Part shown: in pieces, positions 1 to 64,000 of the stretch
Position numbering within the stretch: the first letter of the stretch is position 1
Layout of the letters: each line of letters starts with the position of its first letter
Source: Sulfuritalea sp.
GTDB taxonomy: Bacteria > Pseudomonadota > Gammaproteobacteria > Burkholderiales > Rhodocyclaceae
Assembly (NCBI GenBank): GCA_022842325.1
Contig: JALHPU010000001.1
Coordinates: 1 to 64,000 of the forward strand
Direction: 5' to 3'
Length of the DNA stretch: 64,000 nt
Translations under genes and position numbers: made by a program
Notes under the pieces: model-generated
What the model saw: only the letters and a program-made list of their open reading frames with translations
Databases searched by the model: none
Told to the model about the DNA's origin: nothing

Positions 1-99
1 ATGCTGATCATCGGTGCCATGATGCGCAAGCTAATTCATGTCGCCTTCGGCGTCCTCAAGTCCGGCAAACCGTTCAATTCTGCTTTGCACGGTGCTTGA
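1..99 (+). mobile_element. IS110-family transposase, C-terminal end only
   Basis: The first 99 bases are open in frame 1 and end in TGA. They encode about 32 residues with the pattern GAMMRKLIHVAFGVLKSG, which matches the conserved C-terminal tail of IS110/IS1111-type transposases (the LMRKLL..YGVLKSGKPF type). The DEDD catalytic part would lie outside the window, so completeness of the element cannot be judged. An ATG happens to fall at base 1 but is very unlikely to be the real start. Confidence 0.75.
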
Positions 100-117
100 C
101 CGGGATAACAGTATCTA

Positions 118-181
118 CAAGTCCGCCCTACAAGTCCGCCCTACAAGCCCGCCCTACAAGTCCGCCCTAAATCCGCCCCAC
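118..181. repeat. Family A half-unit array
   Basis: Five successive AGTCCGCCCTAC-like half units lie side by side just upstream of nadC. They are one arm of the dispersed family A palindrome (core GGGCSGACTTCAGTCSGCC) seen at many places in this window. The array probably overlaps the nadC leader; no separate promoter is evident. Confidence 0.85.
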
Positions 182-239
182 AGTCCGCCGTATTGCCGGT
201 GCTAAAATTCGGCGCACTCCCATCCTGGCATCGAACATC

Positions 240-1088
240 ATGGAACTCCCACTCTCGCTCGCTGCCGAAGTGCAGCGCAACGTTCTCGCCGCATTGGTGG
301 AAGACATCGGCGGCGGCGATCTGACGGCGCTGCTGAGTTCCGCGACGCGCCGTTCGCTGGGTACCGTGATCAGCCGCGAAGATGCCGTGCTGGCCGGTAG
401 CGCCTGGTTCGATGCCTGCTTCCGCCAGCTCGATCCGCTGGCAGCCATCCGCTGGCACGCCGCCGACGGCGAGCTGATCGCCGCCGGCCAGACCCTGTGC
501 GAAATCGAAGCCAGCACGCGCGCCCTGCTCACCGCCGAGCGCGCCGCGCTGAACTTCCTGCAACTGCTTTCGGCCACCGCCACCGCCACGCGCCTGTATG
601 TCGAGGCCATCGCCGGCACCGGCGCGCGCATCGTCGATACGCGCAAGACCCTGCCCGGCCTGCGCCTGGCGCAGAAATACGCCGTCATCTGCGGCGGCGG
701 CCACAACCATCGCCTCGGCCTCTATGACGGCATCCTGATCAAGGAAAACCACATCATGGCCGCCGGCGGCGTCACCGCCGCCCTGCAGCAGGCGCGAACG
801 ATCGGCCGCGACGATGTCTTCATCCAGATCGAAGTGGAAACCCTGGAACAGCTGGCCGAAGCCCTCGACGCCGACGCCAGGATGATCCTGCTCGACAACA
901 TGGACCTGACGCAGATGCGCCAGGCCGTCGGCCTCACCGCCGGCCGCGCCGAACTCGAAGCCTCGGGCGGCGTCAGCCTGGAAACCGTGCGCGCCATCGC
1001 CGAAACCGGCGTCGATCGGATATCGATCGGCGGCCTGACCAAGAATGTGCGTGCGATCGATCTGTCGCTGCGGCACAGCGAGGGCTGA
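240..1088 (+). CDS. nadC: Nicotinate-nucleotide pyrophosphorylase (carboxylating)
   Basis: The 282-residue product is quinolinate phosphoribosyltransferase. It converts quinolinate and PRPP to nicotinate mononucleotide, CO2 and PPi in cytoplasmic de novo NAD synthesis. Family hallmarks are visible: LVEDIGGGDLT near the N-terminus, the TRKTLPGLR motif around residues 134-142, GGGHNHRLGLYD around 151-162, IKENH around 167-171, and EASGGVSLETVR near the C-terminus. Length is normal for the family. The ATG at 240 fits the N-terminal alignment. The gene stands alone between family A repeats and tRNA-Ser, so it looks monocistronic. Confidence 0.95.
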   Translation: MELPLSLAAEVQRNVLAALVEDIGGGDLTALLSSATRRSLGTVISREDAVLAGSAWFDACFRQLDPLAAIRWHAADGELIAAGQTLCEIEASTRALLTAERAALNFLQLLSATATATRLYVEAIAGTGARIVDTRKTLPGLRLAQKYAVICGGGHNHRLGLYDGILIKENHIMAAGGVTAALQQARTIGRDDVFIQIEVETLEQLAEALDADARMILLDNMDLTQMRQAVGLTAGRAELEASGGVSLETVRAIAETGVDRISIGGLTKNVRAIDLSLRHSEG

Positions 1089-1111
1089 TCTGCTAGAATT
1101 CGCGCCCTGCC

Positions 1112-1270
1112 CGCATAGGGCGGACGTAGGGCGGGACTGTGGGGGGGGAGTGTTGGGTGGGACTGTGGGGTGGGCTTGTAGGGCGGACTTCAGTCCGCCA
1201 TTCAACATTGGCCGACTAAAGTCGGCCCTACAACGCCAATCAACATCGGCCGGCTGAGTCGGCCCTACGA
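1112..1270. repeat. Degenerate family A repeat cluster
   Basis: This stretch between nadC and tRNA-Ser is filled with family A units. They include partial GGGCGGAC and GGGCGGGACTGTGG units, then a full palindrome around 1180-1202 and inverted partners around 1210-1270. A G-rich tract (1140-1170) consists of mutated units. No gene is apparent in it. Confidence 0.8.
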
Positions 1271-1284
1271 AAAGCAGTACCAGC

Positions 1285-1375
1285 GGAGAGGTGGATGAGC
1301 GGTTTAAGTCGCACGCCTGGAAAGCGTGTTTAGGATAATATCCTAACGAGGGTTCGAATCCCTCCCTCTCCGCCA
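1285..1375 (+). tRNA. tRNA-Ser(GGA)
   Basis: A 91-nt cloverleaf with a long variable arm, as expected for class II tRNA-Ser. The acceptor stem GGAGAGG pairs with CCTCTCC. The anticodon loop CTGGAAA places GGA at 1319-1321. The T-loop GGTTCGAATCC is intact, the discriminator is G and the 3' CCA is encoded. Confidence 0.96.
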
Positions 1376-1391
1376 CACATCCAGCAACGAC

Positions 1392-1417
1392 GCGCCTTTC
1401 GGGGCGCTTTTTTATTT
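1392..1417 (+). terminator. Rho-independent terminator after tRNA-Ser
   Basis: The stem GCGCC/GGCGC with a TTTCGG loop is followed by T6-A-T4. It lies 17 bases past the tRNA 3' end and just beyond the 3' end of the convergent phosphatase gene. Confidence 0.85.
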
Positions 1418-1425
1418 TCGGCCTG

Positions 1426-2025
1426 TCACAGGTGCCGAATCGATTTTCCCCTGACGTCCAGCCATACGCATTCACCGTTCCTGCGCTTCATGTTGAGCAT
1501 GGCGCTGCGCGGCAGTCCGGCGATGTGCCGGGTGATCACATCCATGGTCCAGCCGTGCGTGATCGCCAGAATCCGCTTGCCGGCATTCGGCCGGGCGATG
1601 GCGGCAATCGCGTCCAGCACGCGATCGGCGAATTCATCCATCGACTCGCCCTGCTCGAAGTCGGCCGCCGGATTCCGCTTGAGGATCTGCTGCAGCAGCA
1701 CCGGATTCAATTCCGCCAGTTCCGCCTTCGGAATGCCCTGAATCACGCCAAAATTCCGCTCTTTCAGCCCGTCATGGAATTCGGGCGGTGCCAGCCGCAG
1801 CGAACGGGCGATGATCTCCGCGGTTTCGCGCGAGCGGATCAGCGGGCTCGAATAGATTTTCGAGAATCCCGATCCGCCAAAACCGGCCACCAGCTCATAG
1901 GCCTGCCGACGGCCCTTGTCGTTGAGCGGCACGTCGAGCCACCCCTGCAGGATTCCGGCAACGTTCCAGTCGGTCTCCCCGTGCCGCGCGATGCAGATGT
2001 AGGCGGGCTTCTCGTTCGAACTCAT
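1426..2025 (-). CDS. Histidine phosphatase / phosphoglycerate-mutase-like protein
   Basis: About 199 residues of the histidine phosphatase superfamily. The catalytic RHGETDWN motif is near the N-terminus with the phosphorylated His. YSSPLIRSRETAEI supplies the second Arg, and the catalytic THGWTMDVI motif lies near the C-terminus. This branch includes GpmB/CobC-like broad-specificity phosphatases; the substrate cannot be read from sequence. I chose the ATG at 2025. An in-frame GTG at 2034 adds three residues but lies closer to a repeat and has no better ribosome site. The gene converges on tRNA-Ser. Confidence 0.88.
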   Translation of the reverse strand: MSSNEKPAYICIARHGETDWNVAGILQGWLDVPLNDKGRRQAYELVAGFGGSGFSKIYSSPLIRSRETAEIIARSLRLAPPEFHDGLKERNFGVIQGIPKAELAELNPVLLQQILKRNPAADFEQGESMDEFADRVLDAIAAIARPNAGKRILAITHGWTMDVITRHIAGLPRSAMLNMKRRNGECVWLDVRGKSIRHL

Positions 2026-2042
2026 GTCGCCCACAGGCCGTT

Positions 2043-2110
2043 TGTAGGGCGGTCTGTAGGGCCGACTTCAGTCGGCCAGGGTGGATGGCCGACTGAAGTC
2101 GGCCCTACGA
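2043..2110. repeat. Family A inverted repeat pair
   Basis: Two complete family A palindromes in opposite orientation (about 2057-2078 and 2088-2109) are separated by a short GGGTGGA spacer. They fill the gap between the phosphatase and the MaoC-like gene. Confidence 0.9.
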
Positions 2111-2128
2111 TACTAGCGGACGACGCCA

Positions 2129-2593
2129 TCAGAAATACCAGCGGGTAACCATTTCCGCCGCGCACGCCGGCTTCTCGCTGCCCTCGATCTCGATCGTCGC
2201 CTGCCAGATCATCTGCGCGCCGCCGGCGATGTCCTCCACCGCGGCGAGCACGAATCGCGCACGCACCCGGCTGCCGACCTTCACCGGCGAGGCGAAGCGC
2301 ACGCGATTGAGGCCGTAATTCACCGCCAGCTTGATGCCATCCACCGCGATGCACTCTCCTGCGAACTTGGCCAGCAGCGACAGCGTCAGATAGCCGTGCG
2401 CGATCGGCCCGCCAAACGGCGATTCGCGCGTGGCGCGCTCGACATCGACATGGATCCATTGCCGATCACCGGTAACCTCGGCGAAGGCATTCACTCGCTC
2501 CTGGTCGATCGGCAGCCAGTCGCTGATGCCGATCTCCTGCCCCACTCTGGATTTGGCATCGTCGATGCCGGCGAATCGTGTTGTTTTCATCAC
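2129..2593 (-). CDS. MaoC/NodN-like (R)-hydratase-fold protein
   Basis: The 154-residue protein has the MaoC-like hot-dog hydratase signature. FAEVTGDRQWIHVD carries the Asp/His catalytic pair of enoyl-CoA hydratase 2 proteins, followed by GPIAHGYLTLSLL, the family's conserved helix. It probably hydrates or dehydrates a CoA thioester in lipid or polyhydroxyalkanoate metabolism; the substrate is unknown. Two adjacent Met codons begin the frame and either could be used. It is downstream of tRNA-Arg in the same direction and has no obvious operon partner. Confidence 0.88.
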   Translation of the reverse strand: MMKTTRFAGIDDAKSRVGQEIGISDWLPIDQERVNAFAEVTGDRQWIHVDVERATRESPFGGPIAHGYLTLSLLAKFAGECIAVDGIKLAVNYGLNRVRFASPVKVGSRVRARFVLAAVEDIAGGAQMIWQATIEIEGSEKPACAAEMVTRWYF

Positions 2594-2625
2594 TGCCCCT
2601 GCGACGCCATGGCGCCGGTTGTTAT

Positions 2626-2702
2626 TGGCCCGCCCGACAGGACTCGAACCTGTTACCCCCGGCTTAGAAGGCCGGTGCTCTATCCAGATGAGCTACGGGC
2701 GG
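2626..2702 (-). tRNA. tRNA-Arg(TCT)
   Basis: A 77-nt cloverleaf on the minus strand. The acceptor arm CCGCCCG pairs with CGGGCGG. Bases T8 and A9 precede the D-stem GCTC, the anticodon loop CTTCTAA gives TCT, the T-arm contains GGTTCGAGTCC, the discriminator is G and CCA is encoded. Confidence 0.95.
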
Positions 2703-2802
2703 AGGCGTTGCGACCGCATTGGGCGAGTTTATCGCAGGATGGAACAAACCGCGTCGGGAGGGGCATAATTACGAACGTTACCGCCCGATATGCGCCCACC
2801 CC

Positions 2803-3033
2803 ATGGCAACCGAACCGACTTACTGCTACCACTGCCGCACCCATCACCCGCGCAACGAAATGCGCCTGATCGTCACCAAGACAGGCAAGCGCTGGCGCTG
2901 CATCCGCAGCATCGAAGCCACCCAGCAAGGCCCGGCCGCGCGCGAAGCTTACGGCCGCCTGATCTCGGAAATCAACAAGGCCGAATCCAAGAGCCGGGCC
3001 CAGCGCCTGAACAACCTCCTGCAGGAAAAGTAA
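2803..3033 (+). CDS. Small Cys-rich protein of unknown function
   Basis: A 76-residue protein beginning MATEPTYCYHCR. It has a CYHC pair and a later WRC, suggesting a small zinc-ribbon-like site (two plus one visible Cys, with nearby His). The C-terminal half is charged and helical. I do not recognise a named family. The ATG at 2803 is preferred because the longer upstream open frame overlaps tRNA-adjacent sequence and lacks similar composition. It ends 5 bases before yajD, so the two are probably cotranscribed. Confidence 0.6.
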   Translation: MATEPTYCYHCRTHHPRNEMRLIVTKTGKRWRCIRSIEATQQGPAAREAYGRLISEINKAESKSRAQRLNNLLQEK

Positions 3034-3038
3034 CCCGC

Positions 3039-3404
3039 ATGGCCGGCCCCGCATCAGACAAGCTCGACCGCATCGTCGCCGATGCCCGCGCCGCCGCCGA
3101 CAGTCGCGACCAGGGCTACCGCGAACAGGCCCTCAAAATCTATCCCTGGATCTGCGGCCGCTGCGCCCGCGAATTCACGCGCACCAACCTGCGCGAACTG
3201 ACGGTGCACCACCGCGACCACAACCATCAGAACAACCCGTCAGACGGCAGCAACTGGGAGTTGCTCTGCCTCTACTGCCACGACAACGAGCACCAGCGGC
3301 AACTCGAAGCCGCGGGAAACTCGGGAGTCGGCGCCGGCACCACGGCGGCGACCCACTCGCCGTTCGCCAACCTCAAGGCGATGCTGGGCAACAAGGGCAC
3401 GTAG
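3039..3404 (+). CDS. yajD: YajD-type HNH nuclease
   Basis: The 121-residue protein matches the small YajD HNH family. CGRCAREF supplies one Cys pair, LTVHHRDHNH the His cluster of the beta-beta-alpha metal site, and NWELLCLYCHDNEH the second Cys pair and catalytic His. The start at 3039 is the ATG just after the upstream stop. The C-terminal tail is disordered and Gly/Ala-rich. The biological role of YajD proteins is not established; a metal-dependent nuclease is inferred from the motif. Confidence 0.88.
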   Translation: MAGPASDKLDRIVADARAAADSRDQGYREQALKIYPWICGRCAREFTRTNLRELTVHHRDHNHQNNPSDGSNWELLCLYCHDNEHQRQLEAAGNSGVGAGTTAATHSPFANLKAMLGNKGT

Positions 3405-3456
3405 GGCGGGCTTCAGCCCGCCATCCACCCCCGGCCGGCTGAAGCCCGCCCTACAA
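3402..3456. repeat. Family A inverted pair between convergent genes
   Basis: Two family A units with GC-rich arms (GGGCGGGCTTCAGCCCGCC and its inverse) directly follow the yajD stop. They separate yajD from the convergent glycosyltransferase gene and could act as a bidirectional terminator-like structure. Confidence 0.88.
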
Positions 3457-3496
3457 AACCATTCACCCCGTTTTTCCCCGACCACAAACTCGCCCC

Positions 3497-4720
3497 TTAG
3501 CGGCAGGCCTCGATTTCATCCAGCATGCGCAGCGCGAGCTCTTTCCGGTCATAGCGGCCGGCGGCGGCCAATCCATTCTGCCGATAGCGCTCCCTCAGGC
3601 TCGCGTCCGACTTCAGCGCCAGCAGTCCGCGGCACAAGGCGTCCACGTCTTCCGGCACGAACACCTGGCCGCAACCTTCCTGCTCGACGATCTCGGCCGA
3701 TTCGCCGGCCACACCGTGCAGTACCGGAATACCCATGCCCATGCACTCGAACAGCTTCGACGGAATCACCGTGGTGAACAGCTCGGTCTTCTTCAAATGG
3801 ATGATCGACACATCCAGCAGCGACCAGTAGCGCACCACCTGCTCCTTCGGCACCGAATCGACGAACACCACATTGCTCAATCCCATCGCCTCGGCCTGCG
3901 CCACCAGCTTTTGCTTGTTGGCGCCATCGCCGAGGAACAGCAGACGGATATCGCGTCCGACCGGATCGTCCTGAAGGCGCTGCGCGGCGTTCAGCAGCGT
4001 CTCCAGGGAATGCGCCAGACCATGGGTACCGATGTACCCGGCGACGAAACTGTCCTGCAAGCCCAGACCGGCTTCCAGAGCGGCATCCCGCGGCTGCGGC
4101 TTGAAGCGGCTGACATCCACGCCATTGGTCACTACCGCAATCTTGTCGCCGTCGATGCCGCGCCCGACCAGGTTGCGTTTGAACGACCGCGTCACCGAAA
4201 CAATACGCGCGGCCTTGCGATACAAAAACAGCTCGAGAGCTTCCAGCAGATCCAGCACACGCGAATTGCCGATCGCGCCGACCGCGCGAATCGATTCCGG
4301 CCACAGGTCGCGCAGTTCGAACACATACGGAATGCGCTTCAGCCGGCTCACCGCATAGGCGGCACAGGTGGTAAACAGTTGCGGCGACGTCCCCACCACC
4401 ACATCGACGCCACGAATGAACGGTGAGGCCATGATCGCCCCCACCATGAAGCTCTGGTAATCGAGAATGCGCTTGATGAAGCCCTCATTGGCCGTGATGT
4501 AGGTCCACACCCGAATCACACGGATGCCGGCCATCTCCTCGGTTTGCCACAGCGCATTGCGATAGCCGTCGAAGACCTTGCCCTTGGGAAAATTCGGCGC
4601 ACCCGTCACCACCGTCACGCGATGCCCGGCGCGCACCCATTCCCGGCAATGCTCGAAGGTGCGCGACGCCGGCGCGTTGACCTCGGGCGGGAAATTGTCC
4701 GTCAGAAACAGAATGTGCAT
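3497..4720 (-). CDS. WbuB-like GT4 glycosyltransferase
   Basis: A 407-residue GT-B fold glycosyltransferase of family 4. The N-terminus ILFLTDNFPPEVNAPASR is typical of the WbuB group of O-antigen/EPS transferases, which add sugars to a lipid-linked oligosaccharide at the inner face of the membrane. The donor-binding half contains GYIGTHGLAHSLETLL, FLGDGANK and IPSKLFECMGMGIPVL, with the conserved Glu-rich nucleotide-sugar motif. The ATG lies one base after the heparinase-like gene stop (TGAcATG), so the two genes are translationally coupled. Sugar specificity cannot be read. Confidence 0.9.
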   Translation of the reverse strand: MHILFLTDNFPPEVNAPASRTFEHCREWVRAGHRVTVVTGAPNFPKGKVFDGYRNALWQTEEMAGIRVIRVWTYITANEGFIKRILDYQSFMVGAIMASPFIRGVDVVVGTSPQLFTTCAAYAVSRLKRIPYVFELRDLWPESIRAVGAIGNSRVLDLLEALELFLYRKAARIVSVTRSFKRNLVGRGIDGDKIAVVTNGVDVSRFKPQPRDAALEAGLGLQDSFVAGYIGTHGLAHSLETLLNAAQRLQDDPVGRDIRLLFLGDGANKQKLVAQAEAMGLSNVVFVDSVPKEQVVRYWSLLDVSIIHLKKTELFTTVIPSKLFECMGMGIPVLHGVAGESAEIVEQEGCGQVFVPEDVDALCRGLLALKSDASLRERYRQNGLAAAGRYDRKELALRMLDEIEACR

Positions 4721-4721
4721 G

Positions 4722-6776
4722 TCAAGCCCAGGAAAATTCCAGCGTCACCTGCGGCCCGCTAAACACAAGCTCGATGCACGTACCGGCGATCGACTGGCCG
4801 AACTCCGGATGCCAGGTGGCAGATACGACACGAGCAGCGCCACCGCTCACGGACCAGCGCATTATATGCCCATCAGGTAGCGCGAGCAGACCCCCTTCGC
4901 CCGCGCCGGAAGCCGATAGCGCCGGATGCAGGTAAAAGCGTGCCACGGCCTCGCCGAAGCCGCCTTCGACCGTGTCGGTAACGCGCAGCCCCTGCGTCGT
5001 CATGTGCCAAGCACGGCGATGCAGCGGTCGACCCGGCAGGCGGCGGTAGCCATCATGCCCGCATCCGACCGCTATCGCGTCGCCTTCCTCGCTCGCGGCG
5101 AAGCCGACCGGCCGTGCCCGCCGCGCCACACGAAATCCGCTCCATACCTCGCTCGAATCGGCGCCATCGATCTGCACCGTGCTGTGCGCCGCCGTCCCGC
5201 GCTGGCGCAAGCGCTCCGCACCCGATCCGTACTCGGACGTTCCGGAATTCACCACCACCCGCTGCCCGAATACCGAAAGCTCGAACGACAGCGTATCGGC
5301 ATGGGCGTGGCCGGGCAGGTAGTCTGGGCCGATCTCGCCCACGTCGGCAATCAGGACGGCATCGCCCTTCTCCATCCGCACATAACCGCTCGGCAGGGCG
5401 GACCTCAGTCCGCCGGCGGCGCTGTGGCCGACTGAAGTCGGCCCTACAACGGCGGGGGGGTGGCCGACTGAAGTCGGCCCTACAACGGCGGGGGGATGGG
5501 CGACTGAAGGCGGCCCTACAACGGCGGGGGGGTGGCCGACTGAAGGCGGCCCTACGGAACCGGGAGCGCTGCGGCCCTGTAGGGCGGACTTCAGTCCGCC
5601 GGCAACGACACCCAACCCAGCAGCATAAGCCGCCAGCGCCGCCAGGTTCGGCGCAATACCAATCGCCGCATCGTTGAAAAACGCAATCTCGCCGTCCGGG
5701 TGCGTCATCACCTCCAGCCAGGCCAGCATGCGTGCCGCCTGCTGCTGCCACCCGGCAAGCATCGCCGCGTCGATCACCCCCGGCCAGCGCAACGCCAACT
5801 GGATCAAGTCGAGCAGGTCTTCCAGAATGATGGCGTGATACATCGGGCTGCGTTCGAAATGCCCGCCATCCTCCAGGATCTGCTCGGCATGCTCGCGACA
5901 CAGGATTGCAAGCCCCTGCTGCCGCCATGCATCGGCCTGCGGACCGTCGAAGAACGTGCCGGCGAACACCAGCGCCTTGGCGTTGGCCAGCAAATGATTG
6001 CCCAGCAGATGCCATTCCAGGCGACCCATCAGCCAGCGTGCCTGCACCGCCAGGCTATGCGTCGCATCAGCACCCAGAGCGTTGCCCGCAGCGGCCCACT
6101 TCACCCAGTTCACCAGACGCAGCGACAGCGGATACGGCTCCCAGCCGTTGCCGGCAGCCGGAGGGTTCCCGGCGACCCAGCGCGCCATCAGTGCCCGGTG
6201 CCACTCCAGCCGTGACGCCGCATCGTCAGCGTTCAGGTCGTCGAAATAGTGCAGGTTGTAGAGCCACAGCTTGGGCCAGTCGGCACGGTTCCAGTCGTCC
6301 GCCGAAGTCGATTCGCGCGTTACCGACAGAAAGCGAAACCCAATTGGCGCCGACTGTAGGGCCGACTGTAGGGCCGGCTGTAGGGCCGGCTGTAGGGCCG
6401 GCTGTAGGGCCGACTTCAGTCGGCCATCCTCCCGGCCGACTGAAGTCGGCCCTACAGAACCCGCGGGGCGGCCGACTGAAGTCGGCCCTACAGAACCCGC
6501 GGGGCGGCCGACTGAAGTCGGCCCTACAGAACCCGCGGGGCGGCCGACTGAAGTCGGCCCTACGGAATCGGCGGGGTGGCCGACTGAAGTCGGCCTTACG
6601 AAAACCATCGAGGGGCGGCGCGCGCAGCGGACCCAGACTCCCGCCTCCGACCGCAAATCCGGCGCAGGCCGCAGATCCAGTGCCGGCCGCCGCAGGCGAA
6701 ACAAAAGCCGACCGTAAATCTGGATCGGCTTCAGATAGCGCAGCGTATGGAAATAAAGCAGCGGACGACTCAGCAC
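4722..6776 (-). CDS. Heparinase II/III-like polysaccharide lyase with repeat-derived inserts
   Basis: A 684-residue heparinase II/III family protein, commonly found in O-antigen/EPS clusters beside WbuB and the two-domain oxidoreductase. The alpha-toroid part contains LWLYNLHYFDDL, NGWEPYPLSLRLVNW, GNHLLANAKAL and FERSPMYHAI. The C-terminal beta-sandwich contains GHAHADTLSFEL and VVVNSGTSEY. Residues about 59-142 and 392-462 are not family sequence; they translate family A repeats (SVGPTSVGRPAG-type 12-residue units). Removing them leaves about 530 residues, the usual size. The start is a GTG at 6776 with GGAG six bases upstream. It may cleave or remodel the exported glycan. Whether it is active with the inserts is unknown. 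Confidence 0.85.
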   Translation of the reverse strand: MLSRPLLYFHTLRYLKPIQIYGRLLFRLRRPALDLRPAPDLRSEAGVWVRCARRPSMVFVRPTSVGHPADSVGPTSVGRPAGSVGPTSVGRPAGSVGPTSVGRPAGSVGPTSVGREDGRLKSALQPALQPALQPALQSALQSAPIGFRFLSVTRESTSADDWNRADWPKLWLYNLHYFDDLNADDAASRLEWHRALMARWVAGNPPAAGNGWEPYPLSLRLVNWVKWAAAGNALGADATHSLAVQARWLMGRLEWHLLGNHLLANAKALVFAGTFFDGPQADAWRQQGLAILCREHAEQILEDGGHFERSPMYHAIILEDLLDLIQLALRWPGVIDAAMLAGWQQQAARMLAWLEVMTHPDGEIAFFNDAAIGIAPNLAALAAYAAGLGVVAGGLKSALQGRSAPGSVGPPSVGHPPAVVGPPSVAHPPAVVGPTSVGHPPAVVGPTSVGHSAAGGLRSALPSGYVRMEKGDAVLIADVGEIGPDYLPGHAHADTLSFELSVFGQRVVVNSGTSEYGSGAERLRQRGTAAHSTVQIDGADSSEVWSGFRVARRARPVGFAASEEGDAIAVGCGHDGYRRLPGRPLHRRAWHMTTQGLRVTDTVEGGFGEAVARFYLHPALSASGAGEGGLLALPDGHIMRWSVSGGAARVVSATWHPEFGQSIAGTCIELVFSGPQVTLEFSWA
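5393..5604. repeat. Family A 36-bp tandem array inside heparinase gene (second insert)
   Basis: Four 36-bp tandem units begin at 5425, 5461, 5497 and 5533, flanked by complete family A palindromes. Each unit is a palindrome arm plus an ACGGCGGGGGG spacer. The unit length is a multiple of three, so the reading frame stays open. Confidence 0.92.
6352..6602. repeat. Family A 36-bp tandem array inside heparinase gene (first insert)
   Basis: Units begin at 6433, 6469, 6505, 6541 and 6577, exactly 36 bp apart, each with an AGAACCCGCGGGG spacer. They follow six short GTAGGGCCGGCT half units at 6355-6412. The array encodes repeats of GPTSVGRPAGSV and QPALQPALQS in the gene's frame. Confidence 0.93.
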
Positions 6777-6806
6777 TTCATGCTCCGGACCCAGGCGCAG
6801 GTCTTG

Positions 6807-8924
6807 TCAGCCACCCGCCGCCTCGATCGTTACCCGTGCCACCTCGATCAGTTCCTCCAGCGGAATCGGCGCCGCGCCACCCGTTTCGACCGCGCGCACA
6901 AACGCTGCGGCGCAAGCCTTCTGGCCCTTGTCCTGGCGCCACAGGTTCATCTTGCCAAAACCCGGCCAGCCGAAGCCGGTGAGCTTGCGGAAATTGTCGA
7001 GCTGCAGCGCACGGCCTCCGGCAAACACTTCCAGCCGTTCCTTCGGAAAACTCTTCGGCCCGTTGGCGAAATAATGCACCGTGCCGGTCGAGCCATCCGC
7101 GAACGCGAGTTGCAGGCTCAGCGTGTCTTTGGTCGCCGATGCCATGTCCATGCGCCGCCATTCGACAATCGGCGTGCCGGCCAGAAAACGCAGCAGGTCG
7201 ATGAAATGGCAGGCCTCGCCGATGACGCGGCCGCCGCCGACGGCGCTGTCCTGTGTCCAGTGCTCGGCCGGAATCGCGCCGGCATTCACCGTCATGACGA
7301 AAGCCTTGGGGCCGCCGGCACCGGCGAGCAATTGCTTGATGCGCTGCACCTGCGGCGCGAAACGGCGGTTGAAGCCGACCATCACACGCCCCGCCGACCG
7401 GCCCGCCGCCGCCTCGACCGCCGCCAGCTCATCCAGTGTCAGGCACAGCGGCTTTTCGACGAACACATGCTTGCCGGCCTGCAGGGCCTCGATCACCAGT
7501 GCGGCATGGCTGTCGTGGCGCGTCGTGATCACCACCGCATTCACCGCCGCATCGCGCAGCACGCCGGCGGTATCCGTCGTGGTCTGCTCGAAGCCGAACT
7601 TGCGTCCCGCATGCAAGCCGCTGACGCCGGCGCTCGATGCCACCACCTTCAGGCGCGCCCCGGCCGCCTTGAAGGCCGGAATCAGCACCGCCGTCGCATA
7701 GTTGCCGGAACCGACGACGCCGATCGAGCACGCGGACGAATTTGTCAATCCGGGCGCAGCGGCCGCCTGCCGCAAATCCACCGTCGAGCGCCGTAGCACC
7801 AGCGCCGACTCTTCGTCCTGCGGATATTCCAGCAGTATGCCGAGCGAAGGCCCGGCCCCGCCGACCAGGGCATAGGCCTGCTCGGCATCGTCGATGGCGA
7901 AGCGATGCGAGATCAGCGGCTTCACGTCCAGCCGGCCGTCGGCCATCATGTCCAGCACCGCCTCGAAGTTGCGCTGCTCGGTCCAGCGCACGAAACCCAC
8001 CGGGTAATCGTTGCCCTTCTCTTCGTAGCTCGGGTCATAGCGCCCCGGCCCGTAGGAGCACGACACCTGGAATGTCAGCTCCTTCTCGAAAAAGTCAGCC
8101 CGCGACAGTTCCAGCCCGGTCACGCCCACCAGCACGATGCGCCCGCGCTTGCGGCACATCTGCGCCGCCTGGTGCACCGGCTCGTTGCTTTTGGTCGAGG
8201 CCGTGATCAGCACCGCATCGACGCCGCGTCCGCGCGAGAAACGCTGTGCCGCCGCCACCGGGTCTTCGCCGGCAGCCAGGTTCACCACCTCGGCGCCCAT
8301 CGTCTGCGCCAGCGCCAGCTTGTCCGCATCGAAATCCAGCCCCAGCACGCGGCAGCCCTGCGCCCGCAGCAATTGCACGGTCACCAGCCCGATCAGCCCG
8401 AGCCCGGTCACCACCACCGCCTCGCCCAGCGTCGGCTGCGCCAGGCGGATGCCCTGCAGGCCGATGGCACAGACCACCGTAAATGCCGCTTCGTCGTCGG
8501 AGACCGAATCCGGCACCTTGGCGCACAGATTCACCGGCACGCTCACCGCCTCGGCGTGCTTGCCGTTCGAGATCACCCGATCACCCGCCGCGAACGCCGT
8601 GACGCCGGCGCCGACTTCCAGCACCCGGCCCGTGTTGCAGTAACCCAGCGGCAGCGGCTGATCGAGCTTGTTGAACACCGCATCCACCGTCGGCATCAGG
8701 CCGTCGGTGCGGATCTTGTCGAGCACCATGCGCACCTTGTCCGGCTGCTGGCGCGCCTTATCGATCCAGCCGGCCTTGCCGAACTCGATCATCATGCGTT
8801 CGGTGCCGGCCGACACCAGCGTGCGCGAGGTGCCGATCAGCAGCTTGCCGCGCCCGACCGCCGGGCAGGGAACATCGGCGACTTCAGTGGCGCCGGTCTT
8901 CAGGCTTTGCAGGATTTGTTTCAT
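6807..8924 (-). CDS. Two-domain oxidoreductase (Zn-alcohol-dehydrogenase-like plus Gfo/Idh/MocA)
   Basis: A 705-residue fusion. Residues about 1-360 are a medium-chain dehydrogenase/reductase with VVVTGLGLIGLVTVQLL as the NAD(P)-binding loop. Residues about 390-705 are a Gfo/Idh/MocA dehydrogenase starting at IGVVGSGNYATAVLIP, with the catalytic-type EKPLCLTLDEL and later GEACHFIDLLRF. Such fusions sit next to heparinase II/III and WbuB genes in polysaccharide clusters and probably make or modify a nucleotide sugar; the reaction is not known to me. The start at 8924 (MKQILQSLKTG) matches a diverged second copy at 10407. A family C-like sequence lies in the inter-domain linker (7784-7812). Confidence 0.9.
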   Translation of the reverse strand: MKQILQSLKTGATEVADVPCPAVGRGKLLIGTSRTLVSAGTERMMIEFGKAGWIDKARQQPDKVRMVLDKIRTDGLMPTVDAVFNKLDQPLPLGYCNTGRVLEVGAGVTAFAAGDRVISNGKHAEAVSVPVNLCAKVPDSVSDDEAAFTVVCAIGLQGIRLAQPTLGEAVVVTGLGLIGLVTVQLLRAQGCRVLGLDFDADKLALAQTMGAEVVNLAAGEDPVAAAQRFSRGRGVDAVLITASTKSNEPVHQAAQMCRKRGRIVLVGVTGLELSRADFFEKELTFQVSCSYGPGRYDPSYEEKGNDYPVGFVRWTEQRNFEAVLDMMADGRLDVKPLISHRFAIDDAEQAYALVGGAGPSLGILLEYPQDEESALVLRRSTVDLRQAAAAPGLTNSSACSIGVVGSGNYATAVLIPAFKAAGARLKVVASSAGVSGLHAGRKFGFEQTTTDTAGVLRDAAVNAVVITTRHDSHAALVIEALQAGKHVFVEKPLCLTLDELAAVEAAAGRSAGRVMVGFNRRFAPQVQRIKQLLAGAGGPKAFVMTVNAGAIPAEHWTQDSAVGGGRVIGEACHFIDLLRFLAGTPIVEWRRMDMASATKDTLSLQLAFADGSTGTVHYFANGPKSFPKERLEVFAGGRALQLDNFRKLTGFGWPGFGKMNLWRQDKGQKACAAAFVRAVETGGAAPIPLEELIEVARVTIEAAGG

Positions 8925-8928
8925 TGGC

Positions 8929-9447
8929 TTATCGGCCCTTCGCAGCAAGCAACAAACGATTGATAGCAATGAACATCGGCACCGGTTGCGACAAGGCCTC
9001 ACCTGTCACCGCATCAAGACGGACAAAACCGCAGGACGCGTAATAGCGTTCCGCTTCGGGTTTAGCGTCAACCAGCACCCCGATGCAACCGAATTCCGAA
9101 CTCATGCGGATCGCCAGGTCGAATACCAGGCGCAACAGCGCCCGTCCCACGCCCCCGCCTTGTTGTGATTCAGCGACCGCCAGCCGGGCAACGCGCAACA
9201 CGGGCAATGGATACAGCGGCAAACGCTTTCTTTCCGCTTCATCAAGATGATCTCGCTCGATATGGGCGGGACTGACCGTCACATAACCAAGCACCAAGCC
9301 ACCATCGACCGCCACATACGTGGTCCCGATGTGGTGCTTGAACTGGTTCTGACCGGCGAATTGGTGAAAGAAAAAATCCAGTTCCGGCTGGCCCGAGCGA
9401 AACCGCGTCCGGTCATCGGACGGGCTCAGCATGCGCAACTCAAGCAT
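8929..9447 (-). CDS. GNAT acetyltransferase toxin
   Basis: A 172-residue GNAT-fold protein. LRVARLAVAESQQGGGVGRALL is the acetyl-CoA-binding motif (split here as RLAVAES and QQGGGVGRAL). The rest resembles TacT/AtaT-type toxins that acetylate aminoacyl-tRNA and stop translation. Supporting context is that its start overlaps by 8 bases the end of a ribbon-helix-helix protein gene, the normal order of antitoxin then GNAT toxin. Its stop lies 4 bases before the start of the two-domain oxidoreductase gene, so the module was placed immediately upstream of that gene. The tRNA target is unknown. Confidence 0.82.
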   Translation of the reverse strand: MLELRMLSPSDDRTRFRSGQPELDFFFHQFAGQNQFKHHIGTTYVAVDGGLVLGYVTVSPAHIERDHLDEAERKRLPLYPLPVLRVARLAVAESQQGGGVGRALLRLVFDLAIRMSSEFGCIGVLVDAKPEAERYYASCGFVRLDAVTGEALSQPVPMFIAINRLLLAAKGR

Positions 9448-9697
9448 CGCGCATCAGTTCCTTCAGCGCCGGCGGTGGTTCGCTTTTGTCGTCCGTGGAT
9501 TCCATCAGCGTGTGCCAGCCGTCCGGCGAAAGCGAAAGCACCGGCGGCACAATGAATTCCCCGGGAACGGTGTTCAAGGCCAAAAGATAATGGCGCAAAG
9601 CGGTTTCGATCAGGAAACCCTTTTTCAATCCGCGCTTCTGGACCGTGGAATCCAGAAGGCGCTGAGTCTCATCAGACACAACAGCAGAAATCTGCAT
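9440..9697 (-). CDS. Ribbon-helix-helix antitoxin partner of the GNAT toxin
   Basis: An 85-residue protein whose first 45 residues (MQISAVVSDETQRLLDSTV... KGFLIETALRHYL) have the beta-alpha-alpha pattern of RHH repressors. The C-terminal tail is acidic and would wrap the toxin. The ATG at 9697 starts exactly at the RHH strand and a longer frame adds 15 unlikely residues. The gene lies 5' of and overlaps the acetyltransferase gene. Upstream is an AT-rich palindrome with a TATAAT -10 that it probably binds for autorepression. Confidence 0.78.
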   Translation of the reverse strand: MQISAVVSDETQRLLDSTVQKRGLKKGFLIETALRHYLLALNTVPGEFIVPPVLSLSPDGWHTLMESTDDKSEPPPALKELMRDA

Positions 9698-9726
9698 AGC
9701 ACACCCCCACACAAACCTACAATAAT

Positions 9727-9740
9727 GTATATAATTATAC
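9727..9740 (-). promoter_or_regulatory. Promoter/operator of the GNAT-RHH module
   Basis: An inverted repeat GTATA-TAAT-TATAC overlaps a perfect minus-strand -10 (TATAAT at 9739-9734), about 30 bases before the antitoxin start. No strong -35 is evident. Confidence 0.6.
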
Positions 9741-9810
9741 ACGAGATAAGACCCGTCCGACAGCGGCTATTATGCGCAGGACACTGCTCCCTCACTTAAC
9801 CGCCCCATTT

Positions 9811-9836
9811 TCGCGAGCAAGCTCGCTCCTACAGGG
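9811..9836. repeat. Family B palindrome
   Basis: One copy of the family B element (core CGCGAGCAAGCTCGCTCC, followed by TAC). It sits exactly at the 3' end of the decayed oxidoreductase copy, suggesting it marks the break point. Confidence 0.88.
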
Positions 9837-9847
9837 GATCGCGATGG

Positions 9848-10407
9848 TTTGCCGCCGCAGCACCAGCGCCGACTCCTGATCTTGCGGGTACGCCAGCAGT
9901 ATCCCGAGCGAAGGCCCTGCCCCGCCGACCAGGGCATAGGCCTGCTCGGCATCGGCGATGGCGAAACGATGCGAGATCAGCAACTTCACATCCAGCCGGC
10001 CGTCGGCCATCATGTCCAGCACCGCCTCGAAGTTGCGCTGCTCGGTCCAGCGCACGAAGCCCACCGGGTAATCGTTGCCCTTCTCTTCGTAGCCCGGGTC
10101 GTAGCGCCCAGGCCCGGTTGCAGCAGCCCAGCGGCAGCGGCTGATCGAGCTTGTTGAACACCGCATCCACCGTCGGCATCAAGCCGTCGGTGCGGATCTT
10201 GTCGAGCACCATGCGCACCTTGTCCGGCTACTGGCGCGCCTTGTCGATCCAGCCGGCCTTGCCGAACTCGATCATCATGCGTTCGGTGCCGGCCGACACC
10301 AGCGTGCGCGTGGTGCCGATCAACAGCTTGCCACGCCCTGTGGCGGGGCAAGGCACGTTGGCGACTTCAGTGGCGCCTGTCTTCAGGCTTTGCAGAATCT
10401 GTTTCAT
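9848..10407 (-). pseudogene. Decayed 5' copy of the two-domain oxidoreductase
   Basis: The start at 10407 (MKQILQSLKTG) and about 60 codons closely match the intact gene at 8924. A TAG then replaces a Gln codon near 10229. After about 38 more matching codons, roughly 590 bases of the intact gene are missing: the join is near 10115, between LPLGCCN and GPGRYDP. A further 85 codons match the end of the dehydrogenase domain. The whole Gfo/Idh/MocA half is absent. Identity to the intact copy is high but not complete, so it is either an old duplication or a relic of a related strain's gene. Confidence 0.92.
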
Positions 10408-10464
10408 GGATTTTGATTTTTCAAAGTGACCCACGGCAATCCGATATTTCATAACAAAACATAA

Positions 10465-10491
10465 AGTCGGCGCTGACGGCACGGCGATTAA
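10465..10491 (+). repeat. Family C repeat copy
   Basis: A copy of AGTCGGCGCTGRCGRCACGG followed by CGATTAA. It is 57 bases upstream of the broken oxidoreductase copy. The similarity to the copy at 11399 continues further, through GCATGARAACCG. Confidence 0.75.
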
Positions 10492-10507
10492 TGGCATGAG
10501 AACCGTG

Positions 10508-10565
10508 CTGCAGGGCGGACTTCAGTCCGCCAACCATCGCTGGCCGACTGAAGTCGGCCCTACAG
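10508..10565. repeat. Family A inverted pair
   Basis: Two family A palindromes in opposite orientation (about 10513-10533 and 10541-10562) lie between the oxidoreductase relic and higA. Confidence 0.88.
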
Positions 10566-10606
10566 CGCCCCCTGAACCTGGGTCTGTCCCCGGTTTCGTT
10601 AGCAAA

Positions 10607-10987
10607 TCAAGCAGCCGCCTTTAGCTTGGACGGGCGAATCAGACTCTCGGCCGGAATGCCGAATTTCTCATGTAGCCGCCAAATCATGTTGATGGTCAAT
10701 GGGCGTTTGCGGGCCAGAATTTCATAGACGCGATTGAGGCGGCCAATGGCTGGCACCAGGTCTTTCGGTGTCAGCCCAGCCTGCTCCATGCGGAACTTGA
10801 TAGCCTCAACGGGATCAGGCAAGTCGATGGGGAAGTGCTTTGCCTCATAGGATTCGACAAGCGCCAGCAGTACCTCGAAGCGGTCACCGTCCGGCGTTCC
10901 GGGCTCCGGTTCGCTGTCGAAATACGCCGACACCTCGCCCAGTGCAGCCTTGTAATCAGCGTCAGTGTGAATCGGTCGAATTTCCAT
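10607..10987 (-). CDS. higA: HigA-type antitoxin
   Basis: A 126-residue protein with an HTH (Xre/HigA-like) domain at residues about 65-110: FRMEQAGLTPKDLVPAIG, then the recognition helix region RLNRVYEILARKRPLT. The N-terminal part (YKAALGEVSAYF... GDRFEVLLALVE) is typical of the HigA subgroup paired with RelE-like HigB. It neutralises the upstream-encoded toxin and represses the operon. The ATG at 10987 begins 1 base after the toxin stop (TGAgATG), the toxin-first order characteristic of higBA. Confidence 0.9.
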   Translation of the reverse strand: MEIRPIHTDADYKAALGEVSAYFDSEPEPGTPDGDRFEVLLALVESYEAKHFPIDLPDPVEAIKFRMEQAGLTPKDLVPAIGRLNRVYEILARKRPLTINMIWRLHEKFGIPAESLIRPSKLKAAA

Positions 10988-10988
10988 C

Positions 10989-11294
10989 TCAGTGCTCCAT
11001 TTCAACAGTTTCGGCGTCAATCGCATCGTATTCCACATGTGTGCCGATGAACTTCACATAGACCGCCCGGTAGCGATACGCCACCGAGACCACCAGGCGG
11101 TAGTCATTGCCCTTGATGTTGAAGACAACCCGGCGGTTCTTGAGGATACTGGCGTTGCGGTACTGGTCCTTGATATCGGCCGGTTGGTTCCAGGCCGCTT
11201 TCTTCACTTCATCCACCCACGACTTCAACGGCTGTTCGGCATCCGGGTTTCCGGCCCAGAATAATCGCAGGCAGCTCACGGCAATGATTCGCAT
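10989..11294 (-). CDS. higB: HigB-family mRNA interferase toxin
   Basis: A 101-residue RelE-superfamily toxin of the HigB type. It contains WNQPADIKDQYRNASIL and RVVFNIKGNDYRLVVSV, followed by YVKFIGTHVEYD, the pattern of ribosome-dependent mRNA interferases. The start at 11294 is preferred over an upstream in-frame Met because the promoter and operator lie between 11302 and 11331. Expressed first in the operon, with higA immediately downstream. Confidence 0.9.
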   Translation of the reverse strand: MRIIAVSCLRLFWAGNPDAEQPLKSWVDEVKKAAWNQPADIKDQYRNASILKNRRVVFNIKGNDYRLVVSVAYRYRAVYVKFIGTHVEYDAIDAETVEMEH

Positions 11295-11301
11295 GGCTGA
11301 A

Positions 11302-11331
11302 AGTATAGTCCCATTTTGGGACACAGTACAA
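11302..11331 (-). promoter_or_regulatory. higBA promoter with palindromic operator in spacer
   Basis: On the minus strand, -35 TTGTAC (11331-11326) and -10 TATACT (11307-11302) are 18 bases apart. The spacer holds the inverted repeat GTCCCA-AAA-TGGGAC (11322-11308), a likely HigA binding site. Confidence 0.72.
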
Positions 11332-11398
11332 GACCGCCGGTTGAAGAAGATAACCACCAGCCAATCCTATTACTGGTGTAGGGGATGTTCCTGCATAG

Positions 11399-11425
11399 AG
11401 TCGGCGCTGACCACACGGCAATTAA
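11399..11425 (+). repeat. Family C repeat copy
   Basis: AGTCGGCGCTGACCACACGG followed by CAATTAA, between higB and vapC. The adjacent ACCG...CTGTCTCCGGTTT segment also resembles sequence near 10590, so the repeated unit may be longer here. Confidence 0.7.
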
Positions 11426-11477
11426 AAGCATGAAAACCGCGGTCTGTCTCCGGTTTTCGGATTGGCTTCATTGGCTT

Positions 11478-11915
11478 TCAACTTTCGCCGCTAATCTTTT
11501 GTGTTGGCACGATCACTGCCGGCGCCAAGCCCAGCTTCTTCGCACGCCTGGCAAACTTGCGGTCGTCGAACGACGCCATGCTGGCACAGGTCCGGTAGCT
11601 TGCGTGATGCAACGCGTCAGCCAGATCGATCCCCGCGTCGCAGTGCGACAGCGCCTGCTCCACCGTGACGCGGTCTTCGATGGTGACATGCGGCAACGCC
11701 AGCAGGTGCCGCAAAACAGTGGTTATTTCGTCCGGCGCAAAACCATAGTAGCCACGCAAGACCCACTCGAATTCGAGGATCACCGTCTTGCACACCATCA
11801 ACGGTCGACCGGACTCGATCAGTCGCCGTGCCGCCTCGTGCTGACGACCCGCTTCGGCATCCTGCTTGTCCTCGACGTAGTAGCGGGCGAGAACATTTGT
11901 GTCCAGGCCAATCAT
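11478..11915 (-). CDS. vapC: VapC-type PIN-domain ribonuclease toxin
   Basis: A 145-residue PIN-domain protein. The acidic metal-binding positions are visible: Asp in IGLDTNVLARYY, Glu in VILEFEWVL, Asp in GIDLADALH and Asp in SFDDRKFARRA. VapC toxins cleave specific tRNAs or rRNA. Its start overlaps the antitoxin stop by 4 bases (ATGA), the normal vapBC arrangement. Confidence 0.92.
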   Translation of the reverse strand: MIGLDTNVLARYYVEDKQDAEAGRQHEAARRLIESGRPLMVCKTVILEFEWVLRGYYGFAPDEITTVLRHLLALPHVTIEDRVTVEQALSHCDAGIDLADALHHASYRTCASMASFDDRKFARRAKKLGLAPAVIVPTQKISGES

Positions 11916-12145
11916 CGCTTGAGCAAGCTTGCCGGGTCGAAGTCCGCCGGCACGGTTGCGCGGCGACTTTTCAGCATGCCGAATCCGCTATCCGGCACAC
12001 CCGTAGGCGAGCTCTTGACGCGCATTTCGACATGATCATCGACCACAGCAAACTCGATCCGACTGCCCTGGCGAATACCCAGTTGCTGCCGAACTTCCTT
12101 CGGGATTGTGACCTGCCCCTTGCTCGTAACCGATGTGGCTTCCAT
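11912..12145 (-). CDS. vapB: AbrB-family VapB antitoxin
   Basis: A 77-residue swapped-hairpin AbrB/MazE-like protein. MEATSVTSKGQVTIPKEVR and GIRQGSRIEFAVVDD are the classic motif. The C-terminal tail (FGMLKSRRATVPADFDP) contains the residues that usually block VapC. The ATG at 12145 is chosen; Met codons at 12157 and 12199 are in frame, but the region upstream of 12145 holds a direct repeat that looks regulatory. Confidence 0.88.
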   Translation of the reverse strand: MEATSVTSKGQVTIPKEVRQQLGIRQGSRIEFAVVDDHVEMRVKSSPTGVPDSGFGMLKSRRATVPADFDPASLLKR

Positions 12146-12157
12146 GCCCGCCTCCAT

Positions 12158-12174
12158 GTAATACTTGGTAATAC
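12158..12174 (-). promoter_or_regulatory. Direct repeat upstream of vapBC
   Basis: Two GTAATAC copies separated by TTG lie 12 bases before the vapB start. They are AT-rich and may serve as a VapB operator or part of the -10 region. Confidence 0.4.
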
Positions 12175-12225
12175 TATCACTACAGGCACGTGGGAGCAAT
12201 GTCAGGCGAGAGCGAGCCTGGATCG

Positions 12226-12510
12226 CTACGCCGGAAATTTGCGGGCCGTGTGGATGACATTCAGGACAACGATCGCCTCGGGAAGCAGTTTTACGAAAAC
12301 AACATAGGGGAGCTTGTTGACGACGAGCTCGCGGGCATCCGGTACGCGGTCGCTTTTCCTGATCCGTTCCGGGAAGGGTGGCAGGCCTTCTATCTGCTCG
12401 ACGATCCGCCGTTCTATCGATCCGGCAATGCGCGGCCCGGCCTGGACGTAGTAGTAGGCGAGTATTTCCTCAAGGTCGTCGAGCGCCTCATCGGTCCAGA
12501 CGATCCTCAT
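12226..12510 (-). CDS. RelE/ParE-type toxin
   Basis: A 94-residue RelE/ParE superfamily toxin. It contains VWTDEALDDLEEILAYY, the amphipathic N-terminal helix typical of ParE, and RELVVNKLPYVVFV followed by VLNVIHTARKFP. It is likely a gyrase inhibitor (ParE-like) or mRNA interferase (RelE-like); the sequence does not decide. It follows the Phd-type antitoxin by 2 bases. Confidence 0.88.
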   Translation of the reverse strand: MRIVWTDEALDDLEEILAYYYVQAGPRIAGSIERRIVEQIEGLPPFPERIRKSDRVPDARELVVNKLPYVVFVKLLPEAIVVLNVIHTARKFPA

Positions 12511-12512
12511 GC

Positions 12513-12827
12513 CTATGCGGTTTTACGGGCGAGCCTCGCATCCAGACGCGCCTTCAGCGTAGCCATCGCGTCCGCGTGCTCGCGCAGGCCGGTCTCGCCG
12601 GAATCCACCCGCCGCACGGTCCCAGTGACTTTGCCGAACAGCCATTCGTCGTATCCGGGCTCCTTTTCCATGATGAGCTCCTGGATCAGCGTGCCGGCGG
12701 CGTCCTCGATCGAGATCATGATCCCTACCGGACGGTCGTTTTTCGTTACAACGACAGGTTCGCGCCTCGAGGCGTCAAGGAATTCGCCGAAGTGGTTCTT
12801 GGCCTCGCGGGCCGACATGACTTTCAT
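12513..12827 (-). CDS. Phd/YefM-type antitoxin
   Basis: A 104-residue protein beginning MKVMSAREAKNHFGEFLD, the conserved N-terminal DNA-binding Phd/YefM fold, followed by PVVVTKNDRPVGIMIS. The C-terminal part is charged and helical and should bind the toxin. The ATG at 12827 fits the domain; a longer frame to 12881 crosses the promoter region and is unlikely. Confidence 0.88.
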   Translation of the reverse strand: MKVMSAREAKNHFGEFLDASRREPVVVTKNDRPVGIMISIEDAAGTLIQELIMEKEPGYDEWLFGKVTGTVRRVDSGETGLREHADAMATLKARLDARLARKTA

Positions 12828-12861
12828 GGATGCATCCTTTTGGTAACGCGAATATGTGTCC

Positions 12862-12889
12862 ATTGTAGCTATTGTGAACACAATTTCAA
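12862..12889 (-). promoter_or_regulatory. Promoter with palindromic operator, Phd/ParE module
   Basis: On the minus strand, TTGAAA (12889-12884) and TACAAT (12867-12862) are 16 bases apart. The spacer contains a perfect inverted repeat ATTGTG-TT-CACAAT (12884-12871), a likely antitoxin operator. Confidence 0.72.
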
Positions 12890-12902
12890 GGATCGCTTAT
12901 CC

Positions 12903-13268
12903 TCACCCCACCGCGAATTCCTCCCGCGTCCTGCCCTTGGCCAGCTCCGCCGCCAGCCACTTGGGCACCCGGCCACGGCCGGACCAGGCATCACCGGTTG
13001 CGGGGTTGCGATACTTCGCCGCCACCGGCTTGCGCGGCTTCGCCACCTTGGCCTTGGTGCCCTTGGCCGCCTTCGCAGGTTTCGCCGCCTTGGGTTTGCG
13101 CCCCTTGGCCGCCCGCGCCTTGCCACCCAGATCGGCCAGCGTAATGCCATACATCGCCATCTTGGCCTTGATTTCGGCCAGCGCCGCGCCGATCTCCGCC
13201 TTGCGCGCCGCTTCCGCCTGGCGCATCAAGTCTTCCGCCTGCGATTTCAGTTCCGTGTAACTCGCCAT
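12903..13268 (-). CDS. H-NS-family nucleoid protein
   Basis: A 121-residue H-NS histone-like protein. Residues 1-60 are a coiled oligomerisation region (SYTELKSQAEDLMRQAEAA... AEIKAKMAMYGIT). The middle is an AKP/GRK-rich linker that resembles eukaryotic H1 tails. The C-terminal DNA-binding motif is KYRNPATGDAWSGRGRVPKWL (given here as its two halves, KYRNPATGDAW and SGRGRVPKWL). The ATG at 13268 follows GGAGG by 9 bases. It lies beside an AT-richer, probably acquired glycan cluster that H-NS proteins typically silence, but direct control is only inferred. Confidence 0.92.
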   Translation of the reverse strand: MASYTELKSQAEDLMRQAEAARKAEIGAALAEIKAKMAMYGITLADLGGKARAAKGRKPKAAKPAKAAKGTKAKVAKPRKPVAAKYRNPATGDAWSGRGRVPKWLAAELAKGRTREEFAVG

Positions 13269-13346
13269 TTTTATTTCCTCCAGAGGAATCTGCCCGCCCC
13301 ACTCGGCATCCATTGATTAGATCCGCACTTCGCCTTCGACCTTAAT

Positions 13347-14129
13347 CTAGTTCGCCTTATTACCAATTAAATAAATATCACTACAAACAGATGGGCGCAA
13401 TTGAAGGACCTGGTCAAACAATAACGTTCCGGCCCTCACCAGTGAATTCGGGTTTGCCAAACCAGCCCAGTTTCGCCCAATAATTCGTATATTTACCAAA
13501 CCCAAATCACGGGCGATGTATTGGAGATCATCGACATCTGGCTCACGTACGTGCCCGCGAAAAATATCTGATTCATACCAGTCATTCATTCCCGACCACT
13601 TTCCGTAACCAAACGGCACTGTCAGTCGCTTTCGCAAATTTACGCAGTTTGGCGCGCCGATGATAAACGTACCGCCGGGCCTAAGTACATCAATAATCTG
13701 CATAAAGAGCTTTTTCGGTGAACGATGCCAGTGCTCCATAGAATCAAATGACGAAACGACATCCAATGAGTCGGAACCAAATGGTAGAGATTCTCTCGTG
13801 ACGTCCAACGAATGCACCGAAAAACCGAAATCGATCGGCATACGATGTCGTGGTTCGTTGATATTTACCGCAAAGCCTTGGTCAGCAAAATCATCGACCA
13901 AATGGCAGTGAAGCCCATTTTTTGAACATACAGCCGATAGCGCTCCCCATCCTCCACCGATGTCGCACACTTGCCCACTACCAGAACAAGCGTCCAAAAT
14001 AAGCGCAGCGTGGAAAGCATAACGACGTGCTTCGCACGCGAGCAAGTATTCTGGATATCTTCCGGACCAATACTCCTTCATTACTGCAACAGCAATTCTT
14101 TCAATACACTTCGAATCTATCATCTTCAT
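13347..14129 (-). CDS. Class I SAM-dependent methyltransferase
   Basis: About 260 residues with a Rossmann methyltransferase core: VCDIGGGWGALSAVCS (motif I), then DVVSSFDSMEHW and FMQIIDVLRPGGTFIIGAPN (motifs II-III). The ATG at 14129 has AGGA seven bases upstream; the open frame extends further into wecB but without support. It is last in the glycan cluster and probably methylates a sugar or lipid-linked oligosaccharide. The substrate is unknown. Confidence 0.82.
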   Translation of the reverse strand: MKMIDSKCIERIAVAVMKEYWSGRYPEYLLACEARRYAFHAALILDACSGSGQVCDIGGGWGALSAVCSKNGLHCHLVDDFADQGFAVNINEPRHRMPIDFGFSVHSLDVTRESLPFGSDSLDVVSSFDSMEHWHRSPKKLFMQIIDVLRPGGTFIIGAPNCVNLRKRLTVPFGYGKWSGMNDWYESDIFRGHVREPDVDDLQYIARDLGLVNIRIIGRNWAGLANPNSLVRAGTLLFDQVLQLRPSVCSDIYLIGNKAN

Positions 14130-14166
14130 ATGTTTTCCTATCTGCTTGACGTCGCCACTAACTTCT

Positions 14167-15294
14167 TCACGAGCCCAGCAACCGCACCAACTCCGCCACA
14201 ATCCGCTCCGCCGCCCTGCCGTCCCATTTTTCCGGAATCCCGCCCTTCTTCCACTGCCCGGCCATCAAACGCTCCAGCGCCGGGCCAAGCTTCGCCGGAT
14301 CGGTACCGATCAGTTCATTTGTGCCCACCATCACCGTCTCTGGCCGCTCCGTGCTATCGCGTAACGTCAAACACGGCACACCCATCACCGTGGTTTCCTC
14401 GGTAATTCCGCCAGAATCGGTGATCACGCCCTTGGCATGCTTCACCAGATAATTGAATTCCAGGTAGCCCTGCGGATCAACAAAGTGAATCCCCGCACCC
14501 GCACCGGTAGGAGCGAGCATGCTCGCGCGCCCCCCCATAAGCTCCCGCAAATTCTTCGCCGTCCGCGGATGCACCGGAAACACCACCGGCAGCCCCCCTG
14601 TCCCCTCCGCTATCGCCTGCAACAAGCGCAACAACTGCTGTACCCCATCCACATTCCCCGGCCGGTGCAGCGTTACCACGAAATACCGCCCCGCCTCCAA
14701 ACCCAACTCATTCCAGAACTCCGGCGCCCGCAAACGCGGCAGCTGCTTCAACAGCGTATCGATCATCGTGTTACCGACGAAGAAAATCCTGTCATCGCCA
14801 ACACCGGCCCGGCGCAAGTTAGCGTTTGCCACTTCGCTGGTGGTAAAGAACCAGTTGGTAATCGAATCCGTCACCACGCGGTTGATCTCCTCCGGCATGG
14901 CCCAGTCGCCGGAACGAATGCCGCCTTCCACATGCGCCACCGGCACACCGCACTTGCGCGCGGCAATGGAACAGGCCATGGTCGAGGTGACATCGCCCAC
15001 CACCAGGCACAGGTCACTGCGCTGTTTCAGCAATACCTTCTCGTAGCGCACCATGATCGCCGCCGTCTGCTCCGCCTGGGTGCCCGAACCCACCTCGAGA
15101 TTGATATCCGGCTCAGGAATGCAGAGCTGTTCGATAAAGCTGCCGGACATCGCCCTGTCGTAATGCTGGCCGGTGTGGATCAGGCGATAGCGCAACGGGC
15201 CACCGCACGCTTCCGCCGCCCTCAGAGCATCGATGATCGGCGCGATCTTCATGAAGTTGGGGCGGGCGCCGGCGATGAGGTCGATGATCTTCAC
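14167..15294 (-). CDS. wecB: UDP-N-acetylglucosamine 2-epimerase (non-hydrolysing)
   Basis: A 375-residue WecB/MnaA-type epimerase interconverting UDP-GlcNAc and UDP-ManNAc. Diagnostic segments are GARPNFMKIAPII, TGQHYDRAMSG, VVGDVTSTMACSIAARK, HVEGGIRSGD, MPEEINRVVTDSI, FVGNTMIDTL, HRPGNVD, FPVHPRTAKNL and TDSGGITEET, all in the usual order. The start is GTG at 15294, overlapping the preceding methyltransferase stop (GTGA). Residues about 256-263 (RASMLAPTG region) are encoded by a family B palindrome (14507-14529) and look like an in-frame insertion between HPRTAK and IHFVDPQGYLEF. Confidence 0.93.
   Translation of the reverse strand: MKIIDLIAGARPNFMKIAPIIDALRAAEACGGPLRYRLIHTGQHYDRAMSGSFIEQLCIPEPDINLEVGSGTQAEQTAAIMVRYEKVLLKQRSDLCLVVGDVTSTMACSIAARKCGVPVAHVEGGIRSGDWAMPEEINRVVTDSITNWFFTTSEVANANLRRAGVGDDRIFFVGNTMIDTLLKQLPRLRAPEFWNELGLEAGRYFVVTLHRPGNVDGVQQLLRLLQAIAEGTGGLPVVFPVHPRTAKNLRELMGGRASMLAPTGAGAGIHFVDPQGYLEFNYLVKHAKGVITDSGGITEETTVMGVPCLTLRDSTERPETVMVGTNELIGTDPAKLGPALERLMAGQWKKGGIPEKWDGRAAERIVAELVRLLGS
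14507..14529. repeat. Family B-like palindrome inside wecB
   Basis: GTAGGAGCGAGC-AT-GCTCGCGCG lies in the wecB coding region. It matches the family B element except for the central bases and keeps the reading frame. Confidence 0.72.
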
Positions 15295-16043
15295 TGGCCC
15301 TCCTCGCTCGAAGCACTGCTGCTCCTGCCAAGCTGCTTACGCAAGCACCCGATCAACAAGATACGCAGCGGCGCAAAAACCTCATTCGAGTTCACCAATC
15401 GCTCGTAGGCAAGCCCAACCAGATAGGTCGGCCACATCATGCGCAAGTATTCCGGACGACCTTCAATGCGATCAAGGCGCTCCACTAGCAAACCCGAGTC
15501 CGCCGCAAGCCTCGCCACGTCAGCCAGGCAGTTAGCCCGGTAACGGGTGGGAAAGGTGTCCACCTCGGCCCTGCCACGCAATCGATTTACATACTGATGA
15601 AAACCATGTGGCGTTAGCCGCGCGATCGTAGGCATGTAGTGCCACTTGTTCGGGGTCTTGAATAGAAACACCCCACCCGGCTTTAGAACGCGCTCGACTT
15701 CCCGGAAGACCCGGAGCGGTTCATCCAGGTGTTCCAGCACGTTGTCTGAAAACACGACATCGAATCGGCCATCCTCGTAGGGAATCCCATCTGCATTGGC
15801 CACACGCCCCTCGTCAAGCATTGGATTACCGACCACCCGCGGGTCCAGATCAACTCCGCAAACAGATCTCGCAAGCCCTCGAAAATTCATCTGCTCGACG
15901 ATGCCGGCACCGGCACCCAAATCAAGTACGGTGGCGTCAGGCCGCAAATGCAACAGAATTCGCTCGCGGAAAAGTTGATCATCCCAGTTACGCATAAACT
16001 CGGGATAACAAGCGCGGTCGATCCTTGATACCAATGATGTCAT
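15291..16043 (-). CDS. Class I SAM-dependent methyltransferase
   Basis: About 250 residues. Motif I is TVLDLGAGAGIVEQM, followed by VCGVDLDPRVVGNP, FDVVFSDNVLEHLDEP and VLKPGGVFLFKTPNKWHY, a Methyltransf_11-like core with the histidine typical of glycan or quinone methylases. The ATG at 16043 is preceded by AGGAAG. Its stop overlaps the wecB start by 4 bases, so both are translated from one message. The substrate is unknown. Confidence 0.85.
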   Translation of the reverse strand: MTSLVSRIDRACYPEFMRNWDDQLFRERILLHLRPDATVLDLGAGAGIVEQMNFRGLARSVCGVDLDPRVVGNPMLDEGRVANADGIPYEDGRFDVVFSDNVLEHLDEPLRVFREVERVLKPGGVFLFKTPNKWHYMPTIARLTPHGFHQYVNRLRGRAEVDTFPTRYRANCLADVARLAADSGLLVERLDRIEGRPEYLRMMWPTYLVGLAYERLVNSNEVFAPLRILLIGCLRKQLGRSSSASSEEGQ

Positions 16044-16093
16044 TCCGCTTCCTCTATAGTGTCGATAGACGAATCGGGTGGCTGCCAACAATA

Positions 16094-16120
16094 AGTCGGC
16101 GCTGGCGACACGGCGATCAA
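16094..16120 (+). repeat. Family C repeat copy
   Basis: AGTCGGCGCTGGCGACACGG followed by CGATCAA, between the methyltransferase and the wecB relic. Confidence 0.75.
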
Positions 16121-16167
16121 ACAGCTCTGCCTCATTTCTTCGCCTCAATCAGCATGAAGAACCCGTG

Positions 16168-16716
16168 CCCCCATCGTGTTGCCAACGAAGAAGATCCGCT
16201 CCTCCGCTCCTCCGCCACCCCGGCCTACCGCAGGTTCGCGTTGGCCACTTCGCTGGTGGTGAAGAACCAGTTGCTGATCGAATCCGTCACCACGCGGTTG
16301 ATCTCTTCCGGCATGGTCCAGCCGCCCGGGCGGATGCCACCCTCCACGTGCGCTACCGGCACGCCGCACTTGCGCGCCGCGATGGAACAGGCCATGGTGG
16401 AAGTGACATCGCCCTCCACCAGGCACAAGTCGCTGCGCTGTTTCAGCAGCACCTTCTCATAGCGCACCATGATCGCCGCCGTCTGCCCGGCTTGGGTGCC
16501 CGAACCGACTTCAAGGTTGATATCCGGTTCCGGAATGCCGAGCTGCGCGAAGAAACTGCCGGACATCGCCTTGTCGTAATGGTGGCCGGTGTGGATTAGG
16601 CGGTAGCGCAGCGCACCGCCACGCCCTTCAGCCGCCTTCAACGCATCGATGATCGGCGCGATCTTCATAAAGTTGGGGCGGGCGCCGGCAATTAAGTCTA
16701 TTGTATTTATGCGCAT
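16168..16716 (-). pseudogene. Truncated, stop-interrupted copy of wecB
   Basis: From the ATG at 16716 about 163 codons match the intact wecB at roughly 90% (ARPNFMKIAPIIDALKAAEG, TGHHYDKAMSG, VEGDVTSTMACSIAARK). A TAG then interrupts after ANLR. A further 17 or so codons still resemble the intact gene, shifted by one base, and similarity ends after FFVGNTM near 16168. The catalytic second half is missing, so it is non-functional. It lies directly downstream of the CapK-like gene. Confidence 0.93.
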
Positions 16717-16755
16717 TTCGGCGGCGAGCTTATGTTAAACGCGTACTGCACTTTG

Positions 16756-18138
16756 TTAGGTGAGAAAAGAAATAACTGCCTTCATTTTCCCTGCTCCTGT
16801 ACGTTCGATTTCTGAAACATAATCGAAATTCACTTTCAACTTTGGGCTAATCCACTGCGCCACTCCGCTACGCAATATATTTTCCGTACTTGAAAGATAA
16901 CCATCTCGCCGTACAATCTTAATTGTTATCTCGCCAGGTTGCTTCTGTACTATTTGGCATTCACGTATATCGTGAGTATCTTTAAAGAGGTAGTCGAATC
17001 GCATGATTTTCCGCCCTTCAGGTGTCAAAACGTATTCATCACTCCTACCTTCTATCCTGATAATTTTTGCCGACTGCCTTCCACACTCGCATACATGAGT
17101 ATCCAAATCCCAAACAGCATTATCCCCTACATCATAACGGATGAATGGGAATTCCGGACTGGCAAATCCGGTACAGATGATTTTTCCCCTCGTATGCCCG
17201 TCGTCAATAATCTCTTGTTCAACACATTCGAGAATACCGAACTCGAAATCCTCATGATAAACCCCATGCTCACAACGTGAAGCATTGCCACAACCTTCTG
17301 AAAACCCATACTGATCACTAAGAACTGCGCCAGTAAATTCGAAAATATTCCGGCGCTGTTTATCAAGAGTATTTTCAGCGCCTGTGAATACGCATGATGG
17401 ACGATGCTTAAGTGTCAGCCCTTGATCAAGAGCCTGCGACGAAAGGCTATCAATAATAGAAGGATATCCAGAAAAGTACGCAAAAGGATGGTCGCCGAGG
17501 AATTTAACAAGATCTGAAATTTTTTCAGGTTGAATCTGCTGCATCGGGATCAGCGCCTGATTCAAAGGAAGATTCCATCGCCAGTACGGTGGTCTTCTTG
17601 TTGCAGGGGGTACAACTGGCTTCCCGGTAAAATTAGCGTGAAGCATATCAGGATGTATGCCGAACCTAGCTCGATGTCGCCACCAAACAGCCCATTGAAA
17701 GGGCACTTGATTTCGACCAAGGTAATACTGAAGGCTCGTACCGGTAGTCCCGCTGGTATGGCCATGAACAAGATGCTTTTCCGTGGCATTGTCGGCTATG
17801 AACTCGCGAAAGCGGGCGCGAATAATGTCTTTTGTGAGCAATGGGAGTTTGGGTAGATCCTCCTTTGACTGGACGTCACTTGGCGTGAGACCTAACTGTT
17901 TCATCGTGGTGCGGTAATACGGCACATGTTCGAATGCATGCCGTATTAGCATTATTAACTGTTCGCTTTGATATTCGTCAATCTGGTCTTTTGAATACCA
18001 TTCTGACAGCTTTAGTTGTACCAGTTTCTGCTGAAACTGTTTAGAAAATCGCAAACGGCGCAAAGTCAAACCGTAAAAAGAGCACGCTGCATTCTGCAAA
18101 AAAACTGGGAGAAGTGGATATAGCGGACCAGTAATCAT
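16756..18138 (-). CDS. CapK/PaaK-like adenylate-forming enzyme
   Basis: A 460-residue protein of the phenylacetate-CoA ligase / CapK family. The AMP-binding P-loop is HTSGTTGTSLQYY (about residues 125-137). SDQYGFSEGCGNASRCEHG is the family's A5-type region with Cys and His positions. TGFASPEFPFIRYDVGD and CECGRQSAKIIRIEGRSDEY follow; the last has the Cys-rich and RIxGR motif near the C-terminal domain. It should activate a carboxylate with ATP. In glycan clusters these proteins are linked to capsule synthesis, but the substrate is unknown. It ends a gene run larE-larB-larC-DUF362-this gene, starting 19 bases after the DUF362 stop. Confidence 0.85.
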   Translation of the reverse strand: MITGPLYPLLPVFLQNAACSFYGLTLRRLRFSKQFQQKLVQLKLSEWYSKDQIDEYQSEQLIMLIRHAFEHVPYYRTTMKQLGLTPSDVQSKEDLPKLPLLTKDIIRARFREFIADNATEKHLVHGHTSGTTGTSLQYYLGRNQVPFQWAVWWRHRARFGIHPDMLHANFTGKPVVPPATRRPPYWRWNLPLNQALIPMQQIQPEKISDLVKFLGDHPFAYFSGYPSIIDSLSSQALDQGLTLKHRPSCVFTGAENTLDKQRRNIFEFTGAVLSDQYGFSEGCGNASRCEHGVYHEDFEFGILECVEQEIIDDGHTRGKIICTGFASPEFPFIRYDVGDNAVWDLDTHVCECGRQSAKIIRIEGRSDEYVLTPEGRKIMRFDYLFKDTHDIRECQIVQKQPGEITIKIVRRDGYLSSTENILRSGVAQWISPKLKVNFDYVSEIERTGAGKMKAVISFLT

Positions 18139-18157
18139 TTCACAACGCTTCCAGAAA

Positions 18158-19675
18158 TCATTTTTCTATATGGCCTACCCACCCGAAGTGGGGTTTGAAG
18201 CACAACTGAGACGGCATAGTCGTCTTTACTATTGGTCCGGATAGCGCGGAATCATTACTCACAATATAAACATCCGCCAAGCTTCCGCGAATTATTGGAA
18301 AGGTCTTACATAAAAAAGACTGACGAATTATTGGAATTTTATAGGGATCAAAGCCCATAAGAACTGCACCAACCGCATCAACAGCGGCGGGATTTACTCC
18401 GAAGCAAATTAATCCAGCCGACTTTGGCGAAGGATTAAGCGGTCCAGATCCTTCTCCCGCAATAATGCCATCGATTAGGGAGTAATGTCGCCGTACATTT
18501 TCCCCGAGTGTCCCATCATTTATTCCGTACAAGGCGATCTTATTCAGATCCAAACACATTCGCCATACAGTGTCATTCCCCCACCAGTTCCCGCTTCTGA
18601 CAATATTTTCCCCGCCACCAAAGAGTTTTTCGCCTAACTTGCGTGCCAACATATGAATGAGCGGCCCGATAACGGGCACACGCAGCGAGAGTTTCCTAAA
18701 AACTGCAACAAGGTTTCGCTCTGCACCGGACTTAAAAGCAACTACGGGGCGCTCATCGCCGCCCTGTTCTGGTTTGCCCTCAGTATGATGGGGCAACCAG
18801 TTCTTGTCGCCGTTAATTCCGACAAGGTTTTTTAAGGAAGCCGTCACCCCCGCTTTTTTATGTGTCTTAAGCTTAGGGAGGCTAAATATTACATCCGCAT
18901 TAACAGCGACTCCGGCGATCAAATATTCGTGGCGACCATCGGTGTGGTGGTAATTCACCTCATCAGAGTCATAGTCGGCTCCGTAGTAGTGCCCCCCACC
19001 TGCATGGGTTAAAAATTCACTGCACTCCTTCAGATCAAATGCAACGTAACCAAATGGATCCCCATCGCGAGGCCTTCTCGCTACAACGACTCCTTTACGC
19101 GATTCCCACTCTTCTTTTCGTAGATCGAACACTTTGAAGTCGTAACCAACCGATGCATAGAACGCTGCTAGTTCCGGCAGGCCAGTCAGTTCACTTATCT
19201 TTTCAAATGATGAGTCAGTTTGCGGACCGTCGGCGACAATAACAGTACCTGTTCCGCTTAACGCCATGAATACGTAATCCGCAACCGCGCGAATAATACT
19301 TCCATGGGTTATGACGTACTGCCAACCGTTCGGGTCCGTTGGGTGGGACTCTTTTACAAAATTGGGTTTAAGCAGAACCGTTTCACCCGGGCGAATCAGT
19401 TCTTTTAACGGATTCCATTGAGGCGTGCCATACCGATCTTTATCAAGCCCAGCCAACCGAAAACACTCTCGCACTGCCGCATAAACATGGTTACTTTCTG
19501 ACAGATGTGGCATATCAGCACATTCGGGATAGACCTCTGCAGGATGAAAGGGGGCCACCGCCGGATACTGGGCGTGCGCCAAGTGGAATACAGCAACAGC
19601 AAGCGAATCCATAGCTGAGTGCATTTCCTTTTCATCCAGTTTGTTAGGAGCCATGTGACTGGCGAACTCAGCCAT
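18158..19675 (-). CDS. DUF362-family protein, candidate nickel-pincer enzyme
   Basis: About 505 residues, a DUF362 protein without the ferredoxin-type Cys clusters many members have. Family segments are VLLKPNFVKESHPTD, GTGTVIVADGPQTD, ADVIFSLPKLKTH, AGVTASLKNLVGINGDK followed by LPHH, and NPSPKSAGLICFGVNPAAVDAVGA. The start at 19675 overlaps larC by 8 bases; an alternative is 19654. The motif H-KKAGVTASL-K (His about 272, Lys about 282) with His about 296/297 has spacing like the His174, Lys184, His200 set that binds the nickel-pincer nucleotide in Lactobacillus LarA. The surrounding residues (A-G-x-[ST]) also resemble what I recall of LarA. A role in racemising or epimerising a hydroxy group is inference; no activity of DUF362 proteins is established to my knowledge. 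Confidence 0.72.
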   Translation of the reverse strand: MAEFASHMAPNKLDEKEMHSAMDSLAVAVFHLAHAQYPAVAPFHPAEVYPECADMPHLSESNHVYAAVRECFRLAGLDKDRYGTPQWNPLKELIRPGETVLLKPNFVKESHPTDPNGWQYVITHGSIIRAVADYVFMALSGTGTVIVADGPQTDSSFEKISELTGLPELAAFYASVGYDFKVFDLRKEEWESRKGVVVARRPRDGDPFGYVAFDLKECSEFLTHAGGGHYYGADYDSDEVNYHHTDGRHEYLIAGVAVNADVIFSLPKLKTHKKAGVTASLKNLVGINGDKNWLPHHTEGKPEQGGDERPVVAFKSGAERNLVAVFRKLSLRVPVIGPLIHMLARKLGEKLFGGGENIVRSGNWWGNDTVWRMCLDLNKIALYGINDGTLGENVRRHYSLIDGIIAGEGSGPLNPSPKSAGLICFGVNPAAVDAVGAVLMGFDPYKIPIIRQSFLCKTFPIIRGSLADVYIVSNDSALSGPIVKTTMPSQLCFKPHFGWVGHIEK

Positions 19676-20489
19676 CGTGGGTGTGGTCAGAGTTGCCGTG
19701 GCTCTGGAAAGTCGCACCGCCATTGGTAAAACTAGTTCCCCGGAATCTTCCAAGGGAGTGCTCAGCGCCAAGGCCAAACACTGCCCCATTTGGCAAAGAC
19801 TCGAAAATCTTCCCGCCGTACACCCGAACGATTCTGTCAAGGCGAATGCTTGGCCAATAGCCAAAAGTCGCCTCGAGCGTCTTAAGCAGAGCAATCGCTG
19901 TCGGCGTCACCGTTTCCCCCTCGGGGGGAACACCATATATCGGGATACCAACCAACAGTTCCTGCACTGCAGGTGCTGGCGACATCAGCAGCCCATGGGC
20001 ACAACGGATGGTACCGTCACAAACCGGAAGAGGACTGCAGAGAAGGCGGACAGGGTGTAACTTGTCGAACAAACTAGCCGTCAAGCAGATGTCTAGAATG
20101 CTGTCGAGTGCACCAATCTCATGAAAGATCACATCCTCCGTGGGAATTCCATGTATTCGTCCTTCGACAAGTCCCAAAAGATTAAAAGAGCTTTCAGCAG
20201 TCAACTTGGCACCGGATGTCATGGCGCTCTTGGCGATGACGGTCCGAATATCCTTCAGTGATCGATGTGAGTGTTCATGCGGCAAAGTAACCTGCAAACG
20301 CAGGCCATTGATCCCCGCAACAGAATGCTCAACCAGAGCAACAGAACCGTTCAATGCTGCAATACCTATCGACTCAACCATCGACTGCAATTGCTCATTC
20401 TGAAGTTCAGCCAATGCTGCCAAGCCCGCCACAAACATATCACCGCTCAATCCTGATGGCGTTCGAATAACGACCAAACGTTCATTCAT
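19668..20489 (-). CDS. larC: LarC-like nickel-pincer cofactor nickel insertase (N-terminal part only)
   Basis: A 273-residue protein with LarC hallmarks: SGLSGDMFVAGLAAL at the N-terminus, LPHEHSHRSLKDIRTVI as the His-rich linker plus helix, VEGRIHGIPTEDVIFHEIGALDSI, and GVPPEGETVTPTAIALL. LarC installs nickel in the pyridinium bisthiocarboxylate mononucleotide. Full-length LarC is about 390-420 residues; here the C-terminal (LarC2, CTP-binding) domain is absent and no continuation is visible in another frame. The tail is His/Asp-rich (HGNSDHTHDG). The start overlaps larB by 8 bases and the stop overlaps the DUF362 start by 8, indicating tight coupling. Confidence 0.86.
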   Translation of the reverse strand: MNERLVVIRTPSGLSGDMFVAGLAALAELQNEQLQSMVESIGIAALNGSVALVEHSVAGINGLRLQVTLPHEHSHRSLKDIRTVIAKSAMTSGAKLTAESSFNLLGLVEGRIHGIPTEDVIFHEIGALDSILDICLTASLFDKLHPVRLLCSPLPVCDGTIRCAHGLLMSPAPAVQELLVGIPIYGVPPEGETVTPTAIALLKTLEATFGYWPSIRLDRIVRVYGGKIFESLPNGAVFGLGAEHSLGRFRGTSFTNGGATFQSHGNSDHTHDG

Positions 20490-21150
20490 TGGTCTGCTTC
20501 CAGTTCTTTCCGATGATCATCCTGAAGGCCGCGCATGCAGCCCCATAACCGTTATTAATATTAGTGACCACCATCCCTTGACTGCAACTCGCAAGCATTG
20601 CATTCAAAGCAGTTCCTCCCTGCGCAGCAACACCATAACCAGTTGAGACAGGCACACCGATTACCGGGATTGCCACCAAACCCGCAAGTACAGTCGGCAT
20701 GGCGCCGTCCATTCCGGCAATGGCAATTGCAACGTCGCAACTGGAAATACGCTCTATGCGATCCAGCAAACGCCAGAGACCGGCGACGCCAACATCTACC
20801 ATGACCACAGACGAAAGGCCCAAAAACTCAAGTGTCCGCGCCGCTTCGAGAGCAACTCCATTATCGGAAGTACCGGCGGCGACCACCGCAACTTCGCCTT
20901 TGACTGGCGGCCTCTTACCATGCAGAAAGCCGGTCCTGGAAACAGGTTCGTAATCAATAGACTTCTTGAGTTCGACCGGCAAGCCATCTAGCTGACCCAA
21001 GGACATTCGCGTAAGCAGCACCGGGTTGTCGACGTGCTCAGCGAGTTGGGCTAGCAGATGAACGAGTGCCGCCCCATCTTTACCTTCGCAAAGCACTGCC
21101 TCCGGCATGCCGATCCGGGCAGTGCGCCCAAAGTCAAAGATCGAAGTCAA
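20482..21150 (-). CDS. larB: LarB-type nickel-pincer cofactor biosynthesis protein
   Basis: A 222-residue LarB protein. The C-terminal half is PurE-like: VAVVAAGTSDNGVALEA, VVMVDVGVAGLWRLL, IAIAGMDGAMPTVLAGLV, IPVIGVPVSTGYGVA, and NINNGYGAACAAF. LarB carboxylates and hydrolyses nicotinic acid adenine dinucleotide to pyridinium-3,5-biscarboxylic acid mononucleotide, the precursor on which LarE acts. Somewhat short, lacking most of the N-terminal extension of some homologues. It lies 41 bases after larE and overlaps larC. Confidence 0.92.
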   Translation of the reverse strand: MTSIFDFGRTARIGMPEAVLCEGKDGAALVHLLAQLAEHVDNPVLLTRMSLGQLDGLPVELKKSIDYEPVSRTGFLHGKRPPVKGEVAVVAAGTSDNGVALEAARTLEFLGLSSVVMVDVGVAGLWRLLDRIERISSCDVAIAIAGMDGAMPTVLAGLVAIPVIGVPVSTGYGVAAQGGTALNAMLASCSQGMVVTNINNGYGAACAAFRMIIGKNWKQTNE

Positions 21151-21191
21151 GATTCACTTGTCTTTCTGTCCATTGCCTGGTTCATGCTAAA

Positions 21192-22007
21192 TCAGATCAA
21201 GAATGCGCGGCCGGACTTGTAGGGCTGCTCATCGAGGCATACAGAAGCGATGTCAGGGAATGCTCGACCGACTTCAGTACGTAGCTCATCCAAGACCGAA
21301 ATGTCGATTTTGGCATAGTCGTGGGAAAGAACTTCAACCAGCATGTCGTCGTTACGCATACGGCACCGGACAATGTCTATTCCGGTACGCCGCCGGACCA
21401 AATTCTCGCCCAATTCAATCGCTCGCAAGCGAGAAGCATTAACGGTCGTTCCCGTATATAAGCGGCTCGCCAGACAGGGTGATGCAGGCAATTCGGAAAA
21501 AGGCAGATTTAAATCCCGGGCCATGGCACGAATATGGGCCTTACCCATGCCCGCCTCAATGAACGGATGACGAACACCAAATTCCTTCGCCGCCTCCAAT
21601 CCGGGGCGGTACTCCTTAAGGTCATCCAAGTTCGCCCCGCTTAGCAAAGTCAACGAACGTTGAGCAGGCAGTTCGTCTGCAATCGCACGTAGCGCCGCGT
21701 AGAGGTGTGATTTGCAATAGTAACATCTATTTACCGGATTTTCCAGGTACCGGGGGTCGGTAAACTCTCCAGACGTCACCAGATGCAGCCGCCAGCCCTC
21801 CTGTGCTGCCATAGAATTTACTCGAGTGGTGCCCTCCAGTGGCACAGCCGGGCTCGTTGCGTGTGCGACAAAAAATCTTTCGGGGTCAATTCGACAAGCA
21901 ACCATCGAAAGCAACAAGCTATCAATTCCGCCACTACAAGCAATGATTGCCGAATCAAGCGACGAAAGAACATCACGCAATTTAAAAGTGGGCGTTCCCG
22001 TTTTCAT
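21192..22007 (-). CDS. larE: LarE-type ATP-dependent sulfur transferase
   Basis: A 271-residue PP-loop pyrophosphatase with AIIACSGGIDSLLL as the ATP-binding loop. LarE adenylates the biscarboxylate mononucleotide and inserts sulfur. The cysteine of SPCLASRLY corresponds to the sacrificial Cys of L. plantarum LarE. A CYYC pair in NPVNRCYYCKSHLY gives three cysteines in total, the arrangement seen in LarE proteins that carry a [4Fe-4S] cluster and need not sacrifice a protein sulfur. It is first in the run larE-larB-larC-DUF362-capK. No obvious promoter was picked out; the asnB relic lies upstream. Confidence 0.92.
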   Translation of the reverse strand: MKTGTPTFKLRDVLSSLDSAIIACSGGIDSLLLSMVACRIDPERFFVAHATSPAVPLEGTTRVNSMAAQEGWRLHLVTSGEFTDPRYLENPVNRCYYCKSHLYAALRAIADELPAQRSLTLLSGANLDDLKEYRPGLEAAKEFGVRHPFIEAGMGKAHIRAMARDLNLPFSELPASPCLASRLYTGTTVNASRLRAIELGENLVRRRTGIDIVRCRMRNDDMLVEVLSHDYAKIDISVLDELRTEVGRAFPDIASVCLDEQPYKSGRAFLI

Positions 22008-22134
22008 TAGATCTTTGTGAATTTCATTGAGATAGCGAATTAGCTACGAGTTACAGACGAACGACACCAACCGTTGCGCCGCGCCTGAATCCCGACAGAT
22101 GGATATGATGCCTTAATCGGTGGGTAGCGGGCTG

Positions 22135-22365
22135 ACACCAACTCTGCCATAGCTTGCAGCATTTGTAGATTGCCTCATTGAAAGAAATAGTGGAAGTACA
22201 AACCGCATTTGACATTGGCTGATGCCCAAAGGGCGAGAAGGCAATAATCGGCAACCTCATGTGGCCAAGGCTCATCTGCCGGCACTATCGAAGGATTCAC
22301 CCGGTATCGGTCGGGCCGCAATGATTCATGGTGCGTAAGGCGCCGTTAATGGCTGCACCGTCCTT
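22135..22365 (-). pseudogene. Decayed N-terminal fragment of an asparagine synthase gene
   Basis: The minus-strand reading gives NHCGPTDTG, two stops, then GHMRLPIIAFSPFGHQPM and ISFNEAIYKC. This parallels HRGPDDSG, GHRRLAILDLSPAGHQPM and IVFNGEIYNY of the intact asnB at 24562-26436. Only about 70 codons of the glutaminase domain remain and they carry stop codons. The rest of the 22008-22381 gap contains no other recognisable gene. Confidence 0.85.
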
Positions 22366-22381
22366 CGTGCCGACAAAACTG

Positions 22382-23566
22382 CTATGTCCCGCATGGCGGC
22401 TTCCTTTGTTGCCTTACAGTAGAAACCAAGAACCCGAAGGTCTCATACGCGCAGCGCTCCCATGAATATTGGCTTGCGCGTGCATGGCTCGCTTGTGCCA
22501 AGTCAGCTCGCAATTGTGGAGACCCAATTAACACCCGCAAGGCGCGGGATATGTCGTCGGGTTTCTCCGGGTCAAAAAACACACCCGCTTCACCCAATAC
22601 CTCCCTCATTGGACCGCGACTGGAACAGGCAATCGGCAAACCCGCAGCCATGGTTTCCAACAGGATGTTCGGCATATTTTCGCAACTGGACGCAAACAGG
22701 CCCAAATCCGCCTGCGCGTACTTTTCATGTAGCGTATCAAAAGCGATAGCACCGTGGTAATGGACCCAATGTCGTACTGGATCCAAGCGGGCTATAGTTT
22801 CATTGAGACGCCGTAATGCAGGCGGATAGGCCGGGCCCACCAAGTCCAACACGATCGGAAAACCTTGCTCTCGCAAGCCAGCGATAGCCTCCACTACATG
22901 CCATTGGTGTTTGTACTGATCAATTATTGATACATAGAGCACGCGATACGGCCGTGCGTCATCATAGTCAGCGATCGAGCGCTGCAGCTTTGGTGCCAGA
23001 TTGAAGCGCTGATTGAATCCATGGGGAATAATGCAGATCCGACCGCAGAGACTTCCCGTAATGTGCACGATGAAATCCTGTGCGTACTCTGTTAAGAAAA
23101 TCACACCATCAGCTTTTTGAAACGCGCGCGACTGTGTCAAACGCAACAACAGCAGTCTAAGCGTCATCAGCGTCCAACCGTAGCGCTTCAATTCACATAT
23201 ATCAAACGGCAGCATATTTCTGCTCATGGTAACTACGGGATGGAAGCGGGCAGCATAACTACCGCCAGGAACAAACAACACCGAGCAACCCTCATCACGC
23301 GCCGCTTGCGCCAAGCAAAAGCGCTGCCAAAGCGCGCGTCGCAGCAAGCCCTTGTTAAGTTCAGCTGGCGTTCGCTTCTCAAGCCAAGGCCGATCATCCA
23401 GTATCTTCAAAGTAGCTGAACTGCCCCACACCACAATACGTTCAACACCGTGATCCAATGGTTGCACCACTCTCAGCAACTCAGACAGATGTGTTATCCC
23501 GCCGCCATTGAGCAAATTGGCGGCATCAATTCCTAGTGTCACCAATTCAGAACGAGGAGACTGCAT
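22382..23566 (-). CDS. GT4-family glycosyltransferase
   Basis: About 394 residues. The N-terminus LGIDAANLLNGGGITHLSEL is typical of GT-B transferases, and the donor half has RVLYVSIIDQYKHQWHVVEA, LDLVGPAYPP, ADLGLFASSCENMPNILLETMAAGLPIACS and REVLGEAGVFFDPE. These are GT4 signatures with the Glu-x7-Glu nucleotide-sugar site. It is an EPS sugar transferase at the cytoplasmic membrane face. The start at 23566 overlaps the preceding methyltransferase gene by 20 bases; 64 more upstream codons are open but are antisense-like in composition and unlikely. Confidence 0.86.
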   Translation of the reverse strand: MQSPRSELVTLGIDAANLLNGGGITHLSELLRVVQPLDHGVERIVVWGSSATLKILDDRPWLEKRTPAELNKGLLRRALWQRFCLAQAARDEGCSVLFVPGGSYAARFHPVVTMSRNMLPFDICELKRYGWTLMTLRLLLLRLTQSRAFQKADGVIFLTEYAQDFIVHITGSLCGRICIIPHGFNQRFNLAPKLQRSIADYDDARPYRVLYVSIIDQYKHQWHVVEAIAGLREQGFPIVLDLVGPAYPPALRRLNETIARLDPVRHWVHYHGAIAFDTLHEKYAQADLGLFASSCENMPNILLETMAAGLPIACSSRGPMREVLGEAGVFFDPEKPDDISRALRVLIGSPQLRADLAQASHARASQYSWERCAYETFGFLVSTVRQQRKPPCGT

Positions 23567-24551
23567 TAGCCGGCTTCCTTCCCCGAGCAACCAAATGCCC
23601 TGCTCTGAGCAATTCAATGTCTTGGAAGCCAGCCTGTTCAAACCATAAGCGGGCGGTCGCCACAGTTTGAGGTTGGTCATACCTGGGCGAGAGCCAGTCG
23701 AAGGTGTCGAGCAAGGCCCATTCCCGGTGCTGACCTTCATTGAGTGGGAGGATGCCATGATAGTTGGCGACCGGTACTAGGCGCTTTAGTAACCTTCCAG
23801 CTAGAGGAATGCTCCCCAATGCCTGGCTCATGGTAAGCATCGCTGGCACCAACCGTTTCAGTAACGCAAATAGCTCGGGCTTGGCCATACGCCGCGTAAG
23901 CGGACGAAGCCAATACTTGGGCAGCAGGTTACTTTTGAGAGATTTCTCGTAGTAATCCACGCAAAGCCCACCCCCTTCCGCAACCATTGGCGGGAGGGAT
24001 GCAAAGGCGCGGGCCACGTCGGGGGTATGCTGCAAAACTCCAAGCGAATATATAAAAGCAAATGTTTCTCTCGCAAAGGGTAATGCATAGATATCGCCCT
24101 GCACCACGTACAGGTTGGGATGATGCTTCAAGCTGGCATAACAGGCGTCTACAGCGCTGGAATAGTCCAATGCCAACACTTTCGCGCCACTGTTGAGCGC
24201 CACCTCGGCAAAGCGACCAGCGCCACAGCCTGCATCCAGTAGCCATTGCCCGGCGATTTCCTCAGGCCGCCATCCAGTCGCTTTCCAGAATCGACTTGAG
24301 GAAATCAAATGACCTGAGTGGCTGTCGAGCTGTGTCTTTCGGAACGTGTTCCATTGCATGCCAAAGTTTTCTGCATAGTTCGAACGCGATACAAACCGCG
24401 GAATAAAATTCTCAATTGGATAGCGATGATCTCTGCGCTCGGTGACCAAAAAACCCGAGCGAACTCGTCCATCAATATACTGCGCGCCGTCAAGCACGAG
24501 TCGCTGCCCAGTCGCTGGGCAGCGAAGAATATCGACAAGCTCGACTTGCAT
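23547..24551 (-). CDS. SAM methyltransferase with Trm112-like N-terminal segment
   Basis: About 334 residues. The first 60 resemble the Trm112/YcaR zinc-free fold (VDILRCPATGQRLVLD). The methyltransferase core has WLLDAGCGAGRFAEVAL, VLALDYSSAVDACY, NLYVVQGDIYALPF and FAFIYSLGVLQHTPD. It likely methylates a sugar or sugar nucleotide in the glycan. It starts 10 bases after the asnB stop, so it is cotranscribed with asnB. Confidence 0.86.
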   Translation of the reverse strand: MQVELVDILRCPATGQRLVLDGAQYIDGRVRSGFLVTERRDHRYPIENFIPRFVSRSNYAENFGMQWNTFRKTQLDSHSGHLISSSRFWKATGWRPEEIAGQWLLDAGCGAGRFAEVALNSGAKVLALDYSSAVDACYASLKHHPNLYVVQGDIYALPFARETFAFIYSLGVLQHTPDVARAFASLPPMVAEGGGLCVDYYEKSLKSNLLPKYWLRPLTRRMAKPELFALLKRLVPAMLTMSQALGSIPLAGRLLKRLVPVANYHGILPLNEGQHREWALLDTFDWLSPRYDQPQTVATARLWFEQAGFQDIELLRAGHLVARGRKPANAVSSF

Positions 24552-24561
24552 CGCTCCGGCC

Positions 24562-26436
24562 CTATAAGGAAACTTGATATTCGCGGCGCCACAACTCGAA
24601 CATGACCAGGCCAAAAAGGCGCTCGCCGTTACTTCGACCGACGTCTTGTCCATGTAACAGTCTTTTCACCATTGCCCGGTCGAAGATGCACGCCCCGTCG
24701 AGCAATACATCATGGAAAAAATCGCGCCACCGACCTCCTTTGAGCCATTCAGCCAGCGGTATCGAAAACCCTTGCTTACGTCGGCGATCAAACTCTGGGG
24801 GCAGCAATCGCACAGCCAACTTTTTCAAAAGTATCTTGCGTTGATGTGATGTCGCCTTTAGCTTCGTAGGAACCCGGCCAAAAGCGAATTCAATGATTCT
24901 GTAATCAAGTAGTGGGGCACGTAGCTCGAGGGAATTGATCATACTTGCGCGATCTATCTTTACCAGAATGTCTTCAGGCATGTAGTTCTCAAAATCCATT
25001 CGCGTAATACGCTGCAAAAGATCAACATTATGTGGGAAGCGAGCGGAAAAAATCTTTTCCGCAACCAAAGACAAAGAATGATCGGTTGAGAGCCCATCCA
25101 ATAGTCCCCTTCGTCCTTCAACATCAAAGTACGAGGCAATCAATGGCAATTCATGGTCAAGATCCGTTCCCATCGCCTGCAACCAATTGCGCCCCTTAAA
25201 CCCGATAGGCAAGTTGCCACCCAATCCTCGTGCTAATGCGTTGCGCAGTGGCTGCGGCACCCAGCCAATTGCTTGTCGTGTCCACATCAATCGATTGTAA
25301 TGAGCGTAACCACCAAAGAGCTCATCGCCCCCATCCCCACCTAAGGCAACCGTACAATGCTGACGCACCAGATTGCTAACAAGATAGGTGGGAATTATTG
25401 ACGAATCAATTATCGGCTCGTCATACTGGCGCGCCAAGACCGCTAATATATCGGGATCTACACTATTAGCAACAAGCTCTAAATGTTCGGTACCGAAATA
25501 ACGGGAAATCAGAAGCGCATGATTTGACTCATCGTAATTAGGAAAATCCGAAAAACTCACGGTGAAAGTCTTCACTTTTTGCGAAGCGCGCACCGCCATT
25601 GCAGTGATCAGGCTGGAATCGACACCACCACTCAGCAGCACGCCGACAGGTACATCCGCAATCATTTGCCTACGGACAGCGTCCTCAAGCAATACCTCTA
25701 GTTCATCGAGCAAGACCCTCTCACCCGCGTCACTTGGCGACAACCCCGGCGGGGCTGGCAGTTGCCAGTAACGCCATACCTGCGCGGTTCCATCTTTCAA
25801 ATTGAATAGCAATGCGTGGGCTGGTGATAACTTATTCAGCCCCAGCATAATATTTCGATTACCCGGCACGTAGCCTATCGCTAGATAACAATCTAGCGCC
25901 TCATGATCGACGCGTCTAACAAACTCAGGGTCGGCCATCAAGCCCTTGAGTTCCGACGCAAAATGCAGCTTACCGTCAGAAATCGAATAGAAGAGTGGCT
26001 TCTCTCCTGCGCGATCACGGGCAAGAAGTAGCACCTGGCGTGATGCATCATGCAGGGCAAAGGCAAACATGCCGTTTAGGCGTGATAGACAATCTATGCC
26101 CCACTGATCGTAAGCCGCCAGGATCACTTCGGTATCGGTACGGGAGTGGAATATGTGGCCTTTGGCTAGCAGTTCATCCTTCAGGTCTTGGTAGTTGTAT
26201 ATCTCGCCGTTGAATACGATGGTCAATGTTCCGGTAGCATCCGTCATGGGCTGATGTCCTGCAGGCGAGAGGTCCAAGATTGCCAGCCGCCGGTGTCCGA
26301 ATCCTACTTGACCATCCTTCGACCACCATATGCCGGAATCGTCCGGGCCTCTATGGGCCATAGCATCACGCCCGACGATCAGCCAATCACGATTCGCGAT
26401 TGGCAAACAAGATGCAGCACCAATAATCCCACACAT
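24562..26436 (-). CDS. asnB: Glutamine-hydrolysing asparagine synthase-like amidotransferase
   Basis: A 624-residue Asn synthase. Cys2 of MCGIIGAAS is the N-terminal glutaminase nucleophile. HRGPDDSGIW, GHRRLAILDLSPAGHQP and NGEIYNYQDL complete the glutaminase domain. LLSGGVDSSLITAMA is the ATP PP-loop of the synthetase domain, with SFSDFPNYDESNHA and GGDGGDELFGGY after it. In polysaccharide clusters AsnB-like proteins often amidate uronic acids. Because the window contains TviB (uronate formation), this role is plausible but inferred. It is preceded by a gap of 73 bases and followed at 10 bases by the methyltransferase. Confidence 0.93.
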   Translation of the reverse strand: MCGIIGAASCLPIANRDWLIVGRDAMAHRGPDDSGIWWSKDGQVGFGHRRLAILDLSPAGHQPMTDATGTLTIVFNGEIYNYQDLKDELLAKGHIFHSRTDTEVILAAYDQWGIDCLSRLNGMFAFALHDASRQVLLLARDRAGEKPLFYSISDGKLHFASELKGLMADPEFVRRVDHEALDCYLAIGYVPGNRNIMLGLNKLSPAHALLFNLKDGTAQVWRYWQLPAPPGLSPSDAGERVLLDELEVLLEDAVRRQMIADVPVGVLLSGGVDSSLITAMAVRASQKVKTFTVSFSDFPNYDESNHALLISRYFGTEHLELVANSVDPDILAVLARQYDEPIIDSSIIPTYLVSNLVRQHCTVALGGDGGDELFGGYAHYNRLMWTRQAIGWVPQPLRNALARGLGGNLPIGFKGRNWLQAMGTDLDHELPLIASYFDVEGRRGLLDGLSTDHSLSLVAEKIFSARFPHNVDLLQRITRMDFENYMPEDILVKIDRASMINSLELRAPLLDYRIIEFAFGRVPTKLKATSHQRKILLKKLAVRLLPPEFDRRRKQGFSIPLAEWLKGGRWRDFFHDVLLDGACIFDRAMVKRLLHGQDVGRSNGERLFGLVMFELWRREYQVSL

Positions 26437-26509
26437 TATTTTCTTTTCTCACTTAACAGGCTGGCAAAGGTCTTCGCCTGTAAATTTCTTCGCTTAAATT
26501 AGGCGAAGC

Positions 26510-27595
26510 TTAACTACGCGCTAACACCATCTTATAGACCGACTCGTAGGCAGTTGCAGTTGCTTCGATCGTATATCGGGCGGCGCGACTCGATGCTTGG
26601 AAAGCACGCTCCCGTGCCGATATCGGGTCGGTCAAGACCGATACGATAGCTTTCGCTAGTGCGGCCGGACTGTCCAATGGAACCATTACGGCAGAACTCT
26701 CATCAAGAATTTCACGGTGTGCCGGGATATCACTAACTATCAGCGGGCAACCCGCCGCCATGGTTTCAAGGACAACGTTAGGTTGCCCTTCGTAGCGGCT
26801 GACGCTTATAAGCATTGAGGCAGATCTCAACAACTTCCACCAGTCCACACAATACGGCCTTAAAGTAACGCGCTTCTGAATTCCCGCAAGGCTGATTGCA
26901 GCTTCTAGCTCGGCAAGCAAAGGGCCCTCACCAAAGATGGACACGTGGATCGCATAGCTCTCGGGCACACGGCAGACTGCATGTAAAATAATCTCCAATG
27001 CCTTTACGCGCGTCAATCGCCCAACCACCAAGATTTCTTTCACGTTGATGGCTATTTCTTGGGATGTGCTAGACGTTGAAAGTGCATCCTTAATAGCGAT
27101 CAAATCAATTGCGTTTTCGACGTGAAAAACACCGCTCGCCGGCAGGCGGCTTCGCCAGTATTCAGTTGAGGAAGATGAATTTGCAACCATGGCATTAGCA
27201 CTGCGAACCAAGCAATGCCGAACAAGGGAAGTTAACTGATAGCCTTGGTGCGCGACTTTATTCGTTCGCTCCGAAGCAACCCAAGGCACCGAATTCCACA
27301 AGGTGATCAATCCCCCTACGATGTCCATTTGAGGAAGCCATGTATGAATAATGTCAGGATTAATACTTTTAATAAGATAATTAATGTTACCAGCCAATGT
27401 CCAATTTGCGCCCTTTAGATCACCTAGAGAATGAACTCTCACTCCTGCCTTGTATAGGGAATACTGATGCACGCCCCGACGACGAACCCCAACGTGCGCA
27501 GACCAACCGCGACGTGCCTGTTCGCACGCAAGCATTGTCATCTGACGCTCAGCGCCCCCGCCCTCAAGGGTAGGGATAAGGTGCAGAATTTTCAT
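26510..27595 (-). CDS. GT4-family glycosyltransferase
   Basis: A 361-residue GT-B protein. ILHLIPTLEGGGAERQM is the canonical GT4 N-terminus. The donor half has ILVVGRLTRVKALEIIL, VSIFGEGPLLAELEAAI and SVSRYEGQPNVVLETMAAGCPLIVSD. It transfers a sugar to the lipid-linked glycan; donor and acceptor are unknown. It lies 19 bases after the Wzy-like gene stop, in the same direction. Confidence 0.9.
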   Translation of the reverse strand: MKILHLIPTLEGGGAERQMTMLACEQARRGWSAHVGVRRRGVHQYSLYKAGVRVHSLGDLKGANWTLAGNINYLIKSINPDIIHTWLPQMDIVGGLITLWNSVPWVASERTNKVAHQGYQLTSLVRHCLVRSANAMVANSSSSTEYWRSRLPASGVFHVENAIDLIAIKDALSTSSTSQEIAINVKEILVVGRLTRVKALEIILHAVCRVPESYAIHVSIFGEGPLLAELEAAISLAGIQKRVTLRPYCVDWWKLLRSASMLISVSRYEGQPNVVLETMAAGCPLIVSDIPAHREILDESSAVMVPLDSPAALAKAIVSVLTDPISARERAFQASSRAARYTIEATATAYESVYKMVLARS

Positions 27596-27614
27596 TCTCA
27601 GCTAAATAGGCAAA

Positions 27615-28883
27615 TTATGCCAATCTCCCCAAACCGCGCCGCTCGCTAAGCGACTGACTATAAAACCCAAAAATAAGTCCTACCACGCTCCAGAACTGCA
27701 TTGTCATATGTCCTTGGTGATAAGCGCAATACAGTAACAAGGAAGCCACCCATGCCACCGCCAATATTCCGAAGTCCCGATAAGGTCCACTAGCCAAGAG
27801 AACCATCAATTTTTTTGCCGTTGAATAAAATAGTAAAATAACCGTAACGAGAACCAGCACGCCACCTTCTAACGCCCAAGTCGCATAAGAATTGTGAAGA
27901 TTAACTCCAAAAATATCCCGATCCAGATTAGTAGTGTAAAAGATTCCCGCATCAAGACCTGTCCAAGCATAAAAGTTCATATACCCAATCCCTTTCAAAA
28001 AATATTCTGAAAATAGAATGAGCGTCGCATCATTGACGTATTCGCGATTGTAATCAACACCAGCCGACCTAATAGTAAACCCAAGAACATTCAATGATTC
28101 ACCAGGAATAAATCGACTAATAGTCGAAACTACTTGTTCGGAAAAGAATAACACAGCTCCGCCGCTAATCAGTAGCGCAAGAAGAATATATACCGATGCC
28201 AAAGGCGCCGTTTTATGACGAACTTTGCCGCGCTTTAAGTAAGAAGCCGACAATTCAATATGTTGAACAGGCTTCTTCCACATAAAGAAGAGTGTTACCA
28301 AAAGCCCGATGATCGCACCACCGATCGGGGTCTTATGCACTGATGCGAGTAGCACTGCAATTCCAAAAACAACAATCAAATATCTATTGATCATTAGTGC
28401 AACGGGTAGGCAGAGCATTAACTGAAGACCGTAACCATAACGCGATACTTGCGGGTCAAAAATTAACTGCATTACCGTGACAAAGATTATTAATACCCCA
28501 AGCTGATGGTAACGAGCGAATAGCTGCTCTGGACGATAATTCCGCCCAATTAAGTATGCAGTCATGGCATTAAATAGATTAAGCAATTCGAACTTACCAT
28601 GCTCAATGGTTGTCCCAGGAAATAACTCCCAAAATGAAACGATATAAAATGCTAAATAGTAAGATAAAATAAAGCTTATCAGAGGGCCAATTCCAACAGC
28701 AGTAAGGGAGTTTGAGTAAACCAGAAATAACCCCAACATACCCAAGCAAATAATATATGAAAAAATTATTTGATTTGGGATCTCCGTATAACCAAATGCA
28801 AAAAAATATACCATGGGTGACAATACCCACGCGTACATATAGAAACTTTTGTCTCTTGTCATGCCAATATATCTATTATTCAA
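27615..28883 (-). CDS. Wzy-like polysaccharide polymerase (integral membrane)
   Basis: A 422-residue, strongly hydrophobic protein with about ten membrane segments (e.g. SYIICLGMLGLFLVYS, LVLVTVILLFYS, FGILAVAWVASLLLYC). The large loop near residues 290-350 contains NLHNSYATWALEGG, the pattern of O-antigen polymerase/ligase proteins. As a Wzy candidate it would polymerise flipped repeat units in the periplasm. Family assignment rests on topology and this motif, so it is moderate. A Met at 28862 is an alternative start. Its DNA is markedly AT-rich. Confidence 0.72.
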   Translation of the reverse strand: MNNRYIGMTRDKSFYMYAWVLSPMVYFFAFGYTEIPNQIIFSYIICLGMLGLFLVYSNSLTAVGIGPLISFILSYYLAFYIVSFWELFPGTTIEHGKFELLNLFNAMTAYLIGRNYRPEQLFARYHQLGVLIIFVTVMQLIFDPQVSRYGYGLQLMLCLPVALMINRYLIVVFGIAVLLASVHKTPIGGAIIGLLVTLFFMWKKPVQHIELSASYLKRGKVRHKTAPLASVYILLALLISGGAVLFFSEQVVSTISRFIPGESLNVLGFTIRSAGVDYNREYVNDATLILFSEYFLKGIGYMNFYAWTGLDAGIFYTTNLDRDIFGVNLHNSYATWALEGGVLVLVTVILLFYSTAKKLMVLLASGPYRDFGILAVAWVASLLLYCAYHQGHMTMQFWSVVGLIFGFYSQSLSERRGLGRLA

Positions 28884-28987
28884 TATACAACTCGATAGAA
28901 TTGATGTTCAAGAGTTTTAATTGCAGCTCGGCACACTATCTGGCTCAATATTTAAGGTACATTAATTTTGTTAGCCGTGACGTACTA

Positions 28988-29938
28988 TCAACAGGAATCA
29001 CCCGTGAACTTGATGCGATCCATCATCCAAACCAGAAGGCCAAACGGAAAGCCTAGCGCCCAGAACATCCAAGGTATTACGCCTTTCACCTGAGAGGCCG
29101 GGTAAAAGAGCCCACTCCGGGAATGCAGTGCAAATCGGGTGCAATTAACTGCCGCCTTGGCAAAGATTATGAAGAATTTTGGCAAATACTCGACACTGGA
29201 GTTCAATATAACAAGGCAATATTGCATACTTCCCCAAGCGTTGGAATCGGCGCGTTTGCAGCTGTTCATCAAAGCTATAGGATCATTACTGTCGCTATGA
29301 TAAATCCGTACCGCCTTATCGATACATCGAACCCTCCATTTCCTGCTGATTGCTGTCCAAACGATACCCTCGACAACTAACTCGTTACAACCAGCGCGTT
29401 CTGGAAATGGATAATGCCTCAACACTTCTGTTCTGTAACAGGGCAGCTTTTCACCAACCAAAACCCTGCTCGCTACAAGAGCAAACTGCTTACCATCGAT
29501 GTATTGTGCCGGATATCTAGCACCCACGTTCGTATTCGACGGAGAAATTGAATGACCAAGAATACCTGCTATAGAGCTCCGATCCTCCAGGGGAATTGCA
29601 TTCCATTGCGTCCATAGCACTTCCAAAGCACCCGGGGTCAATTCATCGTCTGAATCCAAGATTACGGTGAGTTCCCCCTGAGCAACCTTGATCGCCACAT
29701 TGTGGGCTCGATGTTTTCCGCCATTAGGCTGCCGAATCACACGAACGGGAAAAGGAGCGACTGTCGAAAGCTCCTTTAAGAGATCGGAGGTATTATCGGT
29801 GGAGCCGTCATCGACTATCAGCCACTCGAAAAGCTGAGGAGACTGAAGGCAGAGACTATTAAAAACGCGCGTTAACGTATGCGCACGATTATATGTTGGT
29901 GTGAATACTGTGAACGGTAGTGCCACCATTTCAGCCAA
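28988..29938 (-). CDS. GT2-family glycosyltransferase
   Basis: A 316-residue GT-A protein. FTVFTPTYNRAHTLTRVFNS starts the domain, VDDGSTDNTSDLL gives the nucleotide-binding loop, HRAHNVAIKVAQGE and VILDSDDELTPGA provide the DxD motif. The C-terminus has a hydrophobic tail (PWMFWALGFPFGLLVWMM). It overlaps the preceding gene by 8 bases. Donor sugar unknown. Confidence 0.88.
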   Translation of the reverse strand: MAEMVALPFTVFTPTYNRAHTLTRVFNSLCLQSPQLFEWLIVDDGSTDNTSDLLKELSTVAPFPVRVIRQPNGGKHRAHNVAIKVAQGELTVILDSDDELTPGALEVLWTQWNAIPLEDRSSIAGILGHSISPSNTNVGARYPAQYIDGKQFALVASRVLVGEKLPCYRTEVLRHYPFPERAGCNELVVEGIVWTAISRKWRVRCIDKAVRIYHSDSNDPIALMNSCKRADSNAWGSMQYCLVILNSSVEYLPKFFIIFAKAAVNCTRFALHSRSGLFYPASQVKGVIPWMFWALGFPFGLLVWMMDRIKFTGDSC

Positions 29939-30794
29939 CCATCCCCAACAATCGTGCCAGAGGCTTTAAGGCGCGCCGCAGTTTCTTGGGCATTCTCGCT
30001 ACATATCTCCCCGTAGTTTTGTGAATAGCATAACGAACAGTTTCACCCATAGACATAACGCTACGCGCAGAAAGGTTTACACCGATATCGAGACGGCTAA
30101 ATTGCCATGCATCCCATGGAAACCACTTTCCTCGTTCAACCACATGATGCCAGTAGGGCAATGCGTCTAGCCAAACAGCAGCGAATCCATCGTACTCACC
30201 ACTTCGTTTTGTTCCATTCACCTCAAACTCCCACGCGGTTTCACCAATGACCAGCAATTGCCGAAGCGTCTCGACGTGCCAAAACGAAGCCTGCGTGGAC
30301 ACACGGTAAAGAGCGGTCGATGCAATGGCGCCATATTCCGAGACTCCCGGTATTACTGTGGTAGGGCCAGGGCGCGGGATCAATCTAAGCATCCGTAATT
30401 GCTTACGCTGGACTTCCTCAAACAACGCCAAGATTCGGGCACTATCTACTTCCTTACGAAGAAAGAAATCCTCTAGCGTAAGCAAGACGTACGGCGAATC
30501 TATTGCGTCAAGCGCACGAATCATCAAAGATGACCAATCCAATCCCGATCCAAGACCGAGCGCACGAACCCCCTGAATCGCCGGAAATTGATCCTCAGTG
30601 ATAAGCACCACCGGAAACGGGCAGTCCGACCAGCGTCGCCGAAGTAATGTGAAGTAAGGAATCCAGAGATCCGCGTAACGATCACAGCTTGATATCAGCA
30701 GCGTGCAATCAGGAAGTGAAAGCCCTGCCACGTCTTCGCCACCAAGAGAGGCACCTTCCTGCATTTGATGATCAATATCAAGCGGGCTAATCAT
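29931..30794 (-). CDS. Putative glycosyltransferase of unfamiliar family
   Basis: A 287-residue cytoplasmic protein with TLLISSCDRYADLWIPYFTLL, FPVVLITEDQFP and YVLLTLEDFFLRKEV. This looks like the GT-A fold nucleotide-binding strand plus an acidic ED motif in place of DxD. I do not recognise a named family, so the assignment is low. It is translationally coupled to the GT2 gene (8-base overlap), which supports a role in glycan assembly. Confidence 0.55.
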   Translation of the reverse strand: MISPLDIDHQMQEGASLGGEDVAGLSLPDCTLLISSCDRYADLWIPYFTLLRRRWSDCPFPVVLITEDQFPAIQGVRALGLGSGLDWSSLMIRALDAIDSPYVLLTLEDFFLRKEVDSARILALFEEVQRKQLRMLRLIPRPGPTTVIPGVSEYGAIASTALYRVSTQASFWHVETLRQLLVIGETAWEFEVNGTKRSGEYDGFAAVWLDALPYWHHVVERGKWFPWDAWQFSRLDIGVNLSARSVMSMGETVRYAIHKTTGRYVARMPKKLRRALKPLARLLGMVG

Positions 30795-30907
30795 ATTTCA
30801 TAGTATTCGATGAATTATTCCAAGCTATGTCTATAACAGGCCTGCGCACGGGGTCTGCGTATGCAAAAAGGCATGCAAGACAGGTTCAAGTAAATTACCT
30901 GCCATGG

Positions 30908-31777
30908 TTACGATACGTCAGGCACATTCAGTTTCTTGAATACGAAAATCCCAAGTCTATAATTACTTTCCGCTAATTTTTTAAGTATTTCCTCAGTAGG
31001 CTCTATGGTTCGTGGTTCGCTAGAACCACCAACGATGGTCAAACCATGCAGGGCAAGGCCATTTGCCAAAGCGTAGCGTACGATCGTTCGCGGATCGAAC
31101 ACCCAATTTGCATTGAATTCGACCCGCTCCTTCCCCAAAGGTATGGAAAGGTAAAACGTGCCGCCAGCCGTAAGTAGATCAGCCATATGAGCAATACCAC
31201 GTTGATAGCCTGTTGGATCAATTGGATCACCATACCGCCCTAAGCCAAAGTGCTCGAGCGCATGCAAACACGAAAGCGAATCAAAGCGCCCGATCCGGGC
31301 GATGTTTGCAGTGACTACCTCTGCCATCAAATCAGCTTGACGAAACACAATACCTGGAATCATCACACTAATCGGCCGCACGTCGAAAAGTTCAATTTCA
31401 CGAAAACTGGCGACATGCGCGACAAAGCCGTCTATCCGTGAGCCAACATCAGCGTGCCGCGTCGGTCTAGCCTCGTAAATCCAGCGCGCAACCAACAGGT
31501 CTTGCCAAAAATATTCGCTTGTTGTTACACCAGCATCTTCCCCGCGATTGTGCAGGCAAGGCATGAGCGTCATTTTTCCCAAATAGCCACGCCTAAATAC
31601 TGTCCAGTCTCTAACGTAGTGCGGTAGTGCACCACAAGATCGGGTAAACCGAAGGGGATCAATACCAAATTGACAAAAAATGGAGTGGAGTTTTATCAGA
31701 AAAGTTTTTAATGCCAAAACGCGATACTCCAATTCACTTAGAAATTTATAATTTCGGCCCTGCAAGAAATCTCGCAA
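30908..31777 (-). CDS. DUF268-family methyltransferase-like protein
   Basis: A 289-residue DUF268 protein. The segment HADVGSRIDGFVAHVASFREIELFDVRP and ADLMAEVVTANIARIGRFDSLSCLHALEHFGLGRYGDP (shown here as representative stretches) follow the DUF268 pattern, a degenerate SAM-fold. Function is unknown; the fold suggests SAM-dependent methylation of a glycan. It is separated from the next upstream gene by 130 bases. Confidence 0.78.
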   Translation of the reverse strand: MRDFLQGRNYKFLSELEYRVLALKTFLIKLHSIFCQFGIDPLRFTRSCGALPHYVRDWTVFRRGYLGKMTLMPCLHNRGEDAGVTTSEYFWQDLLVARWIYEARPTRHADVGSRIDGFVAHVASFREIELFDVRPISVMIPGIVFRQADLMAEVVTANIARIGRFDSLSCLHALEHFGLGRYGDPIDPTGYQRGIAHMADLLTAGGTFYLSIPLGKERVEFNANWVFDPRTIVRYALANGLALHGLTIVGGSSEPRTIEPTEEILKKLAESNYRLGIFVFKKLNVPDVS

Positions 31778-31854
31778 AGGTCAGCAGCTAACTTATCGTC
31801 CGATCTCGCCATGGCTTCGCTGACGGCACGACAAACGTAAGAATTTTCTTCCAT
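31738..31854 (-). CDS. Short ORF overlapping DUF268 start
   Basis: A 38-codon ATG-initiated frame (MEENSYVCRAVSEAMA) overlaps the DUF268 gene start by 40 bases and covers most of the 31778-31907 gap. It may be a remnant of another gene or not translated at all. No ribosome site was identified and no family is recognised. Confidence 0.2.
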   Translation of the reverse strand: MEENSYVCRAVSEAMARSDDKLAADLCEISCRAEIINF

Positions 31855-31907
31855 TCCTACCAACCGACATATTGGCAACAGCGATAATAGCTAAGCGCTT
31901 AGGCCAT

Positions 31908-32756
31908 TCAGCGAAAAACAAAATTGTGGGTCAACAACTGGCAGCGGCCTGCAACAACATCAGCCACGGTCTTCATCGTTATTTCTTCCGCTAACTCATT
32001 CGCTGTAAACGCCCTATAGTTCCTAGCTAGAAACGTCTGGAAGGTCTGCTCAAAATAAGGATTTATAACTGTACCTGCTGGCTGATGTTCCGTAGTAGTT
32101 ATCTCCATCATCCATATAGGGCGTGGTTCATTTATCAGGGTTTGTGTAGCCCCTTGCAGCATCATAAATTCGGCCCCCTCGATATCAACCAAAATTAGCG
32201 CCTTCTTACCGCGCAAACTCTCGCCGAGCACCCGATCAAGACTCAGTACGGGCACCTGCGTCACATAGCTCTCTGGGATGGCTGCCCACCCCTTAAGTAA
32301 CGAGGCGCCAGTTCCGCCACCCCAGATTTCCAGAATATCGGTATGATCAGCAAGCGCAATAGGAAATATCTCTGCCTCCGTTGCCCAATCATTATTGCGA
32401 ATGTTCTTGAGCAGGTAGTGCAGATTTCGCGCAATTGGTTCTATCGCGATTACTGGCTTTCCCAAACTAAGCGCGTGACAACAGTAGTACCCGACATTGG
32501 CGCCGACATTGACTAGGACATCCACATCGGCCAGCAATCGACGAACAACGTTAGTCTCTTCCGGTTCGAAGCTACCCTGCGCCATGGAATCACTACCGGA
32601 AAAAGTAAATCCCCATGGGGTCTTGCTGGGCGGATGGCGTTGGTCTAAGAAATCACGCGTGTTACGATAAAAAAGTGCTAACGTAGGAAAATATAGCTCA
32701 ACGATAGATTTTAGATTATTTTTTATCATTAGATATTTACCGTAGGAGCCAAACAA
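31908..32756 (-). CDS. FkbM-family methyltransferase
   Basis: A 282-residue FkbM-type O-methyltransferase. VDVLVNVGANVGYYCC is the SAM motif I, VIAIEPIARNLHYLLKNI follows, and KALILVDIEGAEFMMLQGA is the FkbM signature with the Asp-Ile-Glu-Gly motif. FkbM proteins methylate hydroxyls on sugars or polyketides. An alternative start at 32729 removes nine residues. AT-rich like its neighbours. Confidence 0.85.
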   Translation of the reverse strand: MFGSYGKYLMIKNNLKSIVELYFPTLALFYRNTRDFLDQRHPPSKTPWGFTFSGSDSMAQGSFEPEETNVVRRLLADVDVLVNVGANVGYYCCHALSLGKPVIAIEPIARNLHYLLKNIRNNDWATEAEIFPIALADHTDILEIWGGGTGASLLKGWAAIPESYVTQVPVLSLDRVLGESLRGKKALILVDIEGAEFMMLQGATQTLINEPRPIWMMEITTTEHQPAGTVINPYFEQTFQTFLARNYRAFTANELAEEITMKTVADVVAGRCQLLTHNFVFR

Positions 32757-32826
32757 TGTAAGTCAATCAAGAATAATTGGAGCATGTTAAATTTTATATA
32801 AGATGGTTTTAATTTTACTTGCGCCA

Positions 32827-34104
32827 TTAATGCTTAACTCGGCGACTCAGCATTGCCATCCAAAAAAAATAGGTGACTGAAAACGCGACAAGTGCGCCTA
32901 CAACCCCTTGTATGCCAGCAAAAATAGCCCCCACGACATTGAGGATGAGGCCGATTAGGGCAGTAACAATCTTTGCCTTGGTCATAGCTGATGACTTCAT
33001 TTCGCTCAAAAGTTTCAACGCGAGCAATTGTCCAGCGGCAAAAATACCCCCCGCCAACACGACCCATGGCAACAAATAGGAACTGCCGCGATATTCCTGT
33101 GCAACCAGTAACCCAAACAACCATTCATGGGCTGCAGATGTGATCGCAAAGCCAACTAGGGTGGCCGCAAGAGAAATGTACGTCATTCCCCAGCTCAGCC
33201 GGTGGACATTGGCATTACGCGCGTGATCCGTCGCATCGCCAGCGCGCTGATACAAAATGGGCCCAAGAAAGTTCGTAGCCATGGCGGTGATCAGGGCGAT
33301 GGGACTGTAACCTAGCTGAAACAGAACGGCATACTGCCCCACTTGCTCTCCAGTTGCAAAGGCCTGAAGAGCCCATCGATCCGACACCAGTTGTAGCCAG
33401 GTGAAGCCGCCAAAGATGGAGAAGGGCAACGAATAGGACCACATTTGATGGATCCACTGCTGGCGATCGGAGATAACGGGCTGCTGCCGAGAGAGAGTGC
33501 CACGCAAAAAGATAAGCTGGGAAAATGTGATCAGTAATAAAGACAAAGCGTACCCGATCACGACGGCCAAACTGGTTGCACCTAAGCATGCGATAGTACC
33601 TAATGCGAGCAGGATTTTCAGCCATGCATCCAGCCCGCTATGAAACGCAACTATCGCCCTTTGCCGAGCGGCATTTTGAATGCCACTGCAAGCGCCGTTA
33701 TACCCGGTCAACACCGCCAAAACTAACGCCGCAGCAACAAGCCCGATCCAATGTGAATACCCGAGCCACAACAGACCCGCAATGATAATCAACCCGACAA
33801 GTGCAACGACGAGTGTGGCCCAGACCAGCAACTGACGAGTGGCATAGAGGTAACCTTCAAGGTCGTGCTTTTCTGTAGCGATAGGGTAAAAGCGATTAAT
33901 GGCATTACCGATACCACCCGTCACCATCTGATTCACCAAACTCGCAACGGTGAGCCCTAGAGCGAGTTGGCCATAGTGCTCAGGGTCGAGGTACTCTGTC
34001 AACACGCGCACCAGCAATAATGCTCCAGCTACCGTGACGATCTGCCCGATGACAATCCAACTGCCCTCTTTCGCTAGACGAATGTAGCGCTCGCGAATCA
34101 CCAT
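32827..34104 (-). CDS. Wzx-like polysaccharide flippase
   Basis: A 425-residue polysaccharide transporter (PST/MATE-like) with about 12 hydrophobic segments. The N-terminus ERYIRLAKEGSWIVIGQIVTVAGALLLVRVLTEYLDPEHYG (representative residues only) follows the Wzx pattern. It flips lipid-linked repeat units to the periplasm. The start codon follows the stop of the decayed nucleotide-sugar dehydrogenase without a gap (TAAATG junction), so the two genes were once in one operon. Confidence 0.85.
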   Translation of the reverse strand: MVIRERYIRLAKEGSWIVIGQIVTVAGALLLVRVLTEYLDPEHYGQLALGLTVASLVNQMVTGGIGNAINRFYPIATEKHDLEGYLYATRQLLVWATLVVALVGLIIIAGLLWLGYSHWIGLVAAALVLAVLTGYNGACSGIQNAARQRAIVAFHSGLDAWLKILLALGTIACLGATSLAVVIGYALSLLLITFSQLIFLRGTLSRQQPVISDRQQWIHQMWSYSLPFSIFGGFTWLQLVSDRWALQAFATGEQVGQYAVLFQLGYSPIALITAMATNFLGPILYQRAGDATDHARNANVHRLSWGMTYISLAATLVGFAITSAAHEWLFGLLVAQEYRGSSYLLPWVVLAGGIFAAGQLLALKLLSEMKSSAMTKAKIVTALIGLILNVVGAIFAGIQGVVGALVAFSVTYFFWMAMLSRRVKH

Positions 34105-34690
34105 TTATAGCAGTCCGTCCGACTCAATCTTCCCCACCAGCGACTTAGCGTCATAGAGCACGTGCGCCGGCTTGCCGACGGCATTGATACCAGCACCGCG
34201 CAGTTGTGGGAATTTCAAATGCGCAATAGCCACAATCAATGCGACGTAGGTATTGGCCTGTGGTTTGCCCGCCAGCAGCGTAACTCCGTACTCGCGCTCT
34301 GCCGTGGCGATGTCGATCCACCGATCGTAGATGTCGAAGCGGGCATGACATCTGGTGAGTTTGTGCACGAAGACCATGACGTGGAAATTGCTCAAGTCCT
34401 GCTAACCCGCCTTGAAAGCCAGGTAGAGGAAGAGGATTCTGGAGTTGGCGACCTGCATCAGGCGCAGGGTCATGAGTTTGACGATATCGTCGGGACATAG
34501 CCGCCCATGCTGTCGTTGATCCTGCGGCCAGCGAGAATGCCGGCGGTATAGTTGCCGATCTCCTGCTCCTTGTGCGTGAGGTAGTAAAGATCGACCCCGA
34601 TACCGAGGCAACCGACCCGGCCGCAGAGTAAGATCAGGAAACTCCATACGCCGACGGCTGCTTCGACAATGTCGATCGGATGCAATGGGG
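34105..34690 (-). pseudogene. Decayed 3' part of a nucleotide-sugar dehydrogenase (TviB-like)
   Basis: Two frames carry recognisable parts of the C-terminal half of the intact tviB at 57855-59135. One (34470-34685) has GVDLYYLTHKEQEIGNY and [15 protein letters not shown]. Another (34105-34395) has FDIYDRWIDIATAEREYGVT, KPQANTYVALIVAIAH and GKPAHVLYDAKSLVG. Frameshifts and lost residues separate them; the N-terminal NAD-binding half is gone. The 3' end abuts wzx. Confidence 0.92.
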
Positions 34691-34739
34691 ATGTATGTAG
34701 GCAGGAGCATGCGTCGCCTATGCTAATCGACTTTGATCG

Positions 34740-35084
34740 AATAGTGGAAGCAACTGTATTCTACATCCGGAGGGAATTGCACAGGAAATCCGGGGCGCCT
34801 TGGTCGCCTACAACCTGGTTCGCCTTGAAATGGCCAAGGCCGCGATTCAGGCCAAGGTCGAACCAACGGATATGAGTTTCTTGCGCGCCTTGCACATCTT
34901 GCAGAACGAGATGATCTGGGCCATTGGCATGGCCCCGGGCGGGTTGCCTGCCCATCTGATGCGCTTGCGCACTCAACTTCAATTCGCCATCGTGGAAAAA
35001 AGACGGGGGCGTCAATGCCCCCGTCTCGTTAAAGCCCTTCCAAACCGCTATGCCGCCCTTTACCTCAAGAAAAACCCTAATTGA
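34740..35084 (+). mobile_element. IS4-family transposase, C-terminal remnant
   Basis: About 110 codons in one frame: HPEGIAQEIRGALVAYNLVRLE, EPTDMSFLRALHILQNEM, ending QCPRLVKALPNRYA. This is the conserved C-terminal part of IS4-family DDE transposases. The catalytic residues lie outside it, so it is inactive. No terminal repeats or target duplications were found. Confidence 0.8.
34996..35025 (-). terminator. Rho-independent terminator of the giant adhesin gene
   Basis: Minus strand: a perfect 9-bp stem GACGGGGGC/GCCCCCGTC with an ATTGAC loop is followed by T6. It lies about 170 bases past the adhesin stop, within the IS4 remnant (coding strand plus). Confidence 0.82.
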
Positions 35085-35193
35085 ACGGCATTAGCTTATC
35101 GGCTGTCTTTTTCCGATCGACAACCCTCGATTAAATAGAACCTACTCAAAAATGCGTCCGGAGAAGGCGGCCTACCTCTTACCCGGACGATCA

Positions 35194-38100
35194 TCACACA
35201 ATCATCCAAGCTGCCGGTACTGTGGCCAGGGCGCCGCCTCCGATAATGTTGGCACCATCCATCTGGAAGATGTAGTTCTCCCCTGAAGCAGCGTTACGCC
35301 AGAATATGTCACTCTTACCATCACCGTTGTAATCGCCCTTGGCATCGGCGACCGTCCAAGCCGTTGGTACTGTGGCCAGAGCGCCGCCTCCTATAATGTT
35401 GGCCCCATCCATCTGGAAGATGTAGTTCTCCCCTGTAGTACCGTTACGCCACAGGATGTCGTTCTTGCTGTCACCGTTGTAGTCGCCAGTCCCCGCGACC
35501 ACCCAAGCCGTTGGTACTGTGGCCAGGGCGCCGCCTCCGATAATGTTGGCACCATCCATCTGGAAGATGTAGTTCTCCCCTGAAGCAGCGTTACGCCAGA
35601 ATATGTCACTCTTACCATCACCGTTGTAATCGCCCTTGGCATCGGCGACCGTCCAAGCCGTTGGTACTGTGGCCAGAGCGCCGCCTCCTATAATGTTGGC
35701 CCCATCCATCTGGAAGATGTAGTTCTCCCCTGTAGTACCGTTACGCCACAGGATGTCGTTCTTGCTGTCACCGTTGTAGTCGCCAGTCCCCGCGACCACC
35801 CAAGCCGTTGGTACTGTGGCCAGGGCGCCGCCTCCGATAATGTTGGCACCATCCATGTGGAAGATGTAGTTCTCCCCTGAAGCAGCGTTACGCCAGAATA
35901 TGTCACTCTTACCATCACCGTTATAGTCGTTGCCGAGCGGCTTCTTCCCAAGATTCACCAGCCCATCCGCAAACTGGATCGTCTCAATCCCATACAACGT
36001 ATCCACCCCGTCATCGCCGTTCGCCGCATTGTTGTCGGTTACGGTGTAGAAGCCGCCGGGGTCCCTGAGCACGGTGTACTCGCTCTTCAGTCCCGAGAAC
36101 TGCGCCGTATCCTTGCCCTGGCCGCCGGTCAGGGTGTCGTTGCCGCTCAGGCCCTGGAGGAAGTTGTCGAAGGCATCGCCGGTGAGGGTGTCGTTGAACT
36201 GCGAGCCGGTGATGTTCTCGATGTTGCTGATGCTGTCGGTGCCGAGCCAGTGGTCGATGACGGTCGCCGCGCCGCTCGATAGTGTCACCGTTACGGCGCT
36301 GAGGTTGCTGGAATAGCTGACGCGGTCGTTGCCCAGGCCGCCATCCATGCTGTCGTCGCCGGCCATGCCTTCGAAGGTCTGGTCGCCGATGCCGCCGAGC
36401 ATGGTGTCGTTGTAGTCGGAACCGCGCACGGCTTCGATGTTGCTGAAGGTGTCGGTGCCGACGGCGACGCCGACGAAGCCGCCGTCGGTGGCGGTGCCGC
36501 TGCCGATGATGCTGTTGCTGAAGGTGACCGTTACCGGGGCGATCGAGCCGTCGTAGCGGATGGTGTCAAAGCCGAGGCCGCCGTCGATGGCGTCGTCGCC
36601 GCCGCGGCCTTCGAAGGCGTTGTTGCCGCCGTTGCCGGTGAGGACGTCGGCGGACATCGAGGCGCGCACCTGCTCGATGCTGATCAGGGTGTCGGTGCCG
36701 CCGTAGCCGTCAGAGGCGAGGTTGGTGGTGAAGTTCACATTCACCGCGCCGCCGTTGTAGGTGACGCGGTCGGTGCCCATGCCGCCGTTGATGGTGTCGT
36801 TGCCGCCCAGGCCTTCGAAGTTTTCGAAGTAGCCGGTGGCGATGATCTGCGAGCTGGTGCTGCCGCCGGTGAGGGTGTCGGCGAAGTTGGTGCCGATGAC
36901 GCTGTCGATATTCAACAGGGTGTCGGTGTTGCCCCAGGGATCGGTGGCGTGGTTGGTGAGGGCACCGAGGTTTACGCTGACCGCGCCCGGCGAGTTGACG
37001 TAGGTGACTTGCGCGAAGTGGGTCGGGGCGTTGGTGCCGCCGTCGATGGTGTCGTTGCCGCCCATGCCTTCGAAGGTTTCGGCCTGGTAGGTGCGCAGGT
37101 AGGGGTTGATGTTGGCGGCGTTGCCGGTGAGGGTGTCGGCGAAGTGCGAGCCCTGGATGCTTTCGATGCCGGTCAGGGTGTCGTTGGTGCCCCACTGGTC
37201 GGTGGCGGTGCCGGCGCCGAGGGCGCCGCTCATGGTCACCGTAACGCCAGCGCCGACTGGTCCGAATACGTAGCTGGCGCGGTCGTAGCCGGTGCCGCCG
37301 TCGATGGTGTCGTTGCCCATCATGCCGATGAAGGAGTCGTTGCCGCTGCCGCCGGTGAGGGTGTCGGCAAAGTCGGAGGCGTAGATTTCCTCGATGTTGA
37401 TGAGGGTGTCGGTGCCGCCGAAGCCATCGAGGACGGTGCCGCTGCCATTGCTGGTGAAGGTGGCGTTGATGGCGCCGGTGGAGCGACTGTAGCGGGCCTG
37501 GTCGAAGCCGAAGCCGCCGTTGATGGTGTCGTGGCCGCCCATGCCTTCGATGCCGTTGTTGGCACTGCTGCCGGTGAGGCTGTCGGCGAACATCGAGCCG
37601 CGGATCTGTTCGATGTTGATCAGGGTATCGGTGGTGTTGCCCATCATGCCGCCGGTTTCGACGGCGGTGCCGTTGAAGCCGTTGCCGCCGTTCTGGTCGG
37701 TGTCGAGGGTGACAGTGACGGACCCCATGTTGTTTTCGTAGCTGACGCGATCGGCGCCGCTGCCGCCGTCGATGGTGTCATTGCCCATGCCGCCTTCGAA
37801 GCTTTCGAAGAGCAGCGTGGAGAGCATGACCGAGCTGTCGCCGCCGCCGGTGAGGACGTCGTTGAAGCTGCTGCCGATGATGCCGTCGATATTGGACAAG
37901 GTGTCGGTGCCGCCCATGCCGTCGGCGGCGGTGCCGGTGGCCAGGTTCACATTCACCGGCCCGTGGGCCGCGGCATAGCTGACGAAGACGAAGGAGGACG
38001 GTGCGTTGCTGCCGCCGTCGATGGTGTCGTAGCCGGAGAGGCCTTCGAAGGTCGTTGGGGTGTCGGCCAGGGTGAAGCTCAGCAGTTGCGCGTCGTTACC

Positions 38101-41100
38101 GGTCAGCGTGTCGGCGCTGTGCGTGCCGACGATGTGTTCGACATTGAGGATGGTGTCGGTGTCGCTGCCCATCGTCGCGGTGCCGGCGACCAGGTCGACG
38201 CTGACGCCACTGCCGTTGCTGTCTTGCGAGTAATCGATACGGTCGCGGCCGGTGCCGCCATCGATGTAGTCGCTGCCCTGCCCGCCGGTGAGGCTGTCGT
38301 TGCCGGCGCCGCCGAGCAGGGTGTCGTTGCCGTCCCAGCCGACGAGCTGGTTGTTGCCGGCGTCGCCGGTGATGTGGTCGGCGACGTCGGAGCCTTCGAC
38401 GTTTTCGATGCCGCTGACGGTAAAGCTGGAGTTGAAGCCGGTGTTGAGCGCGTCGTGGGTGATCGAGCCGGTGCCGGCAAGGTCGACCGTGTATTGGACG
38501 ATGGTGCCGCCCATGGGATCGGCATCGAGGCCGAGCCAGTCGTTGCCGTCGCCGCCGATGAAGACGTCGGTTCCGGATGAGCCCGGGGTGGACTGGCGTT
38601 GCACGGTGACCAGGAAGTCGTCGCCGGCGCCGCCGTTCAGCGTGTCGCTGCCGCCGATGCTGACCAGGACGTCGTTGCCGGCGCCGCCGTTCAGGGCCGT
38701 ATTGACGTTGTCGTCGTTGATGCCCGTGGTGTCGTCGCCGAGCTTGAGGAAGGAGCCATTGGCGAAGCTGAAATGGCTGCTGGACAGCTTGAACATATTG
38801 GCGGGATTATCGCCGGGCGTGAACAGCAGCGAGATCTGCTTGGCCGGCTGCCCGGTGAACTCGTTCCATTGCGTGAATTGCACACCGCGGCCGACATCGG
38901 GGCCGTCTTCGATGGGCGTGAAATCGATGTCGGTGGCGGAGAGGCCCGCGTCGAAGACCAGGAAGTCTACGGTCGGATCGAAGTCGAAGGCCGCGCCGTC
39001 GGGCAGTTGCGACCAGTAGTAGGTGATGGCGTTGAGCTGCGGCCCACCGACGTCGAAGGTAAACTGCTCGACGCCGGAAACGGTATCGGTGCCGTCGGCC
39101 CCGGCCACGGTGAAGTTGCCGCCGCCGTTGTCGGTAATGGTGTAGCTGAGTATGTCGCCGCTGAAATGCGCGGTGTCGAAACCGAAACCGCCGTTGATGG
39201 TGTCGTTGCCAAGGCCGCCGGTCAGGGTGTCGTTGCCGCCCTGACCCTGAAGCAGGTTGTTGCCGCCATCGCCGGCCAGGTAGTCGTCGAAATGCGAGCC
39301 GGTGACGTTCTCGATGTTGTAGAAGCTGTCGGTGCCGCCCCAGTGGTCGATGCCGCCGCCCGAACCGCCGAACAAGGCGACGCCGACGCCACTGAGGGAA
39401 CTGGCGTAGCTGATGGTGTCGCTGCCTGCTCCGCCGTCGATGAAATCGTCGCCGGCCATGCCTTCGAAGGTCTCGTTGCCGATGCCGCCCTGCATGCTGT
39501 CGTTGAATTCCGAACCGCGCACGGACTCGATGCCGGTGAACATGTCCACGCCGCCGCCGATGCCGGCGAAGCCGCCGTCATAGGCGCCACCTTCGCCGGC
39601 GACATCGTTGCTGAACATGACTTGCACGGCGGAGGCCGACTGGTCGAAGCGAATGGTGTCGAAGCCCGCGCCGCCGTGGATCATGTCGTTGCCGCCGCGG
39701 CCTTCGAAGGCGTTGTTGCCGCTGTTGCCGGTCAGCACGTCGTTGAAGTTGGAGCCGCGGATCTGCTCGATGTTGATCAGGACATCGTTGCCGGCGGCGC
39801 CGGTGGCCATGCCGGCCATGAAGCCTTCACCGAGGGTGACCGTGACGGAGCCGTTGGCGCCGGCGTAGCTGACGCGATCGGTGCCGCTGCCGCCGTCGAT
39901 GGTGTCGTTGCCAAGACCGCCGTCGAACTGTTCGAACAGGTTGCTGGAGACGATGAAGGCGCTGCGGCTGCCGCCGGTGATGGAGTCGTTTCCGGCGCTG
40001 CCGATGATGCCGTCGATGTTGCGCAACTGGTCCTGGCTGGTGCCGGCGCCGAAGCCGTCCGAGGCCCAGCCCTGGGCCAGATTGACCTGGATCGGGCCGG
40101 TGGAACTGGAATAGGAGGCAAGTGCGAAGCTGGAGGGTGCGCTGGTGCCGCCATCGATGGTATCGGCGCCTTCACGGCCTTCGAAGACCTGAGTGCGGTC
40201 GCTGCTGAGGAACTGGCTGAATACGCCGGGGTCGCCGGTGAGGGAATCGGCGTAGGCGGAACCGACCACGGTCTCGAAATTTGTGACCATGTCGATATTG
40301 CCGAAGGTATCGGTGGCCGTGCCGGCGCCGAGATCGACCATGACGCCATAGATCAGGTCGCCGGAGCCGGTGCTGCGGTAGCTCAGGGTGTCGTTGCCGT
40401 CACCGCCGTCGAGGGTGTCGTTGCCGTCGCCGCCGAAGACGAGGTCGTTGCCGCGGCCGGCGTCGATGACGTTGACGCCACTGCTGCCGACCAGGTAGTC
40501 GTTGTAGATGGAGCCGGTGATGTTCTCGAAGCTGGCGAGGATGTCGGTGCCGCCCCAGCCGTCGAGGGCGCGGTCGGCGCCCAGCGCGCCGATGGAGAAG
40601 CCCTGCCACGAGGTGCCGCCGCCGAGCGCGCCGGCGGAAAGGTTGACCGCGACGCCAAAGCCGTCGCCGTTACTGTCGTAGTCGCCGTCGTAGCTGACGG
40701 TATCGATGTCGTCGCCGCCGGTCAGGCTGTCATCGCCCTGGCGGCCCTGGAACATCTGGTTGCCGGCGCCGCCGGTGATGGTGTCGTTGTGGTTGGAGCC
40801 GACGATGGCTTCGACATCCCAGAGGAAATCGGTGTAGCCCATGCCGTCGCTGCCGCCGCCGTTACCGCTGGTCAGCGAGACGCTGATGCCGGCGTTGGAA
40901 TTGCGGTACAGGGCCACGTCAAAGCCGCTGCCACCGATGATGCTGTCGTCGCCGGAGCCGCCGTTGAAGAGTTCGCGGTAGTCGGACACGGCATTGCCGC
41001 CGGTCAGGGTGTCGTTGCCGAAACCGCCCCAGAGGGCGTTGATGCCGCCGACGAGGGTGTCTTCGCCGACCTGGTTGCCGCCCGCGCCGACAGTGACGAT

Positions 41101-44100
41101 CCCGGTCGCGAGGTTGGCGGTGACTGCGGTGCTGGATCCGTCGTAGCGCGCCCAGTTGTATTCGTAGTCATCGGCGTCCATCACGCCGTTGCTGTTGAGG
41201 TCGACCCAGCCGCCATCGATACGGTCATTGCCGGCGCCGCCCTGGAACCATTCGGTCTTGATGCCGCGGAAATCGGTGCTGTCGCTGCCGCCGGTCAGGG
41301 TGTCGCCAAAGTTGCTTCCAAACACGCCGTCGATGTTGATCAGGGTATCGGTCCCGGATTGGATACCGCCCGTCACGGTATCGGTGTCGATGCTGTCGAT
41401 TGCGATTCCGGTCCCCAGGTTGACAATGACGCCGGCAGCAACGGTGGTGGCACTGAACCCCGCCCAGTCGGTATCGATGCTGTCACCGACGGTACCACCG
41501 TCGAGCGTGTCGTTGCCAGTCAGCCCGTTGAGCAAATCGCTACCGGCGCCGCCGTTCAGGGAATTACCCTGGCCGTTGCCAATGATCCAGTCGTTGTAAG
41601 CGGAGCCGATCACGTTCTCGATGTCGAACGCGCTTCCGAGATTGTCCGTATTACCCCAGCCGTCCACAGCCCGCTGCGATGCCACCGGGCCAAAGTTGAC
41701 GCCCTGCCATGAGTTGGTTTGGGAGGCTCCCGACAAGTTGACCACGACGCCCAGGGCATTGCCATCGGCATTGGCATCGCCGGAATAATCCAGGGTATCG
41801 ACATTGGCACCGCCGATGAGCGTGTCGGCGCCGTTGCCGCCGACCAGGGTGTCGTTGCCGCCGCCGCCGGAGAGGCTGTCGGCGCCGTCGATACCGACCA
41901 GACGGTTGGCGTTGGCGTCGCCGGTGATGATGTCATTGCCATCCGAGCCTTCGACGTTTTCGATGCCGGAGAGCGTGAAGCTGGATGAATTCGCACCCGC
42001 CGAGATCGCCTGCGCGCCGACTGCGAGATTGCTCAGATCGACGGTGTAGCCGACCAAGCCTTGAACCGATTCAAGGGCCAAGGTATCGTTGCCGGCGCCG
42101 CCGTTGAAGACGTCGGTACCGGAACCGCCAAGCTGGCCGCCCGCGGCACCGATGGTGACGAGCACGTCGTCGCCGTCGCCGCCATTGAGGGTGTTGCTGG
42201 CGCCAAAGCTGACCATGAGGTCGGAGGTGGCGCTGCCGTCGTGGATGTCGCTGCCGAGGTCATCGGCAACGGTGCCACTGGTGCCGTCGCCAACGATCAG
42301 CAGCGAGCCGCTGGCGAAGCGGACCATGTCGGCGGCGATCTTGTAGGGATTGGTTCCGTCGGGCACGCCCGGGGTGAACACCAGAGTGACCGTCTTGACC
42401 ACGCTGCGGCTGACCGGGTCGAGCTGTTCGAGGAAGACGCCTTGCTGATCGCCGGAAAGTCCGAAGCGGAAATTCGTTGCGACCATGCCGGGGTCATTGA
42501 CATTGAGGATATCGACCAGCGGATTGAAATTGACCGCGGCGCCGTTGCCGAGACCTTCGTAATCGATGGTGTTCCCGGTCAGGTTCAGCGTGCCGCCGTT
42601 GTAGTTGCCGGTACCATAAAACTGGACTTGCTCGATGCCGATCAGGGTATCCGTGCCTTCGGGACCGACAAGTGTGTAGCTGCCGTCACCGGAACGGGTG
42701 ATCGTGTTGTTCGCAAGGTAGTCGCTGAACTGGAGGAGGTCGAAGCCGGCGCCGCCGATGTAGGTGTCATTGCCAAGGTCGCCCGACATGGTGTCGTTGC
42801 CATCGAGGCCGGAGAGGACGTTGTTGTTCACATCGCCCCGCAGAATGTCGGCGAAGTTCGATCCGGTGGCATTGTCGATGTTTCTCAGGGCATCGTCGCC
42901 AAAAGCGTATCCAGCGCCTGTCCAGTACTCCCAACCGTCGTTGGAGGCGCGTCCGGTGTAACCCGACAGGGCATTCCCCCCCGCGTCAAGCTGAACGACA
43001 ACACCGCTCTGCGAACTGGCGTAGGACACCGTGTCAATGCCGGCGCCGCCATCGATGCTGTCGGAACCGCCCATGCCCTCGAAGCTGTTGTCGTTGGCAT
43101 CGCCGGTCAGGCTGTCGCCTTGCTGGCTGCCCTGAACTGCCTCGAAGTTGAGCAGGTTGGGGCTTCCCAGCTGAATGGTTACGGCTTGCTGAAACTGAAA
43201 ACTGACGGTATCGAAGCCGTCGCCACCGTCGAGGGTGTCGACGCCGGTTTCGGCGCCACGGCCGTCGATGAAGTTGTCATGAATGTTGCCGGTGAGGGTG
43301 TCGGCGAAGCGCGTGCCAGCCAGGTTCTCGATGTCGATCAGGGTATCGGTACCGAGGCCATTCAAGGCGCTGTCGACCACGGTGGCTGCGCCGAAGTCGT
43401 CCAGGACCACGCTAATGCCGGACATCGCGTGTTCGAAATCCGCCGTGTCAATACCGGCGCCGCCATTCAAGGTATCGTCGCCCCGGTCGGCCTTCAGCAG
43501 GTCGTTGCCGTCGCCGCCGGAAAGGCTGTCGTTGCCCGCGACGATGGTCGTGTACTCAGCGTTGTACCAGTTGAGCTCATCGCCCTGGAGCCGGTCATCG
43601 CCAGCGCCACCGGAGATGGTTTCGGTCCCTGCCCCGCCTTGCATCTCGTCGTTGCCGTTGCCGCCGGTCAGGACGTCATCGCCGTCACCGGCCGAGACCC
43701 AGATGCCGCCGTCGCTACCGACAAAGCTGTCGTTGCCGCCGGCCAGGAAAACCTGCATCCACCGGGTGCCGGAAAGGTTGACCGTGTCGGCAAAATTGGT
43801 TGCCACGATGCCGTCGATATCGATCAGGGTGTCGGTGCCGCCATGGCCGTCCAGCACCGTGCCGCTGCCATCGACGAGGTTTGCCGTAATGCCGGGGCTG
43901 CCGGGATAGCTGATGGCAGAATCGTTGTACGACGAGTAAAAGGCCTGGTCCTGGTTGAACGGGTCATTGTCGCCGCCATTCAGCGTGTCGTTGCCCTCGC
44001 CGCCGATGAGCGTGGCTCCGCCCGGCATAAAGCCACCGGCCTCCCCGCCATTGAGGCTGTCATTGCCGGTATTGCCATAGAGGGTGGCATTGCCATGGGC

Positions 44101-46455
44101 GAACATCGTGTCGTTGCCGGCCTGGCCATTAAGGATGATGTTGGAGTCAAAAGGCCCGTGCATCACGTCGTCGCCCGACGTCGGGTTGTAGTACTGGGCG
44201 ATGCCGACCACGATACGGACGGCGGAGGTGCTGTCGAAGGCGTGCAGCATGCTGTCGCCTGCGCCGACCACGACTTCAAGTTCGGGATCGCCATCGAGAT
44301 TGACCAAGGCCGGCGAGCTGTACCCGGCGCTGACGCTGATGCTGCCCAGGGGGTTAGCTCCGTCAATCCGCTCGACAAAATTGAACGCCGTGCTGCTGCC
44401 GGTGTTCTCGAAATATTGCAGCGAGCCATATCTGTTGCCGACCACCAGATCGAGGTCGCCGTCGCCGTTGAAGTCGATCAGGCTCGGCCTGGCATCGGAA
44501 TTGACACTGAGGGAGCCAATGCCACCCTCGCCACCGTCAGCGAATACGGCGAGCGTCCCGGGAGGCGTCAAGGCGTCGTTGGTGTTGATCAGGTGCACCA
44601 GGGAGCTGCCCTGACCCACGACGGCATCCATATCGCCGTCGCCGTCGAGATCGCCGAAGGTGGGCGCCAGGGAACTGTATGGGGAGAGCGAGATTCCGGC
44701 GAAGGGATCGCTTCCTGCTCCGGACTGGAGAGTGAAGACGCCGGCGTCGTTCCGATAGTAGTCCATGGCGCCTTGATACCCGCCGACGGCCATGTCCAGG
44801 TCCCCGTCGAGGTCGAGATCGGCGAAAGCGGGCGCGGCGTAGTAAGCGACGTTGACGCCGAGAAACGGATTGGCGCCGCCTGTCTGCTCGACATAGACGG
44901 GGGCGGCCGCCGAACCGGTGTTCAGGTAGTAATGCACCGCCCCGTCGTAGTCGCCCACGACCAGGTCCAGATCGCCGTCACCATCGAGGTTGACAAAGAC
45001 GGGCGCGGCGCCGTTGCCATAGGAGCCCACGGGAAGGCTGATTCCGTTGAACGGGCTGGCGGCGCCGGCTTGCTCGGCATACACGGACACGTTGGGATCG
45101 GCGTTCTGGTTCGCGTTGGGGAAGTAATGCAGGATGCCGTCCTGGGCGCCCAGCACGATTTCGGGCAGGCCGCTGCCGTCGAGGTCGGCGACCGTGGCGA
45201 CGCCCCAGACGCCGACGTCGACGCCGTTGAACGGGTTGCCGGGCTGAGGCGTCCCGCCTTCTCCGCCGTCATAGCCTTCGATCACGCCAAAGGATGGCGC
45301 GGTGCTGGTGCCGGTGTTCACGAGTATGTTCACCGTGCCATACTCATCGCCGGCTACGGCGTCCAGATCGCCGTCACCGTCGAGGTCGAGGAAGGCGGCG
45401 CTGCCGGTCGTGCTGATTTGATTGTTGACGGCAGCGAAGGGATTTGCCGTACCGCTCAGTTCGGTAAAGGCCGGGGCCAGGTTCGTGCCGGTGTTCTGGA
45501 AATAGTGCAGGGAGTAGTCGTCTCCTATCACCGCATCCAGATCGCCGTCACCGTCGAGGTCGGCGAAGCTTGGAGCGCTGTATGAAAAAGCACCAAAATT
45601 GACGGCGTTGAAGGGGTTGGCGGTGTCCGTTTGCTCCGCATAGAATGGTTCGCTGTGGTCGAGGCTGGTATCGGTGTTCAGGAAGTAGCGCACCTTGCCG
45701 CCGAATGCACCCATCGCCAGATCCAGGTCACCGTCGCCGTCCAGGTCGGCGAGGCTCGGGGTGCTGTAGGCGCCGCCGCCGATGGCGAAGGCGGTACTGG
45801 TGATGCTGCCGAAAGGGTTGCCGCTGCCGTCAAGGGGGTTATACGTCCCGGTCTGGTTGTTGAAGATGCCGCCGTCGTTGCGGTAGTAGCTCAGCGTGCC
45901 GGCAAAATTGCCCACGACCAGGTCCAGATCGCCGTCGCCGTCGACATCGCCGAAACTCGGCGCGCTGTAGCCGCTGGCGATTGTGATCCCGGTCAAGGGA
46001 TCCGCCAGAGGAGTCGGCATCGGCGCTACGGCCGGGGCGCCGGCCGCGTCGGTGACGACCAGGGTCAGGTTCGCCACCTGCTGGTTGTCCGAGAGGCTCA
46101 TGTAGGTCAGGTTCTCGATCACCGCCTCGATCGCCGCCGCATGCGCCGCGGCATTGAAACTCACCACCAGCGTCTCGCCCACTCCGCCGCCGGTGAAGCT
46201 GCCGATGACGATGCCGCCGTAGCTGATGCTGTTGCCACTTACGCCGATCTGCCCGACGCCAACGCCCTGATGGCGGATGCCCACCTGGTCGGTCTGCGTC
46301 AGGCCGCCGAGCGCCAGCGAACCGCCATTGAAATTCTGCTCGGGGTCGACCAGGTAGATGTCGATGTCGAGCAGTTGCGGCGTGAGGTTGGCGGCTTCCT
46401 CGCCGACGAAAACGTATTGGGTCAGGGCGGAAAGCGTGGGGGCGATGTTGGGCAT
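35194..46455 (-). CDS. Giant type I secreted RTX/FG-GAP adhesin
   Basis: A 3753-residue protein without a signal peptide. Residues 1-160 are a beta-rich domain of unknown type. Residues about 165-730 hold ten FG-GAP/VCBS-like repeats (DLDGDGDLDLVVG motif). Residues about 758-3448 are many RTX calcium-binding blocks (GGxGNDTLxGG, NIENVTGS, GTDTLINID), interrupted by two related approx. 110-residue modules near 42160-42560 and 38620-39030. Residues about 3508-3751 are FG-GAP-like repeats with near-identical DNA. It should bind Ca2+ outside the cell and act as a large surface adhesin, exported by a PrtD/PrtE-type system such as that at 53465-56510. Start ATG with AAGGGAG eight bases upstream. 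The terminator lies at 34996-35025. Confidence 0.93.
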   Translation of the reverse strand: MPNIAPTLSALTQYVFVGEEAANLTPQLLDIDIYLVDPEQNFNGGSLALGGLTQTDQVGIRHQGVGVGQIGVSGNSISYGGIVIGSFTGGGVGETLVVSFNAAAHAAAIEAVIENLTYMSLSDNQQVANLTLVVTDAAGAPAVAPMPTPLADPLTGITIASGYSAPSFGDVDGDGDLDLVVGNFAGTLSYYRNDGGIFNNQTGTYNPLDGSGNPFGSITSTAFAIGGGAYSTPSLADLDGDGDLDLAMGAFGGKVRYFLNTDTSLDHSEPFYAEQTDTANPFNAVNFGAFSYSAPSFADLDGDGDLDAVIGDDYSLHYFQNTGTNLAPAFTELSGTANPFAAVNNQISTTGSAAFLDLDGDGDLDAVAGDEYGTVNILVNTGTSTAPSFGVIEGYDGGEGGTPQPGNPFNGVDVGVWGVATVADLDGSGLPEIVLGAQDGILHYFPNANQNADPNVSVYAEQAGAASPFNGISLPVGSYGNGAAPVFVNLDGDGDLDLVVGDYDGAVHYYLNTGSAAAPVYVEQTGGANPFLGVNVAYYAAPAFADLDLDGDLDMAVGGYQGAMDYYRNDAGVFTLQSGAGSDPFAGISLSPYSSLAPTFGDLDGDGDMDAVVGQGSSLVHLINTNDALTPPGTLAVFADGGEGGIGSLSVNSDARPSLIDFNGDGDLDLVVGNRYGSLQYFENTGSSTAFNFVERIDGANPLGSISVSAGYSSPALVNLDGDPELEVVVGAGDSMLHAFDSTSAVRIVVGIAQYYNPTSGDDVMHGPFDSNIILNGQAGNDTMFAHGNATLYGNTGNDSLNGGEAGGFMPGGATLIGGEGNDTLNGGDNDPFNQDQAFYSSYNDSAISYPGSPGITANLVDGSGTVLDGHGGTDTLIDIDGIVATNFADTVNLSGTRWMQVFLAGGNDSFVGSDGGIWVSAGDGDDVLTGGNGNDEMQGGAGTETISGGAGDDRLQGDELNWYNAEYTTIVAGNDSLSGGDGNDLLKADRGDDTLNGGAGIDTADFEHAMSGISVVLDDFGAATVVDSALNGLGTDTLIDIENLAGTRFADTLTGNIHDNFIDGRGAETGVDTLDGGDGFDTVSFQFQQAVTIQLGSPNLLNFEAVQGSQQGDSLTGDANDNSFEGMGGSDSIDGGAGIDTVSYASSQSGVVVQLDAGGNALSGYTGRASNDGWEYWTGAGYAFGDDALRNIDNATGSNFADILRGDVNNNVLSGLDGNDTMSGDLGNDTYIGGAGFDLLQFSDYLANNTITRSGDGSYTLVGPEGTDTLIGIEQVQFYGTGNYNGGTLNLTGNTIDYEGLGNGAAVNFNPLVDILNVNDPGMVATNFRFGLSGDQQGVFLEQLDPVSRSVVKTVTLVFTPGVPDGTNPYKIAADMVRFASGSLLIVGDGTSGTVADDLGSDIHDGSATSDLMVSFGASNTLNGGDGDDVLVTIGAAGGQLGGSGTDVFNGGAGNDTLALESVQGLVGYTVDLSNLAVGAQAISAGANSSSFTLSGIENVEGSDGNDIITGDANANRLVGIDGADSLSGGGGNDTLVGGNGADTLIGGANVDTLDYSGDANADGNALGVVVNLSGASQTNSWQGVNFGPVASQRAVDGWGNTDNLGSAFDIENVIGSAYNDWIIGNGQGNSLNGGAGSDLLNGLTGNDTLDGGTVGDSIDTDWAGFSATTVAAGVIVNLGTGIAIDSIDTDTVTGGIQSGTDTLINIDGVFGSNFGDTLTGGSDSTDFRGIKTEWFQGGAGNDRIDGGWVDLNSNGVMDADDYEYNWARYDGSSTAVTANLATGIVTVGAGGNQVGEDTLVGGINALWGGFGNDTLTGGNAVSDYRELFNGGSGDDSIIGGSGFDVALYRNSNAGISVSLTSGNGGGSDGMGYTDFLWDVEAIVGSNHNDTITGGAGNQMFQGRQGDDSLTGGDDIDTVSYDGDYDSNGDGFGVAVNLSAGALGGGTSWQGFSIGALGADRALDGWGGTDILASFENITGSIYNDYLVGSSGVNVIDAGRGNDLVFGGDGNDTLDGGDGNDTLSYRSTGSGDLIYGVMVDLGAGTATDTFGNIDMVTNFETVVGSAYADSLTGDPGVFSQFLSSDRTQVFEGREGADTIDGGTSAPSSFALASYSSSTGPIQVNLAQGWASDGFGAGTSQDQLRNIDGIIGSAGNDSITGGSRSAFIVSSNLFEQFDGGLGNDTIDGGSGTDRVSYAGANGSVTVTLGEGFMAGMATGAAGNDVLINIEQIRGSNFNDVLTGNSGNNAFEGRGGNDMIHGGAGFDTIRFDQSASAVQVMFSNDVAGEGGAYDGGFAGIGGGVDMFTGIESVRGSEFNDSMQGGIGNETFEGMAGDDFIDGGAGSDTISYASSLSGVGVALFGGSGGGIDHWGGTDSFYNIENVTGSHFDDYLAGDGGNNLLQGQGGNDTLTGGLGNDTINGGFGFDTAHFSGDILSYTITDNGGGNFTVAGADGTDTVSGVEQFTFDVGGPQLNAITYYWSQLPDGAAFDFDPTVDFLVFDAGLSATDIDFTPIEDGPDVGRGVQFTQWNEFTGQPAKQISLLFTPGDNPANMFKLSSSHFSFANGSFLKLGDDTTGINDDNVNTALNGGAGNDVLVSIGGSDTLNGGAGDDFLVTVQRQSTPGSSGTDVFIGGDGNDWLGLDADPMGGTIVQYTVDLAGTGSITHDALNTGFNSSFTVSGIENVEGSDVADHITGDAGNNQLVGWDGNDTLLGGAGNDSLTGGQGSDYIDGGTGRDRIDYSQDSNGSGVSVDLVAGTATMGSDTDTILNVEHIVGTHSADTLTGNDAQLLSFTLADTPTTFEGLSGYDTIDGGSNAPSSFVFVSYAAAHGPVNVNLATGTAADGMGGTDTLSNIDGIIGSSFNDVLTGGGDSSVMLSTLLFESFEGGMGNDTIDGGSGADRVSYENNMGSVTVTLDTDQNGGNGFNGTAVETGGMMGNTTDTLINIEQIRGSMFADSLTGSSANNGIEGMGGHDTINGGFGFDQARYSRSTGAINATFTSNGSGTVLDGFGGTDTLINIEEIYASDFADTLTGGSGNDSFIGMMGNDTIDGGTGYDRASYVFGPVGAGVTVTMSGALGAGTATDQWGTNDTLTGIESIQGSHFADTLTGNAANINPYLRTYQAETFEGMGGNDTIDGGTNAPTHFAQVTYVNSPGAVSVNLGALTNHATDPWGNTDTLLNIDSVIGTNFADTLTGGSTSSQIIATGYFENFEGLGGNDTINGGMGTDRVTYNGGAVNVNFTTNLASDGYGGTDTLISIEQVRASMSADVLTGNGGNNAFEGRGGDDAIDGGLGFDTIRYDGSIAPVTVTFSNSIIGSGTATDGGFVGVAVGTDTFSNIEAVRGSDYNDTMLGGIGDQTFEGMAGDDSMDGGLGNDRVSYSSNLSAVTVTLSSGAATVIDHWLGTDSISNIENITGSQFNDTLTGDAFDNFLQGLSGNDTLTGGQGKDTAQFSGLKSEYTVLRDPGGFYTVTDNNAANGDDGVDTLYGIETIQFADGLVNLGKKPLGNDYNGDGKSDIFWRNAASGENYIFHMDGANIIGGGALATVPTAWVVAGTGDYNGDSKNDILWRNGTTGENYIFQMDGANIIGGGALATVPTAWTVADAKGDYNGDGKSDIFWRNAASGENYIFQMDGANIIGGGALATVPTAWVVAGTGDYNGDSKNDILWRNGTTGENYIFQMDGANIIGGGALATVPTAWTVADAKGDYNGDGKSDIFWRNAASGENYIFQMDGANIIGGGALATVPAAWMIV
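35205..35930. repeat. Near-identical 297-bp tandem repeats in adhesin 3' end
   Basis: The segment CCCCTGAAGCAGCGTTACG recurs with the same phase at 35281, 35578 and 35875, exactly 297 bp apart. Each unit encodes two 49-50-residue FG-GAP-like modules (DYNGDGKSDIFWRNAASG and DYNGDSKNDILWRNGTTG). DNA differences between units are few, pointing to recent expansion or gene conversion. Confidence 0.92.
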
Positions 46456-46652
46456 GGCGATACTCCCTTAATGGCATTGTTGCGAATGCGATACGATCCT
46501 TGGCCGGGGCTTGGGGTGGTTTCGGCGTCAAAACCACGATCACCCGCAAGACGGGAAACGCAGCTATCATGGCCTCGCAAAATTCAACTGTCAAGCATTC
46601 GCGGCCAGCGCTTGAAAGCGGGGCGCGGTGGGCAGAATTTCAAGGAGTTGGA

Positions 46653-47723
46653 GTGAATACGACAGCGATTTCCGGCGGCTCGCAGGGCCGCGGCGACATG
46701 CTGATGCTGGCCGGCAGTTTCGAGGACTGGCTGGGCGAGGCGGATGCCTGCCTGGCATTGACGACCTACCAGCGCGGGCGCCTGATGTTCGTCGGCCGCA
46801 AGCCGGCCGGCGGCGTGCGCGCGCATGAACGCCTGATCCAGCAGTGCCAGGGGCTGTGGACCGACGGCGAGGACCTTTGGGTCAGCGGGCTGTACAGCCT
46901 GATCCGGATGCGCAATGTGCTGGCCGCGGGCGAGCGCACGCCCACCGGGGCGGATCGGCTGTTCGTGCCGCGCGAAACGCGCATCACCGGCGGTGTGGAT
47001 GTCCATGACATCGGCGTGACCGGGATCGACGGCCGTCCGCAGCCCGTCTTCATCAACACCGCCTACAGCTGCCTGGCGACGGTCAGCGAGACGGCGAGCT
47101 TTCGCGAGTTCTGGCGGCCGCGCTTCATCTCGGCCCTGGCGAACGAGGATCGCTGCCACCTTAACGGACTGGCGATGCGCGAGGGCAAGCCGGCCTTTGT
47201 CAGCGCGGTGAGCCAGTCGGACGTGGCCGACGGCTGGCGCGAACGACGCCGCGACGGCGGCGTGGTGATCGATGTGGCCAGCGGCGAGGTGGTGCTGGGC
47301 GGGCTGTCGATGCCGCATTCGCCGCGCTGGCATGACGACCGCCTGTGGCTGCTGAATTCGGGCACCGGCGAGTTCGGCACCGTGGACATTGCGGCGGGCC
47401 GCTTCACGCCGGTGGCCTTCTGCCCCGGCTACGCGCGCGGCCTGGCTTTTGTCGGCAAGTACGCGGTGATCGGGCTTTCGCGCCCGCGCCACAACCAGAC
47501 TTTCGAGGGCCTGGAACTGCAAGATCGCTTGAAGGCGAAGGATGCGACGCCGCGCTGCGGGGTGATTGTGGTTGACACCGTCAGCGGGACCACCGTCTCC
47601 TGGCTGCGCTTCAACCATACGGTGGAGGAACTGTACGACGTCGCCGTGCTGCCCGGCGTGCGCCAGGCCGAGGCGATCGGCTTCCAGGGCGAAGCGATCG
47701 AGCGTCAGGTCAGCGTCGAGTAG
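46653..47723 (+). CDS. TIGR03032-family protein
   Basis: About 356 residues, beginning at the GTG at 46653 that has AAGGAG five bases upstream. Segments such as GLWTDGEDLWVSGLYSLIRMRN, GVDVHDIGVTG, VFINTAYSCLATV and LSMPHSPRWHDDRLWLLNSGTGEF follow the TIGR03032 family, which is often fused to or beside TPR/glycosyltransferase proteins. Its function is not known to me; the fold looks like a beta-propeller. It is divergent from the adhesin gene across a 197-base gap and followed 11 bases later by the GT41 gene. Confidence 0.75.
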   Translation: MNTTAISGGSQGRGDMLMLAGSFEDWLGEADACLALTTYQRGRLMFVGRKPAGGVRAHERLIQQCQGLWTDGEDLWVSGLYSLIRMRNVLAAGERTPTGADRLFVPRETRITGGVDVHDIGVTGIDGRPQPVFINTAYSCLATVSETASFREFWRPRFISALANEDRCHLNGLAMREGKPAFVSAVSQSDVADGWRERRRDGGVVIDVASGEVVLGGLSMPHSPRWHDDRLWLLNSGTGEFGTVDIAAGRFTPVAFCPGYARGLAFVGKYAVIGLSRPRHNQTFEGLELQDRLKAKDATPRCGVIVVDTVSGTTVSWLRFNHTVEELYDVAVLPGVRQAEAIGFQGEAIERQVSVE

Positions 47724-47734
47724 CGGCAGCGGCG

Positions 47735-49838
47735 ATGGCCGAGCAGCCCCCCGCACCACCGCCCCGGACTCTGTCTGCCGGGGATTCCGTTTCGCCGTCC
47801 GGCCAGCGCCGACTCCTGACGCCGGAGCGTCTGGTCGCGCGCGCGCGCGGCACTGGCCGATCACCGGGCGGGACGGCTGGCCGAGGCCGGCGCCGGGTAT
47901 GAATCGATCCTGGCCGAGGCGCCGCAGTATGCGCCGGCGCTGAACGGGCTGGGCCTGACGCGGCTGGCGACGGGCGAGCCCGATCGCGCCCGCACCCTGC
48001 TGGCCGAGGCCGTGGCGCTGCGTCCGGATTCCGCCCGCTACCGCTACAACCTGGGCAACGCACTGGACGCGCTGGGGCAGACCGGGGCCGCGGCCTATCG
48101 CCAGGCCTTGCGCCTCGATCCGGCACACGTGCGGGCGGCGCGGCGGCTGGGCGCGCTGTTGCGCCGCCATGGGCGCATCGATGCGGCGATCGCCTGCCTG
48201 CGGCGGGTGGTGGCGCTGACCCCGGACGATGCCAGCGCGCATAACGACCTCGGCAGCCTGTACATGCTGCGCGGCCTGGGCGAACTGGCGCTGGCCTGCT
48301 TCGGCCGCGCGCTCGACCTCGATCCCAGCTTGGGCGAGGCCCGCTTCAACCGTGGCAAGCTGCGCGCCGAGACTTCGCCGGACGACGCGGCGCGCGCCGA
48401 CCTCGAGGCGGCGAGCGCGCTGGTGCCGCGACTGGCGACCGAGGCGGCCTGCCACCTGGCGGTGTTGCACCGCCACTTCTGCGACTGGGAGGGCGAGCCG
48501 GCGCGGGTTGCCGCGCTCTGCGCGCGCATCGAAAAGACCATGGGCGAGGATCCGCGGCGCGGCCTGCCGCTGCTGACGCTGAACGTGGTACCGGTGCCGG
48601 CAGCCCTGCGCCTCGCCGTGGCACGCCACCTCGGGCGCGGCGTCGAACGCGAGACGCAGGCGCTGCGCGAGCGCTGCGCCTTCCGCCACGCCGCGCGGCG
48701 CGACACGGAGCGCCTGCGCATCGGCTACGTCTCGCCGGATTTCCGCACCCATGCGGTGGGCACGATGATCCACGACCTGTTCCGCCACCATGACCGCGAC
48801 GCGGTGACGGTGCATGCCTATTCGCTGGTGGAGCTCGACGATCCCTACCAGCGCAGCGTGCGTGCCGGGGTCGACGCGTTCGCCGACGTGTCGCGCGAAT
48901 CGCACGCGGCGATCGCCCGCCGCATCCATGCCGACGGCATCGACGTGCTGGTGGACCTGGCCGGCTACACGACGCATTCCCGAACCGCGATCTTCGCCCT
49001 GCGGCCGGCGCCGGTGCAGATGCATTGGCTGGGCTATCTGGACAGCATGGGCGCGGATTTCCTGCCCTACATCCTGGCCGATGCGCAGGTGATCCCGCCG
49101 GGCAGCGAGGACGAATTCAGCGAAACCGTGGTGCGCCTGCCGCACGGCTTCGCGCTGGCCCCGGCGCCACCGGCGGAGGCGACGCCGGGTACGGCGCCAT
49201 CGCGCGACGAGCTTGGCCTGCCCGACGACGCGTTTGTCTTCTGCTGCATGAACGGCCTGCACAAGCTCGACGCGGAGTGCTTCGCCGCCTGGATGCGGAT
49301 CCTGGCGCGCACGCCGGGCAGCGTGCTGTGGCTGCCGGCAGGCGCGCCGACCGCACGGGCCAACCTGGAGCGCGCCGCCGCGACGCAGGGCGTGGATCCC
49401 GCGCGCCTGCACTTCTCGCCGCGAGTTCCGCTGGCCGCTTACCTGGCGCGCTATCGCTGCGCCGACCTGTTCCTCGACACCTTCGCCTACAACGCCGGGG
49501 CGACGGCGGCCGGGGCGCTGCGCATGGGCCTGCCGCTGCTGACGAAGCCCGGCACAAGTTTCATGAGCCGGATGGGCGCCAGCCTGTGCGCGGCAGCCGG
49601 CATTCCGGAAATGGTCTGCGCGGATATCGATGCCTACGAGGAACGCGCGGTGGCGCTGGCGATGCAGCCGGGCAAACTCGATGCGGTGCGCAGGCAGCTT
49701 GCCGAAGCCCGCGACACCGCGCCGCTGTTCGATGCGCCACGCTTTGCCCGTCAGTTGGAGGCGGCCTATCGCACAGTCTGGAAACATCACCATGACGGCG
49801 CGGGTTCCCGCTGCATCGATGTCGCCCGCGTCGGTTAA
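47735..49838 (+). CDS. TPR/O-GlcNAc transferase-like (GT41, SPINDLY family), frameshifted near the 5' end
   Basis: From 48012 onward 608 codons encode TPR units (YRYNLGNALDALGQTG, AHNDLGSLYMLRGLGELALACFGRAL) and a GT41 catalytic part: IGYVSPDFRTHAVGTM, LVDLAGYTTHSRTAIF, PVQMHWLGYLDSMG, NGLHKLDAE, LFLDTFAYNAGATAAGAL. The natural start is ATG 47735 (MAEQPP), 12 bases after the previous gene; its frame continues to LVARAR and then shifts in a run of alternating G and C (47837-47849, 13 bases). The restored protein would continue ALADHRAGRLAEA. So the gene is broken, mis-sequenced, or switched by slippage. GT41 enzymes O-glycosylate proteins in the cytoplasm; the adjacent adhesin is a likely target. 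Confidence 0.78.
47789..47817 (-). repeat. Family C repeat within the GT41 5' region
   Basis: The minus strand reads AGTCGGCGCTGGCCGGACGG then CGAAACG. It lies inside the proposed N-terminal coding region of the GT41 gene, just before the alternating GC tract. Confidence 0.6.
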
Positions 49839-49888
49839 GGCACGGGTTGCCATCGCTGGAGCCCGCTTGCCGGCGAATGGGCGGTTGC

Positions 49889-49911
49889 TTCGCGAGCAAG
49901 CTCGCTCTACC
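49889..49911. repeat. Family B palindrome
   Basis: TTCGCGAGCAAGCTCGCTCTACC lies between the GT41 gene and the convergent hepT gene. Confidence 0.85.
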
Positions 49912-49916
49912 GGCCG

Positions 49917-50301
49917 TCAACCGTCGGCGCCGTTGCCGCTCCGTTCCAGGTTTCCAAGAGCCTTCTTGATGTGTTCGTAAAGCCCCGGAAGGTCTTTATG
50001 AATGGTTTTCCAAACGATTTCCAGGTCGACCTTGAAGTAGCCATGGGCGACGGCATTACGCATCTGGTAGGCAAACGCCAAGGGTAATTCCGGGTGTCCG
50101 ACCGCGAACTCGGGATAATGCTGCTCGATGTTGTGGCTGGCCTCGCCAATAGATCTCCAAGTTCCGGATTACGGCATCCTGGGCCATTTCGTTCTGCAAG
50201 AACGCCACTTCGTCGATGTCCTGGACGTAGCGGTCAACGCGCTCAATGGCTTCCCGAATGTGTCCAAGGTAGTCCGTCAACCGTTGTTGGTCTCGAGTCA
50301 C
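49917..50301 (-). pseudogene. HepT-type HEPN ribonuclease toxin with one-base frameshift
   Basis: The frame from the ATG at 50301 runs MTRDQQRLTDYLGHIREAIERV to AQDAVIRNLEI and then breaks near 50151. Omitting one base there restores IGEASHNIEQHYPEF, then the HEPN catalytic motif RNAVAH (R-x4-H) and VWKTIHKDLPGLYEHIKKA. HepT is the toxin of the HepT/MntA (type VII-like) pair and is inactivated by AMPylation from MntA. The extra base may be a real mutation or a sequencing error. The start overlaps mntA by 4 bases. Confidence 0.8.
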
Positions 50302-50627
50302 ACTGGTACCGCTTCGGCGAGCACAATGTCACGGAATTTCTCCGGCAGGGCCCTGGGTGTCAGTACATCGACCGGCACGCCCAGTAATTGCAGCAATTCG
50401 TGCCGGATCGCGCCGATGTCCAAGAGCGTCGTTTCCGGGGTAGGGTCGATGAGCAAGTCCAGATCACTGTGCTCGGTGTCGCCGCCATGAGCTACCGACC
50501 CAAAGACGCGCGGGTTGCGGGCGCGATGAGCCGCCACTACCTGGCGGATGGCTTCACGGTGAGCGGCAAGGGCTAAGGATGGTTTCACGGCTTCACAGGT
50601 TTCATCAATCACTGGACACGATTTCAC
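50298..50627 (-). CDS. mntA: MntA-type nucleotidyltransferase antitoxin
   Basis: A 109-residue minimal nucleotidyltransferase. The motif is VFGSVAHGGDTEHSDLDLLID (G-S-x10-D-x-D; shown without flanks), the metal site of MNT proteins. It would transfer AMP to the HepT toxin. A GTG at 50588 is an alternative start. The 4-base overlap with hepT is typical. Confidence 0.87.
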   Translation of the reverse strand: MKSCPVIDETCEAVKPSLALAAHREAIRQVVAAHRARNPRVFGSVAHGGDTEHSDLDLLIDPTPETTLLDIGAIRHELLQLLGVPVDVLTPRALPEKFRDIVLAEAVPV

Positions 50628-50702
50628 GATACATGACCCAGATGATCCACGTCAATCACTGTGGCGGACTGACAATACCCGTTACGCTCCGCTCCGGTGG
50701 TC

Positions 50703-50871
50703 CGGAACCGCCGTGCCGCCGGCGCCGACTCCTGGTCCCGGCCGGGCAAATCGCGAGCAAGCTCGCTCCGGCGAATCGGGTGCCTGCATCGCGAGCAGGC
50801 TCGCTCCTGCGGGCGGGGCGATGCGGTCTTTCTGCAGGAGCCGGCTTGCTGGCGAACCGGGGGGCGGCCGG
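50703..50871. repeat. Cluster of one family C and three family B elements
   Basis: A minus-strand family C copy (50703-50732) is followed by family B units at about 50748-50769 and 50787-50812, and a diverged unit at 50836-50870. They fill the gap between the divergent mntA and GT4 genes together with AT-poor sequence; no gene is visible. Confidence 0.8.
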
Positions 50872-50943
50872 CGGGCAGCTGAGTTGCGCGAGTTTGCATT
50901 TATCATCCGGGCATTGCCGTAAGGCAGATATGTCGGGACAGTG

Positions 50944-52620
50944 ATGCCGGCCAATTGCGCGATCGATTTTTATCCCTCTTCGTTTTCCAGCCGCGGACCG
51001 CAGCTGATGGGGCTGAACGCCGCCAACGAGGGGTTTCTCGACGGCTTCGTGCGCCATGCCCGGGTGGATGGGCTGTTTGCCCACACCCGCAGCGGCGAGG
51101 AGTTTGCGGCTTTCGGCAATATCGTCGGCGCGGCCCGCGGCGCCGGGTTCCCGATCAGCCGCATCGCTCCGGGCGACAACGCGGCGCTGGGCCGGGTCGG
51201 TGCGCTGCTGCATCCCTTCCCCGGATTCGGTCCGCTGGCGTGGAACCGCCGCTTCGGCGACTCGCGCGCCTATTCGCTGCTGGGCATCACGCATACCACC
51301 GCCACCCATGCGGTGATGGATTCGATCGGCAACCTGCTGGTGGCGCCGATCGAGCCGTGGGATGCGGTGGTGTGCACCTCGACGGCGGTGCGCGGCACTT
51401 ACGAGCGGGTGCTCGATCATTGGCAGGACTACCTGGCGAGCCGGCTCGGCGCCAGCCGCCTGCCGCGGCCGGAGCTGCCGATCATTCCGCTGGGCGTGGA
51501 TACGGCGAGATTCGCCGACGGGGCCGCCGCCGCGGCGGCGCGGACAAGGCTGCGCGAACGCCTGGGAATCGGCGTGGACGATGTGGTGGTGCTCTGGATG
51601 GGACGCTTCAACCATGCCGCCAAGGCCCATCCGATACCGGCCTGCCTGGTGCTGGAAGGGCTGGCACGGCAGGTGCCGGCGCGCATCGTGCACCTGCAGG
51701 CCGGATGGTTCGCCGATGCCGGGATGGAAAATGGCTTCAAGGAGGCGGCGCAAACGCTGGCACCGAGTGTGCGCCAGATTTACGTGGATGGCCGCGAGCC
51801 GGATGTTCGTCGCGATGTCTGGGCCGCGGCGGATATCTTCATGTCGCTTTCCGACAATCTGCAGGAGACCTTCGGGCTGACGCCGATCGAAGCGATGGCG
51901 GCCGGCCTGCCGGTGGTGGTCAGCGACTGGGATGGCTATCGCGACACGGTGCGCGACGGCATCGACGGCTTTCGCATTGCGACGACGATGCCCGCGGCCG
52001 GCGCCGGCGAGGACCTGGCGCTGGGTTACAGCTCGGGCGCCCTGCCCTACGGCGCGTATTGCGGCGTGACCAGCCAGATGGTCAGCGTGGACCTGCAACG
52101 CTGCGTGGAGGCGCTGGTCGCGCTGGCGCGGGATGCCGGGCTGCGCCGGCGCATGGGCGATGCCGGACGCCAACGCGCGCGCGAACTGTTCGACTGGCGC
52201 TGCGTGATTGACCAGTATCAGGAGCTTTGCGGGACGCTGGCGCAGATTCGCGCGCGGGGCGAATCCGCGGCACCGCGACAGCCCGGGCGACCGGCCTGCG
52301 CCCTGCGCGGCGACCCGTTCGAGGTATTCGCGGCCTATCCAAGCCGAACGCTGGCAGCCGGATCGCGCCTGGATATCGCCGATGCCGCAGCCGCCGGACG
52401 CATCGGGGTGCTGCACGAGCAGGACTTGAATCGATTTTCGGCGCCCTGGCGCCTGTCGGCGGAGGACATGCGCGCGATCGTCCGGACCATCGCCGCGCGG
52501 CCGGGGGTGACGGTAGACGAACTGGGCCATGGGCTGGACCAGCGACAGCGACTGGCGCTGGTTCGCACATTGGCATGGTTGTTGAAGATGGGGGTGCTGG
52601 TAATTTCGGCGCCGGATTGA
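50944..52620 (+). CDS. GT4-family glycosyltransferase with C-terminal winged-helix-like extension
   Basis: A 558-residue GT-B protein. VVLWMGRFNHAAKAHPIPA begins the donor half; ARIVHLQAGWF, AADIFMSLSDNLQETFGLTPIEAMAAGLPVVVSDWDGYRDTV gives the GT4 signature (E-x7-E). The last 85 residues (RFSAPWRLSAEDMRAIV... ALVRTLAWLLKMGVLVI) form a small helical, winged-helix-like tail not normal for the family. The ATG at 50944 is chosen; a GTG 3 bases upstream is in frame. Its product may act on the glycan or the adhesin locus. Confidence 0.82.
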   Translation: MPANCAIDFYPSSFSSRGPQLMGLNAANEGFLDGFVRHARVDGLFAHTRSGEEFAAFGNIVGAARGAGFPISRIAPGDNAALGRVGALLHPFPGFGPLAWNRRFGDSRAYSLLGITHTTATHAVMDSIGNLLVAPIEPWDAVVCTSTAVRGTYERVLDHWQDYLASRLGASRLPRPELPIIPLGVDTARFADGAAAAAARTRLRERLGIGVDDVVVLWMGRFNHAAKAHPIPACLVLEGLARQVPARIVHLQAGWFADAGMENGFKEAAQTLAPSVRQIYVDGREPDVRRDVWAAADIFMSLSDNLQETFGLTPIEAMAAGLPVVVSDWDGYRDTVRDGIDGFRIATTMPAAGAGEDLALGYSSGALPYGAYCGVTSQMVSVDLQRCVEALVALARDAGLRRRMGDAGRQRARELFDWRCVIDQYQELCGTLAQIRARGESAAPRQPGRPACALRGDPFEVFAAYPSRTLAAGSRLDIADAAAAGRIGVLHEQDLNRFSAPWRLSAEDMRAIVRTIAARPGVTVDELGHGLDQRQRLALVRTLAWLLKMGVLVISAPD

Positions 52621-52642
52621 ATGGCGGGAGCGGTGATGCTTT

Positions 52643-52745
52643 TCTGTAGGAGCCAGCTTTGCCGGCCCCCGAAGGGGAATCCCCGGCATGCAAAACACTG
52701 GCGAACTGGACGGCGGCATCGCGAGCAAGCTCGTTCCTAAGGGTG
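52643..52745. repeat. Family B elements between glycosyltransferase and ParDE genes
   Basis: A diverged copy (CTGTAGGAGCCAGC, 52643-52666) is followed by a near-perfect CATCGCGAGCAAGCTCGTTCC at about 52715-52738. There is no gene between 52621 and 52752. Confidence 0.78.
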
Positions 52746-52752
52746 GGACGGC

Positions 52753-52791
52753 TTGCGACTTAGCCAACGCATCAGTATGATTGCTACTGAT
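52753..52791 (+). promoter_or_regulatory. Promoter and palindromic operator of the parDE-like module
   Basis: TTGCGA (52753-52758) and TATGAT (52776-52781) are 17 bases apart. They overlap an inverted repeat ATCAGTA-N7-TACTGAT (52771-52791), a probable antitoxin binding site. Confidence 0.7.
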
Positions 52792-52812
52792 TAATTTTGA
52801 TTGGAGGTCGCC

Positions 52813-53082
52813 ATGTCCCAGGCTGCAACCAAGGTGCTCACCGCGCATGTTCCGCTGCCTCTCGCTGAAAAGGTCGACCAGATTGCCGCGCGCCTGGAGC
52901 GATCGCGAGGGTGGATCGTCAAGCAGGCGCTATCCGCCTGGATCGACCAGGAGGAAGAACGCAGCCGCCTGACCCGCGAGGCGTTGGCCGACGTCGACGC
53001 CGGCCGTGTCATCGATCATCAGGCCGTGCAGGCTTGGGCCGATAGCTTGAGCACGCCCGATCCGCTGTCGGTGCCGCGCTGA
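52813..53082 (+). CDS. RHH/ParD-like antitoxin
   Basis: An 89-residue ribbon-helix-helix antitoxin. VLTAHVPLPLAEKVDQIA begins the RHH strand and helix, then ARLERSRGWIVKQALSAWI. The C-terminal tail is acidic. The ATG at 52813 has GGAGGT four bases upstream. The stop overlaps the toxin start (TGATG). Confidence 0.87.
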   Translation: MSQAATKVLTAHVPLPLAEKVDQIAARLERSRGWIVKQALSAWIDQEEERSRLTREALADVDAGRVIDHQAVQAWADSLSTPDPLSVPR

Positions 53083-53357
53083 TGGAGTTGAAATGGACCG
53101 GCAAGGGCTTGTCCGATCTGGCGCGGCTGTACGATTTTCTGGCGCCGGTGAATCCTGCCGCTGCCGCGCGCGTGGTTCTTTCGCTGACTGCCGCACCCTC
53201 GGGTTTGCGCGCCAATCCACGCATCGGCGAGCGCCTCGAAGAATTCGATGCGCGCGAAGTGCGCCGCATTATTGTCGGCAATTACGAAATGCGTTACGAA
53301 ATACAGGGCGACATTATTTATATTTTGCGCATCTGGCATACTCGTGAAGATCGATAG
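53082..53357 (+). CDS. RelE/ParE-type toxin
   Basis: A 91-residue RelE/ParE protein. LKWTGKGLSDLARLYDFL forms the N-terminal helices; VRRIIVGNYEMRYEI and IIYILRIWHTREDR are the ParE beta-strand and C-terminal tail. Immediately coupled to the antitoxin. Target (gyrase or ribosome-bound mRNA) not decided by sequence. Confidence 0.88.
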   Translation: MELKWTGKGLSDLARLYDFLAPVNPAAAARVVLSLTAAPSGLRANPRIGERLEEFDAREVRRIIVGNYEMRYEIQGDIIYILRIWHTREDR

Positions 53358-53464
53358 GCGCCGCTACCGATGACTTCGGCGTGGCTGCGGTTCCCGCGTC
53401 CCGGGCTGAACCACTATACTTCCGGCCTGCATACGCACGCTGATGGCCCGTTAACCAAGCACCC

Positions 53465-55156
53465 ATGACATCCCCACCCCGATTCCTGCTGTTGGCTCCG
53501 ATCAAGCGCTGGCTGGGCTTTGCCTGGTTCCTGAGCTTTTTCATCAATTTCTTCATCCTGGCGACGCCGATCTACATGATGCAGGTGTTCGACCGGGTGC
53601 TGGTGGGCGGCAACCTGCATACGCTCGGCATGTTGACGCTGATCACGGTGGTGATGGTGGCGGCACAGACGTTCTTCGACCTGATCCGCTCCAGCCTGCT
53701 GTCGCGCGCTGGCTATGTGCTGGAGCAGGACCTGGGGCCGCAGGTACTGGACCGGGTGCATGATTTCCAGCTGCAGGCGCAGTCGGGACGCGGCGCGGAA
53801 ATGATGCGCGACGTGTCGACGCTGCGCAATTACGTGGCCAGCCCGCATCTGCTGTCGATTTTCGATTCGCCCTGGGCGCCGGTGTTCACGGCGCTGATTT
53901 TTGCGTTTTCGTGGGTGCTGGGGGTGGTGACGCTGGTCGGCATCGCAATATTGCTGGCGCTGGCGCTGCTCGACGAGCGGGTGACTTTCGATTCATTCAC
54001 GCGCGCCAACGTGGCGGCGGCGAAGGCGCAGCAGATGGCGGTGACTTCGGTGCGCAATGCGGAGATCGTCCATGCCCTGGGCATGAAGCCGGCGATGCTG
54101 AAGCTGTGGCAGGACCTGGCGGAGAAGGCGCTGGGCCAGCTCAAGTTCGCGCTGGATCGCTCGCACGGGATCGTGGCGGCCACCAAGGCGACGCGCACGC
54201 TGATCCAGGTGGCGATGCTGGGCGTCGGCGCCTGGCTGGTGATTTCGCAGAATCTTTCGCCGGGCATCATGATCGCGGCGACGATCATCGTGGCGCGCGC
54301 AATCGGCCCGGTGGAAACGGCGATTTCCGGCTGGAAGGGCTTTGTCGAGGCGCGCAATGCCTATGCCCGGCTGGAGGCGCTGCTGATCAAGAACGCGCCC
54401 GCCGCCGACGCCACCACCGAAGTGGCGCTGCCGGCGATCGAGGGCGCCATCGAAGCCGAGCAGGTGAGCTTCGGCTTCGGCCCGAATGCGATGCTGTTTT
54501 CGGGTGTCTCGGTCCGGCTCGAAGCGGGACAGGCGCTGGGTCTGGTAGGGCCGAGCGGCGCCGGCAAATCGACGCTGGCGCGCATCATGCTGGGGCTGGT
54601 GCCGCCGGTGCAGGGCAAGGTGCGGCTCGACGGCTACGACGTGCGGCAGTACGAGCGCAGCGCGCTGGGCATGCAGTTGGGCTATCTGCCGCAGGACGTG
54701 GAGCTGTTCGCCGGCACCCTGGCGCAGAACATCGCCCGCATGCAGGACCCCGCCGAGCATTCCGAGGAAATTACCCGGGTCAGCGAACTGGTGGGACTGA
54801 CGCCGCTGGTGGCGCGTCTGCCGGGGGGATTTCAGGCGATGCTGACGGAGAGCGGCCTGAATCTTTCGGGCGGGCAGCGGCAGATGGTCGGGCTGGCGCG
54901 TGCCTTGTTCGGCGCGCCGAAGCTGATCGTGCTCGACGAACCGGATGCCAACCTGGACCAGACCGGGAAGGAGCAGTTGCTGAAGCTGCTGACCGAAATT
55001 CGCGAAAAGCGCCTGGCGACCCTGATCGTCATTTCGCATACGCCGGCGCTGGTCGATCGCATGGACCGCCTGCTGCTGCTGCAGGACGGCACGGCCAAGC
55101 AGCTGGCGCGCCAGCCGCGGGCTGCAGCGCCGGAACCGAAGGCCCTGTCCGCATGA
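53465..55156 (+). CDS. Type I secretion ABC transporter (PrtD-like)
   Basis: A 563-residue fused membrane/ATPase protein of the PrtD group (type I secretion without a C39-like domain). The N-terminal half has about six hydrophobic segments. The ATPase half has Walker A GPSGAGKST (around residue 361), the signature LSGGQRQMVGLARAL (around 467), Walker B KLIVLDEPDANLD (around 486) and the H-loop VISHTPALVDR. It would energise export of the adhesin at 35194-46455. It starts 107 bases after ParE and ends 19 bases before the membrane-fusion gene. Confidence 0.92.
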   Translation: MTSPPRFLLLAPIKRWLGFAWFLSFFINFFILATPIYMMQVFDRVLVGGNLHTLGMLTLITVVMVAAQTFFDLIRSSLLSRAGYVLEQDLGPQVLDRVHDFQLQAQSGRGAEMMRDVSTLRNYVASPHLLSIFDSPWAPVFTALIFAFSWVLGVVTLVGIAILLALALLDERVTFDSFTRANVAAAKAQQMAVTSVRNAEIVHALGMKPAMLKLWQDLAEKALGQLKFALDRSHGIVAATKATRTLIQVAMLGVGAWLVISQNLSPGIMIAATIIVARAIGPVETAISGWKGFVEARNAYARLEALLIKNAPAADATTEVALPAIEGAIEAEQVSFGFGPNAMLFSGVSVRLEAGQALGLVGPSGAGKSTLARIMLGLVPPVQGKVRLDGYDVRQYERSALGMQLGYLPQDVELFAGTLAQNIARMQDPAEHSEEITRVSELVGLTPLVARLPGGFQAMLTESGLNLSGGQRQMVGLARALFGAPKLIVLDEPDANLDQTGKEQLLKLLTEIREKRLATLIVISHTPALVDRMDRLLLLQDGTAKQLARQPRAAAPEPKALSA

Positions 55157-55175
55157 AGCCGAACCCGGATTTGCC

Positions 55176-56510
55176 ATGACGCCAGAGACACCCAGCACAA
55201 TTTCCGAGCAGAGTTTCTCGCTTCCCGATACCGAGCGCGAGCTGAAGCGCCTGGTACGCGTTGCCGCCATTGCGCTGGCGGTGACTTTCGGCATCGGCGG
55301 CCTGTGGTCGGTGCTGGCGACGCTGTCGGGTGCGGTGATCGCGCAGGGCGTGATCAAGGTCGAGGCCAATACCAAGCTGGTGCAGCATCTGGAAGGCGGC
55401 GTGGTGCGCCGCATCCTCGTGAAGGACGGCGACCGCGTGGCGGCCGGGCAGCCGGTGGTCGAGCTCGAAGACACCGAGGCCAGCGCATCGCTGTCGATCG
55501 TGAACGATCAGCTCGACGCGGAACTGGCCAAGCTGGCGCGGCTGCAGGCGGAGATCGACAATGCGCAGCGCATCCGCTTTCCGGATGCGCTGCTGGCGCG
55601 CAAGAGCGATCCCAGCCTGCAGCGCATCCTGCAGCGCGAGGAGGACCATTTCAAGGCGCGCCATGCGCTGGTGCGCGAACAGATCGCCAAGCTAAACGAG
55701 CAGCGGCAGCAGGCCGAGGCGGAGATCGCCAGCTACGACCGGCAGATGGTGGCGGCCGAGGCCTCGCTGGGCTACCTGCGTGACCAGCAGAAGTCCTACC
55801 AGGGGCTGGTCGAGAAGAACTTCATCGCTCCGGCACGGATGCTGGATGTGCATCGTTCGGTATCGGAAAAGGAAGAAAAGAAGTTCGAGTACGAGGCCTT
55901 GCGCTCGCAGGCGCGGCAGAAACTTTCCGACGTGCAGTTGCGGTTGAGCCAGGTGACGACCAACCGCTATGCGGAAAATTCGCGCGACATGGTGGAGACG
56001 CAGACGCGCATCCTCAACCTGCAGGAGCGCCAGCTGCCGTTCAAGGACAGCCTGAAGAAGCGCATCCTCACGGCGCCGGCCAGCGGCACGGTCAATGCCA
56101 CGCGAATCCATACCGAAGGCGGCGTGGTCGGTCCGCGCGAAACCATCCTGGAAATCACGCCGGATACGTCGTCGATGATCGCCGAGACGCGGGTAAGTCC
56201 CGGCGATATCGACGAGGTTCGCGTCGGGCAGATGGTGGAAGTGGAGTTCAGCGGCATGAACCGCCGCGTCACGCCGCTGATCCACGGCCGGGTGGCGATG
56301 GTGTCGTCGGACCTGATTACCGATCCGGCGAATGCCCAGGTCAAGTATTTCACGGTGCACATCGAGCTGAAGCCCGAGGCTCAGCTGAATTTCGAAGTAA
56401 GGCCCGGCCTGCCGGTGGCGGCCTACATCCAGACCCGCATGCGCACGCCGCTTGACCTGTGGCTCGATCCGCTGATCGGCGGGATACGCAAGGCGATGCG
56501 GGAGACCTGA
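55176..56510 (+). CDS. Type I secretion membrane fusion protein (HlyD/PrtE-like)
   Basis: A 444-residue HlyD-family adaptor. A single N-terminal membrane segment (IALAVTFGIGGLWSVLATL) is followed by a beta-barrel beginning QGVIKVEANTKLVQHLEGGVVRRI, long coiled coils (EQIAKLNEQRQQAEAEI, LRDQQKSYQGLV) and the C-terminal VGPRETILEITPD and LNFEVRPGLPVAAYIQTR, typical of PrtE/AprE. It links the ABC transporter to a TolC-like pore, which is not in the window. Confidence 0.92.
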   Translation: MTPETPSTISEQSFSLPDTERELKRLVRVAAIALAVTFGIGGLWSVLATLSGAVIAQGVIKVEANTKLVQHLEGGVVRRILVKDGDRVAAGQPVVELEDTEASASLSIVNDQLDAELAKLARLQAEIDNAQRIRFPDALLARKSDPSLQRILQREEDHFKARHALVREQIAKLNEQRQQAEAEIASYDRQMVAAEASLGYLRDQQKSYQGLVEKNFIAPARMLDVHRSVSEKEEKKFEYEALRSQARQKLSDVQLRLSQVTTNRYAENSRDMVETQTRILNLQERQLPFKDSLKKRILTAPASGTVNATRIHTEGGVVGPRETILEITPDTSSMIAETRVSPGDIDEVRVGQMVEVEFSGMNRRVTPLIHGRVAMVSSDLITDPANAQVKYFTVHIELKPEAQLNFEVRPGLPVAAYIQTRMRTPLDLWLDPLIGGIRKAMRET

Positions 56511-56512
56511 GG

Positions 56513-56541
56513 CTGCATCGCAAGCAAGTTCGCTCCTACGA
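56513..56541. repeat. Diverged family B palindrome between convergent genes
   Basis: GCATCGCAAGCAAGTTCGCTCC followed by TACGA lies between the HlyD-like gene and the convergent glycosyltransferase gene and may act as a terminator-like element. Confidence 0.7.
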
Positions 56542-57771
56542 GGTCCGGGTTTGCAGCAAGGCCAATTGGCGCGGCAGGCATACGGTATGCAGGTCGTAAC
56601 CGTCGATGATGGTCTGGCGCGCGGCAGCGCGAATCGGGATCAGTTGAGCACGCTGCTCAATGGCTTGCGCCAGCATTTCGGCCAGCGCCCGGTGGTCGAA
56701 GAAATCCGCCAGCCAGCCGTTTTCGCCGTGCCGGATGACTTCCGCGACCGGAGCGGTATTTGACGCGACCACCATGCAGCCGGCGGACATGGCCTCGAGC
56801 AAGGACCACGATAGTACAAATGGGTAGGTCAGGTAGGCATGTACGGTGGATATCTGCAACAGACGCAAATAGTCGGCGTAGGGAATGCGGCCAAGGAAAT
56901 GTACCCGCGCGGGATCGAGCTGGCCACGGACTTCGTCCTGCAGCATCTGCCGCCACGTCTTGCCACCTGCCGGCTTGCTGCCATAACTGACCTGGTCGCC
57001 GCCGACGATAAGCACCCTCGCCTTCGGTCGCTCCCTGAGCAGGGCTGGCAACGCGCGCATGAAGATGTGGAACCCGCGATAGGGCTCCAGGTTGCGCGCG
57101 ACATAGGTAACGATTTCATCTGCTTCACCAAGGGTTATGCCCGCCCTGGCGAGAGTGATCCGTGCTGTTGCATCGGGTGTCACCAGGCGGGTATCGATGC
57201 CATCATGCACGACTCGGATGCGAGGCTGGACGATGTCGGGAAAGCGGCTTTGCTGCCAGCGCGTCGGCGCCAGCAGCAGTTCCGCATTTTCCATGCTCAT
57301 CAATTGCGTGGTGTTCTTGATCCGGAGGCGAAACGCGTCGTCGGCGGCCGGCGGGAATTCAGGGTCGAAGCCGACGTCGGCGCCGTTTGCATGATAGAAG
57401 TATTCGGCATGGAGGATCAGCCTGGCTGCGGGAAATACGTCAGGGACGAACAGCGACTCGCCCCAGCCCGGATGGGCAACCACGAGATCGGGCCGGAACC
57501 CCTCGGCCTTGAGCTGCGACGCAATGCGCGCGCACTGCAGGCCGCGATGAATGGCTGCTTCGTAGCCCTGCAGATAGCGGTGGCTCGAGGTACCCGCCGG
57601 CGGCGGCGCAGGGTAAGGGCGGAGCTCGATTCGCGGGTGCAGGCCGGTGGCCCGCTTGAGGTTGCCGGCGTCACCAATAGCGACGACCTTGTGCGCCGGA
57701 TCCGCGGCGATATGGGCGGCAATGTGGCGGAACTGCGCCGGGAAATTCTGGTGAAGCAATAGAAGGTTCAT
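56536..57771 (-). CDS. GT4-family glycosyltransferase (Glyco_trans_4_3-like N-terminus)
   Basis: A 411-residue GT-B protein starting LLLHQNFPAQFRHIAAHIAA, the HQNFPGQFRHL pattern of a GT4 subgroup. The donor half has ETARNLEPYRGFHIFMRALPALL-like spacing: VARNLEPYRGFHIFM, VLIVGGDQVSYG, YPFVLSWSLLEAMSAGCMVVAS. It is convergent with the secretion genes and upstream of tviB in the same direction across an 83-base gap. Sugar specificity is unknown. Confidence 0.87.
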   Translation of the reverse strand: MNLLLLHQNFPAQFRHIAAHIAADPAHKVVAIGDAGNLKRATGLHPRIELRPYPAPPPAGTSSHRYLQGYEAAIHRGLQCARIASQLKAEGFRPDLVVAHPGWGESLFVPDVFPAARLILHAEYFYHANGADVGFDPEFPPAADDAFRLRIKNTTQLMSMENAELLLAPTRWQQSRFPDIVQPRIRVVHDGIDTRLVTPDATARITLARAGITLGEADEIVTYVARNLEPYRGFHIFMRALPALLRERPKARVLIVGGDQVSYGSKPAGGKTWRQMLQDEVRGQLDPARVHFLGRIPYADYLRLLQISTVHAYLTYPFVLSWSLLEAMSAGCMVVASNTAPVAEVIRHGENGWLADFFDHRALAEMLAQAIEQRAQLIPIRAAARQTIIDGYDLHTVCLPRQLALLQTRTS

Positions 57772-57818
57772 CGCAGCTAATCGGCTGGCGGACTGAATTC
57801 CACCCGCCGAAACCAGAA

Positions 57819-57844
57819 AGTCGGCACCGGCGAGACGGCGGTTA
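57819..57844 (+). repeat. Family C repeat copy
   Basis: AGTCGGCACCGGCGAGACGG followed by CGGTTA, between the GT4 gene and the 3' end of tviB. Confidence 0.65.
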
Positions 57845-57854
57845 CTCGCACTGC

Positions 57855-59135
<1,281 letters not shown>

Positions 59136-59475
59136 GGCGGTTTGTGCGGGACGGTTTGGGTAGGGTGCGACGAAGCCTCACTATTCTATAAGGGTATGCT
59201 GCAACGAAGGGGCCGGCGGCGCAGAAAGTCGGCGCTGGCGGGACGGCGGCCCGGCAACAAAACTACAGGTTAGGGTGTTGGATTTGCGGCGGGCTGGCCG
59301 ACTGAAGTCGGGCCTGCGATTCGTTGCCGGCCCGGGGGATCAATTGAGGCCTGGAATTCGCCTGCTAATTCGCCATACTATTCATTGCCGTCTGTTTGCC
59401 AGATTGTATGGGATTAAAATTCGAGCTCCGGCCCCGATTTTTTGACCCCCGATAGCCACTGCATGACGTAATTCC
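59136..59475. other. Intergenic region with repeats, divergent promoters expected
   Basis: This 340-base gap between divergent tviB and the polymerase-type gene contains a family C copy (59227-59252) and one family A arm (about 59287-59312). The remainder is mixed GC, with an AT-richer stretch about 59370-59440. No open frame of note and no tRNA-like structure was seen. Confidence 0.7.
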
Positions 59476-60957
59476 TTGCCTTCCACGAACTCGATCTTCT
59501 ACGGCTTGCTGGCCCTGCTGGCATGGGCTCCGCTGCCTTTGGGCAGCAACCGGGCATGGGCCTGGCCGATACTGGCGATCGGCGGCGGCCTGTTGGCCAT
59601 GCTTTGGCTGGCAGGCTATCTGCGTGGTCACTTGGAGCTGCCAGCGGCTTTTCGCCGTGCGCGCTGGGCGTTGGCCGCCGGGGTGCTGTGGCTGTTGCTG
59701 CTCGGGCTGCAACTCGCTCCCCTGCCCCCCGGTTGGGTGCTGGCTCTTTCGCCGGCCGCCCACGAAGCCCATACCCTGGTTGCGGCGGCGATGGGCCGCC
59801 CGCTCGCCGCCACGCTGACTCTCAGCGTGGATCCGCATGCAACGCGGGATTTCTGGTTCAAGAGCGCGGCCTACGGCTGTGCCTTCTGCCTGACCTTGCT
59901 CACGGTGGATACGCGGCGACGGACGGAACTGCTGCTGAAGACGCTGGTGATTTCGGGAACCCTGCAAGCGATCTATGCCAGCGTGATGGTGCTGTCGGGA
60001 CTGGAGTATGGATTCTTCATCAAGAAACTCATCGGTCATGGCACTGCCACCGGCACCTTCGTCAATCGCAACCACTTGGCCGGCTACCTGAACCTTTGCC
60101 TCGCCGCCGGCATCGGCCTGATGATCGCCAAGCTGGGCGGCGAGGCGGTGTATAGCTGGCGGCAGCGGTTGCGCTCCATCGTGCGCCTGTTGCTGGGCGA
60201 GAAGACGCGGCTGCGCATCTATCTGATCGTGATGGTGATCGCGCTGGTGCTGACGCGCTCGCGCATGGGCAATACGGCGTTTTTCGCGGGTACGCTGATC
60301 GTCGGCGCCATCGGCCTGTTGCTGATGCGCAACGCCCCGCGCTCGACGATGCTGTTCCTGACCAGCCTGGTGGTGCTCGATATCCTGATCGTCGGCACCT
60401 GGTTCGGCGTGGATCAGGTGGCAAAACGCATCCAGCAGACGGAGGTCAGCACCACGACCGACAACCTCCTGCCCGCGGAACACCGGGACGAGGTAGACCA
60501 GCTGGCCCTGAAGTATGCCGGCGACTACTGGCTGACCGGATCGGGCGGCGGCACCTTCTACGTCACATTTCCCGCCTACAGCAGCAGCGGCGTGACCGGA
60601 TTCTACGACCACGCGCACAACGACTATCTGCAGTTGCTGACGGAAACCGGCGTGATCGGCCTGGGCCTGTGCGTTCTGATCGCGGGGCTGGCGGCCTGGC
60701 AGGCGCTGCGCGTCCTGCGCCGTCGCCACGACCCGCTGATGCGCGGCGCCGCTTTCGGCGTGGCACTGGCTATCTGTTGGCTGGCGATCCACAGTACGGT
60801 GGATTTCAACATGCAGATACCGGCCAATGCCTTCACCCTGACCGTGTTGCTGGCACTGGCCTGGGTAGCGGCCTCGGTGCGGAGCAAGGCTCAGGAAGCA
60901 CCGCAGGGCGTCGCTGAGCGCTCTTCGAGAAGGCAGACCAGGTCGGGCCGTTTGTAG
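59476..60957 (+). CDS. O-antigen ligase/polymerase-type membrane protein
   Basis: A 493-residue hydrophobic protein with about ten to twelve membrane segments. NRNHLAGYLNLCLAAGIGLM and VLTRSRMGNTAFFAG are Wzy_C/WaaL-domain signatures; the periplasmic loop ends FYDHAHNDYLQLLTETGVIGL, the ligase His/Asp motif. It probably polymerises or attaches the EPS. The apparent start is TTG at 59476; an ATG at 59463 gives an immediate stop, so no better start was found. It overlaps the convergent gene by 67 bases. Confidence 0.85.
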   Translation: MPSTNSIFYGLLALLAWAPLPLGSNRAWAWPILAIGGGLLAMLWLAGYLRGHLELPAAFRRARWALAAGVLWLLLLGLQLAPLPPGWVLALSPAAHEAHTLVAAAMGRPLAATLTLSVDPHATRDFWFKSAAYGCAFCLTLLTVDTRRRTELLLKTLVISGTLQAIYASVMVLSGLEYGFFIKKLIGHGTATGTFVNRNHLAGYLNLCLAAGIGLMIAKLGGEAVYSWRQRLRSIVRLLLGEKTRLRIYLIVMVIALVLTRSRMGNTAFFAGTLIVGAIGLLLMRNAPRSTMLFLTSLVVLDILIVGTWFGVDQVAKRIQQTEVSTTTDNLLPAEHRDEVDQLALKYAGDYWLTGSGGGTFYVTFPAYSSSGVTGFYDHAHNDYLQLLTETGVIGLGLCVLIAGLAAWQALRVLRRRHDPLMRGAAFGVALAICWLAIHSTVDFNMQIPANAFTLTVLLALAWVAASVRSKAQEAPQGVAERSSRRQTRSGRL

Positions 60958-61577
60958 CGCTTGAACAGTGCCATCAAGGCCGGCTTCTGGTTGGCCAGGC
61001 GCCATCCGCCCTGGGCACGGATGTTCCGCTCCAGCGTCTGCTGCATGGGTGCGGTGAGAACCTGCCAGGTAGCCACGCCGAGTTCGATGGCGAGCAATTG
61101 CAGCGCGGGCTCCCACGGGCCGCGGCGCAGGGCCTGTTCAAGTGCGGCCGAATATTCCTGATCGACTTCTCCCAGGCGGAATTTCATCAGTGCGACGTTG
61201 ACCCAGGCATGGCCGGAGGTCGGGCGCAGTTGCAGCACCTGACGAAAGCGTTCCAGCGCCTGCTGGCGCACGGCGCGGACTTCCGGATCATAGGGGTTGC
61301 CGCGCTCCACGCGAAAGGCATGGAAACGCCCGAGATCCTCAAGCAGATTCGGGTTCGATGGATCGAGATCGTGTGCCTTGGTCATTTCGGCCAGCATCGC
61401 ATCGAGTTTTGCTGCATCGGGCTGCAGCTTGCCGCTGCGCCAGAGATTGACGACGTATCGGGGTTCCTGCACCGCCACCTCGGCCAGACCGCGCTGAGCA
61501 GCCCAGTAGATGACCAAGGGCAGCATGACCAGCATGATCATGGCGAGAAAGCTGCCGGCGGAGTTCGGGCGGCTCAT
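60891..61577 (-). CDS. Membrane-anchored TPR-like protein (VpsP-like)
   Basis: A 228-residue protein with one N-terminal membrane segment (LAMIMLVMLPLVIYWAAQ) and TPR-like helices (HDLDPSNPNLLEDLGRFHAF, FRQVLQLRPTSGHAWVNVALMKF). It resembles VpsP-type proteins of EPS clusters, a family name I recall but cannot verify here. It overlaps the convergent ligase-type gene at the 3' ends and sits beside CpsB-type phosphatase. Confidence 0.6.
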   Translation of the reverse strand: MSRPNSAGSFLAMIMLVMLPLVIYWAAQRGLAEVAVQEPRYVVNLWRSGKLQPDAAKLDAMLAEMTKAHDLDPSNPNLLEDLGRFHAFRVERGNPYDPEVRAVRQQALERFRQVLQLRPTSGHAWVNVALMKFRLGEVDQEYSAALEQALRRGPWEPALQLLAIELGVATWQVLTAPMQQTLERNIRAQGGWRLANQKPALMALFKRYKRPDLVCLLEERSATPCGAS

Positions 61578-61578
61578 G

Positions 61579-61651
61579 TGGCTGGCCGACCGAAGTCGGC
61601 CCCACGAAACCCGGGTAACTTGTCTGTGGGGCGGACTTCAGTCCGCCGCCA
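61579..61651. repeat. Family A inverted pair
   Basis: GGCCGACCGAAGTCGGCC (about 61584) and GGGCGGACTTCAGTCCGCC (about 61630) occupy the gap between the VpsP-like gene and cpsB-like gene. Confidence 0.85.
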
Positions 61652-61659
61652 AACGGGTC

Positions 61660-62385
61660 TCATGGCGAGGCGGCGCCGATGATCTCGGCCGGGCGATCGC
61701 GGACCAATTTCCAGGACTCCTCGTCACCCACGATCTTTGCCGCGGCGGCGCGCCCGGGTTCGAGTTCCGGCGGCCGGGCTTCCATGTTGTGAGCATCGGA
61801 GGCGAGCACTGTCACCCAGCCGCGCGAAAGCAGATCGATGGCGCGCGCGCGCGCGAATTCGCCGAAGCTGCCGGCCGCCGCCCCGGCGGTGACTTGCAGC
61901 AGGCAACCCATGCGGACGAAGGGAATCAGCTTGTCGATGCTGCGCAGGATGTCCTTGTTGCGTTCGGGATGGGCGATCATCGGCCGGATGCCTTGCTTCA
62001 GCAGCCAGCCAACCAGCTTGTCGGCCCCGACCGGAACGTGGCTGTGCGGAAACTCGAGCAGCATGACGCGCTCGCCGTGCCAGTGGCCCAGATACGGAAT
62101 GTGCTCTTCGCCGACCCAGGAGAGGATTTCGTGATCGAGCCGGACTTCCGCCGCGCAGAGGATCCGCAATGCAATGCCCTCGGTGTCGAGAACCTGCTGG
62201 AACGCCAGCGCCGCAGCGCGAATGTTGGCGGCCCGGTTGTCGTAGCGGCCGGGATGCATGTGGGGGGTTACGACCGAAGTGCGGATGCCCGCTGCGACGG
62301 CATGCCGGGCAAGGCGCAGGGCGGTTGCCAGATCCTCCGGACCGTCATCGATACCGGGAAGCAGGTGGCAATGAAGATCAATCAC
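61660..62385 (-). CDS. CpsB/YwqE-type PHP tyrosine phosphatase
   Basis: A 241-residue PHP-domain phosphatase of the CpsB/CapC family. Metal motifs are MIDLHCHLLPGIDDGPED, VVTPHMHPGRYD, EVRLDHEILSW, MIAHPERNKDI and ASDAHNMEAR. It dephosphorylates the C-terminal tyrosines of the adjacent BY-kinase, controlling chain length and export. The start overlaps the kinase gene by 4 bases. Confidence 0.92.
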   Translation of the reverse strand: MIDLHCHLLPGIDDGPEDLATALRLARHAVAAGIRTSVVTPHMHPGRYDNRAANIRAAALAFQQVLDTEGIALRILCAAEVRLDHEILSWVGEEHIPYLGHWHGERVMLLEFPHSHVPVGADKLVGWLLKQGIRPMIAHPERNKDILRSIDKLIPFVRMGCLLQVTAGAAAGSFGEFARARAIDLLSRGWVTVLASDAHNMEARPPELEPGRAAAAKIVGDEESWKLVRDRPAEIIGAASP

Positions 62386-64000
62386 GCCGGCTTGGAAGAA
62401 TACCCGCTGCTGTAGCTATATTTCTTGCCATAGCCGTAGGCACTGTATTTTCCGTACCCGTAATAGCGATCGGACTTTTCACGGTCGATCTGATTTATGA
62501 CTACACCGAGAATATGCGCCTTGGCTTCGCGCAGGCGTTCAAGGCCGCCCAGCGCCACCTGGTAGGGGGTGGAATCTGCCTTCACGACAAAAATCACAGA
62601 ATGGGCAAACTGCGAGAGGATCAAGGGATCGCTGACCAATTGCAGCGGCGGGCTGTCGATGATGACGACATCAAAGCTTTCCTCGAGCCATTTCATCGCC
62701 TCGGCAAAGCGTATCGAGGACAGCAGTTCCAGCGGATTCGGCGGCACGACACCGCTGGGAATGATATGGATGCCGAGTTCCTTGTTGTAGTGCAGGCATT
62801 CCGAGGTCGGATCGGAGCCCGAAACCAGATTGGACAGGCCCTTGCTGGTGGTATCAACGCCAAGCACCTTGGCCACCGTGGGACGCCGCATGTCGGCATC
62901 AATCAGGCAGACCTTGCGCACTTGTCCCAAGGCCAGTGCAATGTTGGTCGCGACAGATGTCTTGCCTTCGCCGGGAACCGAGGACGTCACCAGAAGCACT
63001 TTGTGCGGCGCATCGATCGAGGAGAGCATTACGCCCGTTCGAATCGAACGTATCTCTTCGGAAAATCCGGGATCCTTGTCCTTGATGAAGGCGATCTGCA
63101 GATCCCCCGACTCGACCTTGCCCTTGATGCGCGGCAACTGGCCCAGCATTGACTGGCGCAATTTGGTATCGACATCCTCGGCATTCTTGATAGTGTTGTC
63201 CAGGTATTCCAGCAACAATGCAAGCATGATGCCGAGAATCAGCCCGACAACAGTGGCGATGCCAATGATTCTTAGCTTTTTCGGACTGTAGGCTGTGCTA
63301 CTGATGACGGCAGGGTCGACGACACGGGCAATCGGCGACTGCAAGTCGCCGGCGACGTTGGTTTCCTTCATGCGGGTGGTGAACATTTCATACAGGCTCT
63401 TGTTCGACGCCACTTCGCGCTCGAGTACGCCAAGCTCGTATTCCTTGCGGTTCATGCCGAGGATATCGCCCTTGCTTTGGGCCAGCGCGCGTTCGACCGA
63501 TGTCTCCTGTGCACGGGCCAGTTCGTATTCCCGGGTAATGCTGGTGACGATGGTGTCGATTTGGCGCTTGGTGTTTTCCCTGGCCGCACGCAACTCGGCA
63601 TCCCCGGTCTGGCGTTTGGGATGCTCGGGGCCGTATTTCTTGGCAGCGTCGGCGAGCCGGCTTTCCGCCGCGGACTCAACGCTTTTAAGCTGAATGTAGA
63701 TCGGACTTTTCTGGATCGCGGGTATCGATTCGATGTCGATCTTCGACTGCTGTGCGCTCTGCACCTGTAAATATGCCGCTTCGGCCTCGGCCTTTTTCTG
63801 CCGCGCGGCAACCAGACCGCCTGATAGCTGCTCGAGTTGCTTGGAGGCTCCGCTTTGGGCGACTCCCTTGGCGTCAATGATGCGCTCGCGCTCGCGGAAC
63901 TGTTGCAGCGCGCGCTCGGATTCTTCCAGCTTCTTGCGCAATCCGCTCAGCCGGTCGGTCAGCCAAGCGCCGGCTTTCTGCGTCATGGCGAGCCGCGCGT
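62382..64000 (-). CDS. Polysaccharide co-polymerase / BY-kinase (Wzc-like), N-terminus beyond window
   Basis: At least 539 residues, cut by the window edge; the frame remains open past 64000. Coiled coil (LSGLRKKLEESERALQQFRERE) and GNVR-like motif precede a membrane segment (IIGIATVVGLILGIMLALL). The cytosolic kinase has Walker A SSVPGEGKTSVATNIA, Walker A' CLIDADMRRPTVA and Walker B FDVVIIDSPPLQLVSD. The tail is a Tyr cluster (DRYYGYGKYSAYGYGKKYSYS). It is the chain-length regulator partner of CpsB. The true start lies outside the window. Confidence 0.93.
   Translation of the reverse strand, partial: ARLAMTQKAGAWLTDRLSGLRKKLEESERALQQFRERERIIDAKGVAQSGASKQLEQLSGGLVAARQKKAEAEAAYLQVQSAQQSKIDIESIPAIQKSPIYIQLKSVESAAESRLADAAKKYGPEHPKRQTGDAELRAARENTKRQIDTIVTSITREYELARAQETSVERALAQSKGDILGMNRKEYELGVLEREVASNKSLYEMFTTRMKETNVAGDLQSPIARVVDPAVISSTAYSPKKLRIIGIATVVGLILGIMLALLLEYLDNTIKNAEDVDTKLRQSMLGQLPRIKGKVESGDLQIAFIKDKDPGFSEEIRSIRTGVMLSSIDAPHKVLLVTSSVPGEGKTSVATNIALALGQVRKVCLIDADMRRPTVAKVLGVDTTSKGLSNLVSGSDPTSECLHYNKELGIHIIPSGVVPPNPLELLSSIRFAEAMKWLEESFDVVIIDSPPLQLVSDPLILSQFAHSVIFVVKADSTPYQVALGGLERLREAKAHILGVVINQIDREKSDRYYGYGKYSAYGYGKKYSYSSGYSSKPA

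Follow-up and report, generated by a model that had tools for sequence, protein, structure and literature searches.

We put at about three in four the probability that four consecutive genes of the window (the whole stretch of 64,000 nucleotides of Sulfuritalea DNA that was analysed) form one unit, in which larE, larB and the N-terminal part of larC make the nickel-pincer nucleotide (NPN) and a DUF362 protein whose core resembles LarA uses it. The observations behind this reading are the operon itself, a genome with no LarA match and no DUF362 protein but this one, the predicted fold, the aligned residues and the co-occurrence of the genes elsewhere.

All four genes lie on the minus strand in the order larE (21192..22007; TIGR00268, 230 bits at a cut-off of 150), larB (20482..21150, with an uncertain TTG start; NF033503, 235 bits at a cut-off of 175), larC (19668..20489, 273 aa; TIGR00299 over cut-off) and, as the last gene, DUF362 (18158..19675, 505 aa from the ATG at 19675), whose product has a LarA-like predicted fold and exceeds the gathering score of Pfam family PF04015 with 93 bits against 24. 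Both larB and larC as well as larC and DUF362 overlap by 8 nt. The products of larE, larB and larC constitute the known NPN pathway. In this genome, larC is present as its N-terminal part only, lacking the C-terminal third of the family profile (PF01969 positions 3-228 of 375), and a tblastn search of the window for the missing part returned chance-level matches only; the operon does not hold a complete LarC. The assembly (4.89 Mb, 121 contigs, 99.94% complete, 5.15% contamination) encodes one DUF362 protein and one LarC, and a search for Lar_N throughout this 99.94% complete genome gave no LarA match. DUF362 is genetically linked to larB, larC and larE by the operon and also by co-occurrence.

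Directly downstream of DUF362 follows a gene for a CapK/PaaK-like adenylate-forming protein (16756..18138, minus strand), with NCBIfam PaaK-type matches below cut-off and no Pfam match. A protein of 454-466 aa follows larB in two other loci (L187 and L188) and has an AMP-binding match below cut-off in L187, where it was scanned. The operon is surrounded by an exopolysaccharide cluster (3497..34104, minus strand, assigned by Pfam), which comprises glycosyltransferases, a heparinase II/III protein, a Zn-ADH/GFO-IDH-MocA oxidoreductase, a UDP-GlcNAc 2-epimerase, an asparagine synthase, methyltransferases and a Wzx-like flippase. The G+C content is 0.513 in the lar-DUF362 operon, 0.544 in the exopolysaccharide cluster and 0.594 in the window, and the low value of the operon compared with the window fits a horizontal gain.

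The DUF362 protein carries the motif K-T-H272-x9-K282-x13-H296-H297 (KTHKKAGVTASLKNLVGINGDKNWLPHH; 18785..18868, minus strand), delimited by conservation and by profile alignment to LarA. In LarA, Lys184 tethers the cofactor and His200 binds nickel. His108 and His174 are named as the acid/base pair of LarA in a portion of PMC11770544. A sequence-only reading of the window had placed H, K, H and H at residues 272, 282, 296 and 297, which is correct for the translation from ATG 19675, and had named H174, K184 and H200 for LarA, which indeed occupy these places in the Lactobacillus plantarum sequence (6c1w), as does H108. A single H-x9-K within 500 residues is, alone, no proof of anything, yet the residues concerned are not random. 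The His-to-Lys spacing on which that reading was built is identical in the window DUF362 and L. plantarum LarA; as it also stated, a His follows the Lys, but the offset is +14/+15 here and +16 in LarA.

Throughout the aligned long subfamily (65 proteins, i.e. the window protein and 64 loci, L058-L121), the motif His and Lys are invariant (65/65), and position +14 from the Lys is occupied by His in 59 proteins, by Arg in five and by a gap in one. Short DUF362 proteins of another class (about 340 aa; 29 of the 30 loci retrieved, L033 being left out) have H-x9-K plus a His at +14 in all 29 examined, and 24 of these 29 show a twin-arginine-like RR motif at the N-terminus, with N-termini as cut by script. 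H-x9-K is likewise kept in 11 of 11 canonical DUF362 proteins examined, of which eight have the third His at +15 and three at other distances, and because these offsets vary, the third His of the motif is not universal. The long and the canonical profiles match each other at E 4.9e-45. With the ferredoxin-fused canonical DUF362 proteins, the window subfamily has the Pfam family and the KTH...KN core in common; in contrast to them it comprises proteins of about 500 aa with large insertions, and its window member has no 4Fe-4S match in Pfam.

The link to LarA rests on the comparison of folds and profiles, because searches of the PDB with phmmer and with the long-subfamily profile gave no LarA or other plausible relative. 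With the canonical DUF362 profile, the best 60 of 125 PDB matches were ferredoxin-type proteins whose match lies in the 4Fe-4S region. The window protein has no Lar_N match at E up to 1, DUF362 being the sole family reported. We modelled its 498-aa version, which starts from the in-frame ATG at 19654, with AlphaFold2 from 55 sequences (the window and 54 of the 64 long-subfamily loci) and obtained a pLDDT of 91.1 and a pTM of 0.91. In a Foldseek search of this model against 350,542 PDB chains, ranks 1-16 among the best 50 of 624 matches all belong to the LarA family, with 9q3k as the best match (E 1.4e-5 to 5.6e-3; next match 0.099), at low TM-scores of 0.22-0.37, an rmsd of 8.2-14.9 and an identity of 11-16%; 4nar is included in this family on account of its match to the LarA profile at E 1.7e-23. 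The model of a canonical DUF362 (L137; 11 sequences, pLDDT 84.8) finds the LarA family at all of the PDB ranks 1-19 (E 1.2e-6 to 3.0e-5, rmsd 4.5-8.1, TM-scores 0.30-0.44). The fold comparison with LarA that had been proposed as a check therefore favours the relationship, as the predicted folds align and the LarA family tops both PDB lists.

Profile-profile comparison of canonical DUF362 with LarA gave a probability of 92% (E 6.7e-7), and the canonical KTH and K fall on the His174 and Lys184 columns of LarA. For the long subfamily, the probability is only 6.4% (E 0.0057) with the same His/Lys/His register, and in this alignment the window His at +14/+15 sits at LarA His200, its offset differing from the +16 of LarA. 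By alignment and invariance, DUF362 thus appears to possess the positions of the acid/base His174 and the tether Lys184; His272 is a candidate acid/base, Lys282 a candidate cofactor tether and His296 a candidate nickel ligand. A counterpart of LarA His108 was sought by profile alignment and not found, the GTHR region aligning to ADGPQTDSS, which contains no His. As far as models and profiles indicate, DUF362 seems to be distantly related to the nickel enzyme lactate racemase (LarA), and the LarA-like interpretation of the sequence-only reading is supported. The location of the gene in an operon with larE, larB and larC supports it independently.

LarA (DUF2088; Lar_N PF09861, LarA_C PF21113) and DUF362 have the predicted fold, the His-x9-Lys register and the larB/larC/larE neighbourhood in common, whereas the window DUF362 differs by the lack of a Lar_N match, a Lys-to-His distance of +14 instead of +16, the missing His108 counterpart, the insertions of its subfamily and the exopolysaccharide context. 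According to a section of PMC11770544, both families belong to the same Pfam clan (CL0471), and for this reason DUF362 was used there as an outgroup; proteins that match both the Lar_N and the DUF362 Pfam families do exist. LarA homologues with a single catalytic His (9q3j, 9q3k), as presented in part of PMC12611868, resemble DUF362 in that one of the two catalytic His of LarA is missing, but they are DUF2088 proteins, unlike the window DUF362.

The larB neighbourhoods of relatives provide sequences of both kinds. LarB was found over cut-off in six of 61 relatives (own genome included), and about 20 kb around larB was fetched in the other five. All five contain a Lar_N-positive gene over the Pfam cut-off within this distance of larB, with 211.6 bits in L022, 184.9 in L019, 114.6 in L021, 33.0 in L020 and 27.4 in L018. 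The L020 protein, encoded beside larCEB, passes both cut-offs, since it also matches DUF362 with 27.2 bits (cut-off 24), and the proteins of L018 and L021 match DUF362 below cut-off (19.5 and 21.5 bits); judged by sequence, these three are to be placed between the LarA and DUF362 families. The LarA-family protein of L021 has an Asn at the His174 position and so loses the very residue that DUF362 keeps, whereas DUF362 is without His108. As the larB neighbours are Lar_N-positive in these relatives, the window therefore carries a DUF362 in place of LarA or of an intermediate.

As a single query, the window DUF362 matched two of 279 genomes of the phylum, its own included, and neither viral contigs (single-protein scan) nor plasmids (tblastn) gave a match. 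The same 279 genomes contain DUF362 in 43, LarC in 48 and LarA in four cases. LarC is present in 39 of the 43 genomes with DUF362 and in nine of the 236 without it (Fisher p 2.5e-34, a value that ignores kinship, the DUF362 genomes being mostly one group). Nearly all of these DUF362 genomes belong to a set of families, tentatively Magnetococcia, outside the class of this genome, and their DUF362 is the short form of about 340 aa. The four with DUF362 and without LarC (G153, G161, G165, G181) are each at most 76% complete. Among the nine with LarC and without DUF362, four have LarA, G039 and G167 have neither LarA nor DUF362, and G157, G173 and G177 come from families that otherwise have DUF362. 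LarA and DUF362 are found together in none of the 279 genomes, but they do co-occur elsewhere, namely in the controls Thermotoga maritima and Methanosarcina acetivorans and in 31 of 50 genomes of a wider set. DUF362 and LarC share one contig in seven phylum genomes besides our own; on six of these contigs larC, larB, larE and DUF362 all lie within 5.3-6.4 kb, and in G006 DUF362 and LarC are about 370 kb apart. Further controls gave DUF362 and LarC without LarA (Synechococcus elongatus, Haloferax volcanii), DUF362 without LarC (Bacteroides ihuae), and LarC without DUF362 or LarA (Corynebacterium glutamicum, Methanocaldococcus jannaschii).

A scan of genome contigs beyond this set gave at least 585 matching stretches and at least 268 relatives, of which the best 80 were kept (L058-L137). 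They comprise 64 loci of the long subfamily from many phyla (L058-L121; best-segment identity up to 58%, with Chloroflexi L058 and Zixibacteria L109 as high-identity examples), three fragments (L122-L124) and 13 canonical DUF362s (L125-L137). A regular adjacency of lar genes to the long-subfamily DUF362 was rejected, as they adjoin in one of the 80 loci (L091, Verrucomicrobiaceae; in-house profiles, many contigs being short). LarC was found in 61 of the 80 genomes drawn by DUF362 homology (37/50 and 24/30), that is in 47/64 of the long subfamily, 12/13 of the canonical DUF362s and 2/3 of the fragments, compared with a published 24% (binomial p 1e-22 for a non-random draw of genomes). In the 50-genome set, LarA is over cut-off in 31 genomes; it is present in 26 of the 37 LarC-positive ones, where it could itself explain LarC, and absent in 11. 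Of the 19 genomes in which no LarA exceeds the cut-off, these 11 have LarC, and the rest are three gut MAGs and five Verrucomicrobiales. Five genomes (G340, G344, G346, G351, G353) have LarA and no LarC match, three of them with LarB over cut-off; G378 and G039 have LarC and no LarB over cut-off; and LarC was not found in G392, G394, G395, G397, G402 and G412 of the 30-genome set. The related gut genomes G354, G360 and G363 have intact DUF362 motif residues, and genome searches returned no LarC match and no LarB or LarA over cut-off. The suggestion that the whole family would be candidate nickel-pincer enzymes thus has exceptions.

We also compared the neighbours in 69 sources (64 DUF362 loci, the window, L187, L188, L189 and L191). 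A two-domain Zn-ADH/GFO-IDH-MocA oxidoreductase recurs in 14 of them and an asparagine synthase in nine, the window being included in both counts, and a heparinase II/III protein recurs in nine. These recurring neighbours of the long-subfamily DUF362 fit polysaccharide clusters.

A variation at the candidate nickel ligand is found in five Verrucomicrobiales proteins (L098, L100, L101, L102, L105 from G377, G379, G380, G381, G384, respectively), in which His296 is replaced by Arg. Neither LarC nor LarA was found in these five genomes, and LarB is over cut-off in all of them, though partial in G380. Their larE adjoins larB, and the fetched larE-larB stretches, two of which are short contigs, contain no larC match. 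The related genome G370 (L091) shows the order exosortase, DUF3485 protein, larE-larB-larC, acyltransferase and then DUF362. In a quick tree of the long subfamily (60 rows; L078, L099, L116, L118 and L120 left out), the five Arg variants form one clade within a Verrucomicrobia clade of 12, the other seven of which read LPHH. Because of this single clade, the Arg change counts as one evolutionary event. The variants differ at six columns that show at least 85% conservation among the other 60 rows, and three of these are located in the His296 loop (Asn288 to Thr, Lys291 to Thr and His296 to Arg in 505-aa numbering). If His296 is the nickel ligand, a joint loss of the nickel inserter larC and of the ligand would be expected. 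A tentative extension, which we consider somewhat doubtful, is that DUF362 represents the missing non-LarA pincer enzyme family and that in one Verrucomicrobiales clade it has come to use a pincer nucleotide free of nickel or with another metal.

Based on our data, the DUF362 protein is most likely an NPN-tethering enzyme of the LarA fold, which here would act in exopolysaccharide synthesis. We infer cofactor binding, a tether, a nickel ligand and hydride chemistry: the pincer nucleotide would be attached to Lys282, the nickel would be coordinated by His296 (or His297), and His272 would serve as the single acid/base at the substrate. A building block of the exopolysaccharide, this substrate class being a guess, would give up a hydride from an alcohol carbon to the pyridinium C4 and then receive it back, which would result in epimerization or in a hidden redox step. 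Several results count against such an enzyme, namely the adjacency in 1/80 loci, LarA in 26/37 LarC-positive genomes, the three gut genomes without lar genes and B. ihuae, and also the absent His108 counterpart, TM-scores of 0.22-0.44, the partial LarC and the 6.4% of the long profile, with which a sequence search of the PDB found no LarA. The Arg change as a single event and the DUF362/LarC statistics, which ignore kinship, weigh on the same side.

DUF362 may instead keep the LarA-like fold and KTH...K for another ligand, the lar genes of the operon serving another enzyme. This is unlikely, even if no lar genes were found in the three related gut genomes that retain the motif, the B. ihuae DUF362 occurs without LarC and lar adjacency is rare. 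No LarA match exists in this genome, separate lineages have put DUF362 beside larBCE (the window, G370/L091 and the six contigs of another group), and the change of His296 coincides with a missing larC in 5/5 genomes. The window LarC without its C-terminal part, with DUF362 as the next gene, may also suggest that DUF362 assists maturation in the NPN pathway, for instance as a stand-in for the LarC C-terminus or as a cofactor holder, and is not the user enzyme. We regard this as quite improbable, as a second short LarC (L022, G331) adjoins a canonical LarA, and blastp with the window DUF362 gave no significant match in the 20 kb fetched there. Moreover, no lar gene was found beside DUF362 in 79/80 loci, where polysaccharide genes are the recurring neighbours, and the conserved Lys and the LarA-like predicted fold fit a cofactor-holding enzyme. 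That the spacing and the operon are unrelated and arose by chance is very improbable: an H-x9-K is easily found in one protein, but chance would not explain the 65/65 invariance, the profile match of canonical DUF362 (E 6.7e-7), PDB ranks 1-16 and 1-19 and the overlapping genes.

A part of PMC11796402 reports that about 9% of surveyed genomes have larBCE with larA and about 15% have larBCE without larA, and that the LarBCE of one cyanobacterium make functional NPN, for which most cyanobacteria have no known user. An adduct of about +450 Da is reported there for LarA. The same paper expects a user whose sequence and fold are unlike those of LarA; DUF362 differs from LarA in sequence, but not in predicted fold. 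Haloferax volcanii is suspected to hold an NPN enzyme, according to a part of PMC8305020. Among the open-access papers listed by literature searches, no title or abstract opening puts forward DUF362 as an NPN enzyme. DUF362 is a candidate NPN user in organisms with larBCE and without larA. Should DUF362 bind NPN, this large family, to which no function is assigned, would become a second family of nickel-pincer enzymes, and one DUF362 line would be tied to bacterial surface polysaccharides.

Two proteins whose genes adjoin larCEB in relatives, within stretches of about 20 kb around larB, match both Lar_N (PF09861, the LarA family) and DUF362 (PF04015) in Pfam. The protein in L018 (6494-7816) exceeds the gathering cut-off for Lar_N only, while that in L020 (12498-13835) exceeds both cut-offs. 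Both are 440-446 aa long with a longer His-to-Lys spacing, and on sequence grounds they could represent a link between the two families.

In the window, a family profile matches a larC on the minus strand (19668-20489) of which the C-terminal part is missing. Since a second short LarC (250 aa), found in the larB stretch L022, adjoins a canonical LarA, the N-terminal part alone may be a functional form of LarC. In the larB stretches of five Verrucomicrobiales genomes (L186-L190; G377, G379, G380, G381, G384), larE-larB is present and no larC match was found. The cluster in L187 also includes an exosortase and a DUF3485 gene, and a CapK/PaaK-like gene comes next after it.

Elsewhere in the window, a 3753-aa open reading frame (35194-46455, minus strand) adjoins the polysaccharide cluster. 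The UDP-GlcNAc 2-epimerase gene (14167-15294) and a second, shortened frame that by eye resembles a copy of it (16225-16716) are possibly the remnant of a gene duplication (14167-16716).

A twin-arginine-like signal is seen in DUF362 proteins of the phylum-wide set (L024-L053) and of six stretches with larC, larB, larE and DUF362 close together (L199-L204), from genomes that encode larBCE. Judging from these signals, DUF362 proteins of these loci might be exported folded and cofactor-loaded.
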